Below the pieces are notes generated by a model. That model searched no databases and had not been told where the DNA came from. It saw only the letters and a list, made by a program, of their open reading frames with translations. Below, in pieces: positions 1 to 64,000 of a DNA stretch of 64,000 nt. Position 1 is the stretch's first letter. Every line of letters begins with the position of its first letter. The stretch comes from Gammaproteobacteria bacterium (GTDB lineage: Bacteria > Pseudomonadota > Gammaproteobacteria > Pseudomonadales > Azotimanducaceae), in contig JAPOVK010000045.1 of NCBI GenBank assembly GCA_026708185.1, positions 1-64,000 of the forward strand, in the 5' to 3' direction. The position numbers were made by a program, and so were the translations under genes.

Positions 1-13
1 CTCCTTGGTGGAC

Positions 14-715
14 TCAAATGTTACGGCCCCCAAACACGTGATTTCTGACAGGCTCCGTAATTGCGAAACCAGCACACGCTTGTCCGCCAATTATGTCCTC
101 CAGTGTATGGCTACGACAGAACATCACATTCCGCGCAATTCCCCACCTGACTTCGTCCTCTGAGAGCACTTCTTCCTCAAAGAACGGCAAGGAGTACTTC
201 GCAACCAGACCCTTGTCCCCAACTCCTTCGTTCTCTTCGAACAGGAAATTGTAAAGGTTTATGGTGCATACCATTAGCCTACCTTTTTGTTTCAAGACGC
301 GTCGGCACCCGCGCCACAGACTTTGTAGGTCGTCAATATATGGAATAGAAACCGGGTTGAAGACCATATCAAACGAGCTCTCTGAGAAACGCGAAAGGTC
401 CGTCATCGAGCCTTGGGTACATTTGATCCCTAGGGCATGTTCATCGTTCACTTCCTGATCGCGACGAACCTGTTCATCCGATGTGTCCAACGACGTCACT
501 TCGGCACCTGCTGCCGCCAGAATAGCTGCCTGCTGGCCGCCGCCGGATCCTAGACAGAGAGTCTTACAGTTCTCTATTTTCTCAAATCAATGGTTTGGAA
601 CGGTTCGTGGACCGGCGAGCGTGACTGCCTAATCTCCGGATCTGGCACGATCGATTATCTCTTTGGATACCGGTTTCACCCAAGGACATCGCTCAGCCGT
701 TGCTTTGTTCCACGC
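14..715 (-). pseudogene. Decayed class I SAM-dependent methyltransferase
   Basis: One reading frame carries a recognisable small methyltransferase over about 234 codons. It begins near an AWN motif (710-715) and runs through PWVKPVSKEIIDRARSGD to the SAM-binding loop LCLGSGGGQQAAIL (about 515-557), then the acidic motif II, the SSFDMVFNPVS region and the SHTLEDIIGGQ region. The frame is broken twice, by TAG at 629-631 and TGA at 587-589. Both stops fall where relatives, as I remember them, have tryptophan (GDW and the W before FE). No start codon remains; the codon just upstream of AWN is TAA. After GFAITE the C-terminus departs from the family pattern and stops early, which suggests a further frameshift or truncation. 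Base composition is more AT-rich than its neighbours. An open stretch from 499 to 14 could still make a fragment without the SAM loop, which is unlikely to be active. Confidence 0.8.
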
Positions 716-893
716 TTACCGGTTGACTGTTTCAATATACATGGTTGCTCCGTGCGTGGTCCACCTCCGACCGTCAGCAGAACGCTGCCGAATCTCGACG
801 TCCGGCTGGGTTTGTCGCGTATTTTTGAAATGCTCAAGGGCGGTGTAGACGTTCTCTACCTGCGCACTCTGGTTGGCACGACTGACGCTCAGG
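716..893. other. Short spacer without a supported gene
   Basis: This spacer lies between the methyltransferase pseudogene and the end of pyrE. A minus-strand open frame ends at 716 and reads into the pyrE 3' end in another frame. Its C-terminal part (VENVYTALEHFKNTRQTQ and after) is not like shadow translation of high-GC DNA and could be a remnant of a lost gene, but I do not recognise it. Confidence 0.3.
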
Positions 894-1556
894 TCATGCG
901 AGCTTAGCTGCCCCGATGTCGCGCCGGTACAGCATAAGGCGGGCGGCGTGCTCGTGAAACGCGGCATGCGAGTCCAAGTAGCCGATCACGTCGTCGAGGT
1001 TGGCGACGCAGCGAACCGGAATCGCGAAGTCGCGTTCGAGAACCTGCACCGCAGTCTCCCGGCCCCCGCCGACGGGTTCCTGGCGATCGAGCGCGAGCAC
1101 GACACCGATCACTTCGCCGCCGGCCGCGGTGACCGACTCCACGGCCTCGCGCTTTGCGGTCCCGTCGGTAACCACGTCGTCGACGATGGCGACTTTGCGT
1201 CCGGCCATGGGTGCACCCACCAGGACGCCGCCCTCGCCATGGGTCTTGGCCTCCTTGCGATTGAAAGCCGCGCCCGTATTGCGCCCGTGGTCGCGCTGCA
1301 TGGCGACCGCCGTCGCGGTGGCGATCGGGATTCCTTTGTAAGCCGGGCCGAAGAAGACGTCGGGGACATCGGGTAGCTGCAGCGCCTCGGCTGCGTAGGC
1401 CGAGCCGAGGACGCCCAACCCCTCGCCGTCGGCGATCAGCCCCAGGTTGAAGAAGTACGGACTGCGGCGACCGGACTTCAGCACGTAGTCGCCGAAGTCG
1501 AGCACGTTGCGAGCGATCATTTCGCCCACGAAAGCCTGTGCCCGGGCGTCCGCCAT
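894..1556 (-). CDS. pyrE: Orotate phosphoribosyltransferase
   Basis: Transfers phosphoribose from PRPP to orotate to give orotidine 5'-phosphate in cytosolic UMP synthesis. The PRPP-binding loop VAIVDDVVTDGTA sits near residues 122-134, the substrate segment FGPAYKGIPIA near 69-79 and the flexible catalytic loop FNRKEAKTHGEGG near 98-110. All are typical, and about 220 residues is the normal length. The ATG at 1556 overlaps the TGA of rph (TGATG), which points to translational coupling; a GTG one codon upstream is an alternative. The rph-pyrE pair is a common gammaproteobacterial arrangement. Confidence 0.96.
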   Translation of the reverse strand: MADARAQAFVGEMIARNVLDFGDYVLKSGRRSPYFFNLGLIADGEGLGVLGSAYAAEALQLPDVPDVFFGPAYKGIPIATATAVAMQRDHGRNTGAAFNRKEAKTHGEGGVLVGAPMAGRKVAIVDDVVTDGTAKREAVESVTAAGGEVIGVVLALDRQEPVGGGRETAVQVLERDFAIPVRCVANLDDVIGYLDSHAAFHEHAARLMLYRRDIGAAKLA

Positions 1557-2296
1557 CACAAGGCCAAGGCCTGCTTCTGGGCATCGAAGAGATCACCGAT
1601 GCCCGCCTCCGCAAGACCCAGCAGCTCATCGAGGGCGCTGCGCGCGAAGGCACCTTGCTCGGCCGTGCCTTGGATCTCGATGAACCCGCGTCCTTCCATC
1701 ATCACCACGTTCATATCGGTGTCGGCGTTGGAGTCCTCGGCGTAGTCGAGGTCGAGCACGCTCATCCCCCGGTAGATGCCCACCGAGACGGAGGCCACCA
1801 AGCCGAGAAACGCCTTTGGCGCCACGCGGCCGACGGCATCGGCCATCGCCACGCAGCCACCGGTGATCGACGCGGTGCGCGTGCCGCCGTCGGCTTGGAG
1901 GACGTCGCAGTCGATCTTGATGGTGCGCTCGCCGAGGGCGTCGAGATCCACGGCCGCGCGCAGCGAACGGCCGATCAGGCGCTGGATTTCGACGGTGCGG
2001 CCGCCCTGCTTGCCGCGCGCGGCTTCGCGGTCGGTACGCGTATGGGTCGACGCCGGCAGCATGCCGTACTCGGCGGTGATCCAACCGCGCCCTTGCCCGC
2101 GCATGAACGGCGGCACCTGGTGCTCTACGCTGGCCGTACAGATCACCTTGGTGTCGCCGAAGGCGATCAGCACCGAGCCGGCGGCGTGCTTGGTGAACCC
2201 ACGGGTGATGGTCACGGGCCGCGGTTCGTCGGCCGCGCGCCGGCTGGGGCGCGAGCGCGCACTGGCGTGCGCGGGTCCATTGGATCGCACGGCCAT
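1556..2296 (-). CDS. rph: Ribonuclease PH
   Basis: A phosphorolytic 3'-5' exoribonuclease that trims tRNA 3' ends, acting as a hexamer. The 246-residue protein has the family core: [53 protein letters not shown], the phosphate-site region [14 protein letters not shown], and [18 protein letters not shown]. The N-terminus is about 10 residues longer than usual, with a low-complexity SARSRPSRR stretch. It is divergent from yicC and directly coupled to pyrE downstream. Confidence 0.97.
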
Positions 2297-2419
2297 GCAG
2301 ACTCCTTGTGATACTCGTGGAGGGTTTTGTCGGGAAGCGACATTTCAAGGGCGCGTCGCCGGAGCCATTATAATCCTTCGAGATTCCACCAAGCCGGTGA
2401 CACTCACGTCCTGAATGCG

Positions 2420-3271
2420 ATGGTAGCGAGCATGACTGCGTTCGGGCGTGCCGGCTGCGCCTTGGTGGCTTGGGAGATCCGATCCGTCAACCACCGCTAC
2501 CTGGAATTGGGCTTTCGGCTACCCGACCAACTCCGTGACTTGGAACGCCGGTTGCGGGAATTGGCCCTGCGCCGCATACGACGCGGCAAGGTCGACGCGA
2601 CCCTCAGGTTGGCGACGGCCGAGATCACGCCTGAGATCAATGCCAAGGCCGTCGAGCATCTTCTGGCCGCGGTGGATGCTATTCGCAGGCAAGCGCCAAG
2701 CGAGACGATCGGCCCGGTGAACCCCTTGGATCTGATGCGCTTCCCCGGTGTGTTGGCGGACTTGGGCGGCGACATCGACGCCCTGAAGGCTGCTGCGATC
2801 GAGGGCTTCGAGGCCGCGCTCGACGACTTGGTGGAACATCGTGCCAGCGAAGGTGCGAACCTGGCCGCCTTGCTCGGCGAGCGGTTGGCCGAGGTCGAGC
2901 GCATCGTTGCGGCCGTTCGGGCCTTGATCGCTGACCATGGTGACTACCTCCGCGACCGTCTGCTCGACCGCGTGCAGGCCTTGACCACGAGCGTGGACGA
3001 AGACCGTCTGGAACAGGAGGTGGCCTTGCTCGTCCACAAGGCGGATGTCGCCGAGGAGTTGGATCGGCTGGAGATACACGTCGGCGAAGCCCGGACCAGC
3101 CTCGCCGGCGAAGAGCCCTGCGGCCGGCGTCTCGATTTCCTGATGCAGGAACTCGGTCGCGAAGCGAACACGCTCGCCGCCAAGTCGATCCTTCCCGATG
3201 CCGCGCGGCTTGCCGTCGACCTCAAGGTCGTGATCGAGCAGATGCGCGAGCAGGTGCAAAACGTCGAGTAG
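2420..3271 (+). CDS. yicC: YicC/YloC family endoribonuclease
   Basis: YicC-type proteins are conserved RNases; the E. coli member has been linked to small-RNA turnover. The start at 2420 is chosen because MVASMTAFGRA matches the conserved family N-terminus (SMTAF.R). The open frame further upstream has no such support. Typical features are EIRSVNHRYLELGFRLP, RRIRRGKVDATL, and the C-terminal region EEPCGRRLDFLMQELGREANTLAAKS. At 283 residues it is full length. It is the first gene of a tight run yicC-gmk-rpoZ-spoT-recG and is divergent from rph. Confidence 0.94.
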   Translation: MVASMTAFGRAGCALVAWEIRSVNHRYLELGFRLPDQLRDLERRLRELALRRIRRGKVDATLRLATAEITPEINAKAVEHLLAAVDAIRRQAPSETIGPVNPLDLMRFPGVLADLGGDIDALKAAAIEGFEAALDDLVEHRASEGANLAALLGERLAEVERIVAAVRALIADHGDYLRDRLLDRVQALTTSVDEDRLEQEVALLVHKADVAEELDRLEIHVGEARTSLAGEEPCGRRLDFLMQELGREANTLAAKSILPDAARLAVDLKVVIEQMREQVQNVE

Positions 3272-3279
3272 CTTAGGAC

Positions 3280-3933
3280 GTGCAACGGGAGCCACCGGCG
3301 AAAGTCGTCACCGAGCCGCGCGAACGCGGCCATCTGTTTGTGATCTCGGCGCCATCCGGTGCCGGGAAAACCTCTTTGATCAGTGCTCTTGCCAAAAGTG
3401 ATTGCTCACTCACGGTCTCCGTATCGCATACCACCAGGCCGCGGCGCGATGGCGAGCAGGATGGCGTCCACTATCACTTTGTCGACATCGAGACCTTCGC
3501 CGCGATGCGAGCCCGGGGCGAGTTCCTCGAGTGCGCGGATGTCTTCGGCCACGCCTACGGCACCTCGCGGAACGCGGTCCTTGATGCCTTCGAGGCGGGT
3601 CGCGACGTGATCCTGGAGATCGACTGGCAAGGTGCGGCCCAGGTGCGGGCGCGCTGGCCGACCGCGGTCGCGATCTTCCTGCTGCCGCCGTCGCGTGATG
3701 CCTTGGTGGCTCGTCTGCGGGGTCGGGGGCAGGATGGGCCCGACGTGATCGCTGCGCGGACCGCGCAGGCGGTAGCCGACATGTCGCACCACGGCGAGTT
3801 CGATCACGTGGTGGTCAACGATGATTTCGACACAGCCCTGGCGGACCTCCGGGATATCGTCGAAGCGACGCGCGCGGGCCTTAGGCCGACGCGTTCCGAC
3901 CACGCTGCGTTGATAGCCGAACTGTTGTCTTGA
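3280..3933 (+). CDS. gmk: Guanylate kinase
   Basis: Phosphorylates GMP to GDP with ATP. The P-loop SAPSGAGKTS is at about residues 23-32. The GMP-binding segment SVSHTTRPRRDGEQDGVHYHF and the LECADVFGHAYGTSR region follow. The start is a GTG only 8 nt after the yicC stop, so the two genes are almost certainly co-transcribed. At 217 residues it is slightly longer than E. coli Gmk, through a short N-terminal extension. Confidence 0.96.
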   Translation: MQREPPAKVVTEPRERGHLFVISAPSGAGKTSLISALAKSDCSLTVSVSHTTRPRRDGEQDGVHYHFVDIETFAAMRARGEFLECADVFGHAYGTSRNAVLDAFEAGRDVILEIDWQGAAQVRARWPTAVAIFLLPPSRDALVARLRGRGQDGPDVIAARTAQAVADMSHHGEFDHVVVNDDFDTALADLRDIVEATRAGLRPTRSDHAALIAELLS

Positions 3934-3987
3934 GTGATGGACAGCGGGTAGACTCGCCGCTAGCTGAAACAACTTGTAACGAACGCC

Positions 3988-4272
3988 ATGGCCCGAGTCA
4001 CCGTTGAAGACTGTCTTGAACATGTGAGCAACCGCTTCGAACTCGTCGTGCGCGCCACGCGCCGCGCTCGCCAGATGCACCGCGGCGTCGAGCCGCTCGT
4101 GCCGGAAGAAGACGACAAGGAGACGGTGATCGCGTTGCGGGAAATCGCCGAAGGCCTGATCACGGACGAGGTGCTCGAAGCCGGCGATGTTCTCCCGATC
4201 GAGGAGGAGCCGCAGGTGGAGGTGGGAATGCCGTTCGGCGGCTTGGGAGATGACCGAGCAGACGACTTCTAG
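3988..4272 (+). CDS. rpoZ: RNA polymerase omega subunit
   Basis: Small RNA polymerase subunit that helps assemble beta' and forms part of a ppGpp-binding site. The N-terminus [20 protein letters not shown] and the following RATRRARQ and [17 protein letters not shown] segments are classic omega. At 94 residues it is full length. Its 3' end overlaps the likely spoT start by 23 nt, so the ppGpp enzyme and a ppGpp-binding subunit of its target are translationally linked. Confidence 0.96.
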
Positions 4273-6571
4273 CGGAGGTCCTTGGCCGGAACTCAAGGAT
4301 TACGCCGGTCGCGTAGTCGCGACGGAAACAGGCTCTGCCGCACCACGGAACGGCGACACCGCCGAGTCGGCGCGCTCGCAAGGACCGGACAACGGGCGCG
4401 GCGGCTACTTTCAGAATCAGCTTCGCGCACAGGCGACCGCCCCCGAAGTCGCCGTACCCACCACCATCGATGATCTGCGTCTGACGCTCCTCGAATACCT
4501 CCCGGAAGCGGAGGTGGCCGACATCGCTCGCGCCTACGCCTTCGCCGAGGACGCGCACGACGGGCAGATGCGGCGCACGGGGCACGAGTACATCACCCAC
4601 CCTCTGGCGGTGGCCAACGTGCTGACGACCATGCACATGGATCACCAGTCGATCATGGCGGCGATCCTGCACGACGTCCTCGAAGACACCGGAGTATCCA
4701 AGGCGACGCTCGCCGACACGTTCGGAACCGAGGTGGCGGAGATCGTCGACGGCGTCTCGAAGTTGGCGACCATCTTCAAGTCGCGGGCGGAGGCCCAGGC
4801 GGAGAACTTCCAGAAGATGGCGATGGCGACGGCGCAGGACATCCGCGTCATCCTGGTCAAGATCGCCGACCGGCTTCACAACATGCGCACGATCGGCGTG
4901 ATGCCGCCGGAGAAGCGAAAACGCACGGCCCGGGAAACCCTGGAGTTCTACGCGCCCATCGCCAACCGCCTCGGCATGAACTCGGTTCGCGTGGAACTCG
5001 AGGATCTCGCGTTTCAGGCGCTCTACCCGCTTCGGGCGGACCGGATCGAGCGCGCGCTGTCGGCCGTGCGGGAGAGCCAGACGGGGCAGATGGCGGAACT
5101 CAAGCGCGACCTGGAGGCGAGCCTGCGGCGGGAGGGGATCGACGCGGCGGTGGTCGGCCGTCGGCGCCACCTCTACTCCATCTACAGCAAGATGAAGACC
5201 CAGCACACGTCCTTCAAGGACATCATGGACGTGTTCGGCTTCCGCGTCATCGTCGATCGCGTCGACACCTGCTATCGGGCGCTGGGCGTGGTGCACAACC
5301 TCTACAAGCCCGTGCCCAACCGGTTCAAGGACTACATCGCCATCCCGAAGGCCAACGGGTACCAGTCCCTGCACACCGGCTTGGTCGGCATGCACGGGGT
5401 GCCCATCGAAGTCCAGATCCGCACGCGGCAAATGGACATGATCGCGGACAACGGCATCGCGGGACACTGGCTCTACACCGGCGAGGACGACGTCAACGGC
5501 AGCCAGGTTCGCGCGCGTCAATGGGTTGCGGGCCTTTTGGACCTTCAACAGCGGGCCGGCAACTCGCTGGAGTTCATCGAGAGCCTGAAGATCGATCTGT
5601 TCCCGGACGAGGTCTACGTGTTCTCGCCGCGCGGGGAGATCTTCGAACTGCCCAAAGGCGCCTGTCCCGTCGACTTCGCCTACGCCGTGCACACCGACAT
5701 CGGCAATCACTGCGTCGCCTGCCGCGTCGATCGCGCGCTTGCGCCTTTGTCGGTGTCGCTGGAGTCGGGGCAGACGGTTGAGATCATCACCGCGGCCGAC
5801 GGTCGCCCGAGCCCGAACTGGCTGGAGTTCGTCGTCTCCAGCAAGGCGCGCGCCGCGATCCGCCAGGCCCTGAAGGTGCAGCAGCGGTGGGAGTCGGTAC
5901 GCTTCGGCCGCCACCTGCTGGACCGGTCGCTGGCCAACGGCGGCACGTCGATCAAGGCCCTCGACTTCCGGCGGCTGCGCAAGGTGTTCAAGCACTTCGG
6001 CGTGCGCAAGCTCGACGACCTGCTCGCCGAAATCGGCCTGGGCAACCTGATGGCGTACGTGGTGGCCCAGCGTCTGCTGGCGGCGGACAACCCGGACTAC
6101 GAAGCCTTGGACATCGAACGCGGTGGACCGGTGGCGATCCGCGGCGGCGAGGGACTGGTGATCAGTTACGCGCGCTGCTGCGGCCCGGTCCCGGGCGACC
6201 ACGTCGTCGGCCACATGACCCCGGGCAAGGGCTTCGTGGCGCACATCGAGACCTGCAACAACGTCCAGGACGTGCGCCGCCGCAACGAGCGCGACATCAT
6301 CCCCACACGCTGGGCCGAGCATACCGAGGGCGAGTTCGAGACGACCTTGCACATCGCGGTCACGCGCCGAAAGGGCGACATCGCGGAGTTGGCGGCGGCC
6401 GTGAACGCGGCGGATGCCGGCATCGACAACATTGCGGTCGATGAGCGCTCGGCGGACCTCAAGAGCGTGCGGCTCGCGCTGTCGGTCAAAGACCGAGACC
6501 ACCTGGCCCGTGTCCAGCAGCGGCTGTTGAGCGTTGCCGCCGTCCAACGCGTCGACCGACCGGTTGACTGA
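4250..6571 (+). CDS. spoT: Bifunctional (p)ppGpp synthetase/hydrolase
   Basis: Makes and degrades the stringent-response alarmones (p)ppGpp. The start at 4250 ([10 protein letters not shown]) overlaps rpoZ and gives 773 residues. That includes an N-terminal extension of about 70 weakly conserved residues compared with E. coli SpoT. The HD hydrolase domain has HDVLEDTG at residues 141-148. The synthetase domain runs from about 305 to 390 with FGFRVIV and the RFKD motif (358-361) typical of bifunctional enzymes. A TGS domain (about 455-515) and a C-terminal ACT domain follow. Both catalytic halves look intact, and neighbours are the standard ones. Confidence 0.96.
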
Positions 6572-8630
6572 ACCAGCCTCGTCTCTCGACGCCGCGGTTA
6601 CCACGCTGCCGGGCATCGGCCCGGGTAGCGCGGAGAAACTGGCACGGCTCGACATCGTCACGATCAGGGACCTCGTCCTTCACGTCCCTTTTCGCTACCA
6701 AGATCGCACGCGCTCGGTACCGTTCGGCGAACTCACACCAGGTCGCGAGTGCGTCGTTACGGGCGAGGTCGCGTCAGTGAACGTCGCCTATGGCCGGCGT
6801 CGGTCGCTGTTGGTCACCCTCAGCGACGGCGAGCGACGTGTGACGATCCGATTCTTCCACTTCAACGTACGGCAGCGCCGGGCCTTCCAGGCGGGGTTGT
6901 GGATGCGCTGCTTCGGAGACGTCCGCCTCGGCCCCCTTGGGCTCGAGATGGTGCATCCCGAATACCGCCTACACCGTGAGAAGCCGGCCTTGGTCGAGGC
7001 CGAGCTGACGCCGGTCTACCGGGTTACGCAGGGCCTGACGCCCAAGCGGCTCGGTCAATGGGTCGACAAGGCTCTTGAGCGGGCGGCCGATGCCGTGTTT
7101 AGCCACCTCCCGGACGAGGCGTTTCCCAATTTGCTGGCCGCGATCCGGTTCCTGCACCGGCCTGCGGCGGAACCGGATATCGAAAAGCGCGTCGAAACAG
7201 CGCGGTCCCGGGTCGCCCTCGACGAGTTCGTCGGCCACTACTTGGTTCTCAAGAACCGCCAGGCGTTGGCGAAGACGCAAACGACCTTGCCGCTCCCGTC
7301 CCGCGAGCAACTGGGCCGCGAGCTTTTGCGCCAACTGGGTTTTCGCCTGACCCGGGCCCAAGCGCGCGTGACGGCCGAAGTGCTCAACGACTTGGACCAC
7401 GACCGGCCCATGATGCGGCTTCTGCAGGGCGACGTCGGCTCGGGCAAGACGGTGGTGGCGGCGTTTGCCGCGATTCGCGCAGCCGAAAACGGCTATCAGA
7501 CCGCGATCATGGCGCCCACGGAGATCCTCGCCGAACAGCACTTCGAGACCTTGAGCCTGTGGTTGCCGCCGCTTGGCATCGAGGTGGGACTGCTCACCGG
7601 TCGCATGAGCGCGGCGGAACGCCGTGCGCGGTTGGCGGCCGTGGCGGAAGGTCGGGACCTCGTGGTCGTTGGGACACACGCCTTGTTCCAGGCAGGCGTG
7701 GGATTCCACGCCTTGGCGCTGGCCATCATCGACGAGCAGCACCGGTTTGGCGTGCATCAGCGTATGCAGTTGCGCGACAAGGGACGCTTGCCGCACCAGT
7801 TGGTGATGACGGCGACGCCGATCCCGCGCACGCTGACCATGGCCCTGTACGCCGACATGGACGTCTCGACCATCGACGAGTTGCCGCCCGGGCGAACGCC
7901 GGTACGCACGCACTTGGCGATGATGTCTCGACGGGACGAGGCGATCGAACGTGTGGCCCGGGCCTGCGCGGCAGGGAGGCAGGCCTACTGGGTCTGCACG
8001 ATGATCGAGGAGGACGAGGAGGCCGACTTGGGCGGTCGCCCGCCCCTGCACGCCGCGGTCACGACCTACGAGGAGTTGGGGCGCGCGATGCCCGGCGGCT
8101 TGCGCCTCGGCCTGGTGCACGGGCGCCTGCCGCCAGCCGAGAAGAGCGCCGTCATGGCCGACTTCAAGGCGCACCGCATCGACGTGCTCGTCGCCACCAC
8201 GGTCATCGAAGTAGGCGTCGACGTGCCGAATGCGACGCTGATGGTGATCGACAACGCCGAACGCCTCGGGCTCGCGCAGTTGCATCAGTTGCGGGGGCGC
8301 GTTGGCCGGGGCGCGGGCTCAAGCAGTTGCCTCCTGCTCTACGAGACGCCGGTGTCGGACGTCGCCCGGCAACGTTTGACCGTCATGCGCGAGACCAACG
8401 ACGGCTTCGCGATTGCGGAGAAGGATCTCGAGTTGCGCGGTCCCGGCGACGTGCTGGGAACGCGTCAGACCGGCGAACAGACGTTCCGGCTGGCCGATCT
8501 GGCCGCCGACCGCACCTTGGTTCCCAAGGCCGTCAGGCTGGGCGACCAGCTCCTGGCCGAGGATCCGGCCACGGCGCGGGTGATCGTGGACACCTGGGCG
8601 CAGGGCGATATCGAGTACGCGTCCGTGTGA
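6534..8630 (+). CDS. recG: ATP-dependent DNA helicase RecG
   Basis: Remodels stalled replication forks and branched DNA. The N-terminal wedge domain is followed by helicase motifs: Walker A LLQGDVGSGKT, DEQHRFGVHQR (motif II), TATPIPRTL (motif III), and the C-terminal RGRVGRG and ETNDGFAIAEKDLELRGPGD segments. About 690-698 residues is normal. The start is uncertain: TTG at 6534 overlaps spoT by 38 nt, and a TTG at 6564 overlaps it by 8 nt. The stop codon lies inside an 18-nt tandem duplication (8621-8656). Confidence 0.95.
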   Translation: MPPSNASTDRLTEPASSLDAAVTTLPGIGPGSAEKLARLDIVTIRDLVLHVPFRYQDRTRSVPFGELTPGRECVVTGEVASVNVAYGRRRSLLVTLSDGERRVTIRFFHFNVRQRRAFQAGLWMRCFGDVRLGPLGLEMVHPEYRLHREKPALVEAELTPVYRVTQGLTPKRLGQWVDKALERAADAVFSHLPDEAFPNLLAAIRFLHRPAAEPDIEKRVETARSRVALDEFVGHYLVLKNRQALAKTQTTLPLPSREQLGRELLRQLGFRLTRAQARVTAEVLNDLDHDRPMMRLLQGDVGSGKTVVAAFAAIRAAENGYQTAIMAPTEILAEQHFETLSLWLPPLGIEVGLLTGRMSAAERRARLAAVAEGRDLVVVGTHALFQAGVGFHALALAIIDEQHRFGVHQRMQLRDKGRLPHQLVMTATPIPRTLTMALYADMDVSTIDELPPGRTPVRTHLAMMSRRDEAIERVARACAAGRQAYWVCTMIEEDEEADLGGRPPLHAAVTTYEELGRAMPGGLRLGLVHGRLPPAEKSAVMADFKAHRIDVLVATTVIEVGVDVPNATLMVIDNAERLGLAQLHQLRGRVGRGAGSSSCLLLYETPVSDVARQRLTVMRETNDGFAIAEKDLELRGPGDVLGTRQTGEQTFRLADLAADRTLVPKAVRLGDQLLAEDPATARVIVDTWAQGDIEYASV

Positions 8631-8670
8631 CGCGCCGCGTCCGTGTGACGCGCCGCGTCAGTCGGCGCAC

Positions 8671-9141
8671 TCAAGGTGGCTGGCGCGGACCCGTCTGCTT
8701 CGGTCGCTGGCGTACCGGTGCGGTTCCGTAGATGCCGGCCAGCACATTGGTGCCGACGAAGAGAAACTCGGCGCCATCGACGAGCCCGACGATGCGGTCG
8801 ATGGCGGTGCCGTCGGCGTTGACGTAAACGACGGCGGGATAGCCGTGCTCGTTGTACTGTTTCGCTCGGCCGCGACTGAGATCTCCGTCCAGCTTCAGCG
8901 CGATTGTGTGCTCGGCGACCCACGCCGCCACGTCCGGATCCTTGAAGGTCGTCGCTTCCATGACGCGGCACGGCGCGCACCACGTTGTCGTGTAGTAGAG
9001 GAGGACCAGTTTGTCCTCTGCCTCCGCTCGGGCGAGCGCCTTGCGGACCGAGAGGTCTTGGAAGACCACGCCGTCGGCGACGGTTGTCGCGGTCACGAGA
9101 ACGACGATGAGCGATATGGCTGTTCGAAGGACTTTGCGCAT
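8671..9141 (-). CDS. Exported thioredoxin-like protein
   Basis: A small periplasmic thioredoxin-fold protein of about 156 residues. The start at 9141 (MRKVLRTAISLIVVLVTATTVADG) gives a clean signal peptide; the open frame upstream has no signal character. The redox motif WCAPC follows LVLLYYTTT, and the cis-proline region YPAVVYV is present. This is like the thioredoxin_7/DsbD-gamma class that reduces or oxidises exported cysteines. The partner is not evident. It converges with recG and is divergent from the rubredoxin gene. Confidence 0.85.
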   Translation of the reverse strand: MRKVLRTAISLIVVLVTATTVADGVVFQDLSVRKALARAEAEDKLVLLYYTTTWCAPCRVMEATTFKDPDVAAWVAEHTIALKLDGDLSRGRAKQYNEHGYPAVVYVNADGTAIDRIVGLVDGAEFLFVGTNVLAGIYGTAPVRQRPKQTGPRQPP

Positions 9142-9279
9142 GGCTTGCCGGAAGCGCCAATATGCTGCAAAAGTAGCATCCTGGCGTCGACGCCGCAAGC
9201 AAGCCCCGTAGAAAAACAGGGTGCCATCCACTACGCTCGAATCCTTGCCCACACCGCCTACCTGACACCGAGGGGTTTG

Positions 9280-9447
9280 ATGAGGAAGTGGCAATGCATC
9301 GTCTGTGGCTGGATCTACGACGAAGCGGAAGGTTGCGACTACGACGGGATCGCGCCCGGCACGGCTTGGGAGGACGTGCCGGAGGATTTCGTCTGTCCGG
9401 AATGCGGGGTCGGCAAGGAGGACTTCGAGATGATCGAAATCGGCTGA
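9280..9447 (+). CDS. Rubredoxin
   Basis: A 55-residue one-iron electron carrier. Two CxxC pairs bind iron: CIVCG near residues 6-10 and CPECG near 39-43. The YDGIAPGTAWEDVPEDFVCP segment is diagnostic. The start ATG at 9280 has a good ribosome site (GAGGGG) 5-10 nt upstream. Rubredoxins serve alkane hydroxylases or oxygen and peroxide detoxification. No alkane hydroxylase or rubredoxin reductase is in this window, so the partner is unknown. Confidence 0.95.
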   Translation: MRKWQCIVCGWIYDEAEGCDYDGIAPGTAWEDVPEDFVCPECGVGKEDFEMIEIG

Positions 9448-9467
9448 TCGGCTCTTAAGGGGAGAAA

Positions 9468-10793
9468 ATGAGCGAAACAGAGAACACGAACGTCTGGAGC
9501 CGAATCATCGGCATCCCGCTGCATTGGCAGATCGCCATTGCGCTGGCATTGGCAGCCTTGGTCGCCGCGCTTGCGAGCGAGACGAGCACGCTGTTCACGA
9601 TGCGCGTGGTGGATATCCTGGACTTCTTCGGCGGCCTGTTCCTGAATGCGCTGAAGATGGTCGTCGTGCCGCTCATCGTGTCGTCGATCATCGTGGGCGT
9701 GCGCAACATGGCGAGCCAGGATTCCTTCGGCCGCGTCGGCGGCAAGACCGTCGGCTTGTACATCGTCACCGGGATTGCAGCGGTCGCCACCGGCTTGATC
9801 CTGGTGAACATCCTGGGGCCCGGCACCGGCGAGTCCGCCAAGGCGTTGACGGCTGCGCTGCCGGACGCGTCGCAGGTGCTGAGCAAGGTCGAGGGCCGCG
9901 GCACCGGCGACCTGATCCAGGTGATCTCGCGGGCGATTCCGCCGAATGTCATCGAGGCGGCGGCGAACACCGAGTTGCTAGCACTGATCTTCGTCAGCGT
10001 CGTGTTCGGTTACTTCATGTCGCGCATGAACAGCGAAGCGGGCGACACGTTGCAGAGCTTCTGGACCGGCGTGCACGACGTGATGATCGCGATCACCATG
10101 TGGATCATGCGTTTCGCCCCGATCGGCGTCTTCGCGCTGGTGGGCAAGACGTTCATCCTGTCCGGGTTCCAGGCGCTCGAGTCCCTCGGCCTCTTCTTTG
10201 TCACCGTGCTGGCGGCCCTGGCGTTCCACTTCTTCATCACGCTGCCCCTGTTGCTGCGGTTCATCGGTGGCGTCAATCCGTTCGCCTACTACGGCCGGAT
10301 CGTCCCGGCGCAGTTGACGGCGTTCTCCACGTCGTCCTCCTCTGCGACGCTGCCGGTGACGCTGAACAGCGCCCAGAAGGCGGGCATATCCAACCGCACC
10401 ACCAGCTTCGTGCTGCCGCTCGGCGCCACGGTGAACATGGATGGGACGGCCTTGTACGAATGCGTCGTGGTGATCTTTATCGCGCAGATCTATGGCTTCG
10501 ACCTAGGCCTCTCCGGGCAGATCACGGTCGTGACCTTGGCCTTGCTGACCTCGATCGGCGTCGCGGGCATTCCGTCGGCGAGCCTCGTCGCCATCGCATT
10601 GATCCTGCCGGCCGTGGGCTTGCCGGTGGAAGCCATAGCGCTCGTGCTGGTCGTCGACCGCGTACTCGACATGTGCCGGACCTCGGTGAACGTCACCAGC
10701 GACCTCTCGGTGACGGCGATGGTGGCGCGTAGCGAGGGCGAGGAACTGCCCGATATACGGTCCCGCGGGACACCCGCTGCGGAGGCAGCCTAA
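9468..10793 (+). CDS. Dicarboxylate/amino acid:cation symporter (DAACS)
   Basis: An inner-membrane symporter that uses sodium or protons to import dicarboxylates or acidic amino acids. The 441-residue protein has about eight membrane segments and the family signatures: the serine-rich hairpin FSTSSSSATLP, LGATVNMDGTALYE, the second hairpin region GVAGIPSAS, and VDRVLDMCRTSVNV with the substrate-binding aspartate and arginine. A strong ribosome site (AGGGGAG) precedes the ATG. It starts 20 nt after the rubredoxin stop and may be co-transcribed with it. The exact substrate cannot be told. Confidence 0.93.
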   Translation: MSETENTNVWSRIIGIPLHWQIAIALALAALVAALASETSTLFTMRVVDILDFFGGLFLNALKMVVVPLIVSSIIVGVRNMASQDSFGRVGGKTVGLYIVTGIAAVATGLILVNILGPGTGESAKALTAALPDASQVLSKVEGRGTGDLIQVISRAIPPNVIEAAANTELLALIFVSVVFGYFMSRMNSEAGDTLQSFWTGVHDVMIAITMWIMRFAPIGVFALVGKTFILSGFQALESLGLFFVTVLAALAFHFFITLPLLLRFIGGVNPFAYYGRIVPAQLTAFSTSSSSATLPVTLNSAQKAGISNRTTSFVLPLGATVNMDGTALYECVVVIFIAQIYGFDLGLSGQITVVTLALLTSIGVAGIPSASLVAIALILPAVGLPVEAIALVLVVDRVLDMCRTSVNVTSDLSVTAMVARSEGEELPDIRSRGTPAAEAA

Positions 10794-10796
10794 CGC

Positions 10797-10892
10797 TTGA
10801 GAGCGCCGAAGGTTGACGTTTGCGTCAAATTTCCTCCGCCGGCCCGGAGAATGCAGAGCATTCTCGATCGCGTTGCCGCTAGGCAACGCGCC
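10797..10892 (+). repeat. Structured repeat, family 1, copy A
   Basis: A 96-nt element that starts with TTGAGAGCGC, 3 nt after the symporter stop, and ends 6 nt before the ubiA start. It holds three hairpins: TTGACG/CGTCAA (10813-10828), GAGAATGC/GCATTCTC (10847-10865) and CGCGTTGCC/GGCAACGCG (10870-10890). It aligns end to end with 20799-20892, sharing the start, the CTCGATCGCG linker and the hairpin layout with compensated stem differences. It has a REP/BIME-like architecture. It may act as a terminator, an mRNA-end stabiliser or a ubiA leader structure. Confidence 0.8.
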
Positions 10893-10898
10893 TAGGGC

Positions 10899-11816
10899 TT
10901 GAGCGGGCTCGACGGGCGGCCGAGCGACGCGCCCGTGGGCGCGCAATCGTTCGGGCGCACGTTGGGTCCGTATCTTCGGCTGATGCGGATCGACCGACCG
11001 GTCGGCACGCTCCTGCTGCTCTGGCCGACGCTGGCCGCCCTGTGGCTTGCCGCACAGGGCGTGCCGCCGGTTGGGATCCTCGCGGCTTTCGTCGTCGGCA
11101 CCTTCCTTGCGCGGAGCGCCGGGTGCGTGATCAACGACATCGCCGACCGGAATCTCGATGCCCACGTGGCGCGGACGCGCGACCGGCCGCTGGCCACGGG
11201 GGAGGTGTCGCTTACCGGCGCTCTCGTCCTGTTGGCGATCCTCGCCGTGGCTTGTCTTGCCATCGTGTTGACGCTCAACGGCCTGGCGCAGACTCTGGCC
11301 TTGGGCGGTGCCCTGGTAGCGGCCGTCTACCCGTTCCTCAAGCGTTGGACGCATTGGCCGCAAGCCGCGCTTGGCGTCGCGTTCAGTTGGGGTATCCCAA
11401 TGGCCTTTGCGGCTGTGAACGGTGCGGTGAGCGGTGCCGCGTGGCTGCTGTTCGCGGCGAGCCTGGTCTGGATCGTCGCCTACGACACCATCTACGCGAT
11501 GGTGGATCGGGACGACGATTTGAGGGTCGGGATCAAGTCCACGGCGATCCTGTTCGGCCGCGGGGATCGGCTGATCGTGGGGGCGCTGCAACTGGTGGTG
11601 TTGGCTCTGCTGCTTGGCCTCGGCGCCGTCTTGGCGCTCGCCCCGGCTTACTACCTGGCGGTGGCCGTGATCGGCGGCCTGTTCGCCTACCAGCAGTGGC
11701 TGATCCGGCGGCGTGAGCGCGAACCCTGTTTTCGGGCGTTCGGCAACAACGTCTGGGTCGGCTTCGCGCTGTTCGCCGGAACGGTCGTCCACGGCCTCGG
11801 ACTCGGCGCACCATGA
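10899..11816 (+). CDS. ubiA: 4-hydroxybenzoate polyprenyltransferase UbiA
   Basis: Attaches the polyprenyl tail to 4-hydroxybenzoate in ubiquinone synthesis, in the inner membrane. Both aspartate-rich metal-diphosphate motifs are present: NDIADRNLD (residues 79-87) and the DTIYAMVDRDDD region (about 196-207). About eight membrane segments are visible. Start choice is uncertain: TTG at 10899 gives 305 residues, and GTG at 10935 is an alternative. The gene follows a structured repeat directly. Its ATGA end overlaps the next gene, a TRAP permease, which is an unusual partner. Confidence 0.95.
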   Translation: MSGLDGRPSDAPVGAQSFGRTLGPYLRLMRIDRPVGTLLLLWPTLAALWLAAQGVPPVGILAAFVVGTFLARSAGCVINDIADRNLDAHVARTRDRPLATGEVSLTGALVLLAILAVACLAIVLTLNGLAQTLALGGALVAAVYPFLKRWTHWPQAALGVAFSWGIPMAFAAVNGAVSGAAWLLFAASLVWIVAYDTIYAMVDRDDDLRVGIKSTAILFGRGDRLIVGALQLVVLALLLGLGAVLALAPAYYLAVAVIGGLFAYQQWLIRRREREPCFRAFGNNVWVGFALFAGTVVHGLGLGAP

Positions 11817-12301
11817 TCGACCGCGTCGTGGATTCCCTCGGCCGTACCGTCGCATGGCTAAACCTGGGAATGGTCGGCGTGACCTGCGTCGTCGTGGTGC
11901 TGCGCTATGCGTTCGACACCGGGGCGATCTTCCTGCAGGAAAGCGTGGTCTACATGCACGGCGCGGCGTTTCTGTGCGGTCTCGCCTACGCGCTGCAGCA
12001 CGATGCCCACGTCCGCGTCGACCTCCTCTACTCGCGCATGCCGGCGATGCGCAAGGCGACGGTCAACCTGGTCGGCCACGTGCTCCTGCTCATGCCGCTG
12101 TGCGCCACCATCGTGATCGTGAGTTGGCCCTACGCTGCCGAGTCGTGGGCCGTACTCGAAAGATCGCCGGAGGTCGCCGGCATACCGGCCGTCTTCCTGT
12201 TGAAGACCCTCATCCCGGTATCGGCTCTCCTGTTGCTGCTGCAGGCTGCGTCGTTGGCCTTTGGCGAAGCGTTGACGTTGTGGAGGGGCCGACGTGGTTG
12301 A
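11813..12301 (+). CDS. dctQ: TRAP transporter small permease (DctQ type)
   Basis: The small membrane subunit of a tripartite ATP-independent periplasmic transporter. The 162 residues contain four predicted membrane helices. The LQESVVYMHGAAFLCGLAYA and HDAHVRVDLLY segments are typical of the DctQ class that pairs with keto-acid or mannitol/chloroaromatic-type systems. The start overlaps ubiA by 4 nt (ATGA) and the end overlaps dctM by 8 nt. No binding-protein gene is adjacent. Confidence 0.9.
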   Translation: MIDRVVDSLGRTVAWLNLGMVGVTCVVVVLRYAFDTGAIFLQESVVYMHGAAFLCGLAYALQHDAHVRVDLLYSRMPAMRKATVNLVGHVLLLMPLCATIVIVSWPYAAESWAVLERSPEVAGIPAVFLLKTLIPVSALLLLLQAASLAFGEALTLWRGRRG

Positions 12302-13664
12302 ATTCCTCCCGCTCGTCCTTTTCGCCGCGGTTTTCGTGGCGCTTCTGGCCGGCTATGCGGTTGCGCCGACGCTGGCCGGCGTCGCGCTGCTGTTCGCCTT
12401 CGCCGGTGCCGCGTTCGGCGTCTTCGACTTGTCGGACCTCGGCTTCCTGCCGTCGCGGCTCTACGGGATCGTCACCAACCAGACGCTGATCGCGGTGCCC
12501 CTGTTCGTGCTCATGGGAGTGACGCTCGAGCGTACGCGGATCGCGGCGACCCTGCTCGAGAGTCTCTCGATGCTGATGGGCCGCCTGGCGGGCGGGCTCG
12601 GCATGGCGGTCACGGTCGTCGGGATGCTGCTCGCGGCCAGCACGGGCATCGTGGGGGCGACCGTGGTGACCATGGGTCTCCTGGCGCTCCCGACGATGCT
12701 CCGCCACGGCTACGACGCGCGCCTCGCCGCCGGCACGATCTGCGCGACCGGGACGCTCGGCCAGATCATCCCGCCCTCGATCGCGCTCGTGCTCTTGGGC
12801 GACGTGCTGTCGAGCGCCTACAGCGAGGCCCAGCTCAGTCAAGGCGTGTTCTCGCCGAAGACAGTCTCGGTCGGGGACCTGTTCGCGGGTTCGCTCCTTC
12901 CCGGCCTCGTCCTGGTTGGCCTTTACCTCGCCTACATCGCGACCGTCGCCTTGCTGAAGCCCGAACGCGCGCCCGGGCGCAGCGACGCGCGCCCGGGCGA
13001 CGGCGTCCTGCCGCAACTGCTCAAGGGGCTGGCGCCGCCGATGCTGTTGATCGTTGCGGTTCTCGGCTCGATCCTCGCCGGATACGCGACGCCGACGGAG
13101 GCCGCTGGCGTCGGGGCGCTGGGCGCCGTGTTGCTGGCCGTCGCCTACCGGTCGCTCAGCTTTCCCGTGGTCAAGGACATCTGCCGCTCGACGTTGAAGA
13201 CTACGGCCATGGTGTTCTTCATCCTGATCGGCGCGTCGGTCTTCTCGCTGGTGTTCCGAGGCTACGGCGGGGACGACCTCGTCCAAGGCCTTTTCGAGGA
13301 CATGCCCGGCGGCGTATGGGGCGCGACGGCAATCGTGATGGTGGTGATCTTCGTGCTCGGCTTCATCCTGGACTTCGTGGAGATCACCTACGTCGTGGTG
13401 CCGATCGTCGCGCCGGTGCTGCTGGCGATGGGTTTGGACCCGGTTTGGCTCGGCGTGCTGATCGCGGTCAATCTGCAGACCTCGTTCCTGACGCCGCCAT
13501 TCGGCTTCGCCTTGTTCTATCTGCGCGGCGTCGCGCCGCCGCAGGTGGCGACGCTCGACATCTACCGGGGTGTGGTTCCCTTCGTCGCGTTGCAGATCGT
13601 GCTCATGGCGGTACTGGTCCTAGCGCCCCAGTTGGCCACCTGGTTGCCTAGCGTATTGTACTGA
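12294..13664 (+). CDS. dctM: TRAP transporter large permease (DctM type)
   Basis: The large transport subunit, with about 12 membrane segments over 456 residues. Typical features are VPLFVLMGVTLERT, the GxIIPPS-like segment GQIIPPSIALVLLG, GYATPTEAAGVGALGA, and the C-terminal LQTSFLTPPFGFALFYLRGVAPP. It starts with GTG at 12294 and is coupled to dctQ. A likely DctP-type binding protein of the matching class is encoded separately at 38001-39113 on the other strand. Confidence 0.93.
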   Translation: MVEFLPLVLFAAVFVALLAGYAVAPTLAGVALLFAFAGAAFGVFDLSDLGFLPSRLYGIVTNQTLIAVPLFVLMGVTLERTRIAATLLESLSMLMGRLAGGLGMAVTVVGMLLAASTGIVGATVVTMGLLALPTMLRHGYDARLAAGTICATGTLGQIIPPSIALVLLGDVLSSAYSEAQLSQGVFSPKTVSVGDLFAGSLLPGLVLVGLYLAYIATVALLKPERAPGRSDARPGDGVLPQLLKGLAPPMLLIVAVLGSILAGYATPTEAAGVGALGAVLLAVAYRSLSFPVVKDICRSTLKTTAMVFFILIGASVFSLVFRGYGGDDLVQGLFEDMPGGVWGATAIVMVVIFVLGFILDFVEITYVVVPIVAPVLLAMGLDPVWLGVLIAVNLQTSFLTPPFGFALFYLRGVAPPQVATLDIYRGVVPFVALQIVLMAVLVLAPQLATWLPSVLY

Positions 13665-13683
13665 AACCGGTATAGACATATTT

Positions 13684-13710
13684 ATGCATCATCGGTATGT
13701 TTTGATGCAT
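13684..13710 (+). promoter_or_regulatory. Inverted-repeat operator at the vapB start
   Basis: A perfect 8-bp inverted repeat, ATGCATCA (13684-13691) and TGATGCAT (13703-13710), with an 11-nt spacer. Its right arm overlaps the antitoxin start codon at 13709. The flanks are AT-rich, unlike the surrounding genes. This is the expected position for a ribbon-helix-helix antitoxin to bind and repress its own operon. Binding is inferred. Confidence 0.65.
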
Positions 13711-13948
13711 GCGCACGACGATTCGACTGGACGACGCGCTGTTGCGTGATGCGAAGAGCTACGCTGCGGCTGCGGGCATGACCTTGACGGCCTTGATCGA
13801 GGAGTCTTTGCGAGCGCGCATGGCACGGACCGGCAGCGAACCGCGCAAGCGGGTCCGGCTGTTGACATCGGGTGCTGAGGGCATGCACGCCGGCATCGAC
13901 CTTGACAACGCATCCACCCTTGCCGACGCGCGGCAGACGATCCGGTGA
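13709..13948 (+). CDS. Ribbon-helix-helix antitoxin (VapB-like)
   Basis: A 79-residue DNA-binding antitoxin. The N-terminal MRTTIRLDDALLRDAKSYAA is a ribbon-helix-helix beta strand and first helix, followed by GMTLTALIEESLRARMA. The C-terminal tail would bind and block the toxin. It overlaps the following PIN-domain gene by 4 nt (GTGA), the normal antitoxin-toxin coupling. It is likely autoregulated through the inverted repeat across its start. Confidence 0.88.
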   Translation: MRTTIRLDDALLRDAKSYAAAAGMTLTALIEESLRARMARTGSEPRKRVRLLTSGAEGMHAGIDLDNASTLADARQTIR

Positions 13949-14376
13949 TCCTGCCCGATGTCGACATTCTCGTCGCCGCGCACCGCCGCGACATGCCGGA
14001 TCACGAGGCGGTGCGCAATTGGCTCGAGGCCGCCATCAACGCGGACGCCGCATTCGGCCTCAGCGAGCTCGTCGTTGGCCGCTTCCTCATGCTCGTCACG
14101 AACGCCCACGTATTCCGAAGGCCGACGTCGCTCGCGGAAGCGATGGTCTTCGCCAGCCAACTCCGCGACCAGCCCAATCGGGTTGCCGTAGCACCGGGCT
14201 CCCGGCATTGGGAGATTTTCGCGAAGCTCTGCGCATCGACGGGTGCGACGGGCAACGTCGTGCGCGACGCCTACTTCGCCGCCCTCGCCATCGAGCACGG
14301 GTGCGAGTGGATCACCACCGACGCCAACTACAGCCGCTTCGCCGGCCTGGTCTGGCGGCACCCTCTCTCCCGGTGA
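13945..14376 (+). CDS. PIN-domain ribonuclease toxin (VapC-like)
   Basis: A 143-residue PIN-domain toxin, probably a site-specific RNase that acts on tRNA or rRNA. Acidic residues expected for metal binding are visible: LPDVDILVAAHRRD at the N-terminus, LSELVVGRF in the middle, and NVVRDAYFAALAIEHG with WITTDANYSRF at the C-terminus. The GTG start lies inside the antitoxin stop. The substrate is not predictable from the sequence. Confidence 0.9.
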   Translation: MILPDVDILVAAHRRDMPDHEAVRNWLEAAINADAAFGLSELVVGRFLMLVTNAHVFRRPTSLAEAMVFASQLRDQPNRVAVAPGSRHWEIFAKLCASTGATGNVVRDAYFAALAIEHGCEWITTDANYSRFAGLVWRHPLSR

Positions 14377-14401
14377 TGCCGTCGGACGGGCCGTGTAACC
14401 G

Positions 14402-16414
14402 CTAGGTCATCCGGTGCGCGGCTCTCACCGAATGGGGCAGGGCCGCGAGAACTTCCTGGAGATCCTCGACGAGCCACTCAAGGTGTTCGGCGTACGACCG
14501 CCACTTCCCGACGGCGTCGTAGTAGATGGGTTGACGCACCTGTTCCGAACTCGCCGTCCGGACCGCCCGCCGCGTCTCGAAGAAGCGCACGCAGCCCGGC
14601 TCGAATGACAGGCCGCAGTGGTCGAGTATGCGCCGCACCTGGCCTTCGAGGTCGGTGACCGTGTCCTCGTAGTGCACGGTCAGGACGCGGCCCGGGATGA
14701 CGTCGCGCCAGTGGGTCATTATGGCGTCGTAGTGCAGGTAGTAGTGGGCGAGATCCTCGAGGTCGTAGGTGAAGTTCTGACCCTTGGCGAACAACTGCTT
14801 GTAGCAGCCGAGGCAGCTGTCCAAGGGGTGCCGACGCGCATCGATGATCTTGGCGTTGGGCAGAATCAGGTGCAGCAGGCCGAGGAGCGGGAAGTTGTTC
14901 GGCATCTTGTCGGTGAAGAACGCGCGGTCGGTGAACCGATGGCGTGCCGCATCCTCGAGGTAGCGCTGACCGTACGCGTGCCAATCCCGGCCTTCGAGAT
15001 CGAGCACGGATTCCGGGAACTGCACATCGTCGCGCCGGAAGCGGCCGATCGATGTCGCGATCTGGCCGAGGATCGGCAACTCGGCGGTGCCTTCAACCTG
15101 GCTGTGGCTCGCGAGAATCTGTTCGACCAGGGTCGAGCCTGATCGGGGCAGACCCACGATGAGGATCGGGTCGGGCGCGCCGTGGCCCTTGTCGGCGTGT
15201 TGGACGAGGAAGTCGCGGTTGAAGACCTTGCGGATGTCCTCGTGGCGCTTCTCCAACTCCAGCGGATCGTGCTTCACCAACGGCCGCTGCAACCGGTTGC
15301 CGGCATCGTAGTGGGACCATGCGGCGTCGAAATCGCCCTTGTCCTCGTAGCCCTTGCCGAGCGCGAACGAGAAGTGGATGCGTTCGCTGTCGCTGAGGTC
15401 GCCGCGCGCAAGCTGGTCCTGCATAGCGCCGATCTCTTCGTCCTCGAAGCGGAACACCTTCAGGTTGGCCATGCTCCAGTACACCTCGCCGAAACGGGGC
15501 CGCTCGGCGATGGCGGCGCGATAGGCGGCGAGAGCGGCATCGTGGTCGCCGATGGTCTTCAGGGCATGGCCGTGGCTCATGTGCACGCCGGCGAGCCGGG
15601 GATTCAACTCCAGGGACTTGGCGTAAGCGGAAACGCTTGCTTCCTGCTGGCCGGCCTGAGCGTAGGCGTTGCCGGCGCCCGCCCAGGCCGCGGCGTTGTC
15701 CGGAGCGAGGGCGACGGCGTGCCGATACGCTTCGATGGCATCGTTGGGCTTGTTGTGGTCGAGCAGTACTAGGCCAAGGCTCAGCCAGGCCGCCGTGAAG
15801 TCCGGCGCTGTCGACGTCGCCCGGCGCAGCCAGGCCTCCGCGTCCCCCGGCTTCTTCTTCTCGCGCCAATACGCGATCGCGAGATGGCGCATGGCATCGA
15901 CGTTGTCGGGGTGGTCACGCAGGACACCGCGCAACACCTGTATGGCCTCGTCTGCGCGACCGGCGCGGAGATGGTCGGCACCCTCGGCAACGCGGCCCGC
16001 CGCCGGATCCCGATCGAAATAGGACTCGAAATGCCGATCCGCCTCGTCCCCCCGACCGGCGGCGGCAAGCGCTTGGCCGAGCTTTCGATGCGCGGACGGC
16101 ACGCGCGGATCGAGACGAATCGCCTTCTGGAACGCCGCGATCGCGTCCTCGTATCGGCCCTGCTGCGCGCGGACCTGGCCGAGGTCCTCGTAGAGCAGGG
16201 GAACGTCCGGCGCCAACGCGATCGCCTGATCGACTTGGGCGGCGGCCTCGTCGAGCCGGCCTTGCTTCGCCAAGGCCCGCCCGAGCAGGGACAGGTGCTG
16301 CACGCTGCCGGGATTCATCAGCAGGTAGTCGCGGCAGATCTCCTCGGTGCGCAAGGGGCGGTTCGCCTTCATGGCCGCGATCGCGTGCTGGATGCTGTCC
16401 GCGTGCGGCGCCAT
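14402..16414 (-). CDS. TPR-repeat sulfotransferase
   Basis: A 670-residue two-part protein. Residues about 1-370 are tandem TPR repeats, for example GRYEDAIAAFQKAIRLDPR and KPNDAIEAYRHAVALAPDN. Residues about 414-660 are a PAPS-dependent sulfotransferase domain. Its 5'-phosphosulfate loop GLPRSGSTLVEQIL is at 421-434, and a 3'-phosphate-site region is seen in RRHPLDSCLGCYKQLF. There is no signal peptide, so it is probably cytosolic. The TPR part suggests a protein or peptide acceptor, but this is inference. Its ATG overlaps the stop of the hydroxylase-like gene (TGATG), so the two are translationally coupled. Confidence 0.9.
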   Translation of the reverse strand: MAPHADSIQHAIAAMKANRPLRTEEICRDYLLMNPGSVQHLSLLGRALAKQGRLDEAAAQVDQAIALAPDVPLLYEDLGQVRAQQGRYEDAIAAFQKAIRLDPRVPSAHRKLGQALAAAGRGDEADRHFESYFDRDPAAGRVAEGADHLRAGRADEAIQVLRGVLRDHPDNVDAMRHLAIAYWREKKKPGDAEAWLRRATSTAPDFTAAWLSLGLVLLDHNKPNDAIEAYRHAVALAPDNAAAWAGAGNAYAQAGQQEASVSAYAKSLELNPRLAGVHMSHGHALKTIGDHDAALAAYRAAIAERPRFGEVYWSMANLKVFRFEDEEIGAMQDQLARGDLSDSERIHFSFALGKGYEDKGDFDAAWSHYDAGNRLQRPLVKHDPLELEKRHEDIRKVFNRDFLVQHADKGHGAPDPILIVGLPRSGSTLVEQILASHSQVEGTAELPILGQIATSIGRFRRDDVQFPESVLDLEGRDWHAYGQRYLEDAARHRFTDRAFFTDKMPNNFPLLGLLHLILPNAKIIDARRHPLDSCLGCYKQLFAKGQNFTYDLEDLAHYYLHYDAIMTHWRDVIPGRVLTVHYEDTVTDLEGQVRRILDHCGLSFEPGCVRFFETRRAVRTASSEQVRQPIYYDAVGKWRSYAEHLEWLVEDLQEVLAALPHSVRAAHRMT

Positions 16415-17082
16415 CAGCGGTCGGCGGCGGGTCGTGCCGCCAGTTGCGCGGGCGGCAGGTAGTCGAAGATGAAGTGCACGCGGCTGGTCTTGCCGTCGTT
16501 CATGACCGAGTGGGAGAGCTGGTTGTTGACTTCGAACGCGCGACCGGGCTCGAAGCGGTGGGGAACGCCGTCGATGAAGAACCTGACGCGAGGGTTGGTG
16601 ATCAACGGCACGTGAATGCGGTGACTGATCTTGAGCGACTCGTGCTCGTCGACGTGAGGCGAGATCCGGGCACCGGGGCGCAATCGTACCGCCATGGCGC
16701 GGATCACCGAACCACCTGGTTCGTAGTGACGTCCGATGATCTCGTCCATCACTGGTTCGGCGGTGTCGCCAAGCCGGTCCCAGCCGACGTCACGGGCGAT
16801 GACGAGATCTGGCCATCGGTCGAGGTCCACAAAGCACAGCACAATGGACTCGGTGCTTCGGTGGACGTTGAACGACTCCTGGCGGTACGTCTTCTCCGTC
16901 CATGCGGTCTCGTCGAGCTGCTGCACGGCATCGATCAGCTCGCGGCAAGCGAGCGATCCCAGGTCCCGTGTCCGGCTACCCGGGGTCGTTCGATGGCTTC
17001 CTTCGTCTCCGGTCATGGCATCGCCCCGCTGCGCGACAACCCCGGCGTCGTGGCATTGGTCGGCATTGTACGCGGTTGACAT
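16414..17082 (-). CDS. Aspartyl/asparaginyl beta-hydroxylase-like oxygenase
   Basis: A 2-oxoglutarate/Fe(II) oxygenase-like protein of about 222 residues from the start MSTAYNAD at 17082; MTGDEGSH at 17016 is an alternative. The double-stranded beta-helix is visible in VIRAMAVRLRPGARISPHVDEHESLK, with the iron-binding histidine and acidic residue in HVDEH. HRFEPGRAFEVNNQLSHSVMNDG supplies the distal histidine, and SRVHFIFDY closes the domain. The family hydroxylates Asp, Asn or His side chains. It is translated with the TPR-sulfotransferase and divergent from a TonB-dependent receptor. Confidence 0.85.
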   Translation of the reverse strand: MSTAYNADQCHDAGVVAQRGDAMTGDEGSHRTTPGSRTRDLGSLACRELIDAVQQLDETAWTEKTYRQESFNVHRSTESIVLCFVDLDRWPDLVIARDVGWDRLGDTAEPVMDEIIGRHYEPGGSVIRAMAVRLRPGARISPHVDEHESLKISHRIHVPLITNPRVRFFIDGVPHRFEPGRAFEVNNQLSHSVMNDGKTSRVHFIFDYLPPAQLAARPAADR

Positions 17083-17142
17083 CCCGGGGCCTTCGCCGCC
17101 TAATGGGACAGGCGACCAGTCTCGGGGAGGGAGGGGAGTCCG

Positions 17143-19557
17143 GTGGCGAGCAACCGGGTACGCACAAACCGTCCGAACGCGCCTTCGGGGCAGGCGTTTC
17201 AGATGAAGCCGTTGGCCGTCGCCATCATGGTGGCGCACACGCCAGTCGTCCTCGCGCAGGAACCAACGCAGGAAGTCGACGCCCAGGGGCGCGCGATCGA
17301 GGAGGTCATCGTCACCGCCACGAAGCGCGAGGCCAACATGCAGGACCTCGCGCAGAGCATCACGGCGTTCACCACCGACGACCTCGAACGCCTGCGGGCC
17401 CGCGACATGAAGGAGTACATAGACGCGTTACCGAGCATCGCGCTGGTCAACAGCGTGCCCGGTCGCAACTCCGTGGTGTTCCGGGGCGTGTCGACGGGCT
17501 CGTCGGAGTACCGCACCGACAGCATGACAGCGGTGTATCTCGACGAGCAGCCCCTGACCACCAACTCGCAACAGGTCGATCCCTGGCTGGTGGACATCGA
17601 GCGCGTGGAAGCATTGCCTGGACCGCAGGGCACGTTGTTCGGCTCGAGTTCCCAGTCCGGCACGTTGCGCGTCATCACCAACAAGCCGGATCCGAGCGGC
17701 TTCAGCGCACAGATCGACGCGAGCGCCTATGCGACGAGCGACGGCGAACCCAGCCACGACCTGAGCGGCCACATCAACGTCCCCTTAGGCAATCGCCTCG
17801 CCGTGCGCGTCGCCGCCTTCGCGTCCCACGAGGGCGGCTACGTCGACAACGTCCTCGGCCGCGATCTGGCGGATACGCAGGACAACTCCCGCGTGGTCGA
17901 AGAGGACTTCAACGAGTACGACATCTCCGGCGGACGCGTGGCTGCGACCTGGGACGTGAGCGACCGCTGGACCGCCATCGCCGGACTCATCACCCAGAAC
18001 AGCTCGGCAACCGGTGCCTGGGAATCCGACCCGGCGCTCGGCGACTTCAAGATCGTCAAGTTCTTCGACGAGTACCGGGACGACGACTGGCAGCAGACCT
18101 CGCTCACCTTCAAGGGCGACCTCGGTGCTGCGGAGTTCTCCGCGACCAGCGCCTGGTTCGACCGGGACATCGCCTACGAGTGGGATAACCACGTCTACGA
18201 GCAGTACAAGGACGCCTACTGGGGCGTGTACAACGGCTACGGGCTCTACAACTCGGAGTACACCTTCGGCACCACCTTCAATGAGCAAACCCAGGAACGC
18301 TTCTCGCAAGAGGTGCGGCTGACGTCGTTGGGGGCGAGCCGGTTCCAGTGGATGGTCGGCGCGTTCTACGAGGACGTGGACGACGAGTGGTTCTACGGCG
18401 CCCAGAACCCGTCGCTCATGAACACCGTGGCCTGGGAGACCGCCAACTACTACGCCTACACCTACTACGCCGCCTACGATCACATCCAATATCCGCTCGC
18501 GCCGAGCAACGTGGGCTACTTCAACCACTTCGTGCGCGCGGTGGAGCAGACGGCCGCATTCGGCGAGATGTCCTTCGACATGAGCGAGCGCCTGACCACG
18601 ACCCTGGGGCTGCGCTGGTTCGAGTACGACCGCAACGAGTTCGATCAGTTCCAGTTCCCGCAGGGGCTGCCGCCGCTATCGGGCCTCGACTCGGACGGCG
18701 CCTACCGGGCCGAGGGCGTCGAGCAGGACACGGCGCTCAAGCTCTCCGCGCAGTACACCATCGACAACGACCGCATGCTCTATGCCCTCTTCAGCCAGGG
18801 CTTCCGGCTCGGGGGCTCCAACAGTCAGCGTGCCGCGGCGACGGGGCTCGTGCCGCTGAACTATGGCGCCGACAAGCTCAACAACTACGAAGGGGGCCTC
18901 AAGAGCGAGTGGTTCGACAACCGCCTGCAATTGAACGTCTCGGCGTTCTACATGATCTGGAACGATATCCAGATCGACAACGCCGGCGGCGTGGAGGATA
19001 AGTGGTGGTTGCGCGGCATGATCAACGGCGACACGGCGCGCACCATGGGGGTGGAGGTCAGTTGGGACGCCAGTCTCTCGGACAGCCTGCGCTTCGAAGG
19101 CGGGATCTTCCTCGCCGACCCCGAGTTCAATTCCGAGTTCACGCTTTTGAGCGGCGAAGTGGTCACCGACGGCACCACGATGCCCATTTCGCCGGAGTTC
19201 AAGTACTACTTCGCGCTCGAGTACACGGTGTGGGACTGGCGCGGTATCGGCGACCTCTGGGCGCGGTACGACACGAGCTACCAGTCGGCCGTCTACAACG
19301 GCTTGAGCAGCGCGATCGCCAACGATCCCGACGGCAAGCAGCCGGCGTGGACGCAGAGCAACTTCCAGCTCGGCATCGAGACGCGCCGGGGGCCGGAGCT
19401 CGTCTTCGAGGTCAACAACGTCTGGGACGAACGCACGATCAGTTGGCTGGACAGCGACAGCGACCAGGCCGCGCAATTCGGCGACCCCCGGTTCCGCAAA
19501 CTCCGGTCCTACGCCCCGCCCCGCAGCATCGGCCTGAGCGCTACGTTCCGGTTCTGA
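17143..19557 (+). CDS. TonB-dependent outer-membrane receptor
   Basis: An 804-residue outer-membrane receptor that imports a large or scarce substrate using TonB energy. A short leader ends near VVLAQEP, followed by the TonB-box-like segment EEVIVTATKREANMQDLAQSI. The plug domain includes VVFRGVSTGS and the PGPQGTLFGSSSQSGTLRVIT segment, and a beta-barrel ends in the terminal aromatic signature SIGLSATFRF. The GTG start at 17143 is accepted because the N-terminus leads into the leader; a start at the internal MKPLAVAIM is also possible. The substrate is unknown. Confidence 0.93.
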   Translation: MASNRVRTNRPNAPSGQAFQMKPLAVAIMVAHTPVVLAQEPTQEVDAQGRAIEEVIVTATKREANMQDLAQSITAFTTDDLERLRARDMKEYIDALPSIALVNSVPGRNSVVFRGVSTGSSEYRTDSMTAVYLDEQPLTTNSQQVDPWLVDIERVEALPGPQGTLFGSSSQSGTLRVITNKPDPSGFSAQIDASAYATSDGEPSHDLSGHINVPLGNRLAVRVAAFASHEGGYVDNVLGRDLADTQDNSRVVEEDFNEYDISGGRVAATWDVSDRWTAIAGLITQNSSATGAWESDPALGDFKIVKFFDEYRDDDWQQTSLTFKGDLGAAEFSATSAWFDRDIAYEWDNHVYEQYKDAYWGVYNGYGLYNSEYTFGTTFNEQTQERFSQEVRLTSLGASRFQWMVGAFYEDVDDEWFYGAQNPSLMNTVAWETANYYAYTYYAAYDHIQYPLAPSNVGYFNHFVRAVEQTAAFGEMSFDMSERLTTTLGLRWFEYDRNEFDQFQFPQGLPPLSGLDSDGAYRAEGVEQDTALKLSAQYTIDNDRMLYALFSQGFRLGGSNSQRAAATGLVPLNYGADKLNNYEGGLKSEWFDNRLQLNVSAFYMIWNDIQIDNAGGVEDKWWLRGMINGDTARTMGVEVSWDASLSDSLRFEGGIFLADPEFNSEFTLLSGEVVTDGTTMPISPEFKYYFALEYTVWDWRGIGDLWARYDTSYQSAVYNGLSSAIANDPDGKQPAWTQSNFQLGIETRRGPELVFEVNNVWDERTISWLDSDSDQAAQFGDPRFRKLRSYAPPRSIGLSATFRF

Positions 19558-19585
19558 CCAAGCGGACCCGCCGGGTCGCGTCCGC

Positions 19586-20509
19586 GTGAAACTGCTCGCC
19601 ACGTCGGTGGTGCGCGGCAGCCAGCAGGGGGAGAGCCACGGCGGCATCTACCTGTTGGACCTCGAACGCGAGCGGGCCGACCTCAAACTCGACTGGGACG
19701 CCGCCGGCATCGACTGGGCCGGCCGCGGCGGCGACCGCGGACTGCGCGGCATCGCCTTCGACGCTGAGACCGTCTACATCACCGCGAGCGACGAACTCTA
19801 CGCCTTCGCCCCGGACTTCTCGCCGATCGGCTCGTGGCGCAACCCCTACCTGAAGCACGGCCACGAAACGAGCATCCGCGAGCGAACGCTCTACATCGCC
19901 TCCACCGGATTCGACTCGATCCTCGGCTTCGACCTCGACGAGAAGACCTTCACCTGGGCCATGCACGTCGACCTGCAACGTTTCCGGTTCGTCGCCCGGG
20001 CGTACGACCCGAACGCCGACAACGGCCCGTTGCAACTCAACAGGCTGCACATCAACAACGTCCACTGCGACGACAACGGCATGTACTTGAGCGGCTTGCG
20101 CACCGGCGGCATGGCCCACTTCAACGGCACGACGTTGTCGATGAGCGCGGAACTCCCCGCCGGTACGCACAACGCCCGGCCTTTCCGCAACGGCGTCCTG
20201 TTCAACGACAGCGAAGCCGACCGGTTGCGCTACGTCGGTCGCGGGGACGGTAGCGAGGACCGGGCCATGGCCGTGCCCAGGTACTCACCGCGGGAGCTTC
20301 AGAACGCGGAGTTCGACGACGGCCACGTCGCGCGGCAAGGCTTCGCCCGCGGGCTCGCCGTGCTCTCGGAGACGGTCGTGGCGGGCGGCTCCTCGCCCTC
20401 GACGGTGGTTGTCTACGACCTTGCGGGCAACCAGCGACTGATGTCCGTGAACCTGTCGATGGATGTGCGTAACGCGATCCACGGGTTGGAAGTGTGGCCT
20501 TTCTCTTAG
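19586..20509 (+). CDS. Beta-propeller protein of unknown function
   Basis: A 307-residue protein with no clear signal peptide and repeated strand motifs such as LRGIAFDAETVYITASDELYAF, RTLYIASTGFDSILGFDLDE and THNARPFRNGVLFNDSEADRLRYVG. These indicate a roughly six-bladed propeller. It resembles the DUF4915/TIGR03032 kind of propeller as I remember it, but this is not secure. Catalysis is not evident; a binding role is possible. It begins with GTG 28 nt after the TonB receptor stop, so co-expression is likely. Confidence 0.7.
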   Translation: MKLLATSVVRGSQQGESHGGIYLLDLERERADLKLDWDAAGIDWAGRGGDRGLRGIAFDAETVYITASDELYAFAPDFSPIGSWRNPYLKHGHETSIRERTLYIASTGFDSILGFDLDEKTFTWAMHVDLQRFRFVARAYDPNADNGPLQLNRLHINNVHCDDNGMYLSGLRTGGMAHFNGTTLSMSAELPAGTHNARPFRNGVLFNDSEADRLRYVGRGDGSEDRAMAVPRYSPRELQNAEFDDGHVARQGFARGLAVLSETVVAGGSSPSTVVVYDLAGNQRLMSVNLSMDVRNAIHGLEVWPFS

Positions 20510-20510
20510 T

Positions 20511-20527
20511 GGGCTAGCAAGTAGCCC
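20511..20527 (+). terminator. Weak hairpin after the propeller gene
   Basis: GGGCTA (20511-20516) pairs with TAGCCC (20522-20527) across a 5-nt loop, just after the stop at 20509. There is no good T-tract, so this is only a possible terminator. Confidence 0.3.
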
Positions 20528-20571
20528 TCCGACTTGGCGTTTGGTTGAAAGCTCTTGTTGAATCGTCCGGA

Positions 20572-21066
20572 CTACTCCAGTCGACGAGCAACCGCCTCGA
20601 CCGTTCGAATCATTGCGTCAATGAACCCGGCATCCACCTCGAGCCTGCCTTCGTACTCCGCGAGGTTGCGCTTTCGATGAGCCTGGTCGAGTACTCGCCA
20701 CTGATGGTTCTCGAGCCCGACGGTATGCGGCAGGCACTGGAATACGAGATACCGATTGTCCGACCGATACCCGGCTCGGCGAAGAGCGCCTAGATGCCTT
20801 GAGAGCGCGGACCGTTGAGGCGTGAATCAAGCTCTGCGACACCGGTGGGAGAACGCGCAGCGTTCTCGATCGCGTCGCTCCAGCGACGCGCCGTGGGCTG
20901 CGTTGTAGGCGAGATCGAACCGAGACTCCATGCTAAGTCCCGTGTTTCGCGCGTCACGGAGTCTAGCGAGCCCCGAACTGATCAGTCCCGCCACTTCCGC
21001 TTCAGAAGGCGGCTCAGTCTTCAGGCGCCCGACCTTGACGAGATTATCCAGAGAGTCAATTGACAT
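20572..21066 (-). pseudogene. HEPN-domain toxin gene interrupted by a repeat
   Basis: The N-terminal part starts at MSIDSLDNLVKVGRLKTEP (21066) and reads to SRFDLAYNAAH (to 20893). The C-terminal part resumes in another frame at LGALRRAGYRSDNRY and continues through LVFQCLPHTVGLENHQW, QAHRKRNLAEYEG and ends at RRLE with TAG at 20572-20574. The family is the HEPN class found after wHTH-nucleotidyltransferase genes. The RKRNLAEYEG segment is probably its RNase-like motif region. Between the halves lies a 94-nt structured repeat (20799-20892). The interrupted frame instead ends at a stop near 20827, so any product lacks the C-terminal half. The ATG overlaps the nucleotidyltransferase stop by 11 nt. 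Confidence 0.85.
20799..20892 (+). repeat. Structured repeat, family 1, copy B (in HEPN gene)
   Basis: A 94-nt relative of the element at 10797-10892. It begins TTGAGAGCGC and contains a weak TTGA/TCAA pair, then GAGAACGC/GCGTTCTC (20850-20868) and CGCGTCGCT/AGCGACGCG (20871-20890), joined by CTCGATCGCG. Stem differences from copy A are compensated on both arms, so the structures have been maintained. It sits inside the coding sequence of a HEPN gene, which gives the strongest evidence that the family is mobile. A 3-nt GCC flanks both ends, but this is too short to claim as a target duplication. Confidence 0.8.
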
Positions 21067-21673
21067 CGGATGATCCCACCAGCACTTCCGTTGGTCCGGT
21101 GAGGACACGTCGTAGAAACTCGTTTCCGCGTTGACGACGCTTATCGAACTCATCGCGCGTGTACAGAGCGGGGTCGATCGACCGCCCCAGTTCTCGCTCG
21201 GCGCTGGCAAGGTGGGAGAAGACCTCTTCAAGAATGAGGTCTTCCGACACTATGAGCAGGTCGATGTCACTCGCGGCCGTATCTGTCTGCTTCGCAACGG
21301 AACCGTAGATCAGGGCCAACGTGATGCGCGATTCGATCGGTCCAAGTGCTGCTCGGATCTGCTCCGCCACGCCGACTGTCTTGCTGATAATCGAGCACAG
21401 TTCCTGGTAGATCGGCGCTTGGGCATTGGCCCGAAAGTGCTTACGGTTCCCTTGCCATTCCGGGACAATGAGTCGCCCGCGCTCTAGTCGCGACAGTTCA
21501 CGCTGGACACCACCGCGTCCCGCGCGCGCGAGCTTGATCAACTCAGTGACATAGAAGGAGCGACCGGGCTGGCCGAAGAGCAACCGGAGCACGCGCTTTT
21601 GCGTCCCCGTGAACAGCGCGTCTGCCAGCGATGCCGTTGAGCCAGGTGGTGTCGCGAAGGAGTCTATACCCAT
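21056..21673 (-). CDS. wHTH-nucleotidyltransferase (MNT-type antitoxin)
   Basis: Start at 21673 (MGIDSFATPPGSTASLADAL), about 205 residues. Residues about 15-100 form a winged helix-turn-helix: QKRVLRLLFGQPGRSFYVTELIKLARAGRGGVQRELSRLE, in pieces. A minimal nucleotidyltransferase domain follows with LIYGSVAKQTDTAASDIDLLIV, the GS...D.D catalytic pattern. In HEPN/MNT pairs this partner neutralises the HEPN RNase, in some systems by adding nucleotides to it. The cognate HEPN gene directly downstream is broken here, so this may be an orphan antitoxin. A nested palindrome covers its start codon. Confidence 0.87.
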   Translation of the reverse strand: MGIDSFATPPGSTASLADALFTGTQKRVLRLLFGQPGRSFYVTELIKLARAGRGGVQRELSRLERGRLIVPEWQGNRKHFRANAQAPIYQELCSIISKTVGVAEQIRAALGPIESRITLALIYGSVAKQTDTAASDIDLLIVSEDLILEEVFSHLASAERELGRSIDPALYTRDEFDKRRQRGNEFLRRVLTGPTEVLVGSSDVN

Positions 21674-21703
21674 AACGAGTATCTTAATACTCGCTTTGGG
21701 TAT
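21666..21703 (+). promoter_or_regulatory. Nested palindromic operator at the MNT start
   Basis: The inner perfect inverted repeat is CGAGTAT (21676-21682) and ATACTCG (21687-21693) around CTTA. The outer pair is ATACCCA (21666-21672) and TGGGTAT (21697-21703). All arms are centred on the same point near 21684.5. The structure covers the start codon of the wHTH-nucleotidyltransferase (21671-21673) and is AT-rich against a GC-rich background. The most likely role is autorepression by the encoded winged helix. Binding is inferred. Confidence 0.65.
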
Positions 21704-21752
21704 GTTCAAATTGCACGCCGGGGCGGGAGATGTCGGTCGCGGCGGCGCCGCG

Positions 21753-21893
21753 CGTGCGAGCTTGAACAATTCAGTGAGATAGAAAGTGCAACCGGGCTGG
21801 CCGAAGAGCAACCGGAGCACGCGCTCTTGCGTCCCTGTAAACAGCGTGCCCGCCAGCGATGCCGTTGAGGCGGGTGGTGAAGGAGTCTGTGTA
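21753..21893 (-). pseudogene. Partial duplicate of the wHTH-nucleotidyltransferase gene
   Basis: About 140 bp upstream of the intact gene repeat its 5' coding region (21523-21665) at high identity. The minus-strand translation reads STASLAGTLFTG, then TQERVLRLLFGQPGCTFYL and TELFKLARA, against STASLADALFTG, TQKRVLRLLFGQPGRSFYV and TELIKLARA in the functional copy. It has no start codon or nucleotidyltransferase domain. It and flanking sequence fill 21704-21951; nothing else is evident there. It could arise from tandem duplication or from insertion of a related module followed by deletion. Confidence 0.82.
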
Positions 21894-21951
21894 GGCTAAG
21901 GACGGGTGCAGCTCGTTGGCCACGGCGCCGACGTACGGCCCTTGTGCCCGG

Positions 21952-21977
21952 TTGGTCATTGGTGGACGATTGGAGCA
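21952..21977 (+). promoter_or_regulatory. Shared 26-nt upstream motif, copy 1
   Basis: TTGGTCATTGG followed by ACnATTGGnGCA, ending 12 nt before the hicB-like start at 21990. 21 of 26 positions match a segment at 24244-24269 that ends 13 nt before an unrelated lipoprotein gene. It could be a shared regulatory or leader element. Confidence 0.4.
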
Positions 21978-21989
21978 GCCGATCACACT

Positions 21990-22460
21990 ATGGAGTCCTC
22001 AATGAGCGCGACCGCGCGTACGGGCACCATCAAGATGACCCGCCCCCCCGGCCTCGGTGTTGTTGGGTCGGGCCCCCTGTTGCACTTGGATGTGCTTGGG
22101 GTGGAGGAGGATGGCCGGTGGTCCGCGATCGCGTTGGACATGAGCATTGCTGATCACGGGGAAACGTTCGACGAGGCCCTCGAAAGCCTAAGGGACGCGT
22201 TGAAGGCGCAGTTCGAGTTCGCCTTCAGCAAGGAGGGGGGCGCCCAACTGCGTAGCAACCTCTTCACGCCTGCCGAGGGGCGCTATTTTCGGATGTACCG
22301 GGACGCGAGACGGAAGGAGATGCTCGACGCGATCGCGGCCCTGCACGCTCTGCTGGTTGAGGAGGCCGGGGAGTCTAGGCTGCTGGCTCCGCCGGAGGAT
22401 AGCGGCGTCCGTCGTCTGGAACGACGCTTCCAGTGCCCGCTCGCCGCGGCGGAGCGGTGA
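21990..22460 (+). CDS. HicB-like antitoxin
   Basis: About 156 residues from ATG 21990; ATG 22002 is an alternative. The core LLHLDVLGVEEDGRWSAIALDM with SIADHGETFDEALESLRDAL is the degraded RNase-H-like HicB fold (DUF1902-like), in which an enzyme-like domain senses and blocks the partner toxin. The C-terminal part is helical and may bind DNA. The TGA overlaps the next gene's GTG (GTGA), so the order is antitoxin-toxin, the reverse of canonical E. coli hicAB. Confidence 0.78.
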   Translation: MESSMSATARTGTIKMTRPPGLGVVGSGPLLHLDVLGVEEDGRWSAIALDMSIADHGETFDEALESLRDALKAQFEFAFSKEGGAQLRSNLFTPAEGRYFRMYRDARRKEMLDAIAALHALLVEEAGESRLLAPPEDSGVRRLERRFQCPLAAAER

Positions 22461-22672
22461 ACTATCGAGAGGTGCTCAGACGGCTGCAGCGACACGACTC
22501 CCGAATCAAGGAATTGCCTTCTCGGGGCAAGGGAAGCCACCGGATAATCCACCACACCGGGCTGGGCCAGTCGTATCCTCTGAAGTACCACGGTGCCAAG
22601 ACCCACATCCCGCCAGCGGTTCTCAACCAACTGTCCCGGAAATTCGAACTCCCTGACGGCTTTTGGCGGTAG
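22457..22672 (+). CDS. HicA-like toxin
   Basis: A 71-residue putative mRNA interferase of the double-stranded-RNA-binding-like HicA family. The diagnostic segment is RGKGSHRIIHH, with the catalytic histidine expected in GSH. It is followed by YHGAKTHIPPAVLNQLSRKF, which corresponds to the C-terminal helix of HicA. The start is GTG at 22457 inside the antitoxin stop; an upstream ATG in the same frame (22433) falls in the partner gene and is less likely. Confidence 0.82.
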   Translation: MNYREVLRRLQRHDSRIKELPSRGKGSHRIIHHTGLGQSYPLKYHGAKTHIPPAVLNQLSRKFELPDGFWR

Positions 22673-22722
22673 TGGTCGGTTTGGTCGGTTGGCTGGTGAC
22701 CACCCAGCCGTGCCCCGAGCAC

Positions 22723-24102
22723 CTAAAGCACAGCGCTTTCCCACTCGGCCAGCATCGCCAGCAGCCGTCGCATCATGTCGTCCGCTTCCTCGGAACTGAT
22801 CGACAGCGGCGGTGAAACCCAGATCGGCAAGCCCCTGGCCAGCCCCGGCTGCCTGGAACTCCCGTAGAGCGAGCTGTACATCGCGAGTCCGTGCTTCAAT
22901 GCGATCGACTGGAACAGCTCCTGGGCACCCGCGCTGCGGTCGAAGAAACGCCTCGTCTCCTTGTCCGCGACCAGTTCGATGGCCATCATCAAGCCCCAGC
23001 CGCGCACATCGGCCACCGTCGGGTGGGCGAGTAGTTCGTCGCGGTAGCCGAAGATGCGCTCGCTCTGCGCGTTGCAGTTCTCGATCAGCTTCTCGTCCTG
23101 GATCACGCGAATCAGCTCGCAGCCGGCCGCGCAGCCCAGCGGATGCCCGCCGAACGTGTAGCCGTGTACGAAAGGCGTGCCCTGCTCGAAGGGCACGTTG
23201 ATGCGGCTTGACACCGATACGGCCGCGAACGGCACGTAGCAGCTCGAAATCCCCTTGGCCATCACCATGACGTCGGCATCGACGCTGAAGTGCTCCATGC
23301 CGAACCACTTGCCCGTGCGGCCGAAGCCGGTGACCACCTCGTCGGCGATCAGCAGCACGTCGTAGCGATCGCAGATGTCGCGAATCGTCCGCCAGTAGCT
23401 GTCCGGCGGCACGCAGGCGTAGTCGGGGCCGCAGCCGTGCGGTGTGGCCAGGAATGCCGCCACGGTCTGCGCGCCGGCGTAGTGGACGGCGAACTCCAGC
23501 GCCTTGGCGCACTCCACGCCCCACTCGTCTCGGCTCATGCCTGCCGGCCGGTCGAAGTCCGAGTACTGTCGGATGTGCGGCCAACGGGGCAGCATCGGCT
23601 CGAAGACGCTTTGCGAGGCTGGGCTGTGTGATGCAGCGAGGGTCGCCAGCGTCATGCCGTGATAGGCGTCGCGATGGCTGATGATCTTGTGCTTGTCGGG
23701 GTGGCCGAGCGCCACTTGGGCTTGGCGGGCCAGCTTGATGGCGGTCTCGACCGCCTCGGAGCCGCCCGAAGCCAGGTAGGCGTGGTCCAGGTCCGCTGGG
23801 GTCACCTCGGAGAGGAGCTTGCAGAACTCGGCGCGCTTCGGATCCGCGACGGACGGGTGCGTATAGGTGTAGCTCTCCAACTGCGCCACGATCGCCTGCT
23901 TCATCCGCGGATGGTTGTGCGGCAGATTCACGGCCATCGGCCCGCCGGATACGTCGTAGTAGCGGTTACCGTCCTTGTCGTAGATGAACACGCCCTCGGC
24001 GTGCTCGATCTCCACGTCCATGGGGTGATAGGCGAAAACGTGCCGCCAATCGCCTTCGGGGCGAAGCGTGCGCGGAAGGTTGTGCGTCGCGGCGGTCGCC
24101 AT
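22723..24102 (-). CDS. Class III PLP-dependent aminotransferase
   Basis: About 459 residues from MATAATHN at 24102; an upstream ATG at 24141 is possible. Fold-type I aminotransferase features are GVFIYDKDGNRYYDVSGGPM, YLASGGSEAVETAIKLARQ, SHRDAYHGMTLA, the metal-free PLP segment LIADEVVTGFGRTGKWFG, and VMVMAKGISS with the PLP lysine. It resembles omega-amino acid or taurine-type pyruvate aminotransferases, but the amine donor is not predictable. It lies alone, convergent with the HicA-like gene. Confidence 0.9.
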   Translation of the reverse strand: MATAATHNLPRTLRPEGDWRHVFAYHPMDVEIEHAEGVFIYDKDGNRYYDVSGGPMAVNLPHNHPRMKQAIVAQLESYTYTHPSVADPKRAEFCKLLSEVTPADLDHAYLASGGSEAVETAIKLARQAQVALGHPDKHKIISHRDAYHGMTLATLAASHSPASQSVFEPMLPRWPHIRQYSDFDRPAGMSRDEWGVECAKALEFAVHYAGAQTVAAFLATPHGCGPDYACVPPDSYWRTIRDICDRYDVLLIADEVVTGFGRTGKWFGMEHFSVDADVMVMAKGISSCYVPFAAVSVSSRINVPFEQGTPFVHGYTFGGHPLGCAAGCELIRVIQDEKLIENCNAQSERIFGYRDELLAHPTVADVRGWGLMMAIELVADKETRRFFDRSAGAQELFQSIALKHGLAMYSSLYGSSRQPGLARGLPIWVSPPLSISSEEADDMMRRLLAMLAEWESAVL

Positions 24103-24147
24103 CGGGTGGTCCTGACGTTGAGAAGAGCGGGATGCTAGCACCGACCG

Positions 24148-24193
24148 GGTGCGCGGATGTCCGCGCGGCTACTCGCGGTCACCGCGCATTCCG
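24148..24193 (+). repeat. GC-rich palindromic repeat, family 2, copy A
   Basis: Starts GGTGCGCGGATGTCC and ends CATTCCG, with the perfect hairpin GCGCGGA/TCCGCGC (24151-24166). It shares both ends with the element at 60436-60483. It lies between divergent genes. Confidence 0.55.
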
Positions 24194-24243
24194 TCTCTCC
24201 CTGATGGCGGGGCCGCTTGGTCGTCCGCAACCGCTGATCGATG

Positions 24244-24269
24244 TTGGTCATTGGCTTACTATTGGGGCA
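24244..24269 (+). promoter_or_regulatory. Shared 26-nt upstream motif, copy 2
   Basis: Matches 21952-21977 at 21 of 26 positions, with the same spacing (13 nt) to the downstream start codon at 24283. See copy 1. Function is unknown. Confidence 0.4.
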
Positions 24270-24282
24270 CGGAGGAGTCGGC

Positions 24283-25179
24283 ATGGCGTTGCGTTGGATG
24301 GCCGGCCTTTGTGTCTTAGCGTTGGTCGGCACGTACGGGTGTCTGCCTGCGGAGACCGGCGATCAGCCGTCGGCGGAGCTTGGCATCGCCGCGAGGTTGG
24401 GCCACGAGCGCCTCGAGGAGTTGCGTCGCACGACAACGCCGGAGTACCGGGAGGCGAAGCGGCAGTTGGCGAGAGCGGAACGAGTCGCGAAACGAACCCC
24501 GAAAAAAGCCGGCGATGAGGCGTCCGCCCGGCTAGACGAACTGGTGGGAGCGTACGACCGGATGGATCTGGGCTCCGCGGGCCGATGGGGAGAGGCGACC
24601 AAGGTGGTCGCCGAGAATCCCCGGTTCGGTTACGGGGGCTTGCTGAGTCTCGCGCTCAAGCGAGGTGCGCCGGTAGAGGTGGTTGGCGACTTGGTCGAGT
24701 TGAACGGTGGAACGCTGCCGGACGACGCGATCACGACGATCGCCTTCCACAGCCGCAATATGGTGGGGTGGAGCGGTGCTACGGAGTTGGCTCGGGCGCT
24801 GTTGCAGACCCACGGCCTAGACGTGCACTACGTGGACGAGGACGGTCACAACGCGTTGACGATCGCGGCCGAGTACTTCTACGACATCCCAAGCTGGGAG
24901 GCGGACCGAGACTCCCTAGAGCTCATCGACTTCCTACTTGCCCATTCCGTCACCACCAAGCCGACTGCGGGCGGCCTCGACGCGCTGGACCGCATCCTCC
25001 TTGGCATCCTCGACGCGCCCCGACAGAAGGTCGATGCCGGGATCGAGTTCCTCCGGCACCTGATCGACCGAGGTGCCCCGGTGGAGTTGAGTCATCGTGA
25101 GGTCGCGCAGATGATCTCGGTCTCCGACACGGATGCCCATGCCCGGCTGATCGAAGCCGTGCCCGAGTTGCTGCAATAG
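24283..25179 (+). CDS. Putative lipoprotein with ankyrin-like repeats
   Basis: A 298-residue predicted lipoprotein. The start at 24283 gives a signal peptide MALRWMAGLCVLALVGTYGC with the lipobox cysteine at residue 20. After a charged helical stretch (EELRRTTTPEYREAKRQL), the body has weak ankyrin-like repeats, for example DVHYVDEDGHNALTIAAEYF and FLRHLIDRGAPVELSHREV. Such proteins often bind other proteins at the periplasmic face. A good ribosome site (GGAGGAG) is present. No enzymatic motif was seen. Confidence 0.75.
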   Translation: MALRWMAGLCVLALVGTYGCLPAETGDQPSAELGIAARLGHERLEELRRTTTPEYREAKRQLARAERVAKRTPKKAGDEASARLDELVGAYDRMDLGSAGRWGEATKVVAENPRFGYGGLLSLALKRGAPVEVVGDLVELNGGTLPDDAITTIAFHSRNMVGWSGATELARALLQTHGLDVHYVDEDGHNALTIAAEYFYDIPSWEADRDSLELIDFLLAHSVTTKPTAGGLDALDRILLGILDAPRQKVDAGIEFLRHLIDRGAPVELSHREVAQMISVSDTDAHARLIEAVPELLQ

Positions 25180-25198
25180 CCGTCACTCCGTTCGGCAG

Positions 25199-26329
25199 CT
25201 AGGTCCTGTCGTCAAGCTCCTGGCGCACGGCGCGCATCTCGTCGCTGCGCCGGATCGTCGACGCCTGCGTCTGTCCCGCGGAAGCTTGGCGCCACTCCCC
25301 CGTCACGTTGTCGCGCTTCACGGCTAGGCGCTGCCGAATGGGCGGACAGTCCCGCGCCCTTCCCGGTTCTTCGCCGTACCAGTATGCCACGCTCGACATC
25401 TCGTTGGCGAGATGGTTGCCGTGGCCGTGCTCGATGGTGACATTGATCTCGCGCTCGAAGCGCACCGGATTCTCGATGTGATGCACGTAGCTCGTCTGGT
25501 AGCCGCGCGTATTGTGCTCGTAGATCGACGAACCGTTGCGCAAGTATGCGTTGTCCTGCATCCCCCAGGCCTGATTGAGGTAGTCCTCGGAGCCGGTGCC
25601 GTGCAGGTCCGGCGGCCACTTGTAGCCGTCCACCCAGATCATGTCGTCGCCCTCGCCCCACCAGGTGCCCTGGAAGTTGGTGACCGACAGGTTACAGCCG
25701 AGGTAGTGGCCGCGTCCGGCGGTATCGAGGATGACGTAGTTGTTGTCCCAGGCCAGGCGTTCCTTGTTCACGATGTTCGCGGGCGGCGTATTGACCCGGA
25801 TGTCTCCACCCCAGCCCGGGAACGGGTTCGTGCGGCGAAACTCGGCGTGCAGGTACCCGGCGTTCTGGTCGACCGGGGCTTGCTCGTAGTCCACGTAGAA
25901 GTACTGCCGATGCATCTCCTCGCTCTCGTTGACGAGTTCGACCAACGCCCGTTCGCGGAACGGCATGGGGACATAGGCGTTGAGCGCGCAGCCCTGGTTG
26001 AACTGGTTGTTGGCGCCGGTCGAGGCGGAGAACAAGAGCGACTGGTAGGAGTTCACGATGCCGTGGCCGAGACCGAAGAAGTCGCCGAGCGGACAGACGA
26101 TGCTCGGACTGTCGGCATTGTCCCAGGTGAAGAGCAGCAGGCATTCCCGGTAGTGGTTGCGCTGCGTCATCCACAGGTGGGTGATCGTGCCGGGGCCTGC
26201 GATGTCGGCGAGCACACGGCGCTCGCCGGGCTCGATGTTCCACGCGTCGTCGTTGCGCCCGGTGGTGTCCCACGACGATGCGCGACCGGTCTTGCGGCCG
26301 AGGATGGCTGACAGCCGTTTGAGGTCCAT
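25199..26329 (-). CDS. DUF2961 / GH172-type glycoside hydrolase
   Basis: A 376-residue protein of the DUF2961 family, some members of which are now classed as GH172 and act on fructofuranose or D-arabinofuranose glycosides. Family features are the N-terminal GRASSWDTTGRNDDAWNIEPG, PLGDFFGLGHG, and the double-jelly-roll segment TWWGEGDDMIWVDG followed by LHGTGSEDYLNQAWG with acidic catalytic candidates. There is no signal peptide, so it is probably cytosolic. It is divergent from the aromatic-hydroxylase operon. Substrate is unknown. Confidence 0.85.
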   Translation of the reverse strand: MDLKRLSAILGRKTGRASSWDTTGRNDDAWNIEPGERRVLADIAGPGTITHLWMTQRNHYRECLLLFTWDNADSPSIVCPLGDFFGLGHGIVNSYQSLLFSASTGANNQFNQGCALNAYVPMPFRERALVELVNESEEMHRQYFYVDYEQAPVDQNAGYLHAEFRRTNPFPGWGGDIRVNTPPANIVNKERLAWDNNYVILDTAGRGHYLGCNLSVTNFQGTWWGEGDDMIWVDGYKWPPDLHGTGSEDYLNQAWGMQDNAYLRNGSSIYEHNTRGYQTSYVHHIENPVRFEREINVTIEHGHGNHLANEMSSVAYWYGEEPGRARDCPPIRQRLAVKRDNVTGEWRQASAGQTQASTIRRSDEMRAVRQELDDRT

Positions 26330-26423
26330 AGATTCGTCCTGAAATCGAGTGTGCGGATTCGCGTCCCAGTATTGTCGATAATGGCCCGGTCACGCAGCGT
26401 CCTTTGAGGAGACGCATCAACCG

Positions 26424-27902
26424 ATGGCTGCACGCACCGGCGCAGAATATCTCGCGGGCTTGAAGGACCGGCGCTCGGTGTGGGTCGACGGCGAGGCCGT
26501 CCGTGACGTCACTTGCCATGGCCCGTTCAAGGGTTCCCTCGCGGGCATGGCCGGCTACTTCGACTGGCAGCATGTCTACAGCGACGCGTGTCTGATCGAC
26601 GACGGCGGCTCGGGCAGGCACGTCAGCCACCTGATCCCGCGGAGTCGTGAGGATCTGGCGCTAAGGCACAGGGGTCTTGAGCAGACCGCCCGCTACAGCG
26701 TCGGCATGCTCGGTCGGACGCCCGACTACCTCAATGTCACCTTCGCCGGGTTCGCAGGACAGCCGAGCCTGTGGCGGATCGCAGGTAACGAGCAGGGCCA
26801 CGAAAACCTGGTCGCCTTTCAGCGCGAGATCGCCGAGCGGGACCTCTCGCTCACCCACACGATCGTGCACCCCATCGTCGACAAGCGCGTCCCGGACTAC
26901 GAGGGGGTCAACCTTGAGCTGGCGCTCCGCAAGGTGGACGAGACGGCCGACACGATCGTCGTCCACGGGGCCCGCATTCTCGCGACCCTCGGACCGTTTG
27001 CGGACGAAATCGCCGTCTACCCCGCGCATCCCGTGCCAGCGGAGCAACCCGAAATCGCGATCTCCTTCTCCGTGCCCATGGACGCGCCCGGGCTCAAGGT
27101 GCTCTGCCGGGACCACTACGGCGTTACTCGCAGCGCGTTCGACGCGCCGTTCTCCAGCCGCTTCGACGAGCAGGACGCCTTCGTCGTCTTCGATCACGTG
27201 GAGGTCCCGAAGTCGCGGGTCTTCTGCGACGGCAACCCGGAAGTCTTCAACGGCGTCATGCGCCGGGGCTGGACGGGCAACATCATGCAGCAGACCGTGA
27301 TCCGCGCCTTGGTCAAGCTCGAGTTCGCCTACGAGCTTGCGTCGCGCATGGCGGACGTGACCGGTCAGAATAAGCGCAGCGAGATTACGCAGATGCTCGG
27401 GGAGCTCTGGTCTTACGCGGAGCTCACGCGCAGCGCGCTGAAGGCCGCGGAGGATGGCGCGTTCGACTATGGCGACGGCACTTGGTTCTGCGACGAGCGG
27501 CCGTTCTACGCGCTTAGGCCCTCGATTCCCGGCTGGATGGTGCGGGCGAACGACATCCTCAAGACTGTCGGCTCGCACAACTTGCTCGCGACGCCCGCCG
27601 AGGCCGACTTCTCGAATGCCGAACTCGAGCCGCTGCTCAGACGCTACTTGCGCGGTGCGGAGGACGCAAGCGCCGAGGAGCGCGCCCGGCTCTTCCGAAC
27701 GGCTTGGGACTTCGCCGGCTCGGCGCTGGGCGGCCGGGTCGAGTTGTACGAACGGTTTTATCTCGCGTCCGCGCCGCGGAACTATTCCGGCGCGCATATC
27801 GCCGCGCAACGAAGCCGCGAGTGGAACGCCGTACCAGAGTTCTGGCGGGCGACGGACGAGATCATGGCGAAGTACGGGGGCGGAAGTGTCGACGGAGAGT
27901 GA
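26424..27902 (+). CDS. HpaB-family flavin-dependent aromatic monooxygenase
   Basis: A 492-residue protein of the 4-hydroxyphenylacetate 3-monooxygenase large-subunit family, which uses reduced FAD supplied by a separate reductase to hydroxylate phenols. Recognisable segments are RTGAEYLAGLKDRRSVWVDG, LNVTFAGFAG, THTIVHPIVDK, VHGARILATLGPFADE, and DAFVVFDHVEVPKSRVFCDG. It is the first gene of a three-gene operon; the next starts 1 nt after its stop. No flavin reductase gene is nearby. The true substrate is unknown, probably a phenol converted to a catechol. Confidence 0.9.
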   Translation: MAARTGAEYLAGLKDRRSVWVDGEAVRDVTCHGPFKGSLAGMAGYFDWQHVYSDACLIDDGGSGRHVSHLIPRSREDLALRHRGLEQTARYSVGMLGRTPDYLNVTFAGFAGQPSLWRIAGNEQGHENLVAFQREIAERDLSLTHTIVHPIVDKRVPDYEGVNLELALRKVDETADTIVVHGARILATLGPFADEIAVYPAHPVPAEQPEIAISFSVPMDAPGLKVLCRDHYGVTRSAFDAPFSSRFDEQDAFVVFDHVEVPKSRVFCDGNPEVFNGVMRRGWTGNIMQQTVIRALVKLEFAYELASRMADVTGQNKRSEITQMLGELWSYAELTRSALKAAEDGAFDYGDGTWFCDERPFYALRPSIPGWMVRANDILKTVGSHNLLATPAEADFSNAELEPLLRRYLRGAEDASAEERARLFRTAWDFAGSALGGRVELYERFYLASAPRNYSGAHIAAQRSREWNAVPEFWRATDEIMAKYGGGSVDGE

Positions 27903-27903
27903 G

Positions 27904-28782
27904 ATGCCGGGAGTCACGGAACTGGGATACGTCCGTTTCGGTGTATCCGATCTCGCGGATTGGCGGGAGTTCGCGACGCAGTTGCTGGGACTTGAACTCA
28001 ACGGCAACGGCGAAGGTCCGGTGTACTTGCGCACAGATGCCTGGCACCACCGCGTGGTTCTCGAGGAGGACGACTGCGACGACCTGCTCGGGGCTGGCCT
28101 GCGCGTCGCGGGCGCAGACGAGTTCCGCGCCATGCAGGACGTGTTCCGCGCTCACAACGTGGGCTTCGAGGTCGCAGGCGAGGACGCGGCGCGGTCCGCA
28201 CACGTCTTGGAACTGATGACGGTCGCGGATCCGGCGGGCAACCCGCTCGAGATCTTTCACGGCCCACACGTCGAGACCCATCGGCCGTTCCATCCCGGGC
28301 GAGGCATGTACGGCCGGTTCCTGACCGGTTCAGGCGGCGTGGGTCACATGATGCTGCGCCCGGCCGACCTCGAGGCGACGTGCGAGTTCTACAAGCTCCT
28401 CGGCATGCGCGGCGGCATCGAATACCGGATCCCCGTCCCCGGCGACGGCACGCTCGACATCCTGTTCATGCACTGCAACGATCGTGACCACACGTTCGCC
28501 TTCGGCTTGCCAACAGAGAAGCGGATCGGACACCTGATGCTCGAGGTCGACAACCTCGACGACGTCTTCCTCACCTACGAACTCGTCAAGAAGAGCGACT
28601 ACCCCATCGCCATCGACCTCGGCCGGCACGCCAACGACCAGATGTTCTCGTTCTACTGTCTCTCCCCTTCGGGCTTCCAGATCGAGATCGGCTGGGGCGG
28701 GAGGCCCGCCACACACCAGTCGGAGTACTACACCCGGGATACGTACGGTCATCGCGCGGCGAGGCGCGGGAGCCCAGCATGA
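27904..28782 (+). CDS. Two-domain extradiol ring-cleavage dioxygenase
   Basis: A 292-residue VOC-fold enzyme with two beta-alpha-beta modules; the active one is C-terminal. Iron ligands expected for class I extradiol enzymes are seen as His in GGVGHMMLRPAD, His in KRIGHLMLEVDN, and Glu in SPSGFQIEIGWGG. It cleaves a catechol next to its hydroxyl groups with oxygen (BphC/HsaC-like). The start ATG at 27904 follows the monooxygenase stop by 1 nt. This supplies the second step after hydroxylation. Confidence 0.92.
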   Translation: MPGVTELGYVRFGVSDLADWREFATQLLGLELNGNGEGPVYLRTDAWHHRVVLEEDDCDDLLGAGLRVAGADEFRAMQDVFRAHNVGFEVAGEDAARSAHVLELMTVADPAGNPLEIFHGPHVETHRPFHPGRGMYGRFLTGSGGVGHMMLRPADLEATCEFYKLLGMRGGIEYRIPVPGDGTLDILFMHCNDRDHTFAFGLPTEKRIGHLMLEVDNLDDVFLTYELVKKSDYPIAIDLGRHANDQMFSFYCLSPSGFQIEIGWGGRPATHQSEYYTRDTYGHRAARRGSPA

Positions 28783-29624
28783 ACGTCCTGGAAGGCGAAC
28801 GGGTCGAACGCCGCAGGATTCACTTCGAGGGCCGGCCCGAGTGGGTGAGCGTGGACGGTGCCGACTTGCTGCTGATGGACGGACGGCGAGTGGTTGAGAC
28901 CGAGGCCGTCTACTTGCCCCCGTGCGAACCCACCAAGATCCTCTGCATCCACTTGAACTACGAGTCGCGCCGGGTCGAGTTCCGCGCGCCGCCGCTCGAG
29001 ACCCCGACCTACTTCCAGAAGCCGACGACTGCGCTCAACAGTCATCGCGGGGTGCTCAATCGGCCCGACAACTGCGACTACCTGAACTACGAGGGCGAGG
29101 TCGCGGCAATCATCGGCCGACCGATGAAGAATGTCGCCCCCGCAGACACTTGGGACTACATTGCGGGGTTCGCCCCGGCCAACGACGTCGGTTGCCACGA
29201 CTTCCGCGACACCGACGCGGGCGGCATGACGCGCGTGAAAGGCATGGACGGGTTCTGCCCGATCGGCCCCGGCATCGTGCGCGGCGTCGACGTCCGAGAA
29301 TCGACGGTGCGGACCTACATCAACGGCGAGGTGGTTCAGGAAGGCGCGGTCAGCGAGATGGTCTTTGGCATCGACTATCAACTCGCGGACCTCTGCCGCC
29401 ACATCACGCTGCTGCCTGGCGATGTCGTGCTGACCGGTACGCCGGCCAACTCCCGGCCGATGCAGCCGGGCGACACGGTCGAGGTCGAGGTGACCGGGCT
29501 CGGCAGGCTGGCGAACCCGGTCGCCGAAACCGCCGCGCCGGCGCACGAGGTCGGTCACCAGCCGACGGCGTCGAAGAGCGTCCGGCGAGTTGCTCTAGGC
29601 GGCGACTACTACAAAGACCGGTGA
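28779..29624 (+). CDS. Fumarylacetoacetate hydrolase family protein
   Basis: A 281-residue FAH-fold enzyme that overlaps the dioxygenase gene by 4 nt (ATGA). The metal-binding acidic residues occur in LNYEGEVAAIIGRP and in the DVGCHDFRD region; KGMDGFCPIGPG and PGDVVLTGTPAN are family hallmarks. Members hydrolyse or decarboxylate ring-cleavage products, as in HpcE. In this context it would process the meta-cleavage product, completing hydroxylation, ring opening and C-C hydrolysis. Confidence 0.9.
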   Translation: MNVLEGERVERRRIHFEGRPEWVSVDGADLLLMDGRRVVETEAVYLPPCEPTKILCIHLNYESRRVEFRAPPLETPTYFQKPTTALNSHRGVLNRPDNCDYLNYEGEVAAIIGRPMKNVAPADTWDYIAGFAPANDVGCHDFRDTDAGGMTRVKGMDGFCPIGPGIVRGVDVRESTVRTYINGEVVQEGAVSEMVFGIDYQLADLCRHITLLPGDVVLTGTPANSRPMQPGDTVEVEVTGLGRLANPVAETAAPAHEVGHQPTASKSVRRVALGGDYYKDR

Positions 29625-29679
29625 GTCTCGTAGCTCACCGCGCCGCGCCCGGCACCGGTCCTGGCCCGACGACTTCGAG

Positions 29680-30429
29680 CTATGGAGGTCCGTCGATCCC
29701 GGCCAGTTGGAGAACCTCGGCGGTTCCCGTCAGCACTAAATCGGCGGACGACTTTCCTGAGGCCGCCATGGCTTGGTCGACGATGTACGTACCCGCTCTA
29801 TAGCCGATCCAACGGCGACCATCCGGATGCTCCAACATCCACTTCGCGTAGGAGCCGAATGCCGACATCGGTAGAGCGACGAGTTCGTCGACCCATACCG
29901 AGACATCCTCGGGATAGGCGCCCCAAGGCGGTCTGGCACCGGCAAAGTCACGCTCGAATGCAGTGGCCATACCTTCGCTCACCACGACATCCATGAATGA
30001 CGTCCGCCGCGACCCGCCGCGAACCACGTACCCTCGAGCAAGGTGGTGAAGCTCATGAAACAAGGTCGAGCGCAAGTGCCCGTTGGCAATGGCAATCACG
30101 CCCTCGGGTCTGGACGCATCGACGGTCCAGCTCACCCGACCCGGTTCGGGAGCCATGCCCATCTCGCCGGTTTCCACGATCACGGCTTCGCCAGCCGAAA
30201 CAGTCAATCTGACCGTGGGAGGTACTTGCGGCAGGACCTCCCGAACCTCCGCAGCGACCGAGTTGGCGATCCGCGTTATCACGGCTTGTTCGTCGCTGGA
30301 AAAGACATGGTCGACGCTGTCGAACTCGACGGATATCGTCTGCGCCCCCAAGCCCGGAGAAGCGGCGGCCGCCCACAGTCCGACCCAAAGGCGGAACGCG
30401 CGGAAGACGGAAGTAGATGAACGCGACAT
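29680..30429 (-). CDS. Exported putative zinc metallopeptidase (DUF2268-like)
   Basis: About 249 residues from MSRSSTSVFRAFRLWVGL at 30429, giving a signal peptide ending near GLGAQ. A zinc-binding HExxH motif is visible in LFHELHHLARG, and VVSEGMATAFERDF supplies the downstream glutamate, as in DUF2268-type putative peptidases. ATG 30462 is an alternative start. It is probably periplasmic. It converges with the FAH gene and is not clearly in an operon. Confidence 0.72.
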   Translation of the reverse strand: MSRSSTSVFRAFRLWVGLWAAAASPGLGAQTISVEFDSVDHVFSSDEQAVITRIANSVAAEVREVLPQVPPTVRLTVSAGEAVIVETGEMGMAPEPGRVSWTVDASRPEGVIAIANGHLRSTLFHELHHLARGYVVRGGSRRTSFMDVVVSEGMATAFERDFAGARPPWGAYPEDVSVWVDELVALPMSAFGSYAKWMLEHPDGRRWIGYRAGTYIVDQAMAASGKSSADLVLTGTAEVLQLAGIDGPP

Positions 30430-30685
30430 GGCGTCTCGAGCGAGTCGTCGACGGCAGCCCATGTTAACGTGCGGTGCATCGTTGGCGGCGACGCTGGTGC
30501 GGGGGACTCCGGAGTCGCGAGGAGCCAGGTATCTGGAGGTCCGGTGGCAACCAGGAGACACCCAAAGGGCAGATCTTTGGCAAGTGACCGTCAACCCTGG
30601 GATCCGCCTTTGATCGCCGCGAGGGGCGACGACGTCCGCCTAGGACCGATGTGGATGGTCTGCGGGCTGGAGACCCCGCGACCGC
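30430..30685. other. Intergenic region without a recognised feature
   Basis: 256 nt between the CoA-transferase stop and the metallopeptidase start. I see no convincing gene, repeat of either family or strong hairpin. It presumably holds the metallopeptidase promoter. Confidence 0.3.
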
Positions 30686-33103
30686 TCACCGCGCCGCGAT
30701 CGGCACCGTCCCCACCACGTCGGCGATCACCAGTTCCGCGATGTCGTCGTCGGTCAGTCCTGCCTCCTCGCGCAAGACCTCGCTCGAATGCTCGCCGAGC
30801 AGCGGGGCGCGCTGGTTCGGCGGTGTTCGCGCGCGGCGGAAGCGGTAGGGCTGGTTGGGGTAGTGCTTCGGACCGAGGCCGGGTCGGTCCTGTAGCAGCA
30901 GGCCGCCGAAGGATGCGACCTGGGCGTCGTCGAGGAGGTCCGGCCCATTCATGACGGCGCCGGCGGGGATGCAGGCCTTCTGCAATTCGGCCATCAAAGC
31001 CAGGTGCTCGCGAGAGGCCGTCCAAGCGGCGATCGAGTCCGGGCCGGCATCGCCGCCGCTGGCAGACGCGATTTCGGGATCGCCGACGATGTCGGCAAGC
31101 GCGGCGCAGTGGTCGCTCGTCTTACACGTGATCGCGATCCATCGGTTGTCGCGGCAGGGATAGACGCCCTGTAGCGGATAGTGGTGGTGGGCGTTGCCGA
31201 CGCGGCCGGCATCGACGTTGGCGAGGGACCAAGCGGTCATCGCATCGCCAATGTAAAGGCTGCACGCTTCCACTTGCCCGAAGTCGATGTGCTGACCTTC
31301 GCCCGTGCGGTCGCGATGGTTGAGCGCGGCGAAGAGCGCATTGGCGCCCATGACGCCGGCGAACAGGTCGCCGCCGGTGGTGCCGGTGAACAGGGGATCG
31401 CCGTCGGCGTAGCCCGTGAGGTGGGTGAAGCCACCCATCTGCTCGGTGGACATGCCGAAGGCCACGTAGTCCCGCCATGGGCTGTCGGCGCCGAAGCCCG
31501 ACAGCGAGATCATGATCAGTTCCGGGTTGATGGCGCGCAGCGTGTCGTAGTCGAGTCCGAACTTGGCCATCACGCGAGGCGTGTAGTTCTCGATCAGGAT
31601 GTCGGCGTCCGCCACCAGGGTCTTCAGGATGGCAACGCCGCGCGGGTCGGTGAGATTGAGCGTGATGTCGCGCTTGTTGCGGTTGATCCAGTTGAAGTAG
31701 GGCGAGGACTCCCAGCCCGGCAACTCGGGACTGACATGGGTTGCGGCGCTGCCGCGCCAGCCGTCGATGCGCTGGATGGACTCGACCTTGATGACGTCGG
31801 CACCGGCGTCGGCGGCGATCTGGGCGCAGGAGGGCCCCGCGAAGAACATCGACAGGTCCAGGATGCGGATGCCTTCGAGGGGCAACGGGTTGGTATCAGC
31901 CGAGGCGCTTGGTGCTCGGACCGCGGCGTCGGGGAGTTCGGCCAACACGGCCTCGGTGTGCTCGCCGAGCAGCGGCGGCGGAGTAGGTAAGGGTTGCGTC
32001 GCGGTCGACCGGAACGGGATGCCTGGGACTTCGACGGTGCCGGCCACGGGGTGCTCCAAGGGAACGAAGAAGCCCCGGTGCCGATGTGGCGGCAAGGCGT
32101 ACAAGCCGGCCATGTCGGGCACGAGGCCGAACGGCACGCGCCATTTCTCGGCTTCGTGGAACAACTCTTCGGCAGTTCGCCCCGCCAAGGCTTCGGTGAA
32201 CGCGGCGCGGATTTCCTCCACCCGTTCGTCCGGGTTCACCCAGCCCACGGAACGGTAGCGGGGATCCTCGGCGATGTCCTTGCGACCGAGGAATTCGCAC
32301 AGCATGTGCCACTGTGGCCTGGTGAGTGCATTGAGACCGATGTAGCCGTCGGCGGTTGGCAACATGTAGCAGGCACCGGCGCCCGAGCCGACGCTGGAAT
32401 ACCGTTCCGGCGCGATGCCGCGGAACTCGTACATCATGGTAGGGATCTGGGCACCCGTGAGCACGGCTTGCTGGACGCTCACATCGATGTGCTCGCCGCC
32501 ACCATGGCGTGCTCGACCGAGCGCCGCGAGTTGCGTGGCCGCCGCTGCGAAAGCACCCGCGAGGGTCTCGGACGTGTTCCCACCGACCTGCAGGGGTTCG
32601 CGTTCGGGAACACCGCACAGGTGGCACCAGCCGCCCACGGCGCAGGCGATGAGATGAGACGACTGGTAGTGGGATTGCGGACCGAACGAGCCGAAACCGG
32701 AGATCGAGGTCAGGATGACGGCCGGGTTCCATGCGGCGAGAGTCTGGTAGCCGATCCCCCTGGCATCCAGGCTTTCGGCAGTTTCGCCGGCGATCACGAT
32801 GTCGAAGTGCTGGACCAGATGACGGAGATGCTCGCGCCCTTGCGTGGAGTCGAGATCGAGGACGACGCTCCGCTTGCTGGTGTTCAGGTAGAAGAACGTG
32901 GCACTGGCTTCGCGCCGGGTCTCCGCGTCGTTCGCCCAAGCCGGAAACGGCCCCACATTCCGGGTCTCATCACCGGTCCCAGGCCGCTCGACCTTGACCA
33001 CGTCGGCACCGAGATCGCCGAGCAGCTTGGCGCAGAACGGACCGGCGATGCCCTCCGAGATGTCTAGGACGCGCATCCCGGCAAGCGGATGTGGCGCCGT
33101 CAC
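30686..33103 (-). CDS. Fused double CaiB/BaiF-type CoA transferase
   Basis: An 805-residue protein made of two complete family III CoA-transferase domains in tandem, where family members are usually about 400 residues. Domain 1 (about 1-390) starts PLAGMRVLDISEGIAGPFC and has the catalytic-aspartate region GGGEHIDVSVQQAVLTG. Domain 2 (from about 400) starts PLPLEGIRILDLSMFFAGPS and has GEGQHIDFGQVEACSLYIG. Both aspartates are kept, so both halves may be active; real dimers of this fold are interlocked, and a fusion may make a pseudo-dimer. Its ATG overlaps the upstream gene stop by 4 nt. Confidence 0.92.
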   Translation of the reverse strand: MTAPHPLAGMRVLDISEGIAGPFCAKLLGDLGADVVKVERPGTGDETRNVGPFPAWANDAETRREASATFFYLNTSKRSVVLDLDSTQGREHLRHLVQHFDIVIAGETAESLDARGIGYQTLAAWNPAVILTSISGFGSFGPQSHYQSSHLIACAVGGWCHLCGVPEREPLQVGGNTSETLAGAFAAAATQLAALGRARHGGGEHIDVSVQQAVLTGAQIPTMMYEFRGIAPERYSSVGSGAGACYMLPTADGYIGLNALTRPQWHMLCEFLGRKDIAEDPRYRSVGWVNPDERVEEIRAAFTEALAGRTAEELFHEAEKWRVPFGLVPDMAGLYALPPHRHRGFFVPLEHPVAGTVEVPGIPFRSTATQPLPTPPPLLGEHTEAVLAELPDAAVRAPSASADTNPLPLEGIRILDLSMFFAGPSCAQIAADAGADVIKVESIQRIDGWRGSAATHVSPELPGWESSPYFNWINRNKRDITLNLTDPRGVAILKTLVADADILIENYTPRVMAKFGLDYDTLRAINPELIMISLSGFGADSPWRDYVAFGMSTEQMGGFTHLTGYADGDPLFTGTTGGDLFAGVMGANALFAALNHRDRTGEGQHIDFGQVEACSLYIGDAMTAWSLANVDAGRVGNAHHHYPLQGVYPCRDNRWIAITCKTSDHCAALADIVGDPEIASASGGDAGPDSIAAWTASREHLALMAELQKACIPAGAVMNGPDLLDDAQVASFGGLLLQDRPGLGPKHYPNQPYRFRRARTPPNQRAPLLGEHSSEVLREEAGLTDDDIAELVIADVVGTVPIAAR

Positions 33104-34134
33104 TCGCCTGATGCCACCGGGCCGTGCTCGGCGATCCAGTCCCTCTCAAGCCGCCGCGCGCCGCGCAGGGTATTGCCCATCGCGTAGTTCCCCTCGTGGC
33201 AGGCGTACTCGTAGAGGCTCGAGTCCGTCTTCGGCCACGGGTATTCGCCCGTGTAAGGCGACACGTAATCGGGGTCGTGCACCGTGAACCGGTAGAGCAG
33301 GCGGTCGGCATCGAGAGGCGAGAACCGCTCTACCACCCGCAGGCCCTCCCGCGGGACGCCGGGCTCGAACAGGAAATTGGTGGTGTCGACCACGAGCGTG
33401 TCGCCTTCCCACCAGCCGATGGAGTCGCCGGCGAGGGAGCGCATGTCCTCGGGCAGGTGTTCGGAATTCATGCGCACGACGCGCGCCCAGTGCATCCACT
33501 CGATGAGGATCATCACGTGGTTCTCGGTCTGCACGATGGTCTTCAAATTGTTGTAGACGATCGGTCGGATCGGCACGGAGACCACGTCGAGGTAGAGGCA
33601 TCGATCGACCAGCGGCTGCGTCTCCATGTCATCGTAGGGCTTGTCGCCCGTCTCCAGCCACCACGCCGTACCGGTGTTCTTGAACCAGCCCTTCTGCTTG
33701 AGGGTCGCCCGGCGCGCCTTCCCGGCCTCCGAGATCGCCGGCATCCTGCCGTTCGGCGGATCGACGATGATCGAGGTGCGGTACTTGCCGTCGATCTTGA
33801 ACATCGTCGTGCCGGGATCCATCCAGACCTGGTTGTAGGCACCGACGTCCGCACCCTTGGCGGGTGCCCCGCGGTCAGGGTCGCTCGGTTCGAGTTCGGC
33901 GTCGACCGTCCGCGCTGCCGCCGCTTCCCGCGCCTCGGCTTCGGCAGAGTCGAGATAAAGGTCGTCGCCGTGCTTCGGATTGCGCGTGTAAGGCGTCAGC
34001 GAGGCGATGTCGTAAGAGCCCGAGAAGTCGGGCTTGCCGGATGCCGTGCGCGGGAAGTCCTCGGGCCCGGCGGCGCTTGAGACTGCGAAAGCGACTGTCG
34101 CGATGCCGATTCCGGCGATAATTGGATTCTTCAT
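33100..34134 (-). CDS. Exported protein of unknown function, paralogue 1
   Basis: 344 residues from MKNPIIAGIGIATVAFAVSSAAG, a signal peptide. It belongs to a widespread family of exported proteins with PRTASGKPDFSGSYDIASLTP at the N-terminus, RTSIIVDPPNGRMPAISEAG, the GWWEGDTLVVDTTNFLFEPG segment, and YEYACHEGNYAMGNTLRGAR near the end. I recognise the family from many acidobacterial and marine genomes but know no function. It is 16 nt downstream of its paralogue and overlaps the CoA-transferase gene (ATGA). Confidence 0.85.
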   Translation of the reverse strand: MKNPIIAGIGIATVAFAVSSAAGPEDFPRTASGKPDFSGSYDIASLTPYTRNPKHGDDLYLDSAEAEAREAAAARTVDAELEPSDPDRGAPAKGADVGAYNQVWMDPGTTMFKIDGKYRTSIIVDPPNGRMPAISEAGKARRATLKQKGWFKNTGTAWWLETGDKPYDDMETQPLVDRCLYLDVVSVPIRPIVYNNLKTIVQTENHVMILIEWMHWARVVRMNSEHLPEDMRSLAGDSIGWWEGDTLVVDTTNFLFEPGVPREGLRVVERFSPLDADRLLYRFTVHDPDYVSPYTGEYPWPKTDSSLYEYACHEGNYAMGNTLRGARRLERDWIAEHGPVASGE

Positions 34135-34150
34135 TGGGTGCCCTCCCCCG

Positions 34151-35191
34151 TTACTCGCCCTCACTCGTCTCGGCGCGTTCCTCGATCCAGACCTTCTCCA
34201 ACCGGCGCGCGCCCCGCAGCGTATTGCCCATCGAGTAGTTGCCTTCGTGGCAGGCGTACTCGTAGAGGCTCTTGTCCGATTTCGGCCATGGCAACTCGCC
34301 CGTGTACGGCGCGACGAGATCGTCGTCGTGCACCGTGAAGCGGTACAGCAGCCGGTTGGCGTCTAGGGGCGAGAACCGCTCCTCGATGCGCAAGCCGTCA
34401 CGCGGCAGGCCGGGTTCGGCGAGGAAATTCGTGGTGTCGACCACGAGGGTGTCTCCCTCCCACCAACCGATCGAGTCGCCAGCCATCGAACGCATGTCGT
34501 CCGGCAGGTGGTCCTCGTTCATGCGCACCATGCGCGGCCAGTGCATCCACTCGACGAGGATCATCACATGGTCTTCGGTCTGCACGATGGTCTTGAAATT
34601 GTTGTATACGACCGGCCGCATCGGGATGGTGACAACTCCGAGAAAGAGGCACCGGTCCTGCAAGGACTGCCCTTCAGGGTCGTCGTACGGGTCGTCGCCG
34701 GTCTCGACCCACCAGGCGGTGCCGTCGTTCTTCCAGCCACCCTTCCGGCGCAATGTCGCACGTCGTGCCTTGCCAGCTTCGGAGACCGCCGGAATCCGCC
34801 CGTTGGGGGGATCGACGATGATCGACGTGCGGTACTTGCCGTCGATCTTGAACATGGTCGTTCCGGGGTCCATCCAGAACCAGTCGTAGCTGCGTGCGTC
34901 GACGTTGGCGCCCTTGGCCGGCGGCCCGCGATTCGGGTCGCTCGGCTGGTACGCGGCCTCCATGCGAGCGGCTGCGGCCGCCTCCACTTCGGCTGCGGCC
35001 TCGGGATCCAGCCACATGTTCTCGCCGTGTTCGCTTCTGCGCATGTACGGCGTCAGCGTCGCAATGTCGTAAGTGCCCGAGAAGTCCGGCTTGCCGGAGG
35101 CCGTACGGGGGAACTCCTCGGGGCCGGCGGTGGCCGATGCGGCGGTCAGCCAGACGACCGAGCCGATGATCGCGGGAAACGCCTTCCTCAT
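34151..35191 (-). CDS. Exported protein of unknown function, paralogue 2
   Basis: 346 residues from MRKAFPAIIGSVVWLTAASATAG. It is clearly homologous over its whole length to the next gene (PRTASGKPDFSG, DPPNGRIPAVSEAGKARR, GWWEGDTLVVDTTNFLAEPG, YEYACHEGNYSMGNTLRGAR). The pair therefore arose by tandem duplication. It is the first gene of the likely operon with paralogue 1 and the fused CoA transferase. The longer open frame upstream of 35191 runs into a palindromic repeat and is not supported. Confidence 0.85.
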   Translation of the reverse strand: MRKAFPAIIGSVVWLTAASATAGPEEFPRTASGKPDFSGTYDIATLTPYMRRSEHGENMWLDPEAAAEVEAAAAARMEAAYQPSDPNRGPPAKGANVDARSYDWFWMDPGTTMFKIDGKYRTSIIVDPPNGRIPAVSEAGKARRATLRRKGGWKNDGTAWWVETGDDPYDDPEGQSLQDRCLFLGVVTIPMRPVVYNNFKTIVQTEDHVMILVEWMHWPRMVRMNEDHLPDDMRSMAGDSIGWWEGDTLVVDTTNFLAEPGLPRDGLRIEERFSPLDANRLLYRFTVHDDDLVAPYTGELPWPKSDKSLYEYACHEGNYSMGNTLRGARRLEKVWIEERAETSEGE

Positions 35192-35256
35192 CTCTCGCCT
35201 GGCGCGTTGCGCCAGCCTCCACCCTTGATCCCGCTCGATTGTCGCACAGCGGGACA

Positions 35257-35303
35257 GGTACGCGGGCGTCCGCGAACCGCTTGCGGTTCGGGCCCGCATC
35301 CGG
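35257..35303 (+). repeat. GC-rich palindromic repeat, family 2, copy B
   Basis: Begins GGTACGCGGGCGTCC, contains the perfect hairpin CGAACCGC/GCGGTTCG (35273-35290) with a TT loop, and has outer arms GCGGGC/GCCCGC (35262-35297). The layout matches 60436-60483. It lies between paralogue 2 and the ATPase gene. Confidence 0.6.
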
Positions 35304-35321
35304 ACGCGCACGACACGAGCT

Positions 35322-36626
35322 TCAACTCAGCTCCAGAAGGAACTGCCAAGCCGGAACCACGCGGACCCTTCCGGTCTCCGTGTCGATGTACTCCGGTGCC
35401 GATCCGTCCCGTACAACAATCTCCCCGCTGTCGAGTTCTAGCTCGGCCATGGCATCGCGAAGACCGGAGACTTCGCGTTTGCGCGTTTGCGGGTCGGCGA
35501 GCGATTCCGAGACTTGCACTAACCTCCGCTCCCTGCCGAGTTGGACAACGAAGTCAACTTCGCGGCCGGCCTTGGACTTGTAGTAGTGGATGTTGGGCGT
35601 CACCCGGCGAAGTGCCACGAAGACGAGGTTCTCGAGGAGATGCCCCGAGTTCACCAGGATGGAGGAAGAGACCGATGCCACCAGGCTGTGGTCGATGCAG
35701 TAGATCTTCTTCGGGTTGACGTTCGCACGCGCAAGCGACGCATCGAAGATGCGCACGGTGAACAGGAAGAATGCGTCTTCGAACCAGGCAAGGTAGTCCG
35801 AGACTGCTGCCTTCGGGACCCGGTGACCGATGGACTTGAGGTACCCCGTCAGCCGGTTGACCGTGTACAGCGAGGCCGCGTTGTCCAGCAACCGGTGACC
35901 GAGGTCTGCGACTGCTCGCGGGTGCGCCACGTCATGGCGCTCCACCAAGTCGCGGAACAGCATGGTGCCCCAGTATTCCTGGTGGGTCTTGATCCGCAAG
36001 GAGCGGCTTAGGCCGGCGACTTCAGGGAAACCGCCGATCTCGAAGTAGCTGGAGAATGCGTCCTGAACGAGAAGGCGGCGTTTGGTCGACAGGACATCCA
36101 GGTCTGCGAAACCCCGCCAATGCAGATACTCCCTAAAGGAGAATGGCAGCAGTTCCCACGAGAGTGCCCGTCCACGCATTTGCGTGGCGATCTCGCGCGA
36201 GAGCATTTGCGCTGACGACCCGGTGATGAAGACTTCGCACTTCTCCGTGCGCATCAGCCGGTCGACGAAGTACTCCCAGCCGGGGACGACTTGGATCTCG
36301 TCGAAGAAGCAGTACACGGTCTGTGCGTTCTTTTTCGCCGGATAGAGGGAGAAATAGGCGTCGAGGACGGTCGCCAGGCCGTCGCGTTGAAGTTGACGGA
36401 GGCGGTCGTCGAAGAAGTTGAGGTAGAGGATGTCCTCGCGGGACACGCCAGCGTCGATGAGCCCCTGGATGCGTTGGAACAGGTAGGTCGACTTCCCGCT
36501 GCGCCGAGGGCCGATGCAGACGGTGGCCTTCCCCGCGACGGGTGCGATGTCTGTTAGTCGAGGTATCCCGGTTCGAAGCTCATCCTCTTGGTGATCGACG
36601 ATGATCTGCTTGAGTGTGTCGAGCAT
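35322..36626 (-). CDS. AAA-type ATPase with DUF4143 C-terminus (a)
   Basis: A 434-residue ATPase. Walker A is GPRRSGKST near residues 38-46, Walker B-like acidic residues occur in VYCFFDEIQVVPGW, and FITGSSAQMLSREIAT is the sensor segment. The C-terminal DUF4143 region ends with KAGREVDFVVQLG, a nuclease-like motif of the PD-(D/E)xK type. Members are very common in bacteria and archaea as solitary genes, with no firm role known. It is flanked by intergenic repeats and shows no operon partner. Confidence 0.88.
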   Translation of the reverse strand: MLDTLKQIIVDHQEDELRTGIPRLTDIAPVAGKATVCIGPRRSGKSTYLFQRIQGLIDAGVSREDILYLNFFDDRLRQLQRDGLATVLDAYFSLYPAKKNAQTVYCFFDEIQVVPGWEYFVDRLMRTEKCEVFITGSSAQMLSREIATQMRGRALSWELLPFSFREYLHWRGFADLDVLSTKRRLLVQDAFSSYFEIGGFPEVAGLSRSLRIKTHQEYWGTMLFRDLVERHDVAHPRAVADLGHRLLDNAASLYTVNRLTGYLKSIGHRVPKAAVSDYLAWFEDAFFLFTVRIFDASLARANVNPKKIYCIDHSLVASVSSSILVNSGHLLENLVFVALRRVTPNIHYYKSKAGREVDFVVQLGRERRLVQVSESLADPQTRKREVSGLRDAMAELELDSGEIVVRDGSAPEYIDTETGRVRVVPAWQFLLELS

Positions 36627-36740
36627 GAAGCGGTCGGGGAAAGAACCGATTGGTTGTGAAACTGGTCAGATATCTTTCCAGTTTGTGATCTAAATGGCAA
36701 CAGGATCGTTCCAGTTGGCGTGGTGCGGGACCGCAGTCCC

Positions 36741-37997
36741 TCAGCGATCGGCCGCTGGTAGGGCCCAAGTCCGACGCAATTGGCCGCTCAAGCTGTAGGT
36801 GGCGAGTCGCACGTCGCGGTCCGAGGGGAGAAAGAGAGCCACGGACGCCGAAGTCGCCTCCGCGCGGTCGTAGGCGACAGCGTCGGGCTGTTCGCTGTCG
36901 ACGGCTTCGACAATGCAGGGCTCGGCAGCGCATTCGGGAACGTCGACCACCAGCGGTTCGCGCAAGCCGCCCATGCGCATCCATGTCGGCCGTCCGGCCT
37001 CGTAGTCTGTACGCAGACCGACGACCCGGATGTCCACGCTGGGGCCGTCGATCGGCACAAGGGCGCCGGTGTCGTCGATTAGGACGATGGGCTCGCCGGA
37101 AACGAGCCCGCGTTCAGCCGCGACCCGGCGAACCGGATCCTCGTTGGCCGGTGTGCCGCGTTCGCTCAACTGCGTTTGGTCGACGGTCAGGGGATCGATT
37201 CCGGCGGCTTGGCGCAGGTAGTGAGCCATCGGCGTCCACCGATCCGAGCGGCTTTCGTAGGCGTGGGCATAGCCACAATGCACAAGCACTTTGCCGGTTC
37301 CGTCGCTTGCGATCGTCCGTGCGATGAGGTTGTGGGCCTGCCAATAGTCCCGTGTTTGCTGGTCGTTCATCCCCTCGACGGGCAACTGCCCGGCCTCATG
37401 CTCGTAACCGACCACCGCGTAACCCAAGGCGAGCGCTTGGCGGATCATCTGCGCGAACACGACGTCCTCGACGTAGAAGCCGGTGTTCGAGACGGGGTAG
37501 CCGCGATCCTGTGTTGCATCGCCATGCCAGATCCCTTCGGCGGCGAAGTAGCGGAAGCCCTGCTCGCGCAACGGTTCGAGTAGCGACATCGTCAGCAGTC
37601 GGTCGCTCGACGCGTGGTGGCGTTCATTGACGATGACGAATCGGTGACTGATAGCGCGCTCGGTGATGTACGGCACGGCCGGGATCGCCGTTGTGTTGGG
37701 CGGGAGATCGGCGGCTGTCCCGCCACGTGGTGGGCGAGAAAACCGCTCCAGCGCGGCTTGGTGGTTGAGGACGAACGACTCGAGCTGGCCGAGGGTCGTC
37801 TGGTATCGCCACTCGTCGGCGGTCCCCATGCAGGAAGACTCCATCGAGCGCAGGTCGCCCAGGGCGGGCCAGGCATGATTGAACTGGCTGATTGCGGCAG
37901 CCCTGAGCCCGTTGAAGTCCGCACACGCCTGATCAGCCTCCTGAGCGGATGCGACCGTGGCAAGTAGCCCCAGCACGAAGCCGAAAACGAGCGGCAT
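36741..37997 (-). CDS. Exported protein, possibly EreA/ChaN-like
   Basis: 418 residues with a signal peptide MPLVFGFVLGLLATVASAQ. The segment RFVIVNERHHASSDRLLTM with EPLREQGFRYFAAEG, and later VLVHCGYAHAYES, recalls the erythromycin-esterase/ChaN-like fold, where histidine and glutamate residues line the active site. The remainder, including a beta-rich C-terminus, is not recognised. It starts 3 nt after the dctP stop and is probably co-transcribed with it. Function is not established. Confidence 0.6.
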   Translation of the reverse strand: MPLVFGFVLGLLATVASAQEADQACADFNGLRAAAISQFNHAWPALGDLRSMESSCMGTADEWRYQTTLGQLESFVLNHQAALERFSRPPRGGTAADLPPNTTAIPAVPYITERAISHRFVIVNERHHASSDRLLTMSLLEPLREQGFRYFAAEGIWHGDATQDRGYPVSNTGFYVEDVVFAQMIRQALALGYAVVGYEHEAGQLPVEGMNDQQTRDYWQAHNLIARTIASDGTGKVLVHCGYAHAYESRSDRWTPMAHYLRQAAGIDPLTVDQTQLSERGTPANEDPVRRVAAERGLVSGEPIVLIDDTGALVPIDGPSVDIRVVGLRTDYEAGRPTWMRMGGLREPLVVDVPECAAEPCIVEAVDSEQPDAVAYDRAEATSASVALFLPSDRDVRLATYSLSGQLRRTWALPAADR

Positions 37998-38000
37998 GTG

Positions 38001-39113
38001 CTAGTCGACCGCGACGGAGTCGCGCGCGTTGATGTACGCCTGCTCGGAGATGGCGTGATAGTCCCGGACTTCGGCCAGGAAGCCCTGGTAGGACTCCAGG
38101 ATGCGGCCCGCCAACTCGTCGTCGGCCGCCGCCTCGGCGACCACCTCTGCCGACAGTTCCGCAAACCGCTCGAGCACGTCGTCGGGCAGGCGGCGTACCT
38201 CGACGCCGTGCTCTTCGACCATCGTCTTGAGCGCCGCCGCGTTTCGCGCCGTGAACTCGTCGAGCACGTCCTGGTTGATGGCCCGCGTCGCGGTTTCGAG
38301 CATGATCTTCAGATCGGCCGGCAACGTCGCCAGCGCCTCGGTGTTGACGATCGCTTCGAGGGTCGCGCCGGGTTCGTGCCAGCCGGGGTAGTAGTAGTAC
38401 GTGGCGATGTCCTGGAGTCCGAACGCCAGGTCGTTGTAGGGACCGACCCACTCCGTGGCGTCGACCACGCCGGTCTGTAGGGCGGTGAAGATCTCGCTGC
38501 CCGGCATGGCCACCGCGACGCCCCCGGCGCGTTGGAACACTTCCCCGCCGAGACCCGGGATGCGCATCTTCAGGCCGTCGATATCGGCGACCGAGTTGAT
38601 CTCCTTGTTGAACCAGCCCGCCATCTGCACGCCGGAGTTCCCGGACGCCAGCGGCACCACGCCGAAGGGCGCGTAGAGTTCACGCCAGAGTTCGAGCCCG
38701 CCGCCGTGGTGCAGCCAGGCGTTCATCTCCTGGGCGGTCATGCCGAACGGCACGGTGGCGAATACCGCCGACATGGGCATCTTGCCGCGCCAGTAATAGG
38801 CCGCGCCGTGGCCCATTTCGGCATTGCCCTGGGAGACCGCGTCGAAGACCTCGAACGGCGGCACCAGTTCGCCCGCGGCGTAGACCTTGATCTTGAGTCG
38901 CCCGCTCGACATCGCGTCGACGGTCTCGGCCAAGCGTTCCGGCGCCGTGCCGAGCGCAGGCAGGTTCTTCGGCCAGGTGGTGACGAGTTTCCACTCGTAG
39001 GTGGTAGCGGGAGTGGCCGGCGCGGATTGCGCCGTGCTTTCCTCCACCTCGGTGGAGCATCCCGCGACGAGCAGGGCCACCACCGTGGCAGCGGCTGAGT
39101 AGCGGTGTTTCAC
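38001..39113 (-). CDS. dctP: TRAP transporter substrate-binding lipoprotein (DctP type)
   Basis: A 370-residue binding protein with lipobox LLVAGCS (cysteine 19). Hallmarks are YEWKLVTTWPKNLPALGTAPERL, the arginine-containing helix segment GLKMRIPGLGGEVFQRAGG, and ALQTGVVDATEWVGPYND. This class (TakP-like, keto-acid or mannitol/chloroaromatic type) normally sits beside dctQ and dctM. Here no permeases adjoin it; the only TRAP permeases in the window are at 11813-13664. Confidence 0.9.
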   Translation of the reverse strand: MKHRYSAAATVVALLVAGCSTEVEESTAQSAPATPATTYEWKLVTTWPKNLPALGTAPERLAETVDAMSSGRLKIKVYAAGELVPPFEVFDAVSQGNAEMGHGAAYYWRGKMPMSAVFATVPFGMTAQEMNAWLHHGGGLELWRELYAPFGVVPLASGNSGVQMAGWFNKEINSVADIDGLKMRIPGLGGEVFQRAGGVAVAMPGSEIFTALQTGVVDATEWVGPYNDLAFGLQDIATYYYYPGWHEPGATLEAIVNTEALATLPADLKIMLETATRAINQDVLDEFTARNAAALKTMVEEHGVEVRRLPDDVLERFAELSAEVVAEAAADDELAGRILESYQGFLAEVRDYHAISEQAYINARDSVAVD

Positions 39114-39165
39114 TTAGATGTCTCCGTGATGCTCGCCCCTCGCAAGAGTGAGCGGGATGCGCAGT

Positions 39166-41364
39166 CTAATCCCCGACGGTCTTCAGATTCGCGTAGGCCA
39201 ACATCAGCCATTTCGCGCCCGCCCGGGAGAAGTTCACTTGCACGCGCGTGCGGTCGCCGTGCCCCTCGGCCTGCAGAACGACGCCTTCGCCGAACGTGGC
39301 ATGGGTCACGAACTGGCCGATGCGGACACCCGCCTCATCCTGGTCGGCTTCGTCATCGGCGCCGTTGTGCAAGGTGCGGAACTGTCGGGATACGTCGCCA
39401 CCCATGCGCACTTCCTGGAGGCAGTCCTCGGGGACCTCTTGCAGGAAGCGCGACGGCCAGTTGTGCGATTGGCTTCCGTGCAATCGCCGCGTCTCGGCGT
39501 AGGTGAAATAGAGCTGCTGCATCGCCCGCGTGATGCCCACGTAGGCCAGCCGGCGTTCCTCCTCCAGCCGCCCCGGCTCGCGCTCGGTCTGGCGATTCGG
39601 AAACAGGCCTTCCTCCATGCCAGCCATGAACACCAGCGGGAACTCCAGCCCTTTCGCCGAGTGAAGCGTCATCATCTGCGCGGCGGTTCCGCCGCTCTGG
39701 TACTCGCCGGCGTCGAGGGCGGCCTTGTCGAGGAACTCCTCGAGTTCGGAGGCCTGGCCGGCTTCCTCCCCCGTCGGCGTGAGGGGCAAGACCAGCTCGC
39801 CGCCGAACTGCCGACAGGCGGTGATCAGTTCCTCGAGGTTCTCGCGTCGCGCGATGCCTTGTTCCCCACGCTCCCGGGAGTGGTAGGCCATCAACCCGCT
39901 GGTCTCGATGCAGCACTCGGCGATCTCGTGGAGCGCACAGTCCTTGACGTTCCCGGCCATGTCGTCGATGAGCTTCAGGAAAGCCCCAATGGCGGCGGCG
40001 GCACGTCCGGTGAAGAGACCCCGTGCGATTCCTTCCTTTGCGGCTTGCCACATCGAGACGCCGTTTGCCCGCGCGATATTGCGAATAGCCTCTACCGTCT
40101 TGGCGCCGATGCCCCGCGGCGGCGTGTTGACGACGCGCTCGAAGGCGACGTCGGCGTGGCGCTGGCTGATCAGGCGCATGTAAGCCAGGGCGTTGCGGAC
40201 CTCGGCCCGCTCGAAGAAGCGCAAGCCGCCGTAGATGCGATACGGGATGTCGAGGCGCAGGAACGCCTCTTCGATCACCCGCGACTGGGCGTTGGAGCGG
40301 TAGAGCACGGCCACGTCGTCCGCGCTGCCGCCACGCTGGATCCAGCTTTGCGTGCGGTCGGCGATGAAGCGCGCCTCGTCGAGATCGTTGTAGCCGGAGT
40401 AGACGAGGATCGGGTCGCCGTCGCCGGCATCCGTCCACAGGTTCTTGCCGAGGCGCTCGGCGTTGTTGTCGATTAGCGCGTTGGCGGCGCGCAGGATCGT
40501 GCTGGTGGATCGGTAGTTCTGCTCGAGGCGAACCGTCTGGACGTCGGCGAAGTCCTTTCGAAAACTCAGGATGTTCTCGATCTTTGCGCCCCGCCAGCCG
40601 TAGATCGACTGGTCGTCGTCGCCCACCGCCCAGACATCGGCCGACGTTCCCGCGAGTACGCGCAGCCACGCGTACTGGATGCTGTTCGTGTCCTGGAACT
40701 CATCGACCAGGAGGTGTTTGAACCGGCGTTGGTAGTGGTCGAGGATGTCGGGACGCTCGAGCCACAATTCGTGGCTGCGCAGCAGGAGTTCGGCGAAGTC
40801 CACCAGGCCGCCCTGCGCGCAGAGCTCCTCGTAGGCCTCGTACACCTTCAGATGCGTGACGTGGTAGATGTCGGCGTCGTTGCGAGGTAGGTCCTTGGCC
40901 CGCCTGCCCTCGTCCTTGTGGTGGTTGATAAACCAGACCGCCTGGCGGGCCGGCCACTTCTGCTCATCGAGGTCCAGCGCGCGCATCACGCGTTTGACGA
41001 GGCGCAACTGGTCGTCGGCGTCGAGGATCTGGAAGTTCTGCGGTAACCCCGCGTCCGCCCAGTGCATGCGCAGCAGGCGGTGCGCGATGCCGTGGAAAGT
41101 ACCCACCCACATGGCGCGCGCCGGCCCCTCGAGTAGGCGCTCGACGCGGCCCCGCATCTCGGCGGCGGCCTTGTTGGTGAAGGTGACCGCGAGAATACCC
41201 CCTGGCGAGGCGCCTTCCGCCTCGACCAGCCAGGCGATCCGATGCACCAGGACGCGCGTCTTGCCGCTGCCCGCGCCCGCAACCACGAGCAGGTTGCCGA
41301 TCGGTGCCGTAACGGCGTCCCGCTGGCGGTCGTTCAGGCCGTCGAGGATGTGGGTGATGTCCAC
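39166..41364 (-). CDS. uvrD: DNA helicase II UvrD
   Basis: A 732-residue SF1A helicase in nucleotide excision and mismatch repair. It has LNDRQRDAVTAPIGNLLVVAGAGSGKT split as the Q motif and Walker A, VTFTNKAAAEMRGRV (Ia), DEFQDTNSIQYAWL (II), GDDDQSIYGWRGA (III), LEQNYRST (IV), TLHSAKGLEFPLVFMAGMEEGLFP (V) and YVGITRAMQQL (VI). The C-terminus ANLKTVG is typical of UvrD. The gene stands alone between dctP and the ABC exporter. Confidence 0.96.
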   Translation of the reverse strand: MDITHILDGLNDRQRDAVTAPIGNLLVVAGAGSGKTRVLVHRIAWLVEAEGASPGGILAVTFTNKAAAEMRGRVERLLEGPARAMWVGTFHGIAHRLLRMHWADAGLPQNFQILDADDQLRLVKRVMRALDLDEQKWPARQAVWFINHHKDEGRRAKDLPRNDADIYHVTHLKVYEAYEELCAQGGLVDFAELLLRSHELWLERPDILDHYQRRFKHLLVDEFQDTNSIQYAWLRVLAGTSADVWAVGDDDQSIYGWRGAKIENILSFRKDFADVQTVRLEQNYRSTSTILRAANALIDNNAERLGKNLWTDAGDGDPILVYSGYNDLDEARFIADRTQSWIQRGGSADDVAVLYRSNAQSRVIEEAFLRLDIPYRIYGGLRFFERAEVRNALAYMRLISQRHADVAFERVVNTPPRGIGAKTVEAIRNIARANGVSMWQAAKEGIARGLFTGRAAAAIGAFLKLIDDMAGNVKDCALHEIAECCIETSGLMAYHSRERGEQGIARRENLEELITACRQFGGELVLPLTPTGEEAGQASELEEFLDKAALDAGEYQSGGTAAQMMTLHSAKGLEFPLVFMAGMEEGLFPNRQTEREPGRLEEERRLAYVGITRAMQQLYFTYAETRRLHGSQSHNWPSRFLQEVPEDCLQEVRMGGDVSRQFRTLHNGADDEADQDEAGVRIGQFVTHATFGEGVVLQAEGHGDRTRVQVNFSRAGAKWLMLAYANLKTVGD

Positions 41365-41431
41365 CGTGCGAGTGCGAGCCGCCTACACTGGATAGCCGAA
41401 CAGTACGCCCGCCCCGCTTGAGCGTCAATGC

Positions 41432-43267
41432 TCAAGCGGCGTGTTCGACCTCGCCGCCGCGCTGCTGAATCGCCCACAGCTCGGCATACAGACCCTCGCG
41501 CGCGAGCAGTTCGTCGTGGGTGCCGCGTTCGCGGACGGCGCCTTCGTCGAGGACGATGATGAGGTCGGCGTCCTGCACCGTCGACAGTCGGTGGGCGATC
41601 ACCACGGTGGTGCGGTTCTCTGCCACTTCGGCGAGCGCCGCCAGGATCGCCTGCTCGGTGTTCGAGTCGAGCGACGAGGTCGCCTCGTCGAAGAGCATGA
41701 AGGCGGGCTGCTTGAGAATGGCGCGGGCGATGGCGATCCGCTGCTTCTCGCCGCCGGAGAGCTTCAGCCCCCGCTCGCCGACCGTGGTGTCGTAACCGGC
41801 GGGCAGACCGGCGATGAACTCGTCGAGATGAGCCAGCGCCGCAGCCTCGCGCACGTCCTCGTCGGTGGCGTCCGGTCGGCCGTAGCGCAGGTTGTGCATC
41901 AGCGTGTCGTTGAACAGCACCGCATCCTGCGGCACGACGCCGATGCCGGCGCGCAGGCTGTCCTGCTTCAGTTCGCGGACGTCGTGACCGTTGATGCTCA
42001 CGGCGCCACCATCGACGTCGTAGAAGCGGTACAGCAGCCGCGCCACGGTGGACTTGCCGGCACCGCTCGGACCCACGAGCGCCACCTTCTGGCCGGGTTC
42101 GACCACGAAACTGACGTCCCGCAGGATGGGCCGCTCGGCGTGATAGGCGAAATCCACGCGGTCGAACTCGATTCGGGCGTCGCAGTGCTCGAGCGGCAGC
42201 GCGTTCGCCGCGTCGACCACCTGCGAACGCCGGTCCAGGATGTCCACCATCCTCTCGACGTCTGTGAGCGCGCGCTTGAGTTGGCGATAGACGCCGCCGA
42301 GCGCGTTCAGCGGCGCGAATACCTGCATGCTGAACGCGTTGATGAGGACGAGGTCACCGAGGGTCATGTCGCCCGATACGACCTGCCGGGCGGCGAGGAT
42401 CATCATCGCCAGCATCCCGACGGTGACGAACAACGCCTGGCCGCAGTTGAGGAAGGCCAGCGAGTAACGGTTGCGCGCCCGCCATCGCTCCCACTCCGCT
42501 AGGTCCTGGTCGTAGGCATCCTGCTCGAGCGCTTCATTGCCGAAGTACTTGACCGTCTCGTAGTTGATCAGGCTGTCGATGGCGCGCGTATTGGCACGGG
42601 AGTTGGCGTCGTTGGAGCGACGGATGAACTGCGTCCGCCACTCGGTGACCCGCAGAGTGAATGCGATGTAGACGACGGCGGCGACGCCGACGATCGCGGC
42701 GTAGGCGCCGTCGTAGTTCGCCAGGAGGATGATCGTGATACCGCCGATCTGCAGCAGCGTCGGGAAAATGCTGAACACCAGAATGCGCATCAGCTCGGTG
42801 ATCCCGTTGACGCCCCGGTCCAGATCCCGTGAGACGCCGCCGGTGCGGCGCGACAGGTGGTACTCGAGGTCCAGGCCGTGCAGGTGCGCGAGTACCTTCA
42901 GCGAGACCCGGCGCATCGCACGCACCGTAACGGTGCCGAACAATGCGTTGCGCAGTTCTCCGAACACCGTGATGCCGAAACGGGCGAAACCATAGGCGAG
43001 CAGCAGGGCGATCGGCACCGTCAGCACCGACCCCATCTGAGCCGTGTCGAGATGATCGACGATCAGCTTCAGCAGCCATGGCACCAGCAGCGATGTGCCT
43101 GTGGACACCAGCAGCAGTGTGACGGATATCGCCACCCTGAAGCGGAACTCGAGCAGGAACGGCAACACGCTCGCCAGAACGCGAAGGTCGCGCTCGCCCA
43201 GCAGCCGGCCGAGGCGGAGCCCCGTGCCGACAGCGCCTTCGGTGGGTTTTTCCGCGATCTCGGCCAC
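41432..43267 (-). CDS. Atm1-like ABC exporter (fused permease-ATPase)
   Basis: A 611-residue half-transporter with six membrane helices followed by an ATPase domain. Walker A is GPSGAGKST, the signature is LSGGEKQR and Walker B is FMLFDEATSSLD; SYSLAFLNCGQ-type residues in the membrane part (RYSLAFLNCGQALF) are typical of the Atm1/ABCB7 class. Relatives export glutathione-linked sulfur or metal species in iron-sulfur and heavy-metal homeostasis. It acts in the inner membrane as a dimer. Confidence 0.88.
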   Translation of the reverse strand: MAEIAEKPTEGAVGTGLRLGRLLGERDLRVLASVLPFLLEFRFRVAISVTLLLVSTGTSLLVPWLLKLIVDHLDTAQMGSVLTVPIALLLAYGFARFGITVFGELRNALFGTVTVRAMRRVSLKVLAHLHGLDLEYHLSRRTGGVSRDLDRGVNGITELMRILVFSIFPTLLQIGGITIILLANYDGAYAAIVGVAAVVYIAFTLRVTEWRTQFIRRSNDANSRANTRAIDSLINYETVKYFGNEALEQDAYDQDLAEWERWRARNRYSLAFLNCGQALFVTVGMLAMMILAARQVVSGDMTLGDLVLINAFSMQVFAPLNALGGVYRQLKRALTDVERMVDILDRRSQVVDAANALPLEHCDARIEFDRVDFAYHAERPILRDVSFVVEPGQKVALVGPSGAGKSTVARLLYRFYDVDGGAVSINGHDVRELKQDSLRAGIGVVPQDAVLFNDTLMHNLRYGRPDATDEDVREAAALAHLDEFIAGLPAGYDTTVGERGLKLSGGEKQRIAIARAILKQPAFMLFDEATSSLDSNTEQAILAALAEVAENRTTVVIAHRLSTVQDADLIIVLDEGAVRERGTHDELLAREGLYAELWAIQQRGGEVEHAA

Positions 43268-43332
43268 GGGCCTCCGTCACAAATTCGCCGAGCGTATTTT
43301 GCCCCAATCGCGTCAGGGCTCGGCCAGCCCAG

Positions 43333-44322
43333 TTAGGGTCGCTTCGCGTAGCGGTCCCGAGATTCGGTTTGGAGTCGTCGGCGCGGGTCGTACTCGAAAC
43401 TGCTCGCCATTCGCCGATACAGGTCCTTTTGTTCGTCCGTCGTCGCGGCCGGGGTATCTACCGCGATGGTCACGATCTGATCGCCTGGCGGGCTGCCAGG
43501 CAGGCCGCGGCCGCGCAGCCTGAGCTTGGTGCCGGTCGCCGATCCGGGCGGAATGCGCAGGTCCACGTCGCCTTTGAGCGTAGGCGTCTTTACTGTGGCA
43601 CCGAGGGCGGCTTCCCAGGGCGCGACTGGCAATGACAGGGTGACATCACGTCCGTCCAGACCGTACTGCGCGTGCGGCGTGACGTGGATCTCGAGCAACA
43701 GATCGCCGGCCGACCCGTCGCCGATGCCGGCGCCCCCTTGGCCACGCAGCCGGATGCGACGGCCGTCGGTGACGCCGGCGGGGATGCGCACGTTCAGCGT
43801 CTTCTGCTGGCGTGCGACACGTCCGTCGGGTTGCCTTTGCGGAATGCCGAGTCGCAACTGCCGGGTGGCACCGCGGAAGGCCTCATCGAGCGTGATTTCG
43901 AGACGGTCTTCAACGTCCTCGCCGCGCCCGGAGAAGAACGATGAGCGGTTCTCGAACGGCCCGCCGCCGAACGGCATGGCATCGCCGAACAGCGTCCTAA
44001 AGAAATCGCTGAACGCGCCCGCGTCTGTCGTTGAGAACCCGCCGCCGGGGAACTCCGTCTTGAATTGCCAGCCGGGCGGCGGTTCGAACCGTCCGCCGTT
44101 GCGGAACGGCGAGCGCCGGACCTCGTCGTACGCTTCTCGCTTGTCCGGGTCCTTCAGCGCTTCGTAGGCTTCGTTGATTTCCTTGAAACGCACCTCGGCA
44201 TCGTCTTCGCGGCTGACGTCGGGATGGTATTTGCGCGCCAGTCGCCGATACGCGCGCTTGATCTCGTCTGCGTTGGCGTCTTCGGCGACACCGAGGATCT
44301 CGTAGTAGTCCTTGAACTCCAT
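43333..44322 (-). CDS. cbpA: DnaJ-family co-chaperone CbpA
   Basis: A 329-residue Hsp40. The J domain (about 4-70) contains the HPD motif in KYHPDVSRED. A glycine/phenylalanine-rich linker follows (FPGGGFSTTDAG). There is no cysteine-rich zinc domain, which separates it from DnaJ. Two C-terminal substrate-binding beta domains include VRIPAGVTDGRRIRLRGQG and DLRIPPGSATGTKLRLRGRG. It lies downstream of the hsp20 gene, so a heat-shock unit is likely. Confidence 0.92.
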   Translation of the reverse strand: MEFKDYYEILGVAEDANADEIKRAYRRLARKYHPDVSREDDAEVRFKEINEAYEALKDPDKREAYDEVRRSPFRNGGRFEPPPGWQFKTEFPGGGFSTTDAGAFSDFFRTLFGDAMPFGGGPFENRSSFFSGRGEDVEDRLEITLDEAFRGATRQLRLGIPQRQPDGRVARQQKTLNVRIPAGVTDGRRIRLRGQGGAGIGDGSAGDLLLEIHVTPHAQYGLDGRDVTLSLPVAPWEAALGATVKTPTLKGDVDLRIPPGSATGTKLRLRGRGLPGSPPGDQIVTIAVDTPAATTDEQKDLYRRMASSFEYDPRRRLQTESRDRYAKRP

Positions 44323-44348
44323 CCTTCCTCATGCGGCGCGGCACGCGG

Positions 44349-44373
44349 GCCGGCACCCTTACCGGGTGCCGGC
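44349..44373 (-). terminator. Perfect 10-bp hairpin between hsp20 and cbpA
   Basis: GCCGGCACCC (44349-44358) and GGGTGCCGGC (44364-44373) form a 10-bp stem with a 5-nt loop, 16 nt after the hsp20 stop. No T-tract follows on the minus strand. It could act as an attenuator or an RNA-processing site that makes hsp20 more abundant than cbpA. Confidence 0.5.
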
Positions 44374-44388
44374 TTACTCGCGCTCGAC

Positions 44389-44802
44389 TTAGGCCGCCTC
44401 CACCTCGATGGCGCGGGCCTGGGCCTGCTTGCGCTTCGCCACGCTGATGGTGATCACACCGTCCTTGGCGGCGGCGGTGATCTCCTCGTCGTTGGCGTCG
44501 TTCGGCAGCCGGAAGCTGCGCGTGAACTTGCCGTGGCGGCGTTCGCGACGATGCACCTGGCCCTCGCTGTCGTCCGATCCGAAGCTCCGCTCGCCCGAGA
44601 CGCTCAGCACGTTGGCGCGGACGCTGACGGTGATGTCCTTGGGGCTCACCGCCGGGACTTCGAGGTCGAACACGTAGGCCTTGTCGGTCTCCCGGATGTC
44701 CACTGCGGGGTGCCAGCCGAGACCGTTGGCCGCGTGGTCGCCCACGCGTCGGCCGAGAAACTCATCGAGTTCCGCGAACGGGTTCCATCGCACTACATTC
44801 AT
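44389..44802 (-). CDS. Small heat-shock protein Hsp20
   Basis: A 137-residue alpha-crystallin-domain chaperone that holds unfolded proteins in large oligomers. The N-terminus MNVVRWNPFAELDEFLGRR, the core VDIRETDKAYVFDLEVP and VLSVSGERSF, and the GVITISVAKR strand are typical. Upstream is a sigma-32-like promoter; downstream is a strong hairpin and cbpA. Confidence 0.94.
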   Translation of the reverse strand: MNVVRWNPFAELDEFLGRRVGDHAANGLGWHPAVDIRETDKAYVFDLEVPAVSPKDITVSVRANVLSVSGERSFGSDDSEGQVHRRERRHGKFTRSFRLPNDANDEEITAAAKDGVITISVAKRKQAQARAIEVEAA

Positions 44803-44840
44803 GGTCTATCTCCTCATGGGTGTTGAATGTCTGCGATGGT

Positions 44841-44868
44841 ATGTAGGGACAACCTTTTGTTTTCAAAG
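44841..44868 (-). promoter_or_regulatory. Sigma-32-like heat-shock promoter of hsp20
   Basis: On the minus strand CTTTGAAA (44868-44861) resembles the -35 element CTTGAAA, and CCCTACAT (44848-44841) resembles the -10 element CCCCATnT. The spacer is 12 nt. The stretch is AT-rich for this genome and lies 39 nt upstream of the hsp20 start at 44802. The match is imperfect; position and gene function support it. Confidence 0.5.
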
Positions 44869-44925
44869 GACTTGAAAAATGCAGCGCTCAACCCAAGATC
44901 AGTCTGCTTGACATGCCAAAGCGCG

Positions 44926-46761
44926 TCATTCGACGGTCACCGATTTCGCGAGGTTGCGTGGCTGATCGACATCCGTGCCCTTCAGGACGGCCGTGTGGTA
45001 GGCGAGTAGCTGCAGCGGCACGGTGTAGACGACGGGCGTGAGCAACTCGTGCGTCTTCGGCACTTCGATCACGGTAACGCCGTCGCCCGGTTCGATGCCG
45101 GCGTCGGTGTCGGCGAAAACGTACAGGCGGCCCCCCCGAGCGCGCACCTCCTGCAGGTTCGAGCGCACCTTGCGCACCAGCTCGCCGCCCGGCGCGACGG
45201 CGATCACCGGCATGTCCTGGTCCACGAGCGCGAGCGGCCCGTGCTTGAGTTCGCCCGCCGGATAGCCCTCGGCGTGGATGTAGGAAATCTCCTTGAGCTT
45301 CAGTGCGCCTTCCAGGGCAACCGGGTAGTGCGCGCCGCGGCCGAGGAAAAGGGCGTGGTGGCGGTGCATGAACTCGACCGCTAAGCGGCGGATGCGGGCA
45401 TCGAGTGCGAGCGCCTCGTCGATCACGTCGGGCAAGCCCTTGAGCGCCTCGACGAGTTCGGTCTCCTTGTCGGCATCGAGGCCCGCCCGGCGGCCGAGCA
45501 GGATCGCCAGCATCATCAACACGGCGAGCTGCGTGGTGAACGCCTTGGTTGACGCGACGCAGATTTCCGGCCCGGCCTCCGTCATGAACGCAAGCTCCGC
45601 CTCGCGCACTTGCGAGCTGTTTGGCACGTTGCACACCGTGAGCGTGTGGTCGAATCCGGCGGCTTCAGCGATCCGGTGCGCGGCCAGGGTGTCGGCGGTC
45701 TCGCCGGACTGCGTGATGCTGACGAACAGGCTGCCCGGCGGCGTGACGAACTTGCGGTAGCGAAACTCGGAGGCGATCTCCACGTTGCAGGGGATCTGCG
45801 CCAATTCCTCGATCCAGTAGCGGGCGACACAGCCGGCGTAGTAGGACGTACCGCAGGAAGCGATGGTGACGGCGCGCGTATCGTCAAGAACCTGCTTGGT
45901 GCCGATACCGAAGGCCGGTTCGAGCACGCGACGGCGGCCGAGCCGGGTCTCCAGTGTGTCCCGAATCGCCCGCGGCTGTTCATGGATCTCCTTTTCCATG
46001 TAGTGGTGGTAGTTGCCCTTGTCGGTCGCGTCCGCGCTGTGCTGGACGCGCACCGTGGTGCGTACCACCGCGCGGTTGTCGGCGTTCCAGACCGTGAAAT
46101 CGCTGGCGGTGAGGTCCACCAGGTCGCCCTGCTCGAGGTAGATGAACTGATCGGTCACGGGCCGCAGGGCCAGCGTGTCGGAAGCGATGAAGTTCTCGCC
46201 GATGCCGATGCCGACGACGAGCGGGCTGCCGGCGCGGGCGGCGACCAGCCGGCCCGGCTCGTCCCGGCTCATGACGCCGAGCGCGTAGGCTCCCTCCAGC
46301 CGCTTTGCGGCATTGGCGACAGCGTCGAGCAGGTCGCCCGTGTCATCGAGACACTGGTGGATCAAGTGCGCGACGAGTTCCGAGTCGGTGTCGGATTCGA
46401 GCTCGAAGCCCGCACCGAGCAGTTCGTCGCGCAATTCCTCGTAGTTCTCGATGATGCCGTTGTGGACCAGGCACACGCGACCCCGCGAGATGTGCGGATG
46501 GGCGTTCTCGACTGCGGGCGCACCGTGTGTTGCCCAGCGCGTATGGGCGATGCCGGTAATGCCGTGGATCGGCGCGCCGCTCAAGCTCTGCACCAGTTCC
46601 TTGACGCCCCCGACCGTGCGGCGTCGTTGGATCTCGGGGTTGGTGCCGTCGAGGACTGCGATCCCGGCGGAGTCGTAGCCCCGGTATTCCAGCCGCTGAA
46701 GACCTGCGAGCAGGATGGCCGGCACGTTCCGGCTGGCGACAGCGCCGACGATTCCGCACAT
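44926..46761 (-). CDS. glmS: Glutamine-fructose-6-phosphate aminotransferase
   Basis: Makes glucosamine 6-phosphate from fructose 6-phosphate and glutamine, the first step to UDP-GlcNAc. The start at 46761 gives MCGIVGAVA, with the N-terminal cysteine nucleophile after Met removal. The glutaminase half has HTRWATHGAP and HNGIIENYEELR; two SIS sugar-isomerase domains follow (ASCGTSYYAG, SQSGETADT-like SITQSGETADT) and the C-terminus ends PRNLAKSVTVE. 611 residues is normal. It starts 2 nt after the glmU stop. The open frame that continues upstream through glmU is not coding. No glmS ribozyme was seen. Confidence 0.97.
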   Translation of the reverse strand: MCGIVGAVASRNVPAILLAGLQRLEYRGYDSAGIAVLDGTNPEIQRRRTVGGVKELVQSLSGAPIHGITGIAHTRWATHGAPAVENAHPHISRGRVCLVHNGIIENYEELRDELLGAGFELESDTDSELVAHLIHQCLDDTGDLLDAVANAAKRLEGAYALGVMSRDEPGRLVAARAGSPLVVGIGIGENFIASDTLALRPVTDQFIYLEQGDLVDLTASDFTVWNADNRAVVRTTVRVQHSADATDKGNYHHYMEKEIHEQPRAIRDTLETRLGRRRVLEPAFGIGTKQVLDDTRAVTIASCGTSYYAGCVARYWIEELAQIPCNVEIASEFRYRKFVTPPGSLFVSITQSGETADTLAAHRIAEAAGFDHTLTVCNVPNSSQVREAELAFMTEAGPEICVASTKAFTTQLAVLMMLAILLGRRAGLDADKETELVEALKGLPDVIDEALALDARIRRLAVEFMHRHHALFLGRGAHYPVALEGALKLKEISYIHAEGYPAGELKHGPLALVDQDMPVIAVAPGGELVRKVRSNLQEVRARGGRLYVFADTDAGIEPGDGVTVIEVPKTHELLTPVVYTVPLQLLAYHTAVLKGTDVDQPRNLAKSVTVE

Positions 46762-46763
46762 GG

Positions 46764-48164
46764 CTATGGACCCTCGTCGCCCTGGCGCTTCGCCGGCGGT
46801 GTCCAGCCCTGGATGTTGCGCTGGCGGCCTCGGCCGATCGCCAGGTCTTCGCGTTCGACGGTCTTCGTGATGGTCGAGCCGGCGCCGACATAGGCTTCGT
46901 CGTCGATGGTCAGCGGTGCTACCAGGGTGGCGTTGGTGCCGATGAACACGTTCTCGCCGATCTCGGTGCGGTGCTTGTCGACGCCGTCGTAGTTGCAGGT
47001 TATCGCACCGGCACCGACGTTGGTGCCGGCACCGACGGAGGCATCGCCGAGGTATGCCAGGTGGTTGGCCTTGGCGCCGACGCCGAGGCTTGCCTTCTTG
47101 GTTTCCACGAAATTGCCGATGTGGACAGACTCCGCGAGTTCGGTCCCGGGACGCAGTCGCGCGTAGGGACCGATCCGGCAGCCGGCCGCGACCATGGCCC
47201 CGTCGATGCAGCTCATCGGGTGGACTTCGACAGCGTCGCCCAGGGCCGAGTTCCGGATTACGCATCCCGGCCCGACATGAACGCCCTCGCCAAGGACCAC
47301 GTCGCCCTCGAACACGACGTCGACATCGATGACGCAGTCCCGGCCCGCTTTCAGCCGACCGCGAATGTCCAGCCGGGACGGGTCCATGACCGCGACGCCT
47401 TGGCGCATGAGTTCGTCCGCGAGGCCACGCTGGTAGTAACGCTCGAGGTGTGCCAACTGCACGCGGTCGTTGACGCCCATGACTTCCTCGGGCACGCGGC
47501 CGTCGACACCGGCCACCGCGATGCCGCGAGCGTCGGCCTTGCCGACGATGTCGGTCAGGTAGTACTCGCCTTGCTTGTTGTTGCGGTCGAGGGTCTCGAG
47601 GAGCGTGCCGAGGACCGCCTTCGGCGCCGCGAGAATGCCGGTGTTGATCTCCGCGATCGCCCGTTGCTCCGCCGTCGCATCGGCGTCCTCGACGATACCG
47701 ATGATGCGCGATCCGCAGTGCGAATCCCGGCTCGATCCGCGGCGCAGGATGCGCCCGAAGCCGCGCGGATCGGGCAGGTCGATGGTGACCAGGGCGATGC
47801 CGTCGCCCGATGCGGCGATGCATCGGCTGAGCGTTTCCGCACGCACCAAGGGCACGTCGCCGAGCAGGACGAGCACCGTCGCGTCGTTCGCAACGGCCGG
47901 CAGGGCTTGCGCTGCGGCATGGCCGCTGCCGAGGCGAGGCTCTTGGAGAACCCAGGAAATCCGCGGCTCGTTTTGGAAGTGAGCCTTCACTTCGTCGGCC
48001 GGGTGCCCAACCACCACGTGACACTGTTCGGCTTCGAGGCGGAACGCCGCGTCCAGCACGTGCGCGAGCAGGGGCCGCCCGGCAAGCGGATGCAGTACCT
48101 TGGGCGTTCTGGACCGCATCCGCGTTCCCGCGCCGGCAGCGAGCACGACGACTTCGAGAGCCAT
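46764..48164 (-). CDS. glmU: Bifunctional GlcNAc-1-P uridyltransferase/GlcN-1-P acetyltransferase
   Basis: Completes UDP-GlcNAc synthesis for peptidoglycan and LPS. The N-terminal nucleotidyltransferase has VLAAGAGTRMRS and LPDPRGFGRILR. The C-terminal left-handed beta-helix has hexapeptide repeats (GEGVHVGPGCVIRNSALGD, in part) and the acetyltransferase region GAGAITCNYDGVDKHRTEIG. At 466 residues it is full length. The glmU-glmS operon is divergent from galU, grouping nucleotide-sugar genes. Confidence 0.97.
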   Translation of the reverse strand: MALEVVVLAAGAGTRMRSRTPKVLHPLAGRPLLAHVLDAAFRLEAEQCHVVVGHPADEVKAHFQNEPRISWVLQEPRLGSGHAAAQALPAVANDATVLVLLGDVPLVRAETLSRCIAASGDGIALVTIDLPDPRGFGRILRRGSSRDSHCGSRIIGIVEDADATAEQRAIAEINTGILAAPKAVLGTLLETLDRNNKQGEYYLTDIVGKADARGIAVAGVDGRVPEEVMGVNDRVQLAHLERYYQRGLADELMRQGVAVMDPSRLDIRGRLKAGRDCVIDVDVVFEGDVVLGEGVHVGPGCVIRNSALGDAVEVHPMSCIDGAMVAAGCRIGPYARLRPGTELAESVHIGNFVETKKASLGVGAKANHLAYLGDASVGAGTNVGAGAITCNYDGVDKHRTEIGENVFIGTNATLVAPLTIDDEAYVGAGSTITKTVEREDLAIGRGRQRNIQGWTPPAKRQGDEGP

Positions 48165-48218
48165 GGGTGTTCCCGTCCCGCGTGAGGGTCAAGCATTATA
48201 GGAGTTGCACACGGCGGA

Positions 48219-49130
48219 ATGGGCTTGGCGATGCCGACGACGACCATTGTTCCCCCGGATCCGAGCGCCCCGATCACGAAGGCGGTGATCGCGGCCGCCG
48301 GTAGCGGCACGCGATTCCTGCCCGCCACCAAGGCGGTGCCCAAGGAGATGATCCCGCTCATCGATCGCCCGATCGTCCAGTACATCGTCGAGGAACTGGC
48401 GGCCAGCGGCATCGGCGATGTCGTTTTCGTGACCCGCGCCGACAAGAAGGCGCTGGAGGACCATTTCGACCGCCACCCGACATTGGAGGACGCTCTCGCG
48501 GCCGATGGCAACGACCATTATCTTGCCGAAGTCCGCCGCGCCAACGAGTTGGTCAACGCCGCGTTCATTCGCCAAAAGGGTCCGTACGGGAACGGGACGC
48601 CAGCCCTGAATGCGGCGCCGCTCGTGGGCGATGCGCCGTTCGTCTACGCTTTCGCCGACGACCTGGTGAGTTCGACCGTGCCTTTCACGCGACAACTGAT
48701 CGAACAGTACCGGAAGACGCCGGGCCTTATCGTGGGCGCGCAGCGCGTCGAGAAGGACCAGGTTCCCAAGTACGGCATGCTCGAAGCCGACAAGGCGATG
48801 CGCGTCACCCGCATTGTGGAGAAGCCGGCTCCGCCCCAGGTCACGTCGGACCTAGTGGGATTCGGCCGCTACATCCTGCCGCCCGAGATCGCCGACATCC
48901 TGGCCGAAACACCGACCGGGAAAGGCGATGAGCTATGGCTGATGGACGCGATCGAGGCCTACATGCAGGCCGGCGGGCCCGTCTACGCCTGTCCGGTGGC
49001 CGACGGCCGCTGGCTCACGACCGGCGATCCGGTCAACTACCTGGAGGCGCTGTTCCACTACGCGATGCGCCGGGAAGACCTCGGAGCGGAGTTCAAACGC
49101 ATAGTGCGCCGAGTCGCGCCGGATCTTTAG
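48219..49130 (+). CDS. galU: UTP-glucose-1-phosphate uridylyltransferase
   Basis: Makes UDP-glucose for surface polysaccharides. The 303-residue protein has the nucleotide-binding start VIAAAGSGTRFLPATKAVPK, EMIPLIDRPIVQYIVEEL, and downstream DDLVSS and YGMLEADK segments. It is typical of bacterial GalU. ATG 48219 is used; an internal ATG four codons later is possible. It is divergent from glmU with a 54-nt gap. Confidence 0.95.
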   Translation: MGLAMPTTTIVPPDPSAPITKAVIAAAGSGTRFLPATKAVPKEMIPLIDRPIVQYIVEELAASGIGDVVFVTRADKKALEDHFDRHPTLEDALAADGNDHYLAEVRRANELVNAAFIRQKGPYGNGTPALNAAPLVGDAPFVYAFADDLVSSTVPFTRQLIEQYRKTPGLIVGAQRVEKDQVPKYGMLEADKAMRVTRIVEKPAPPQVTSDLVGFGRYILPPEIADILAETPTGKGDELWLMDAIEAYMQAGGPVYACPVADGRWLTTGDPVNYLEALFHYAMRREDLGAEFKRIVRRVAPDL

Positions 49131-49149
49131 CGATTGACGATAACGTTCC

Positions 49150-49185
49150 GGACGTTAATACTGTTAACGCCATGGACGTTAATAC
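49150..49185 (+). repeat. 12-nt direct repeats at the second ATPase start
   Basis: GGACGTTAATAC occurs at 49150-49161 and again at 49174-49185, a 24-nt period. The second copy lies just after the start codon at 49172. GTTAAC-type palindromes lie between. The block is AT-rich. It may be an operator or a small slippage product. Confidence 0.5.
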
Positions 49186-50557
49186 GCGAAACGAGCTTCT
49201 CGCCACCGGTCAGATCGACCGGGATGACCTATGGCCCCGCCTTGTTGAATTCGAAGAGCGCCCACGCACGTTCCGCTTCTCGTTCGGCCTGGACGAGTTG
49301 CCCGAAGAGCCGGGCGTGATCCTGGTTCGCGGCCCCCGGCAATACGGCAAGAGCACGTGGCTTGAGCTGATGCTCCGTAACACCGTGGAAGACCATGGTC
49401 CCGGTTCCGCGTACATCCTGAACGGCGACGAACTGTCGGACGCCCTGGACCTGGAGCGCCACATCGCGGATTTGGTCTCGATGTACGCACCCGCGGCGCT
49501 GGTCCGCCGGCTGTTCATCGACGAGATCACGGCCGTCGCTGACTGGGAGACCGCGGTCAAGCGCCTCGCTGACCGCGGCGTCCTTCGCGGTGTGCTGGTG
49601 GTCACCACGGGCTCACGCGCGACCGATATCCGCCGTGGGTCGGAACGACTGCCGGGTCGCAAGGGCCGGCTCGCGCGGACCGACTACCTGTTCTGCCCCG
49701 TCGCCTACAAGGATTTCTACACGCAGTTCCACGACGGGCTTAAGGACGACACGTGGATTGCCTACCTCCTGTCGGGCGGTTCGCCGGTGGCCGCCAGCGA
49801 CATCTGGCAGTTTGGGCGTATACCTGCGTACTTCTTCGAGATGATCCGCGATTGGGTCATCGGCGAGATGGCCCGAAGCGGGAGGTCGCGGCAGTTCCTG
49901 ATTGCCTTGATGAGGACGCTCTATTCGCAGGCTGGCTCCCGGACTGGGTACCTCAAGCTCGCGCGGGAGTCGGGACTCGCGAACAACACCGTCGCATCGG
50001 GGTACATCGAGCAGCTCTCGGACGCATTGGCGGTCCTGCCTTCGTTCCAGTGGGACCATGACAAGGACATGCCGTTGCAGCGCAAGCCGGCGAAGTTCCA
50101 CTTCGTCAACCTGTCCGTGGCGCTTGCGTTCGCTCCAAACCGCATGGTGGCCATCGAGGATTTCAAGCGCCTTCCCAGCCAGGAGAAGGCACGCTGGCTG
50201 GAATGGCTCGTCGCCCAAGAGCTTTTTCGGCGTCAGGCGATCGCGGGCGTCGAGGATCCGGAGGCGATCTGGTACTGGGCGTCGCGAGAGCACGAAGTGG
50301 ACTTCGTCGACCATGGCCGAAGGCTCTACGAGGTGAAGGTGGGACGGACTGGTCCCTTGGACTTCGCCTGGTTTCCGAGGACGTTCCCGGGAGCTAAGCT
50401 CCTGGTGATCGGCGCCGACGAGTTCGAGACGCCCCACGTCAAGGGGATTACCGTGGAACAGTTCCTGCTCGCGGACGGATTGCCGCATCCGTATCCGGGC
50501 GAGGTCGACGACCTCGACGTGTACAACGACTTCGCGCGGTTCACCGAGGGACGCTGA
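49172..50557 (+). CDS. AAA-type ATPase with DUF4143-like C-terminus (b)
   Basis: About 461 residues from MDVNTRNELLATGQ at 49172. Walker A is GPRQYGKST, Walker B is LFIDEITAVADW, and VVTTGSRATDIRRGSERLPG is the sensor region. The C-terminal EHEVDFVDHGRRLYEVKVG has a nuclease-like E/D-x-K pattern. It belongs to the same broad class as 35322-36626 but is only distantly related. The long frame upstream of 49172 is a galU shadow. Role is unknown. Confidence 0.86.
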   Translation: MDVNTRNELLATGQIDRDDLWPRLVEFEERPRTFRFSFGLDELPEEPGVILVRGPRQYGKSTWLELMLRNTVEDHGPGSAYILNGDELSDALDLERHIADLVSMYAPAALVRRLFIDEITAVADWETAVKRLADRGVLRGVLVVTTGSRATDIRRGSERLPGRKGRLARTDYLFCPVAYKDFYTQFHDGLKDDTWIAYLLSGGSPVAASDIWQFGRIPAYFFEMIRDWVIGEMARSGRSRQFLIALMRTLYSQAGSRTGYLKLARESGLANNTVASGYIEQLSDALAVLPSFQWDHDKDMPLQRKPAKFHFVNLSVALAFAPNRMVAIEDFKRLPSQEKARWLEWLVAQELFRRQAIAGVEDPEAIWYWASREHEVDFVDHGRRLYEVKVGRTGPLDFAWFPRTFPGAKLLVIGADEFETPHVKGITVEQFLLADGLPHPYPGEVDDLDVYNDFARFTEGR

Positions 50558-50639
50558 CGCGTCGGGGGCACGCCGTCGCTCTCGTTTGTGCTAGGTTGAG
50601 AGCCCATTCGGGCAATTTATGCCTCGAGGATTGGTACAT

Positions 50640-52667
50640 ATGACTGTCGTGAGACGAGCAACATCCGTACTGATCCTTGCCGTCGCATTGGCGTCGTGCG
50701 CCCCGCCTGAGCCAGGCGACGTGGATTGGCCGGTGTACATGGGCGACGAGGGCAGGCAGCACTACTCCGAGCTCGACCAGATCAACCGCGACAACGTCGA
50801 CCAACTTCAACAGGCGTGGGTCTACAACTCCGGCGAGCCGAGCGGCACGATGTACACCAGCCCGCTCGTGGTCGACGGCGTCTTCTACGCCCTGTCCCCG
50901 AAGCTCGTCCCCTTCGCGCTGAACGCCGCGACCGGCGAAGAGATCTGGCGTACCGATCTCGAACTGCCCGGGGCGGCCCAACGCGGCCTGATGTGGTGGG
51001 AGAAGGGCGACGACCGGCGCATCCTGTTCGCGGCTGGCCGGGAGCTCATCGCGTTGAACGCGGACGATGGCCAGTTGGTGCCGACCTTCGGGGAAGGTGG
51101 TCGCCTCGACATGCGTCCGAAGGAGAACGACCGCGGCGGTCACTTCGGGCTGACGGCGCCCGGCGTCGTGTTCGAGGACAAGATCATCGTCGGGTTCACC
51201 ACCACGGAGTGGGCCGACTCGTTCCCCGGGTCCATCCGCGCCTTCAGCGCCATCGACGGAGAACTGGTCTGGAAGTTCAGCATGATTCCCGCCCCCGGCG
51301 AACGAGGTTCGGAAACCTGGGCGGAGGGATCCCTCGCGAAGGCCGGCGGCGCCAACGCCTGGACTGCCCTGACGCTCGACGAAGAACGCGCCATGTTGTA
51401 CGTCCCGACCGGATCGGCCACGCCCGATTTCGTGGGTGCGGCGCGCCTCGGCGACAACCTGTACGCCAACAGCATCGTCGCGCTCGACGCGCGCACGGGC
51501 GAGTACCGCTGGCACTACCAGGTGATGCGCCACGACCTGTGGGACCGCGACAACCCGGCACCGCCGACGCTCGTGCAGTTGGAGCGCGATGGGAAGGTGA
51601 TCGACGCGGTGACTCTGACCACCAAGTCGGGCCACCTGTACGTCTTCGACCGGGAGACCGGCGAGCCGCTGCATCCTATCTTCGAAGTCGACTCGGCGAT
51701 GGAAAGCTCCATGCCGGGTGAAGTCACCGCACCCAAGCAGCCCGTGTCCAGCATCGCCTTCAGCCGCCAGGTGTTCGAGGTCACGAATCGCAGCGAAGAA
51801 GCCCGCCAGGCGGTACTGGAGAAGATCAAGGACTACGACATCCGCCCGTGGACGCCGCCGAAGGTAGGCACGATCCTGATCACGCCTTGGTACGACGGCG
51901 GTGCCGAATGGGGCGGCTCGGCCTTCGACCCCGCGAACAACCGGCTGATCCTGAATGCGAACGATGTCTCGGGCCACCTCACCCTCAACGAGATACCGGT
52001 CGGCTTCAGCAAGGCGGGGAGCTACGCCCTGCACTGCGGGAGTTGCCACGCGCCGGACTTCAGTGGAACCGATGCCGGCCCGACCTTGGTCGGTGTCATC
52101 GAGCGCGTGGGCTACCGCGAAGTGCTGAAGATCGTCAACGAGGGCAAGGGCCGCATGGCCGGTTTCGCGCACCTCGACGAGTACGTGCGCAACGGCATCA
52201 TGCAGCACCTCATGCAGCCCGAACCGGTGGTGGACGCGCCCACCACGGATGTCACCTACACCCACTGCTGCTACGTGTACCTGCGCGACCACGAGGACTT
52301 GCCGGGCAATGCACCGCCCTGGGGCACGCTCAATTCCATCGACCTCGCGACCGGCGAGATCGTCTGGTCAGTGCCGTTCGGCAACTACCCGAGCCACCCC
52401 GATCTCGGCTTCGGCGCTGTCAACTACGGCGGCCCGGTGGTCACCAAGTCCGGCCTGATCTTCATCGGCGCAACGCCCGACATGAAGTTCCGCGCCCACG
52501 ACACCCGCGACGGCTCGATCCTGTGGGAGACCGAGTTGACCGCCGCCGCGTTCTCGACTCCGGCCGTCTACAGCGTCGACGGCAAGCAGTACGTCGCGAT
52601 CGCCGCTGGCGGCGGCCGCATGGGACCGCCGTCAGGCTCGGAGTACTTCGCGTTTAGCCTTCCGTAG
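50640..52667 (+). CDS. PQQ-dependent dehydrogenase with internal cytochrome c domain
   Basis: About 675 residues from MTVVRRATSVLILAVALASC, a lipoprotein leader with lipobox ALASC. Residues to about 450 and again after about 560 are quinoprotein beta-propeller (LDARTGEYRWHYQ, LVVDGVFYALSP, LATGEIVWSVPFGNYP, DTRDGSILWETELT). Between them is a c-type cytochrome with the haem motif CGSCH in ALHCGSCHAPDFSG and a likely distal methionine in GKGRMAGF. Known quinohaemoproteins usually carry this domain at an end. It would oxidise an alcohol or sugar outside the inner membrane. Substrate is unknown; no pqq genes are here. Confidence 0.87.
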   Translation: MTVVRRATSVLILAVALASCAPPEPGDVDWPVYMGDEGRQHYSELDQINRDNVDQLQQAWVYNSGEPSGTMYTSPLVVDGVFYALSPKLVPFALNAATGEEIWRTDLELPGAAQRGLMWWEKGDDRRILFAAGRELIALNADDGQLVPTFGEGGRLDMRPKENDRGGHFGLTAPGVVFEDKIIVGFTTTEWADSFPGSIRAFSAIDGELVWKFSMIPAPGERGSETWAEGSLAKAGGANAWTALTLDEERAMLYVPTGSATPDFVGAARLGDNLYANSIVALDARTGEYRWHYQVMRHDLWDRDNPAPPTLVQLERDGKVIDAVTLTTKSGHLYVFDRETGEPLHPIFEVDSAMESSMPGEVTAPKQPVSSIAFSRQVFEVTNRSEEARQAVLEKIKDYDIRPWTPPKVGTILITPWYDGGAEWGGSAFDPANNRLILNANDVSGHLTLNEIPVGFSKAGSYALHCGSCHAPDFSGTDAGPTLVGVIERVGYREVLKIVNEGKGRMAGFAHLDEYVRNGIMQHLMQPEPVVDAPTTDVTYTHCCYVYLRDHEDLPGNAPPWGTLNSIDLATGEIVWSVPFGNYPSHPDLGFGAVNYGGPVVTKSGLIFIGATPDMKFRAHDTRDGSILWETELTAAAFSTPAVYSVDGKQYVAIAAGGGRMGPPSGSEYFAFSLP

Positions 52668-52670
52668 GCG

Positions 52671-52712
52671 CCCAATCGCGGATTGGGTGCGCGGACGTTC
52701 ATGTCCGCAACC
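52671..52712 (+). repeat. Double hairpin, partial relative of repeat family 2
   Basis: CCCAATC/GATTGGG (52671-52687) and GCGGAC/GTCCGC (52691-52708), with the family-2 sequence GGTGCGCGGACGT at 52686-52698 between them. It lies in the convergent space between the quinoprotein and methyltransferase genes and could terminate both. Confidence 0.5.
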
Positions 52713-52720
52713 CAGAGGTT

Positions 52721-53461
52721 TCACCGCGCCACCAACACCGCCTCCCCGTCGGCCCGCCATCGCCGCTCGACCCGGGCGAAGCCCGCCTCGCGCAACAACT
52801 GCCGATTGGTCTCGTAATTGAGCGTGACGTCGTAGTTCCACTCGCCGATGCGCCCGCCGGGAAGCTTGGCGATCGCCCGCTCGTATTCCCCGTGGTCTTC
52901 CGCGCCCGCCGGCCCGTCCGTCATCTGGTCGCCTTCGACGTAGGCACCACCGGGCTTCAACGCTTCTCTGAAGTGCCGGTAGATGCCGACCTTGGTGTCG
53001 GTTGGGAAGTGGTGCACGCAGAGGACGGAGACGACGTAGTCGAAGTCGACTAGCCCCGTCGGCCATTCGACGCAGGACGCTTCGCGGAGCGTGATCCGCC
53101 CCATACGTTCCGCGTACTTGGTACCGAGTTCAGCGAGCATCCGCGGTGCCTGGTCCATCGCCGTGATCTCGGCATTGGGAACCCGCTCGAAGATGTGGGC
53201 GAGTTCCAACCCGGTGCCGCAACCGACATCGAGGATCGCCAGTGGCTCCCGCGTGACGGGAAACTGCGCGGCGACGGCGCGGTGCAGGCTGTGGGAGCCG
53301 ACGGCGAACTTGGCATCCCAGAGATGGGCGACGGCGTCGAAGAAGTCGGGCAGGCTCTCGACGTCGTAGCCGATGCCGCCGGGGTCGCGCAAGACACGAC
53401 CGGATTCGCGCAGACGCTCGAACTCCTCATCCAGCGCGCGACGATCGTTTTCGATAGACAT
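52721..53461 (-). CDS. Class I SAM-dependent methyltransferase
   Basis: A 246-residue soluble methyltransferase. The SAM loop is LDVGCGTGLELAHIF, followed by acidic ITAMDQAPRMLAEL, and VVSVLCVHHFPTDTK and FREALKPGGAYVEGD as later motifs. The N-terminal DEEFERLRESGRVL helix is like small-molecule methyltransferases. Substrate is unknown. It is divergent from a PhyH-type oxygenase across 277 nt. Confidence 0.88.
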   Translation of the reverse strand: MSIENDRRALDEEFERLRESGRVLRDPGGIGYDVESLPDFFDAVAHLWDAKFAVGSHSLHRAVAAQFPVTREPLAILDVGCGTGLELAHIFERVPNAEITAMDQAPRMLAELGTKYAERMGRITLREASCVEWPTGLVDFDYVVSVLCVHHFPTDTKVGIYRHFREALKPGGAYVEGDQMTDGPAGAEDHGEYERAIAKLPGGRIGEWNYDVTLNYETNRQLLREAGFARVERRWRADGEAVLVAR

Positions 53462-53738
53462 ACGTTCTCCATGGCCGCGTGATCAGCGCGGCGTGAGATG
53501 GGATTTGGGAGAACGCCGGCCGGAGATTCGGACCGTGCAGAGTCGACCGCGGGCCTTAAGCGCTCCCGTTTCCAAGAAGGGTGCGAGGTGCCATCGGTCG
53601 TCTCCTGTGGTCGAGTAGTTGCGCGCAACCTATCAGCGGCGATCCGTGCCTGCAACAGGACGGCGTGCATTTCGATGCGGCCAGGGGTCTGCGCACGTCG
53701 ATTTGATGCAAGGCTTAAGAAGGTGGTTTAGTCCGCAC
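53462..53738. other. Intergenic region without a recognised feature
   Basis: 277 nt between divergent genes. No convincing small gene, repeat or terminator. It should contain promoters for both flanking genes. Confidence 0.3.
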
Positions 53739-54557
53739 ATGCTCCCACAGCCCCTGACCCGTCGGCAGTTGCAGGATTTCGCCGCCAACGGCTTCCTGCA
53801 TGTCCCGGCCATGGTCCCGGAGAGCGAACTCGCCGCTCCGGACCGAGACAGTCTGGCCCTCATCGAACGCGGCCTCGGTGGTCCTTTCGGCGATGATCGC
53901 TGGCGCTACGGGGAGGATCCGGAGTCGGGCGAGGCGCATTGCCTTTACCGCGTGAACGACCTGGCCGCGGCCGACATGCCGCCGAGCTTCCAGATCCTGC
54001 TCGCTTATCCGCCTTTGCTTGCGGCGGTGTCCCAGCTCGTGGGTGGTGACGAGTTCGCGGCATCCGTCCATGCGTTGGTGTTCAAGCTGCCGCGGCACGG
54101 CGTGCCCGCCCGTTGGCACCAAGACCCCGTCAAGGTGTTTCGCTTCCCCGTGTTCAACATGGACATCTACCTCGACGATGCCACCGTCGACAACGGTTGC
54201 TTACGCGTCTTCCCAGGCAGCCACCTGACGGGCCACCACGCCCCGGACGAGCATCCGGACTTCATCGGAAGCTGGACCAATGGAAGCGACGAGAGCGGCG
54301 CCCGTGGCGCGATTCCCGTGCCGGTGAAGCGCGGCGACGTGATCTTCCACGCGACCACGGTGATTCACGGCAGCCCGTGGAATCGCTCCGACGCCTTGCG
54401 GCGGACGGTCTACTTCCACTTCGACCATCGACTGGACGTTGAACTCGCCGGCGACCGTTGGCCGCAGCGGCGGTTTGCCGAGGCGCGCGCAGTGACGGCC
54501 CGCGCCGTCGCCGCGCGGGCACGGATTCACCAGGACGAGGTCCCCTTCCCCTACTGA
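53739..54557 (+). CDS. PhyH-family 2-oxoglutarate oxygenase (a)
   Basis: About 272 residues from MLPQPLTRRQLQDFAANG at 53739; ATG 53706 is an alternative. The iron-binding HxD is in ARWHQDPVKVF, and VIHGSPWNRS with RRTVYFHFDH supplies the distal histidine and 2-oxoglutarate arginine. DNGCLRVFPGSHLTGHH is a typical PhyH core. Family members hydroxylate fatty acyl chains and many small natural products; the substrate here is not known. Confidence 0.88.
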   Translation: MLPQPLTRRQLQDFAANGFLHVPAMVPESELAAPDRDSLALIERGLGGPFGDDRWRYGEDPESGEAHCLYRVNDLAAADMPPSFQILLAYPPLLAAVSQLVGGDEFAASVHALVFKLPRHGVPARWHQDPVKVFRFPVFNMDIYLDDATVDNGCLRVFPGSHLTGHHAPDEHPDFIGSWTNGSDESGARGAIPVPVKRGDVIFHATTVIHGSPWNRSDALRRTVYFHFDHRLDVELAGDRWPQRRFAEARAVTARAVAARARIHQDEVPFPY

Positions 54558-54664
54558 CCGGACTCTACACAAGCACCGGACCGGTCATGCGGCGAAGGTG
54601 TTGAGAAGTGTCCGCACCGTGGACCGGTGGCCGAGCAGCGGATTGGCGACATAGCGTTGCTGGA

Positions 54665-54931
54665 TCACTCGTAATGGCTCCACATCCGCAGGATCTTGAC
54701 GACGCGATCCTCATCCAACACTTGGTATACGAGACGATGTTGTATGTTGATCCTCCGGGAGTACGCGCCGGCGAGATCACCGACGAGCTTTTCGAACGGT
54801 GGGGGCTTCTGGTAGGGGTTCTCGGCGATGATCGCCAAGAGCTCTTCAGCCTTGGGCTTCAGGCCGCTCGAGCTTAGCTTCTTGGCGTCTCGCTGGGCTT
54901 GCTTGGTGTAGGCAAGGCGCCAACTCACCAA
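54665..54931 (-). CDS. yoeB: YoeB-family mRNA interferase toxin
   Basis: An 88-residue RelE-fold toxin that cleaves mRNA on the ribosome. MVSWRLAYTKQAQRDAKKL, NPYQKPPPFEKLVGDLAGAYSRRINIQHRLVYQV and the C-terminal MWSHYE (with the essential histidine-tyrosine) are diagnostic. The start overlaps the antitoxin end by 7 nt. Confidence 0.93.
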   Translation of the reverse strand: MVSWRLAYTKQAQRDAKKLSSSGLKPKAEELLAIIAENPYQKPPPFEKLVGDLAGAYSRRINIQHRLVYQVLDEDRVVKILRMWSHYE

Positions 54932-55167
54932 TCGAGTGTCTCGTCGCAGTCGTCAACATCGGTGGCCAAACCTTCCTGAATCGACTCGCGCATTCCCGGG
55001 ATCGAAAGTAGAAACAGCGTTTCTTGGATCGCTGCCCAATCTTCTTGCGATACAAGCACGGCCGAGTTCCTCTTACCGGAGATCAGCAAGGGTTCGTGGG
55101 ACGCTGCCGCCTCGTCGATGAGCCGGTAGAGATTCGCGCGTGCTTCGGTGGCGGTGATCGGTGCCAA
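54925..55167 (-). CDS. yefM: YefM/Phd-family antitoxin
   Basis: An 80-residue antitoxin. ITATEARANLYRLIDEAAASHEPLLISGKRNSAVLVSQEDW is the Phd/YefM DNA-binding fold, and the acidic tail ATDVDDCDETLDW binds YoeB. It is likely to autorepress the pair. Confidence 0.93.
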   Translation of the reverse strand: MAPITATEARANLYRLIDEAAASHEPLLISGKRNSAVLVSQEDWAAIQETLFLLSIPGMRESIQEGLATDVDDCDETLDW

Positions 55168-55327
55168 GTCGAGCCTCCGGGATTTCGTGCATAAAGAGTA
55201 CGGGATTGCGTACGCCTGTCAAGTCGGCCGTGTCGCGAGTCTTCGAGCGCCTGCAGAGTGAGGGACGCCGATTCGCGTTGGGCGCCGACATTTCGCTGGG
55301 CCGCGGCGCCTGAAAGGCGCCAACCGC

Positions 55328-57193
55328 TCACAACAACCCCAGGATCAGGAATCCGCGGCCGGGAACCGTAACGGCCGGGTCCAAGCCGAGCACTTGACCG
55401 GTCAGGACATCGACGCCGATGTTCGCGCCGTACAGCGACTCGGCGAAGCGGTCCACCGCCACGTCCTTGGCATCGGCGTTCTTGTTCACGACCACCATCA
55501 CGCGGTCGTCTTCGGTGTGTCGGAAATAGACGTAGATGCCGTCAGTCGGCGCGTAGTGCGTGAGCCGGCCGTGCTTGACGGCGGTGGACGATTTGCGCCA
55601 GGTGAGCAGCGCTTTCAGGAACAGCTGGGCCTCGGCCGCGTTGGGTGGCAGCCCCTCGCCCGTGAAGCCGTTGACGCGGTCTCCCGCCCAGCCGCCGGGG
55701 AAGTCCGCCCGCATGACGCCGTGCGAAGCGTCGGGCGGATGGTCCATCAGGATTTCCGTGCCGAAGAGGAGCTGCGGGATGCCGCGCGTCGTCAGCACCA
55801 GCACCATCGCCAGTCGAAACAGCTCGTCGTCGGCGCCGAGTTGGTGGTAGATGCGGTGCATGTCGTGGTTGTCGGCGAACACCAGCAGGTTGTCGGGGTC
55901 GGCGTAGAGGAAGTCGGCGACCAGTGCGCGGTAGAACGACACGAACCCCGTGTTCCAGGTCTCGTCGTCCCGAAGGCTGGGCACGATGGCGCGTTGCAGC
56001 GGGAAGTCCATGAGGCTCGGCAGGTGGGACTCGTAGCCGTCGTCGGGCGCCTTGCCCCGCTGCCAATAGGCGATGATGCCGGGGTTTGCGTTCCACTCCT
56101 CGCCGACGACGTTGAAGTCGGGGTACTCGGCCATGACCCGCCGGGTCCAGTCGGAGAGGAAATCCTTGTCGGCGTAGGACCAGGTGTCGACGCGGATGCC
56201 GCTCAAGTCGGCGTATTCCACCCACCAGATCGCGTTCTGGATGAGGTAGTTCGCGAGCAACGGATTGCGCTGGTTGAGGTCCGGCATGGTGGGTACGAAC
56301 CAGCCGTCCACGAAGGACTCGCGGTCGATCTCGGCCCCGTGCGGGTCGTGCAGCGGCTCGCGGACATGGCTGGTCGGCACAAAGGAACCGTGGTTGATCC
56401 AGTCTGCGGTCGGGGGATCGGCCACCCACCAGTGACTGATGCCGCTGTGGTTGGGAATGAGGTCCATGATGACGCCGATGCCGCGTTGACGAGCCCGGGT
56501 AACCAGTTCCCGGTAGAGCGCGTTGTCGCCGAGGCGGGGATCGACCCGGTAGTAGTCCGTCGTGGAATAGCCGTGGTAGGAGAAGGTCGGCTCGTTGTTC
56601 TCGAGGACGGGGTTGAGCCAGATCTGCGTGTAGCCCATGTCGGCGATGTAGTCGAGATGATCGATCACGCCCTTGAGGTCGCCGCCGTGGCGGCCGTCGG
56701 GGTTAGAACGGTCCGCGCGTTCCACCATCCCCGGCACGCTGTCGTTGGCCGAATCGCCGTTGGCGAAGCGGTCCGGCATGATCAGGTAGATGACGTCGGC
56801 GGCCGAGAAGCCCTTGCGACCGGCGGAACCCGGCCTGCGCTCTTCGAAGCGGTAGCCGACCGTGGATTCGCGGCCGTCCACGCCGCGGAACCGAATGTCG
56901 CAGGAACCGGGCGCCAAGTCGGGCGCCAACGCAAGATCGATGAAGAGGTAGTTGGGACTGTCGACGCGGTGCGTCTCAAGGTGCGTTACGCCCGGGCAGT
57001 CGAGTTCGGGCTCGAGTTGGGCTACGGACTCGCCGCGAACCATGAGCTGCAATTCGGGGTGCTCCATCCCAGCCCACCACGATGGAGGTTCGACACGTTC
57101 GATGGCCGGTGCAGCGCCGCCGGTGACGGCGACACCGACCAGCGCTAGCTTGAAACCGACGGTCGCTGCGCTCCTTCTGGTGTTTCGTTCCAT
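55328..57193 (-). CDS. Alpha-amylase family enzyme (cyclomaltodextrinase/SusA-like)
   Basis: About 621 residues from MERNTRRSAATVGFKLALVG (57193), which gives a signal peptide. An N-terminal cyclomaltodextrinase-type beta domain (WWAGMEHPELQLMVRGE) precedes a GH13 barrel. Barrel motifs are DLIPNHSG (region I), GIRVDTWSY with the nucleophile aspartate (II), NVVGEEWN with the acid glutamate (III), and VFADNHDMHRI (IV). It probably hydrolyses maltodextrins in the periplasm. An upstream start at 57343 lies in a duplicate of the start region and is not favoured. Confidence 0.9.
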   Translation of the reverse strand: MERNTRRSAATVGFKLALVGVAVTGGAAPAIERVEPPSWWAGMEHPELQLMVRGESVAQLEPELDCPGVTHLETHRVDSPNYLFIDLALAPDLAPGSCDIRFRGVDGRESTVGYRFEERRPGSAGRKGFSAADVIYLIMPDRFANGDSANDSVPGMVERADRSNPDGRHGGDLKGVIDHLDYIADMGYTQIWLNPVLENNEPTFSYHGYSTTDYYRVDPRLGDNALYRELVTRARQRGIGVIMDLIPNHSGISHWWVADPPTADWINHGSFVPTSHVREPLHDPHGAEIDRESFVDGWFVPTMPDLNQRNPLLANYLIQNAIWWVEYADLSGIRVDTWSYADKDFLSDWTRRVMAEYPDFNVVGEEWNANPGIIAYWQRGKAPDDGYESHLPSLMDFPLQRAIVPSLRDDETWNTGFVSFYRALVADFLYADPDNLLVFADNHDMHRIYHQLGADDELFRLAMVLVLTTRGIPQLLFGTEILMDHPPDASHGVMRADFPGGWAGDRVNGFTGEGLPPNAAEAQLFLKALLTWRKSSTAVKHGRLTHYAPTDGIYVYFRHTEDDRVMVVVNKNADAKDVAVDRFAESLYGANIGVDVLTGQVLGLDPAVTVPGRGFLILGLL

Positions 57194-57344
57194 GCGAGCG
57201 CCCCATAGCCGTGTCCGGTACCTCGCGTTCGCTCGGCACCGGCGCGTGCCGCTTGCGGCACGCCGACTCCGGCCCAAGGCCACGCCGACCATCCATGGAA
57301 CAACCACCGACGGTCGCTGGGCTCCCTCTGGTGTTTGTTCCATG
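57156..57344. repeat. 40-nt imperfect direct duplication at the amylase 5' end
   Basis: The segment at 57156-57195, which encodes the amylase signal-peptide start, is repeated at 57305-57344 with a few mismatches (shared pieces ACCGACGGTCGCTG and GTTCCATG). The second copy supplies an in-frame ATG at 57343. Between them is a GC-rich hairpin, GCGTGCCGC/GCGGCACGC (57244-57263), with a TT loop. This looks like a duplication that flanks an inserted palindromic element. Confidence 0.65.
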
Positions 57345-57355
57345 GAAGGACCGGC

Positions 57356-58393
57356 CTACTCTAGTTGGGCGGCTAGGAACTGGGCCAACTCGCCATAGGT
57401 TTGCAGGTTCTCCGGCGAGCCAACGAGCATCATGTACTCCGCATGCGACAGACCCTCGTAGACGTTGAGGTCGGCGACGACGCCGGCGGCCTTGAGTTTC
57501 CGGTGGACGCGGGCCGTGTCGCTGAGCAGCATGTCGCGGGTGCCGGTGACGAGGTACGTGGGTGGGAATCCGGTGAAATCGCCGTAGACCGGCGAGATCA
57601 GCGGATCGGTCAAAGGTGTCCCGGCCGCGTACAGCTTGGCGGCGGATGCCAGCATGCCGTCGTAGGTGACGAGGATGCGGTCGATGCCCTCGAGGGTGTG
57701 CAGCGAGTCGCTGGTGTCGGTGAGATCGGCCCACGGCGTGCCGAGGTAGACGGCACCCGGGACCGGCAGATCCAGCGCCTTGAACTGGTGGATGGCCGCC
57801 AGCGAGAGCCCTCCGCCCGCCGACGTGCCGCCGATGGCGATCTGGCCGGGGGTATGGTCCTTCAGCAACTCGCGGTAGACCGCCACCACATCGTCGACGG
57901 CTGCGGGAAACGGGTGGTCCGGCGGCATGCGGTAGTCCACGGCGACCGAGGGTATCCCGGCAAACGCCGAAATGACCGCCGCCTCCGGTACGGCGGCATC
58001 ACCGCCGCCGAAAACGTAGGCGCCGCCGTGGATGTAGAGGAACAGATGGTCTTCGTGTGGCGGCCGCGCGCCGCCTTTCGGCGCGACCCGATAGGCGGCG
58101 ACCCCGCCGATCTCGCCGGCTTCGATAGTGACGTTGGCTTGCGTGGCCAGCGCCTCCAGATCCGTTTGATCGGGGAACTGCGCGATCATGGCAGTCCATT
58201 CCTCGGCGGAGGCGGGCTGGAATGCCTTGCGTTGCATCACCGGGGGTGCGGGCGTCTGCGCTACGGCGTCCTGCAACGCCGTGCTTGCTCCCTGCGGCGG
58301 TGAAAGCGTTCGCGCCGGAATCTGCCAATCGCCTTCGGCTGCGTGCCCGACCGCCCCCAGCAATGCCAAAAGCCCGACAACTGATGCTCTCAT
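57356..58393 (-). CDS. Exported alpha/beta hydrolase (HSL-type esterase)
   Basis: A 345-residue carboxylesterase with a signal peptide (MRASVVGLLALLGAVGHAAE). The oxyanion motif LYIHGGAYVFGG, nucleophile GGTSAGGGLS, aspartate in TGTRDMLLSD and histidine in GLSHAEYMM complete the hormone-sensitive-lipase family. It is close to the PhyH gene upstream (15-nt gap) and may share its operon. Confidence 0.9.
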   Translation of the reverse strand: MRASVVGLLALLGAVGHAAEGDWQIPARTLSPPQGASTALQDAVAQTPAPPVMQRKAFQPASAEEWTAMIAQFPDQTDLEALATQANVTIEAGEIGGVAAYRVAPKGGARPPHEDHLFLYIHGGAYVFGGGDAAVPEAAVISAFAGIPSVAVDYRMPPDHPFPAAVDDVVAVYRELLKDHTPGQIAIGGTSAGGGLSLAAIHQFKALDLPVPGAVYLGTPWADLTDTSDSLHTLEGIDRILVTYDGMLASAAKLYAAGTPLTDPLISPVYGDFTGFPPTYLVTGTRDMLLSDTARVHRKLKAAGVVADLNVYEGLSHAEYMMLVGSPENLQTYGELAQFLAAQLE

Positions 58394-58408
58394 GTCCCTC
58401 TCCCGGCC

Positions 58409-59503
58409 TTAAACGGCCACTCGTTCGCGTTCGCCTTCCGCCACCACGTCGCCCATGCCGTCCCATTCATGCCACATGTTGCACATGGCGTACTTGGAGC
58501 GCTGCCAGGGGTCGTTGCCCTTCTCGAAGTCCAGCCACTCGCCGCGCTGGCCGCGATCCGGGTGGTCGGTGATGCCGTTCACCAGCACGTTCGGCTGTCG
58601 TTTCTTGTTGCGCAGACGGAAGATGATGCTCTGCCGCGGCTCGACACCCTCGTTGCGCGTGCCCGAGTGCGGAATCTGGTAGACGGTGATGCAGGCATCG
58701 CCCGGCTCCATGAGGATCTGCGTCGGCCGGGGCCAGCGCCGCCCGTCGGGCGTGCACTCGGAATCGTCGTCGATGAACTGGTCCTGGACGGCTTGGGGAA
58801 GGTAGATCAGTCCGCATCGGTTCGGCACGTCGTGGTCGAGTCGCGGCCACCCGGGGCCCTCGACGCCGAGGTGGTTGTTGGTGTCGCGCTGCCAGCGGAA
58901 GAACCGCTCGACGGCATGGTGGGCACCGCGCAACAGGGCCGTCTGCCCCCGGCCTTCGACAGACTGGTCGTTGAGGCATACGAAGACGAACGCGGTGAAG
59001 CTGCCGAGCCCCAGGGTCATGCCGGGGTCCTCGAACATCGGCACCATGTTGTGGCCGATCACGTCCGGGCTGCGTCCCAAGTCGCCCTTGGGGCCCGTGG
59101 CGATGTAGCGACGGTAGATCTCGTCGGGCGACCCCTCCTGAACTTCTTGCGGAATCCGGATGGTCATGCTGCCGTCTACGTGCGGCTCCGCCGCGTGGTA
59201 CGGCATGTCGCGTTCGCGATAGCCGAGATTGTTGAAGTGATCGCCGGGCTTCCCCACCGGTCGGACGCCGACTTGGGCTGCGATGGGCGGATCGAAGTAC
59301 CCCATCGCCTGGTGGACTATGGGCGTCACACTGGACTTGTTGACGAGGTCCGTCATCTCGGTGGCTTTCGACAGGAGTCCCTCCCCGCCTTCGATGCGCT
59401 GCTTGGCCGCCGCGACCAGATGTTCGGGTACGGCGTTGCGAACGACCACGTAGCCGTCCCGGAAAAGGGTCCGTTTCTGCTCGAGAGTGAGCGACTCTTG
59501 CAT
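58409..59503 (-). CDS. PhyH-family 2-oxoglutarate oxygenase (b)
   Basis: A 364-residue oxygenase of the phytanoyl-CoA dioxygenase superfamily, larger than (a). TLEQKRTLFRDGYVVVRNAVP is the typical N-terminus. An iron-binding HxD is seen in AEPHVDGSMTI, and QIPHSGTRNEGVEPRQSIIFRL supplies the distal histidine and arginine. The substrate is unknown. It is divergent from an SDR gene. Confidence 0.85.
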   Translation of the reverse strand: MQESLTLEQKRTLFRDGYVVVRNAVPEHLVAAAKQRIEGGEGLLSKATEMTDLVNKSSVTPIVHQAMGYFDPPIAAQVGVRPVGKPGDHFNNLGYRERDMPYHAAEPHVDGSMTIRIPQEVQEGSPDEIYRRYIATGPKGDLGRSPDVIGHNMVPMFEDPGMTLGLGSFTAFVFVCLNDQSVEGRGQTALLRGAHHAVERFFRWQRDTNNHLGVEGPGWPRLDHDVPNRCGLIYLPQAVQDQFIDDDSECTPDGRRWPRPTQILMEPGDACITVYQIPHSGTRNEGVEPRQSIIFRLRNKKRQPNVLVNGITDHPDRGQRGEWLDFEKGNDPWQRSKYAMCNMWHEWDGMGDVVAEGERERVAV

Positions 59504-59584
59504 GGCCTGCCTAGTCTGGCGTTGCTCGATGATCCCGCTAGCGTAGCATCTACGTCTTTCGCCAGCGTGGAGGGGGAAGGCAAC

Positions 59585-60433
59585 GTGGAAACCGTTCAGA
59601 ACAAGGTCGCCGTGGTAACCGGTGCGGCCTCCGGCATCGGTCTAGGGATGACGCGCGCGCTCACCGGGGCCGGTGTGCACGTTGCCATGCTCGACGTCGA
59701 GGACGAGGCGCTGTCCAAGGCCCACGCGGAGTTCGACACCGCCAATGTCGACGTGCGCCGCTACCGGTGCGATGTGAGCGATGCCGCGCAAGTCGAAGAC
59801 GTGGCTGGCCGCGTGCGCGAGGACTTCGGCGGCGTACACATCGTCTGCAACAACGCGGGCGTCGGTGCAGGCGGGCCGATCGACGAGGCCACGGAGCAGG
59901 ACTGGCAGTGGGTACTCGGCGTCAACCTCTACGGCGTCGTCAACGGCATGCGGACCTTCGTCCCGATCATCAAGGACACCATCCGTGATGGCGGCGACGG
60001 TCACATCGTCAACACCGCCTCGGTGATGGGTCTGTGGACCAATCCCGGCGGATCGGTCTACGGAGCATCGAAGTACGCCGTGGTGGCCATCTCCGAGACG
60101 ACGCGTGCCGAACTCGAGCCGTTCAACATCGGCGTATCGGCACTATGCCCGTACATCGTCGACACACGAATCCTGCAATCCGGGCGCAACCGGCCTGCCA
60201 AGTACGGAACCCCCCAACCCCGCGGCCCGGAGGCCGTACGGCGCGGGCAAGAGATCGCGGCACTCTTCTCACGGGGCATCAGCATAGACGGCATCGGCGA
60301 GATGGTGATGAACGGCATCCGCCGCAACAAGGCGTACATCTTCACCCACGCCAGTACGCAGCACCGCATCCGGGAACGCTTCGAGCGGATCCTCGCGGAC
60401 TTCGACGGGTCGGAGTTGGAGAACGACCCCTGA
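59585..60433 (+). CDS. Short-chain dehydrogenase/reductase
   Basis: A 282-residue classical SDR. The start is GTG at 59585 with a ribosome site (AGGGGGAAGG). TGAASGIGLG binds the cofactor, NNAGVG follows, the catalytic YGASK is in SVYGASKYAVVAI, and an aspartate (MLDVEDE) after strand 2 suggests NAD+ preference. The substrate is unknown. Confidence 0.92.
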   Translation: METVQNKVAVVTGAASGIGLGMTRALTGAGVHVAMLDVEDEALSKAHAEFDTANVDVRRYRCDVSDAAQVEDVAGRVREDFGGVHIVCNNAGVGAGGPIDEATEQDWQWVLGVNLYGVVNGMRTFVPIIKDTIRDGGDGHIVNTASVMGLWTNPGGSVYGASKYAVVAISETTRAELEPFNIGVSALCPYIVDTRILQSGRNRPAKYGTPQPRGPEAVRRGQEIAALFSRGISIDGIGEMVMNGIRRNKAYIFTHASTQHRIRERFERILADFDGSELENDP

Positions 60434-60435
60434 CC

Positions 60436-60483
60436 GGTGCGCGGACGTCCCCGAACGGCTTGCCGTTCGCATCCGCCATTCCG
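60436..60483 (+). repeat. GC-rich palindromic repeat, family 2, copy C
   Basis: Starts GGTGCGCGGACGTCC, holds the perfect hairpin CGAACGGC/GCCGTTCG (60452-60469) with a TT loop, and ends CATTCCG. A second hairpin, GCGGGCC/GGCCCGC (60506-60523), and outer arms CCGGTGCGC (60434-60442)/GCGCACCGG (60522-60530) make the whole 97-nt intergenic space one nested structure between convergent genes. Confidence 0.65.
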
Positions 60484-60530
60484 ACGCTCGTGAAAGGTCC
60501 GAATTGCGGGCCGGGAGGCCCGCGCACCGG

Positions 60531-60896
60531 CTAGATTCGCTTCAGACGCCTGACAGTTCGTTCATTGACGACATCGCCGGTGTTGAGCGTGGTCTTCGGC
60601 TCCAATAGCACGACCTCGCAGGGCTCCTCGGCAACGGGTCTGTGCTCCGTACCGCGCGGGACGATGATGAACTCTCCGGGCTCGAGCACCTGGGCCTCTT
60701 GGTCGCGGAATTCCATTCGGAGTCGGCCCGACACCACCAGGAAGAGCTCATCTTCCGCGACGTGGCTGTGCCACACGAATGCGCCGTCGAGCTTGGCGAG
60801 CTTGATCTGCATGTCGTTGATGTCGCCAGCCACCCTGGGAGACCAGGACTCTCGAAACGTGGCAAAGCCGGCCGCGAGACTCTTCTTCGTGATCAT
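60531..60896 (-). CDS. Cupin-domain protein
   Basis: A 121-residue single cupin with start at 60896 (MITKKSLAAGFATFRES). The metal-binding motifs are HSHVAEDELFLVVSG and PGEFIIVPRGTEHRPVAEE. The role is unknown; small cupins often bind a metal or a small ligand. Its ATG overlaps the sirtuin stop (ATGA), so it follows the sirtuin in an operon. Confidence 0.85.
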   Translation of the reverse strand: MITKKSLAAGFATFRESWSPRVAGDINDMQIKLAKLDGAFVWHSHVAEDELFLVVSGRLRMEFRDQEAQVLEPGEFIIVPRGTEHRPVAEEPCEVVLLEPKTTLNTGDVVNERTVRRLKRI

Positions 60897-61774
60897 GGGG
60901 AGGCGGTCCCCGCGCAGCGCGTCGTCACGGCCAGTCGCGACAGCACGTCCGCACAGGGCCCATTGTCCTTGACCATCAGGAACTCGTCCGCGCGCGTCAC
61001 CCCGTCGTTGATCGCTGCCACCGGCAGCCCCAACTCCTGCGCGCGCCGGCAAAAGCGGAACCCGGAATAGACCGCGAGCGACGATCCGACGATCAGCACG
61101 CCGCGGCACCGTTCAAGCCTGGCAAACGCGTCGTCGACGCGCTTCTTGGGCACGTTCTCGCCGAAGAAGACGACGTCCGGCTTGACCACGCCGCTGCAGA
61201 CCGGGCAGCGGGGCGTGCGCAACCTCTTGAGATCGAGCGTCGGCAACTCGGCATCGCCATCCGCACGCAGCGCCGTTCGGTCGACGTGGATGTCGCGGAG
61301 CCACGGATTGGCGCTCCCGAGGCGATCCTGGACTCGGTCCCGGCTCTCCGACGCGCCACAGTCGAGGCAGACCACCCGGTCGAGGCGGCCGTGCAGGTCG
61401 ATGACAGCGCGTTGGCGAGCGCGCTGATGCAATCCGTCGACGTTCTGGGTGACTACCGCCTTGACGAGCCCGGCCTCTTCCAGCGCCGCCAAGGCGTGGT
61501 GGCCCGCGTTCGGTTTGGCATCGCGGAACGATGGCCAGCCCGCGAAGCCGCGCGCCCAGTAGCGCTGGCGACTGGTCTCGTGACGCACGAAGTCGGCGTA
61601 CATCACGGGCGGCGTGCGCTTCCAACGCCCGTCCCGGCCACGGTAGTCGGCGATGCCCGACGCGGTGCTCAAGCCCGCGCCGGTCAGGACGAACAGCGGG
61701 GCGTGGTCGCGGACGAACGCGTCAAGCGCATCGATTTCGCGCGTCCGCGGTCTGAGCTCACCGTCAGGTTGCAC
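60893..61774 (-). CDS. Sir2-family NAD-dependent protein deacylase
   Basis: A 293-residue sirtuin. Motifs are LTGAGLSTASGIADYRG, TQNVDGLHQRA, HGRLDRVVCLDCG with a CxxC and a later CPVC zinc pair, KPDVVFFGENVP, and GSSLAVYSGFRF. The sequence pattern is close to SIRT4/class II-like bacterial sirtuins. It removes acyl groups from lysines and uses NAD. It is coupled to a cupin gene. Confidence 0.92.
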   Translation of the reverse strand: MQPDGELRPRTREIDALDAFVRDHAPLFVLTGAGLSTASGIADYRGRDGRWKRTPPVMYADFVRHETSRQRYWARGFAGWPSFRDAKPNAGHHALAALEEAGLVKAVVTQNVDGLHQRARQRAVIDLHGRLDRVVCLDCGASESRDRVQDRLGSANPWLRDIHVDRTALRADGDAELPTLDLKRLRTPRCPVCSGVVKPDVVFFGENVPKKRVDDAFARLERCRGVLIVGSSLAVYSGFRFCRRAQELGLPVAAINDGVTRADEFLMVKDNGPCADVLSRLAVTTRCAGTASP

Positions 61775-61829
61775 TTGTCTGGCCGTTGGGCTTCCGTGCT
61801 CCTTGCTGGGGTGTTGCCCCGCTAGGCTG

Positions 61830-63320
61830 TTAGGCGGCGTCGAGATAGCGGGCCTTCAGGTGGTCGAGGAATGCGTCGGAACCGAGCGGCTCACCTGTCA
61901 CTTCGGCGATCAGGTCCATCGCCGGCATGAGTCGTCCGCGACCGTGGATGTTGGCGCGCAGCCAGTCGACTAGGACGTCGAACTCGCCGTGCCGGATCGC
62001 CTCGTCGATGCCGACCACGCGCTCGCGGATTGTCGCGAAGAGTTGGGCCGCGATCACCGCACCGAGCGTGTAGCACGGGAAGTACCCGATCAAGCCCATG
62101 AACCAGTGCGTATCCTGCATGCAGCCGTCGCGGAAGTTGCCGGCCGTCGACAGGCCGAGATAGCGCGACATCTTGTCGTGCCAGGCGTCCGGGATGTCGG
62201 CGATGGTGAGGCTGCCGTCGAGCAAGGCGGTTTCAAGCTCGTAGCGCAGGATGACGTGCAGCGGATAGGTCAACTCGTCGGAGTCGACGCGGATGTAACC
62301 CCGTCTGACGCGCTTTGCGAGTTTCAGCAGGTTGTCCGGCTGCCACTCGGGTGCATCGGTGGGTGCCCCGAGCAGCGACTGCTGGACGACGGGGGCGGCA
62401 AAGTCGAGGAACCCGGCGCCGCGACAGACCTGCATTTCCATCAGCAGCGATTGGCTCTCGTGCAATGCCATACCGTTGGCATCGCCCACGGGCTGCCCGC
62501 GCCAGGCCTTGGGCAGACCCTGCTGGTAGAGCGCGTGGCCGGTCTCGTGGAGCACGGCGAACAGGGACTCCAGGAAATCGGCCTCGTTGTACCGCGTGGT
62601 GATGCGGGTGTCGTCCGGCTCGCCGCCGCAGAACGGATGGTGGCTGACGCCCAAGAGTCCGCGCTCGAAGTCGAAGCCGACCTTGGCCATCAGCGTCTTT
62701 CCGAGTGCCTCCTGCCGCTGGACGCCGAATGAGTCGGTAATGGGCAGCGGTTCGTCCTGCTGATCGAGGGCCTTATCGATGAGCGCCGGCAGCACGTCGC
62801 GCAGTTGCGCGAACAACGGATCCACCTGGGCTTTCGTTAGCCCGGGCTGGTAACCGTCGAGCAGCGCGTCGTAGGGATCGCAGCCGAGCGCGTCGGCAAG
62901 GGCCTGGGCCTTGTCCCGCGTGAGCGCGAGCACGGTTTCGAGGGGATTCGAAACGGCGGCCCAGTCGTTCTCCGGACGCGCTGGGCGCCAGACCTGCTGG
63001 CAGCTAGTAGCCGCCGTCGACAATGCGACGACGAGATCGCGAGGCAAGGCGCGGGCCTTCTGCCAATCGCGCTGGATCAGTTCCACGTTGGCGGTTTGCC
63101 AGTCGTCGAGATCCTCGGCGAGGGCCGCTTCCGCCAGTTCGCCAGTCTCGTCGGCGCCGACCAGGTCGTGGACCAGGCCGGACAAGGTGGCCATCGACTC
63201 GGCGCGGATCGCTCCGCCACCGGTCGGCATCATGGCGGCTTCGTCCCATGACAGCATCGCCAAGGCGTGATTGAGATCACCGATCCGCTTGAAGCGGCTT
63301 TGGAGTTCTTCGTAGCTCAT
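61830..63320 (-). CDS. Carboxypeptidase Taq-type metallopeptidase (M32)
   Basis: A 496-residue zinc carboxypeptidase. The zinc motif is HETGH in LFAVLHETGHALYQQG, and the later HESQS supplies the third ligand; SWDEAAMMPTGGG near the N-terminus and GYIRVDSDELTYPLHVILRYELE are family hallmarks. It releases C-terminal residues from peptides in the cytosol. Confidence 0.94.
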   Translation of the reverse strand: MSYEELQSRFKRIGDLNHALAMLSWDEAAMMPTGGGAIRAESMATLSGLVHDLVGADETGELAEAALAEDLDDWQTANVELIQRDWQKARALPRDLVVALSTAATSCQQVWRPARPENDWAAVSNPLETVLALTRDKAQALADALGCDPYDALLDGYQPGLTKAQVDPLFAQLRDVLPALIDKALDQQDEPLPITDSFGVQRQEALGKTLMAKVGFDFERGLLGVSHHPFCGGEPDDTRITTRYNEADFLESLFAVLHETGHALYQQGLPKAWRGQPVGDANGMALHESQSLLMEMQVCRGAGFLDFAAPVVQQSLLGAPTDAPEWQPDNLLKLAKRVRRGYIRVDSDELTYPLHVILRYELETALLDGSLTIADIPDAWHDKMSRYLGLSTAGNFRDGCMQDTHWFMGLIGYFPCYTLGAVIAAQLFATIRERVVGIDEAIRHGEFDVLVDWLRANIHGRGRLMPAMDLIAEVTGEPLGSDAFLDHLKARYLDAA

Positions 63321-63401
63321 CGAACCCGTCGCATCGCGAGGTGGCAGATTTCCATCGTATAGTTAGCGGCTTGACCGCGTAGGGAAAGAGGAGAAGCTTG
63401 C

Positions 63402-64000
63402 ATGAGTGCCGCTCAAGGACTCAAGTACATCGGGACCCGCCCCGTCAGACCGGACGGGTTGGAGAAAGTCACCGGTCGCGCCAACTTCGGCGCCGACCAT
63501 GCCCTGCCCGGCATGCTCTTCGGCAAGGTCGTCCGCAGTCCGCACGCGCATGCGCGCATCGTGAGCATCGACACCAGCGCGGCCGAGGCGATGCCTGGCG
63601 TGCTTGCCGTGATCACCGCCGCCGATTTCCCGGACCGCAGGCAGATGAGCTGGCGGCGCAAGGGCTTCAACGACAACCTGTTGGCGAGCGACAAGGTGCT
63701 CTACCACGGCCATGCGGTCGCCGCGGTGGCGGCGACGTCCAACCAGGCCGCCGAGGCGGCCGCGGCGGCGGTCGTCGTCAACTACGAGGTGCTCGATGCG
63801 GTCACGGACGCGCTCGCGGCCATGGCGCCGGACGCCCCGGTGCTACACGACGACCTGTTCACGGAGGGACTGGCGGAGACCCCGGACAAACCCTCCAACC
63901 TAGTGAAGAAGCAAGTGATCTCCAAGGGCGACGTAGAGGCCGCGTTCGCCAAGGCCGATGTGATCGTCGAACGCACATTCACCACGCCCATGGTGCACCA
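63402..64000 (+). CDS. Xanthine dehydrogenase-family molybdenum hydroxylase, large subunit (partial)
   Basis: The 5' 199 codons of a larger gene that runs past the window end. MSAAQGLKYIGTRPVRPDG, KVTGRANFGADHALPGMLFG, KVVRSPHAHARIVSIDTS and AVITAADFPD are the hammerhead domain of aldehyde oxidase/xanthine dehydrogenase large subunits. The ATG at 63402 has a clear ribosome site (AGAGGAG). Molybdopterin domains should follow outside the window. It is divergent from the M32 gene. Confidence 0.92.
   Translation, partial: MSAAQGLKYIGTRPVRPDGLEKVTGRANFGADHALPGMLFGKVVRSPHAHARIVSIDTSAAEAMPGVLAVITAADFPDRRQMSWRRKGFNDNLLASDKVLYHGHAVAAVAATSNQAAEAAAAAVVVNYEVLDAVTDALAAMAPDAPVLHDDLFTEGLAETPDKPSNLVKKQVISKGDVEAAFAKADVIVERTFTTPMVH

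Follow-up and report, generated by a model that had tools for sequence, protein, structure and literature searches.

HMW1C and TibC are cytoplasmic modifiers that are encoded beside their own surface proteins; they are glycosyltransferases, and the surface proteins are adhesins. For most TonB-dependent receptors, to our knowledge, the ligand is unknown. Among the tyrosylprotein sulfotransferases is RaxST, and RaxX of Xanthomonas is reported to give rise to a sulfated tyrosine peptide (PMC6637879). The methanobactin operons include a TonB transporter (MbnT), and two of them also a sulfotransferase (MbnS); the passages of PMC3621798 consulted name neither an AspH-like oxygenase nor a propeller for these operons.

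Here we analyse a block of four genes in a 64,000-nucleotide stretch of DNA, referred to below as the window, from a gammaproteobacterium of the Azotimanducaceae (contig JAPOVK010000045.1). The block encodes a TPR-containing sulfotransferase (ST), an AspH-like 2-oxoglutarate oxygenase, a TonB-dependent receptor (TBDR) and a β-propeller. The ST is similar to the tyrosylprotein sulfotransferases, RaxST included, in its PAPS-type domain with a conserved phosphosulfate-binding region, but it possesses a long TPR region and adjoins a receptor, with no peptide precursor found among the short reading frames nearby. Like the methanobactin operons, the block combines a TonB transporter with a sulfotransferase; unlike them, it has no precursor peptide that could be found. 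It would resemble HMW1C and TibC in that a dedicated enzyme in the cytoplasm works on an exported surface protein, whereas the enzymes here are a sulfotransferase and an oxygenase and the putative substrate is a TonB receptor. Recurrence of the set in many proteobacterial genomes suggests a dedicated chemical decoration of the receptor or of its ligand. No description of such a system was found in searches of an open-access library, in agreement with the initial annotation, which knew of no characterised system with this gene set. The cassette poses a directly testable question, namely whether it is the receptor or what the receptor binds that is sulfated and hydroxylated.

Organization of the four-gene locus

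The ORF list and family searches place all four genes in the window, and the arrangement first proposed, an ST/AspH pair divergent from a TBDR/propeller pair, is borne out by reading frames, families and strands. The ST gene (14402..16414, minus strand) encodes 670 residues with TPRs and a Sulfotransfer_3 domain (PF13469); the domain is located at about 14597-15169 on the minus strand, with the TPR region upstream of it within the gene. The AspH-like oxygenase (PF05118) is encoded at 16414..17016 on the minus strand. Its reading frame extends to a GTG at 17238, and the ATG at 17016, which gives a protein of about 200 residues, is the likely start because close homologues begin to align at about residue 4-26 of this version. 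The stop codon of the oxygenase gene ends, and the ATG of the ST gene begins, at the same base (16414), so that translational coupling of the two genes is plausible.

The divergent pairs are separated by an intergenic region (17017..17202) that contains an alternative GTG start of the TBDR at 17143. From the ATG at 17203, the TBDR (17203..19557, plus strand) comprises 784 residues. Its stop codon is followed after 28 bases by the GTG start of the propeller gene (19586..20509, plus strand), which encodes 307 residues belonging to an undescribed family.

Conservation and linkage of the gene set

A homology search with the propeller yielded 80 loci, near-identical relatives included without dereplication, several of which are cut by contig ends. 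All four genes are present in 40 of these loci, and in 32 of the 51 that have at least 6 kb before and at least 4 kb after the propeller. In a profile search, the 5.13 Mb genome of the window itself gave two matches to PF05118, nine to Sulfotransfer_3 and 52 to the TBDR barrel. Against these counts, finding the four genes together in half of the loci is more than chance would produce. Gamma- and alphaproteobacteria both carry the set, its genes arranged in at least eight different orders, with a constant core and variable accessory neighbours.

Among 194 genomes of the order, strong matches (E ≤ 1e-50 for AspH and E ≤ 1e-90 for the propeller, cut-offs placed at the gap in the match lists) were found in 14 for the oxygenase and in 14 for the propeller, 13 genomes having both. 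Among 369 genomes sampled across the class, the oxygenase and the propeller are found in the same three, the genome of the window included. Conservation of the set across genomes had been put forward initially as a check, and these counts pass it. In five loci, two or three of the enzyme genes are retained in the absence of a receptor of the cassette clade: L127 and L133 have the oxygenase and the propeller, L138 has the propeller and the ST, and L139 and L140 have all three. The TBDRs read in L138, L139 and L127 are of other types, with maxima of 6, 7 and 5 tyrosines, respectively.

The oxygenase, the sulfotransferase and the propeller

The oxygenase of the window scores 47-48.3 bits against PF05118, the aspartyl/asparaginyl beta-hydroxylase family (cut-off 22.6). 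An HxD...H motif together with an arginine is the pattern of an active 2-oxoglutarate oxygenase, and the protein carries this pattern: across 48 sequences, that of the window included, H121, D123 and R179 are invariant and H169 is conserved in 98%. The nearest solved structure is L-proline cis-4-hydroxylase (4p7w), from which the window protein is remote in sequence (E 0.07 only).

The ST scores 163 bits against PF13469 (cut-off 27), and the PAPS-type motif region GLPRSGSTL is largely conserved over 58 aligned STs, that of the window included. The same genome has an APS kinase that could supply PAPS. Related TPR-STs are also found outside the cassette. In 40 such ST regions, hand-chosen from the ST match list with some TBDR neighbours already visible at the time of choice, a TBDR stands beside the ST in 28 and not in the remaining 12, while an AspH-like oxygenase was found in two and the propeller in none. 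The receptor is therefore the commonest partner of the related TPR-STs. From the receptor side, an ST match lies no more than 5 kb away from at least 34 of 63 receptor matches (down to E ~1e-50), a lower bound since only part of the ST match list was drawn upon.

The propeller of the window has no match in Pfam or NCBIfam at E 0.001. Its model is six-bladed (pLDDT 90.6), and no signal peptide was recognised by eye in its sequence. In 41 aligned members R54, H93, E94, H155, N157, H195, N196, R255 and H299 are invariant, and the four histidines and two arginines among them are located at the starts of the blades, on the inner strands of the model. Naming the family by sequence did not succeed, as the 41 members gave only scattered weak matches: to WDR36-type propellers in seven (best 7e-4), to PQQ_2 in three (best 5e-4) and to DUF4915 in seven (best E 0.024, below the gathering score). 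A profile search of the PDB returned mainly repeat-type propellers, and a fold search returned generic ones, with query-normalised TM values up to 0.60 among the best 50 matches listed. Profile-profile comparison gave a remote similarity to DUF4915 (PF16261; E 8e-5, probability 61%), whose propellers have similar motifs of the H-x-N and GF-x-RG types. However, the genomes with DUF4915 (15 of 194) and those with a strong propeller match (14 of 194) do not overlap.

The receptor and its tyrosine-rich loops

The TBDR of the window matches both Plug and barrel families (PF07715 and PF00593), and its model (pLDDT 88.2) has 22 barrel strands as counted by hand from the strand list. In 15 relatives for which TonB receptor matches were counted, each genome has between 14 and 60. 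Judging from the strand positions of the model, two tyrosine-rich loops would be extracellular, L4 (residues 329-356; 18187..18270, plus strand) with seven tyrosines in 28 residues and L5 (residues 402-436; 18406..18510, plus strand) with seven in 35. Over 58 cassette receptors, tyrosine makes up 22.4% of L4 and 15.0% of L5, and 0-5.7% of the other loops; the richest stretch holds at least eight tyrosines in 55 of the 58.

The same feature is seen in receptors paired with the ST alone. Of TBDRs lying less than 600 bp from a close-type ST, 24 of 26 have at least seven tyrosines in about 40 residues, against 4 of 75 unpaired TBDRs; the 26 include the second, convergent receptor of L279, which probably is no true partner, and that of L275, with six loop tyrosines, and six regions (L220, L223-L226 and L228) entered the comparison because their TBDR-ST pair was already known. 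A loop motif, DYxxY..Y..Y, which was defined after the sequences had been viewed, is present in 23 of the 26, in none of the 75 unpaired receptors and in none of the eight near a shorter ST. The unpaired controls were taken from the genome of the window, from high-scoring PF00593 matches (40 regions, flanked by some 2 kb) and from additional receptors of the ST regions, and are biased away from the clade of the cassette and ST receptors; the Fisher and rank tests applied ignore the relatedness of the sequences. Since the Tyr-loop receptors near close-type STs all fall in one clade, their correlation with the ST may reflect a single evolutionary event. Most of the receptors that share the loop beside a close ST lack the oxygenase and the propeller. 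For the most part this receptor clade is tied to the ST, and one branch adds the oxygenase and the undescribed propeller family.

Tyrosylprotein sulfotransferases prefer an acidic residue before the target tyrosine. The cassette receptors fail this test: in their richest stretch Asp or Glu precedes 47 of 556 tyrosines (8.5%), less often than it precedes the other residues of the stretch (13%), and enrichment was found only in the ST-only receptors (55 of 211, or 26%, vs a background of 12%). Four receptors of the clade (L345-L348) keep 7-8 tyrosines with no ST in the surrounding DNA fetched, in genomes that carry other STs; two of them, L345 and L346, fall within the cassette receptor group yet are accompanied by no other core gene.

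Proposed mechanism and alternative explanations

We propose, with a probability of roughly 40%, that the cassette joins a receptor with tailoring enzymes that would act on this neighbouring receptor ahead of its export, the ST by sulfating tyrosine. The nutrient imported by the receptor would vary from locus to locus. The ST, the oxygenase and the propeller would be cytoplasmic and would act on the newly made receptor: the TPRs would bring the ST to its target tyrosines in L4 and L5 for O-sulfation, hydroxylation of an aliphatic side chain would fall to the oxygenase, and the propeller, by means of its conserved His and Arg residues, could either catalyse a third step or help to bind the client. 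The charge of the receptor mouth would thereby be altered. The proposal builds on the conserved gene set, the intact catalytic motifs, the frequent adjacency of ST and TBDR and the tyrosine-rich loops. Speaking against it are the shortage of acidic residues before the loop tyrosines of cassette receptors, the single clade behind the loop evidence, the clade receptors that no ST accompanies, the 12 of 40 ST regions in which no TBDR adjoins the ST, the five loci that retain enzyme genes but no receptor of the clade, and the loci in which the propeller stands alone. A more specific form is offered tentatively: a TonB receptor lineage with cytoplasmic modifiers of its own, in which two extracellular loops would be sulfated on tyrosine by the TPR-ST, while in one branch the receptor would also undergo hydroxylation and processing, the latter by a new propeller enzyme with a ring of His and Arg residues. 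If the receptor is the substrate, tyrosine sulfation in bacteria would extend beyond a secreted peptide and include membrane transporters, and the cassette would be the first example in which dedicated sulfation and hydroxylation tune outer-membrane receptors. The initial annotation had suggested hydroxylation and sulfation of a protein or peptide side chain, possibly of the receptor, its ligand or a secreted peptide. Action on a polypeptide such as the receptor would agree with the pairing of ST and TBDR and with the tyrosine-rich loops; a secreted ribosomal peptide is not supported, no conserved short ORF having been found outside the core genes.

The chief rival to modification of the receptor, possible although we consider it rather unlikely, is that a small molecule or a short peptide, perhaps of metallophore type, is built or decorated by the three enzymes and would then be exported and taken up again by the receptor; the cassette would then mark a new family of uptake ligands. 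The methanobactin operons set a precedent for the pairing of a TonB transporter with a sulfotransferase. A table for Pontixanthobacter (PMC10040529) gives neighbouring cluster numbers for a lasso-peptide B2 protein, sulfotransferases and an aspartyl beta-hydroxylase, a hint of adjacency but no more. Siderophore receptors make up most of the best 50 solved structures listed near the receptor model, and the Tyr-rich loops could bind an aromatic or hydrophobic ligand of this kind. Against this, 2414 ORFs of 20-90 residues within 3 kb of the core were compared over the 80 loci and the window, those overlapping the core or other conserved genes being left out, and the largest family spans only five related SAR92/Porticoccaceae loci; a conserved precursor, which a methanobactin or other RiPP cluster would have, is therefore absent from this set. 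No exporter or lasso-type partner (B1/B2/C) was recognised among the neighbours recurring in at least five loci, most of which were judged by eye and only some named by profile search, nor was any biosynthetic cluster recognised by eye in the six ST-TBDR regions L220, L223-L226 and L228. Moreover, several genomes carry many STs (at least 12 in G099 and at least 10 in G127), some of them in separate pairs with a TBDR.

It is improbable that the cassette processes a nutrient, such that an imported peptide or N-methylated amine would be hydroxylated, sulfated on the new hydroxyl and subjected to elimination by a propeller lyase, with desaturation or cleavage as the outcome. Relatives have S9 peptidase, amidohydrolase, Rieske, MTHFR-like and DAO-type genes nearby, and the invariant His and Arg residues at the inner-strand starts of the propeller model are placed as they would be in an active site. 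These neighbours are inconstant, however, none being present in more than 16 of the 80 loci under stricter clustering. Spending PAPS on catabolism would be odd, and the ST and the TBDR also occur as a pair with neither oxygenase nor propeller.

Just as hard to favour is the modification of another surface partner, a lipid, a polysaccharide or a second outer-membrane protein working with the receptor. PF05118 takes in lipid hydroxylases such as LpxO, and distant relatives of the propeller (L135 and L136) stand in loci that by eye resemble polysaccharide loci; but no lipid or polysaccharide family was recognised, mostly by eye, among the neighbours recurring in at least five loci.

A chance neighbourhood or mere shared expression without joint function is very improbable and was rejected: the propeller does stand alone in 10 of the 80 loci, some of them short or cut, and in 3 of the 37 with 9 kb on both sides, but the gene orders have been reshuffled with linkage kept, and the oxygenase and the propeller co-occur almost perfectly, in 13 of the 14 genomes that hold each.

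Organization of the locus

Two gene pairs diverge from a point at about 17.1 kb of the window. On the minus strand, the gene of the AspH-like oxygenase (AspH), which probably starts at the ATG at 17016, is followed by that of the TPR-sulfotransferase (ST; 14402–16414), the AspH stop and the ST start having one base in common. On the plus strand, the gene of the TonB-dependent receptor (TBDR) ends at 19557 and that of a 307-residue propeller protein begins 28 bases later with a GTG at 19586. Pfam matches identify AspH, ST and TBDR and give the propeller no name. No NCBIfam match was obtained for AspH or the propeller, and those displayed for ST (the best 25 of 28) and TBDR were all below the curated cut-offs. 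A PIN-domain protein gene (13945–14376), possibly a toxin-antitoxin remnant, ends right by the ST gene. A nucleotidyltransferase ORF is located at 21056–21820 on the minus strand, with a 132-base direct repeat of 89% identity (21520–21651 and 21748–21879), suggestive of a duplication of its N-terminal portion.

Conservation of the four-gene set

The initial annotation had singled out these genes as one block, and the set proved to be conserved across genomes. A propeller search of GTDB with one genome per species gave 109 pattern matches, 90 of which were confirmed and the best 80 of these retained; the core families were called by phmmer (E 1e-5) against every ORF of at least 80 aa. All four were present in 40 of the 80 loci, and in 32 of the 51 with flanks of 6 kb or more before the propeller and 4 kb or more after it. 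AspH alone was missing in 16 loci and TBDR alone in 4, the propeller was without other core families in 10, and other subsets made up the remaining 10. With 9 kb on either side (37 loci), the set was complete in 23 and the propeller alone in 3. At least eight gene orders could be read from the gene maps, the core genes being reshuffled and, in many arrangements, separated by a few to some hundred bases. Record titles name Woeseiaceae, SAR92/Porticoccaceae, Halieaceae, Lysobacterales, Peristeroidobacter, Hyphomonas, Erythrobacter, Kordiimonadaceae and others. Among 194 genomes of the order, AspH (E ≤ 1e-50) and the propeller (E ≤ 1e-90) each occur in 14 and together in 13 (Fisher 3e-18, ignoring the kinship of genomes); in a class-wide sample of 369 genomes, both occur in the same three, the window's own included.

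Five fetched loci (L127, L133 and L138–L140) carry two to three of the enzyme genes without a receptor of the clade formed by cassette and ST-only receptors; in three of these loci, the TBDRs inspected are other ones and have a moderate Tyr content at most (maximum 5–7). In L138–L140, propeller and ST lie among peptidase- and hydrolase-like genes, with AspH too in the two Peristeroidobacter loci. A TBDR with an STN domain is also found in L138 and L139, with FecR- and sigma-like ORFs (both judged by eye) in between in L139. Distant propeller relatives are located in loci that look polysaccharide-like by eye (L135:9992–10960 and L136:9971–10912), the latter with further sulfotransferase-like genes. 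The region L104 is titled a Klebsiella pneumoniae MAG; its propeller and neighbors match a gammaproteobacterial MAG (L102), and the name looks like a mislabel.

Among neighbors, whose families were assigned from representatives, an FAD-dependent amine oxidoreductase recurs in 16 of 80 loci, and S9 peptidase, amidohydrolase, MTHFR-like, Rieske, DAO, DUF6445 and class III aminotransferase genes in 8 to 14 each, some at several kilobases from the core. DUF6445 (10/80) and MTHFR-like (12/80) genes lie close to it, for example in L111, L112, L116, L117 and L128, and Rieske and DAO genes occur in other loci. These four families suggest N-methyl or one-carbon metabolism.

Structural features of the enzymes and the propeller

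Across 48 AspH sequences, that of the window among them, H121, D123 and R179 never vary and H169 is kept in 98%, as expected of an active 2-oxoglutarate oxygenase; the nearest solved sequence, L-proline cis-4-hydroxylase, matches weakly (E 0.07). The ST region at GLPRSGSTL and RRHPLDSCLGCYKQLF is largely conserved in 58 sequences. Judged by these residues, both enzymes look intact, and an APS kinase is encoded in the window's genome.

The propeller model, built on an alignment of 41 members, has high overall confidence (pLDDT 90.6, pTM 0.90), with lower values (pLDDT 59–64) in two conserved loops at about residues 11–20 and 41–50. It has six blades of four strands each. The residues invariant in the 41 members (R54, H93/E94, H155/N157, H195/N196, R255 and H299) lie at or just ahead of each blade's inner strand, and from the strand order we infer that four His and two Arg would form a ring at one mouth of the channel. 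A fold search with the model gave generic propellers only among the 50 matches listed. The DUF4915 profile aligned with an E of 8e-5; since the probability was 61% despite this value, DUF4915 is ranked as a possible distant relative of the propeller and not as its family.

The receptor and its pairing with sulfotransferases

The TBDR model (pLDDT 88.2) has 22 barrel strands, counted by hand. Because short turns alternate with long loops, L4 (residues 329–356) and L5 (402–436) would, by the usual topology, face the cell exterior. Over 58 cassette receptors, Tyr accounts for 22.4% of the residues in L4 and 15.0% of those in L5, against 0–5.7% in the other loops and 6.4% in strands. Among solved structures, siderophore receptors and other TonB receptors (e.g., 4epa, Fiu and FhuA) are nearest in fold, with 12–17% identity in the 50 listed. 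When 37 other receptors are included in a tree, all 58 group together; in an enlarged tree, receptors of L345, L346, L361 and L362 and a pair in L356, all without the full set, lie among 13 cassette representatives.

The ST domain occurs in 66 of the 194 order genomes (E ≤ 1e-15). In a hand-picked sample of 40 ST regions outside cassettes, a TBDR adjoins the ST in 28 and is absent beside it in 12, while profile searches of these 40 found AspH in two (L277 and L284) and the propeller in none. A second ST–TBDR pair is present in the window's own genome (L220). The receptor is the commonest partner of the ST, with AspH and propeller present or absent. A stretch of 40 residues with 7 or more Tyr was found in 24 of 26 receptors within 600 bp of a close-type ST versus 4 of 75 unpaired ones, and the motif DYxxY..Y..Y, defined after the sequences had been inspected, in 23 of 26 versus 0 of 75; these are non-independent events, because the close-type receptors, save the second one of L279, share a single clade made up of the cassette and ST-only groups. 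The cassette loop differs in form from this motif. Of eight receptors near the shorter ST type, one has at least 7 Tyr and none the motif. Receptors of the same clade in L345–L348 keep 7–8 Tyr without an ST in the fetched DNA; those outside the clade have 4–7 in this comparison, all without an ST in view.

Direct pairs of one-clade TonB receptors and TPR-sulfotransferases lacking the propeller are seen in L220, L259–L264, L266–L277, L297 and L298, several of them in some single genomes, and AspH accompanies them only in L277. There (945–6944), TBDR and ST are combined differently, with a 320-aa PF05118 protein.

Proposed function

Hydroxylation and sulfation of a protein or peptide side chain, possibly of the receptor, its ligand or a secreted peptide, had been proposed at the outset. 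We favor a role in servicing the receptor, because the receptor is the usual ST partner while nutrient-type neighbors vary by locus, and because no biosynthetic cluster was recognized in six ST–TBDR regions read by eye. Modification of the adjacent receptor by the tailoring enzymes is therefore placed first, tentatively, with a probability of about 0.4; tailoring of the ligand comes second and seems rather unlikely. As to receptor modification, the acidic context went against Tyr sulfation in the cassette group, where Asp/Glu precedes 47 of the 556 Tyr in the most Tyr-rich segment (background 13%), and in its favor in the ST-only group, with 55 of 211 (background 12%).

Among the papers listed by searches of an open-access library, none describes the four-gene set. 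Neither the cassette nor the propeller family seems to have been described before; ST, AspH and TBDR are known families. Methanobactin operons include a TonB transporter, in two with a sulfotransferase (PMC3621798), a table places lasso B2, sulfotransferases and aspartyl beta-hydroxylase under neighboring cluster numbers (PMC10040529), and RaxX undergoes sulfation (PMC6637879). These cases suggest that sulfotransferases, perhaps with an AspH, can serve polypeptide tailoring.
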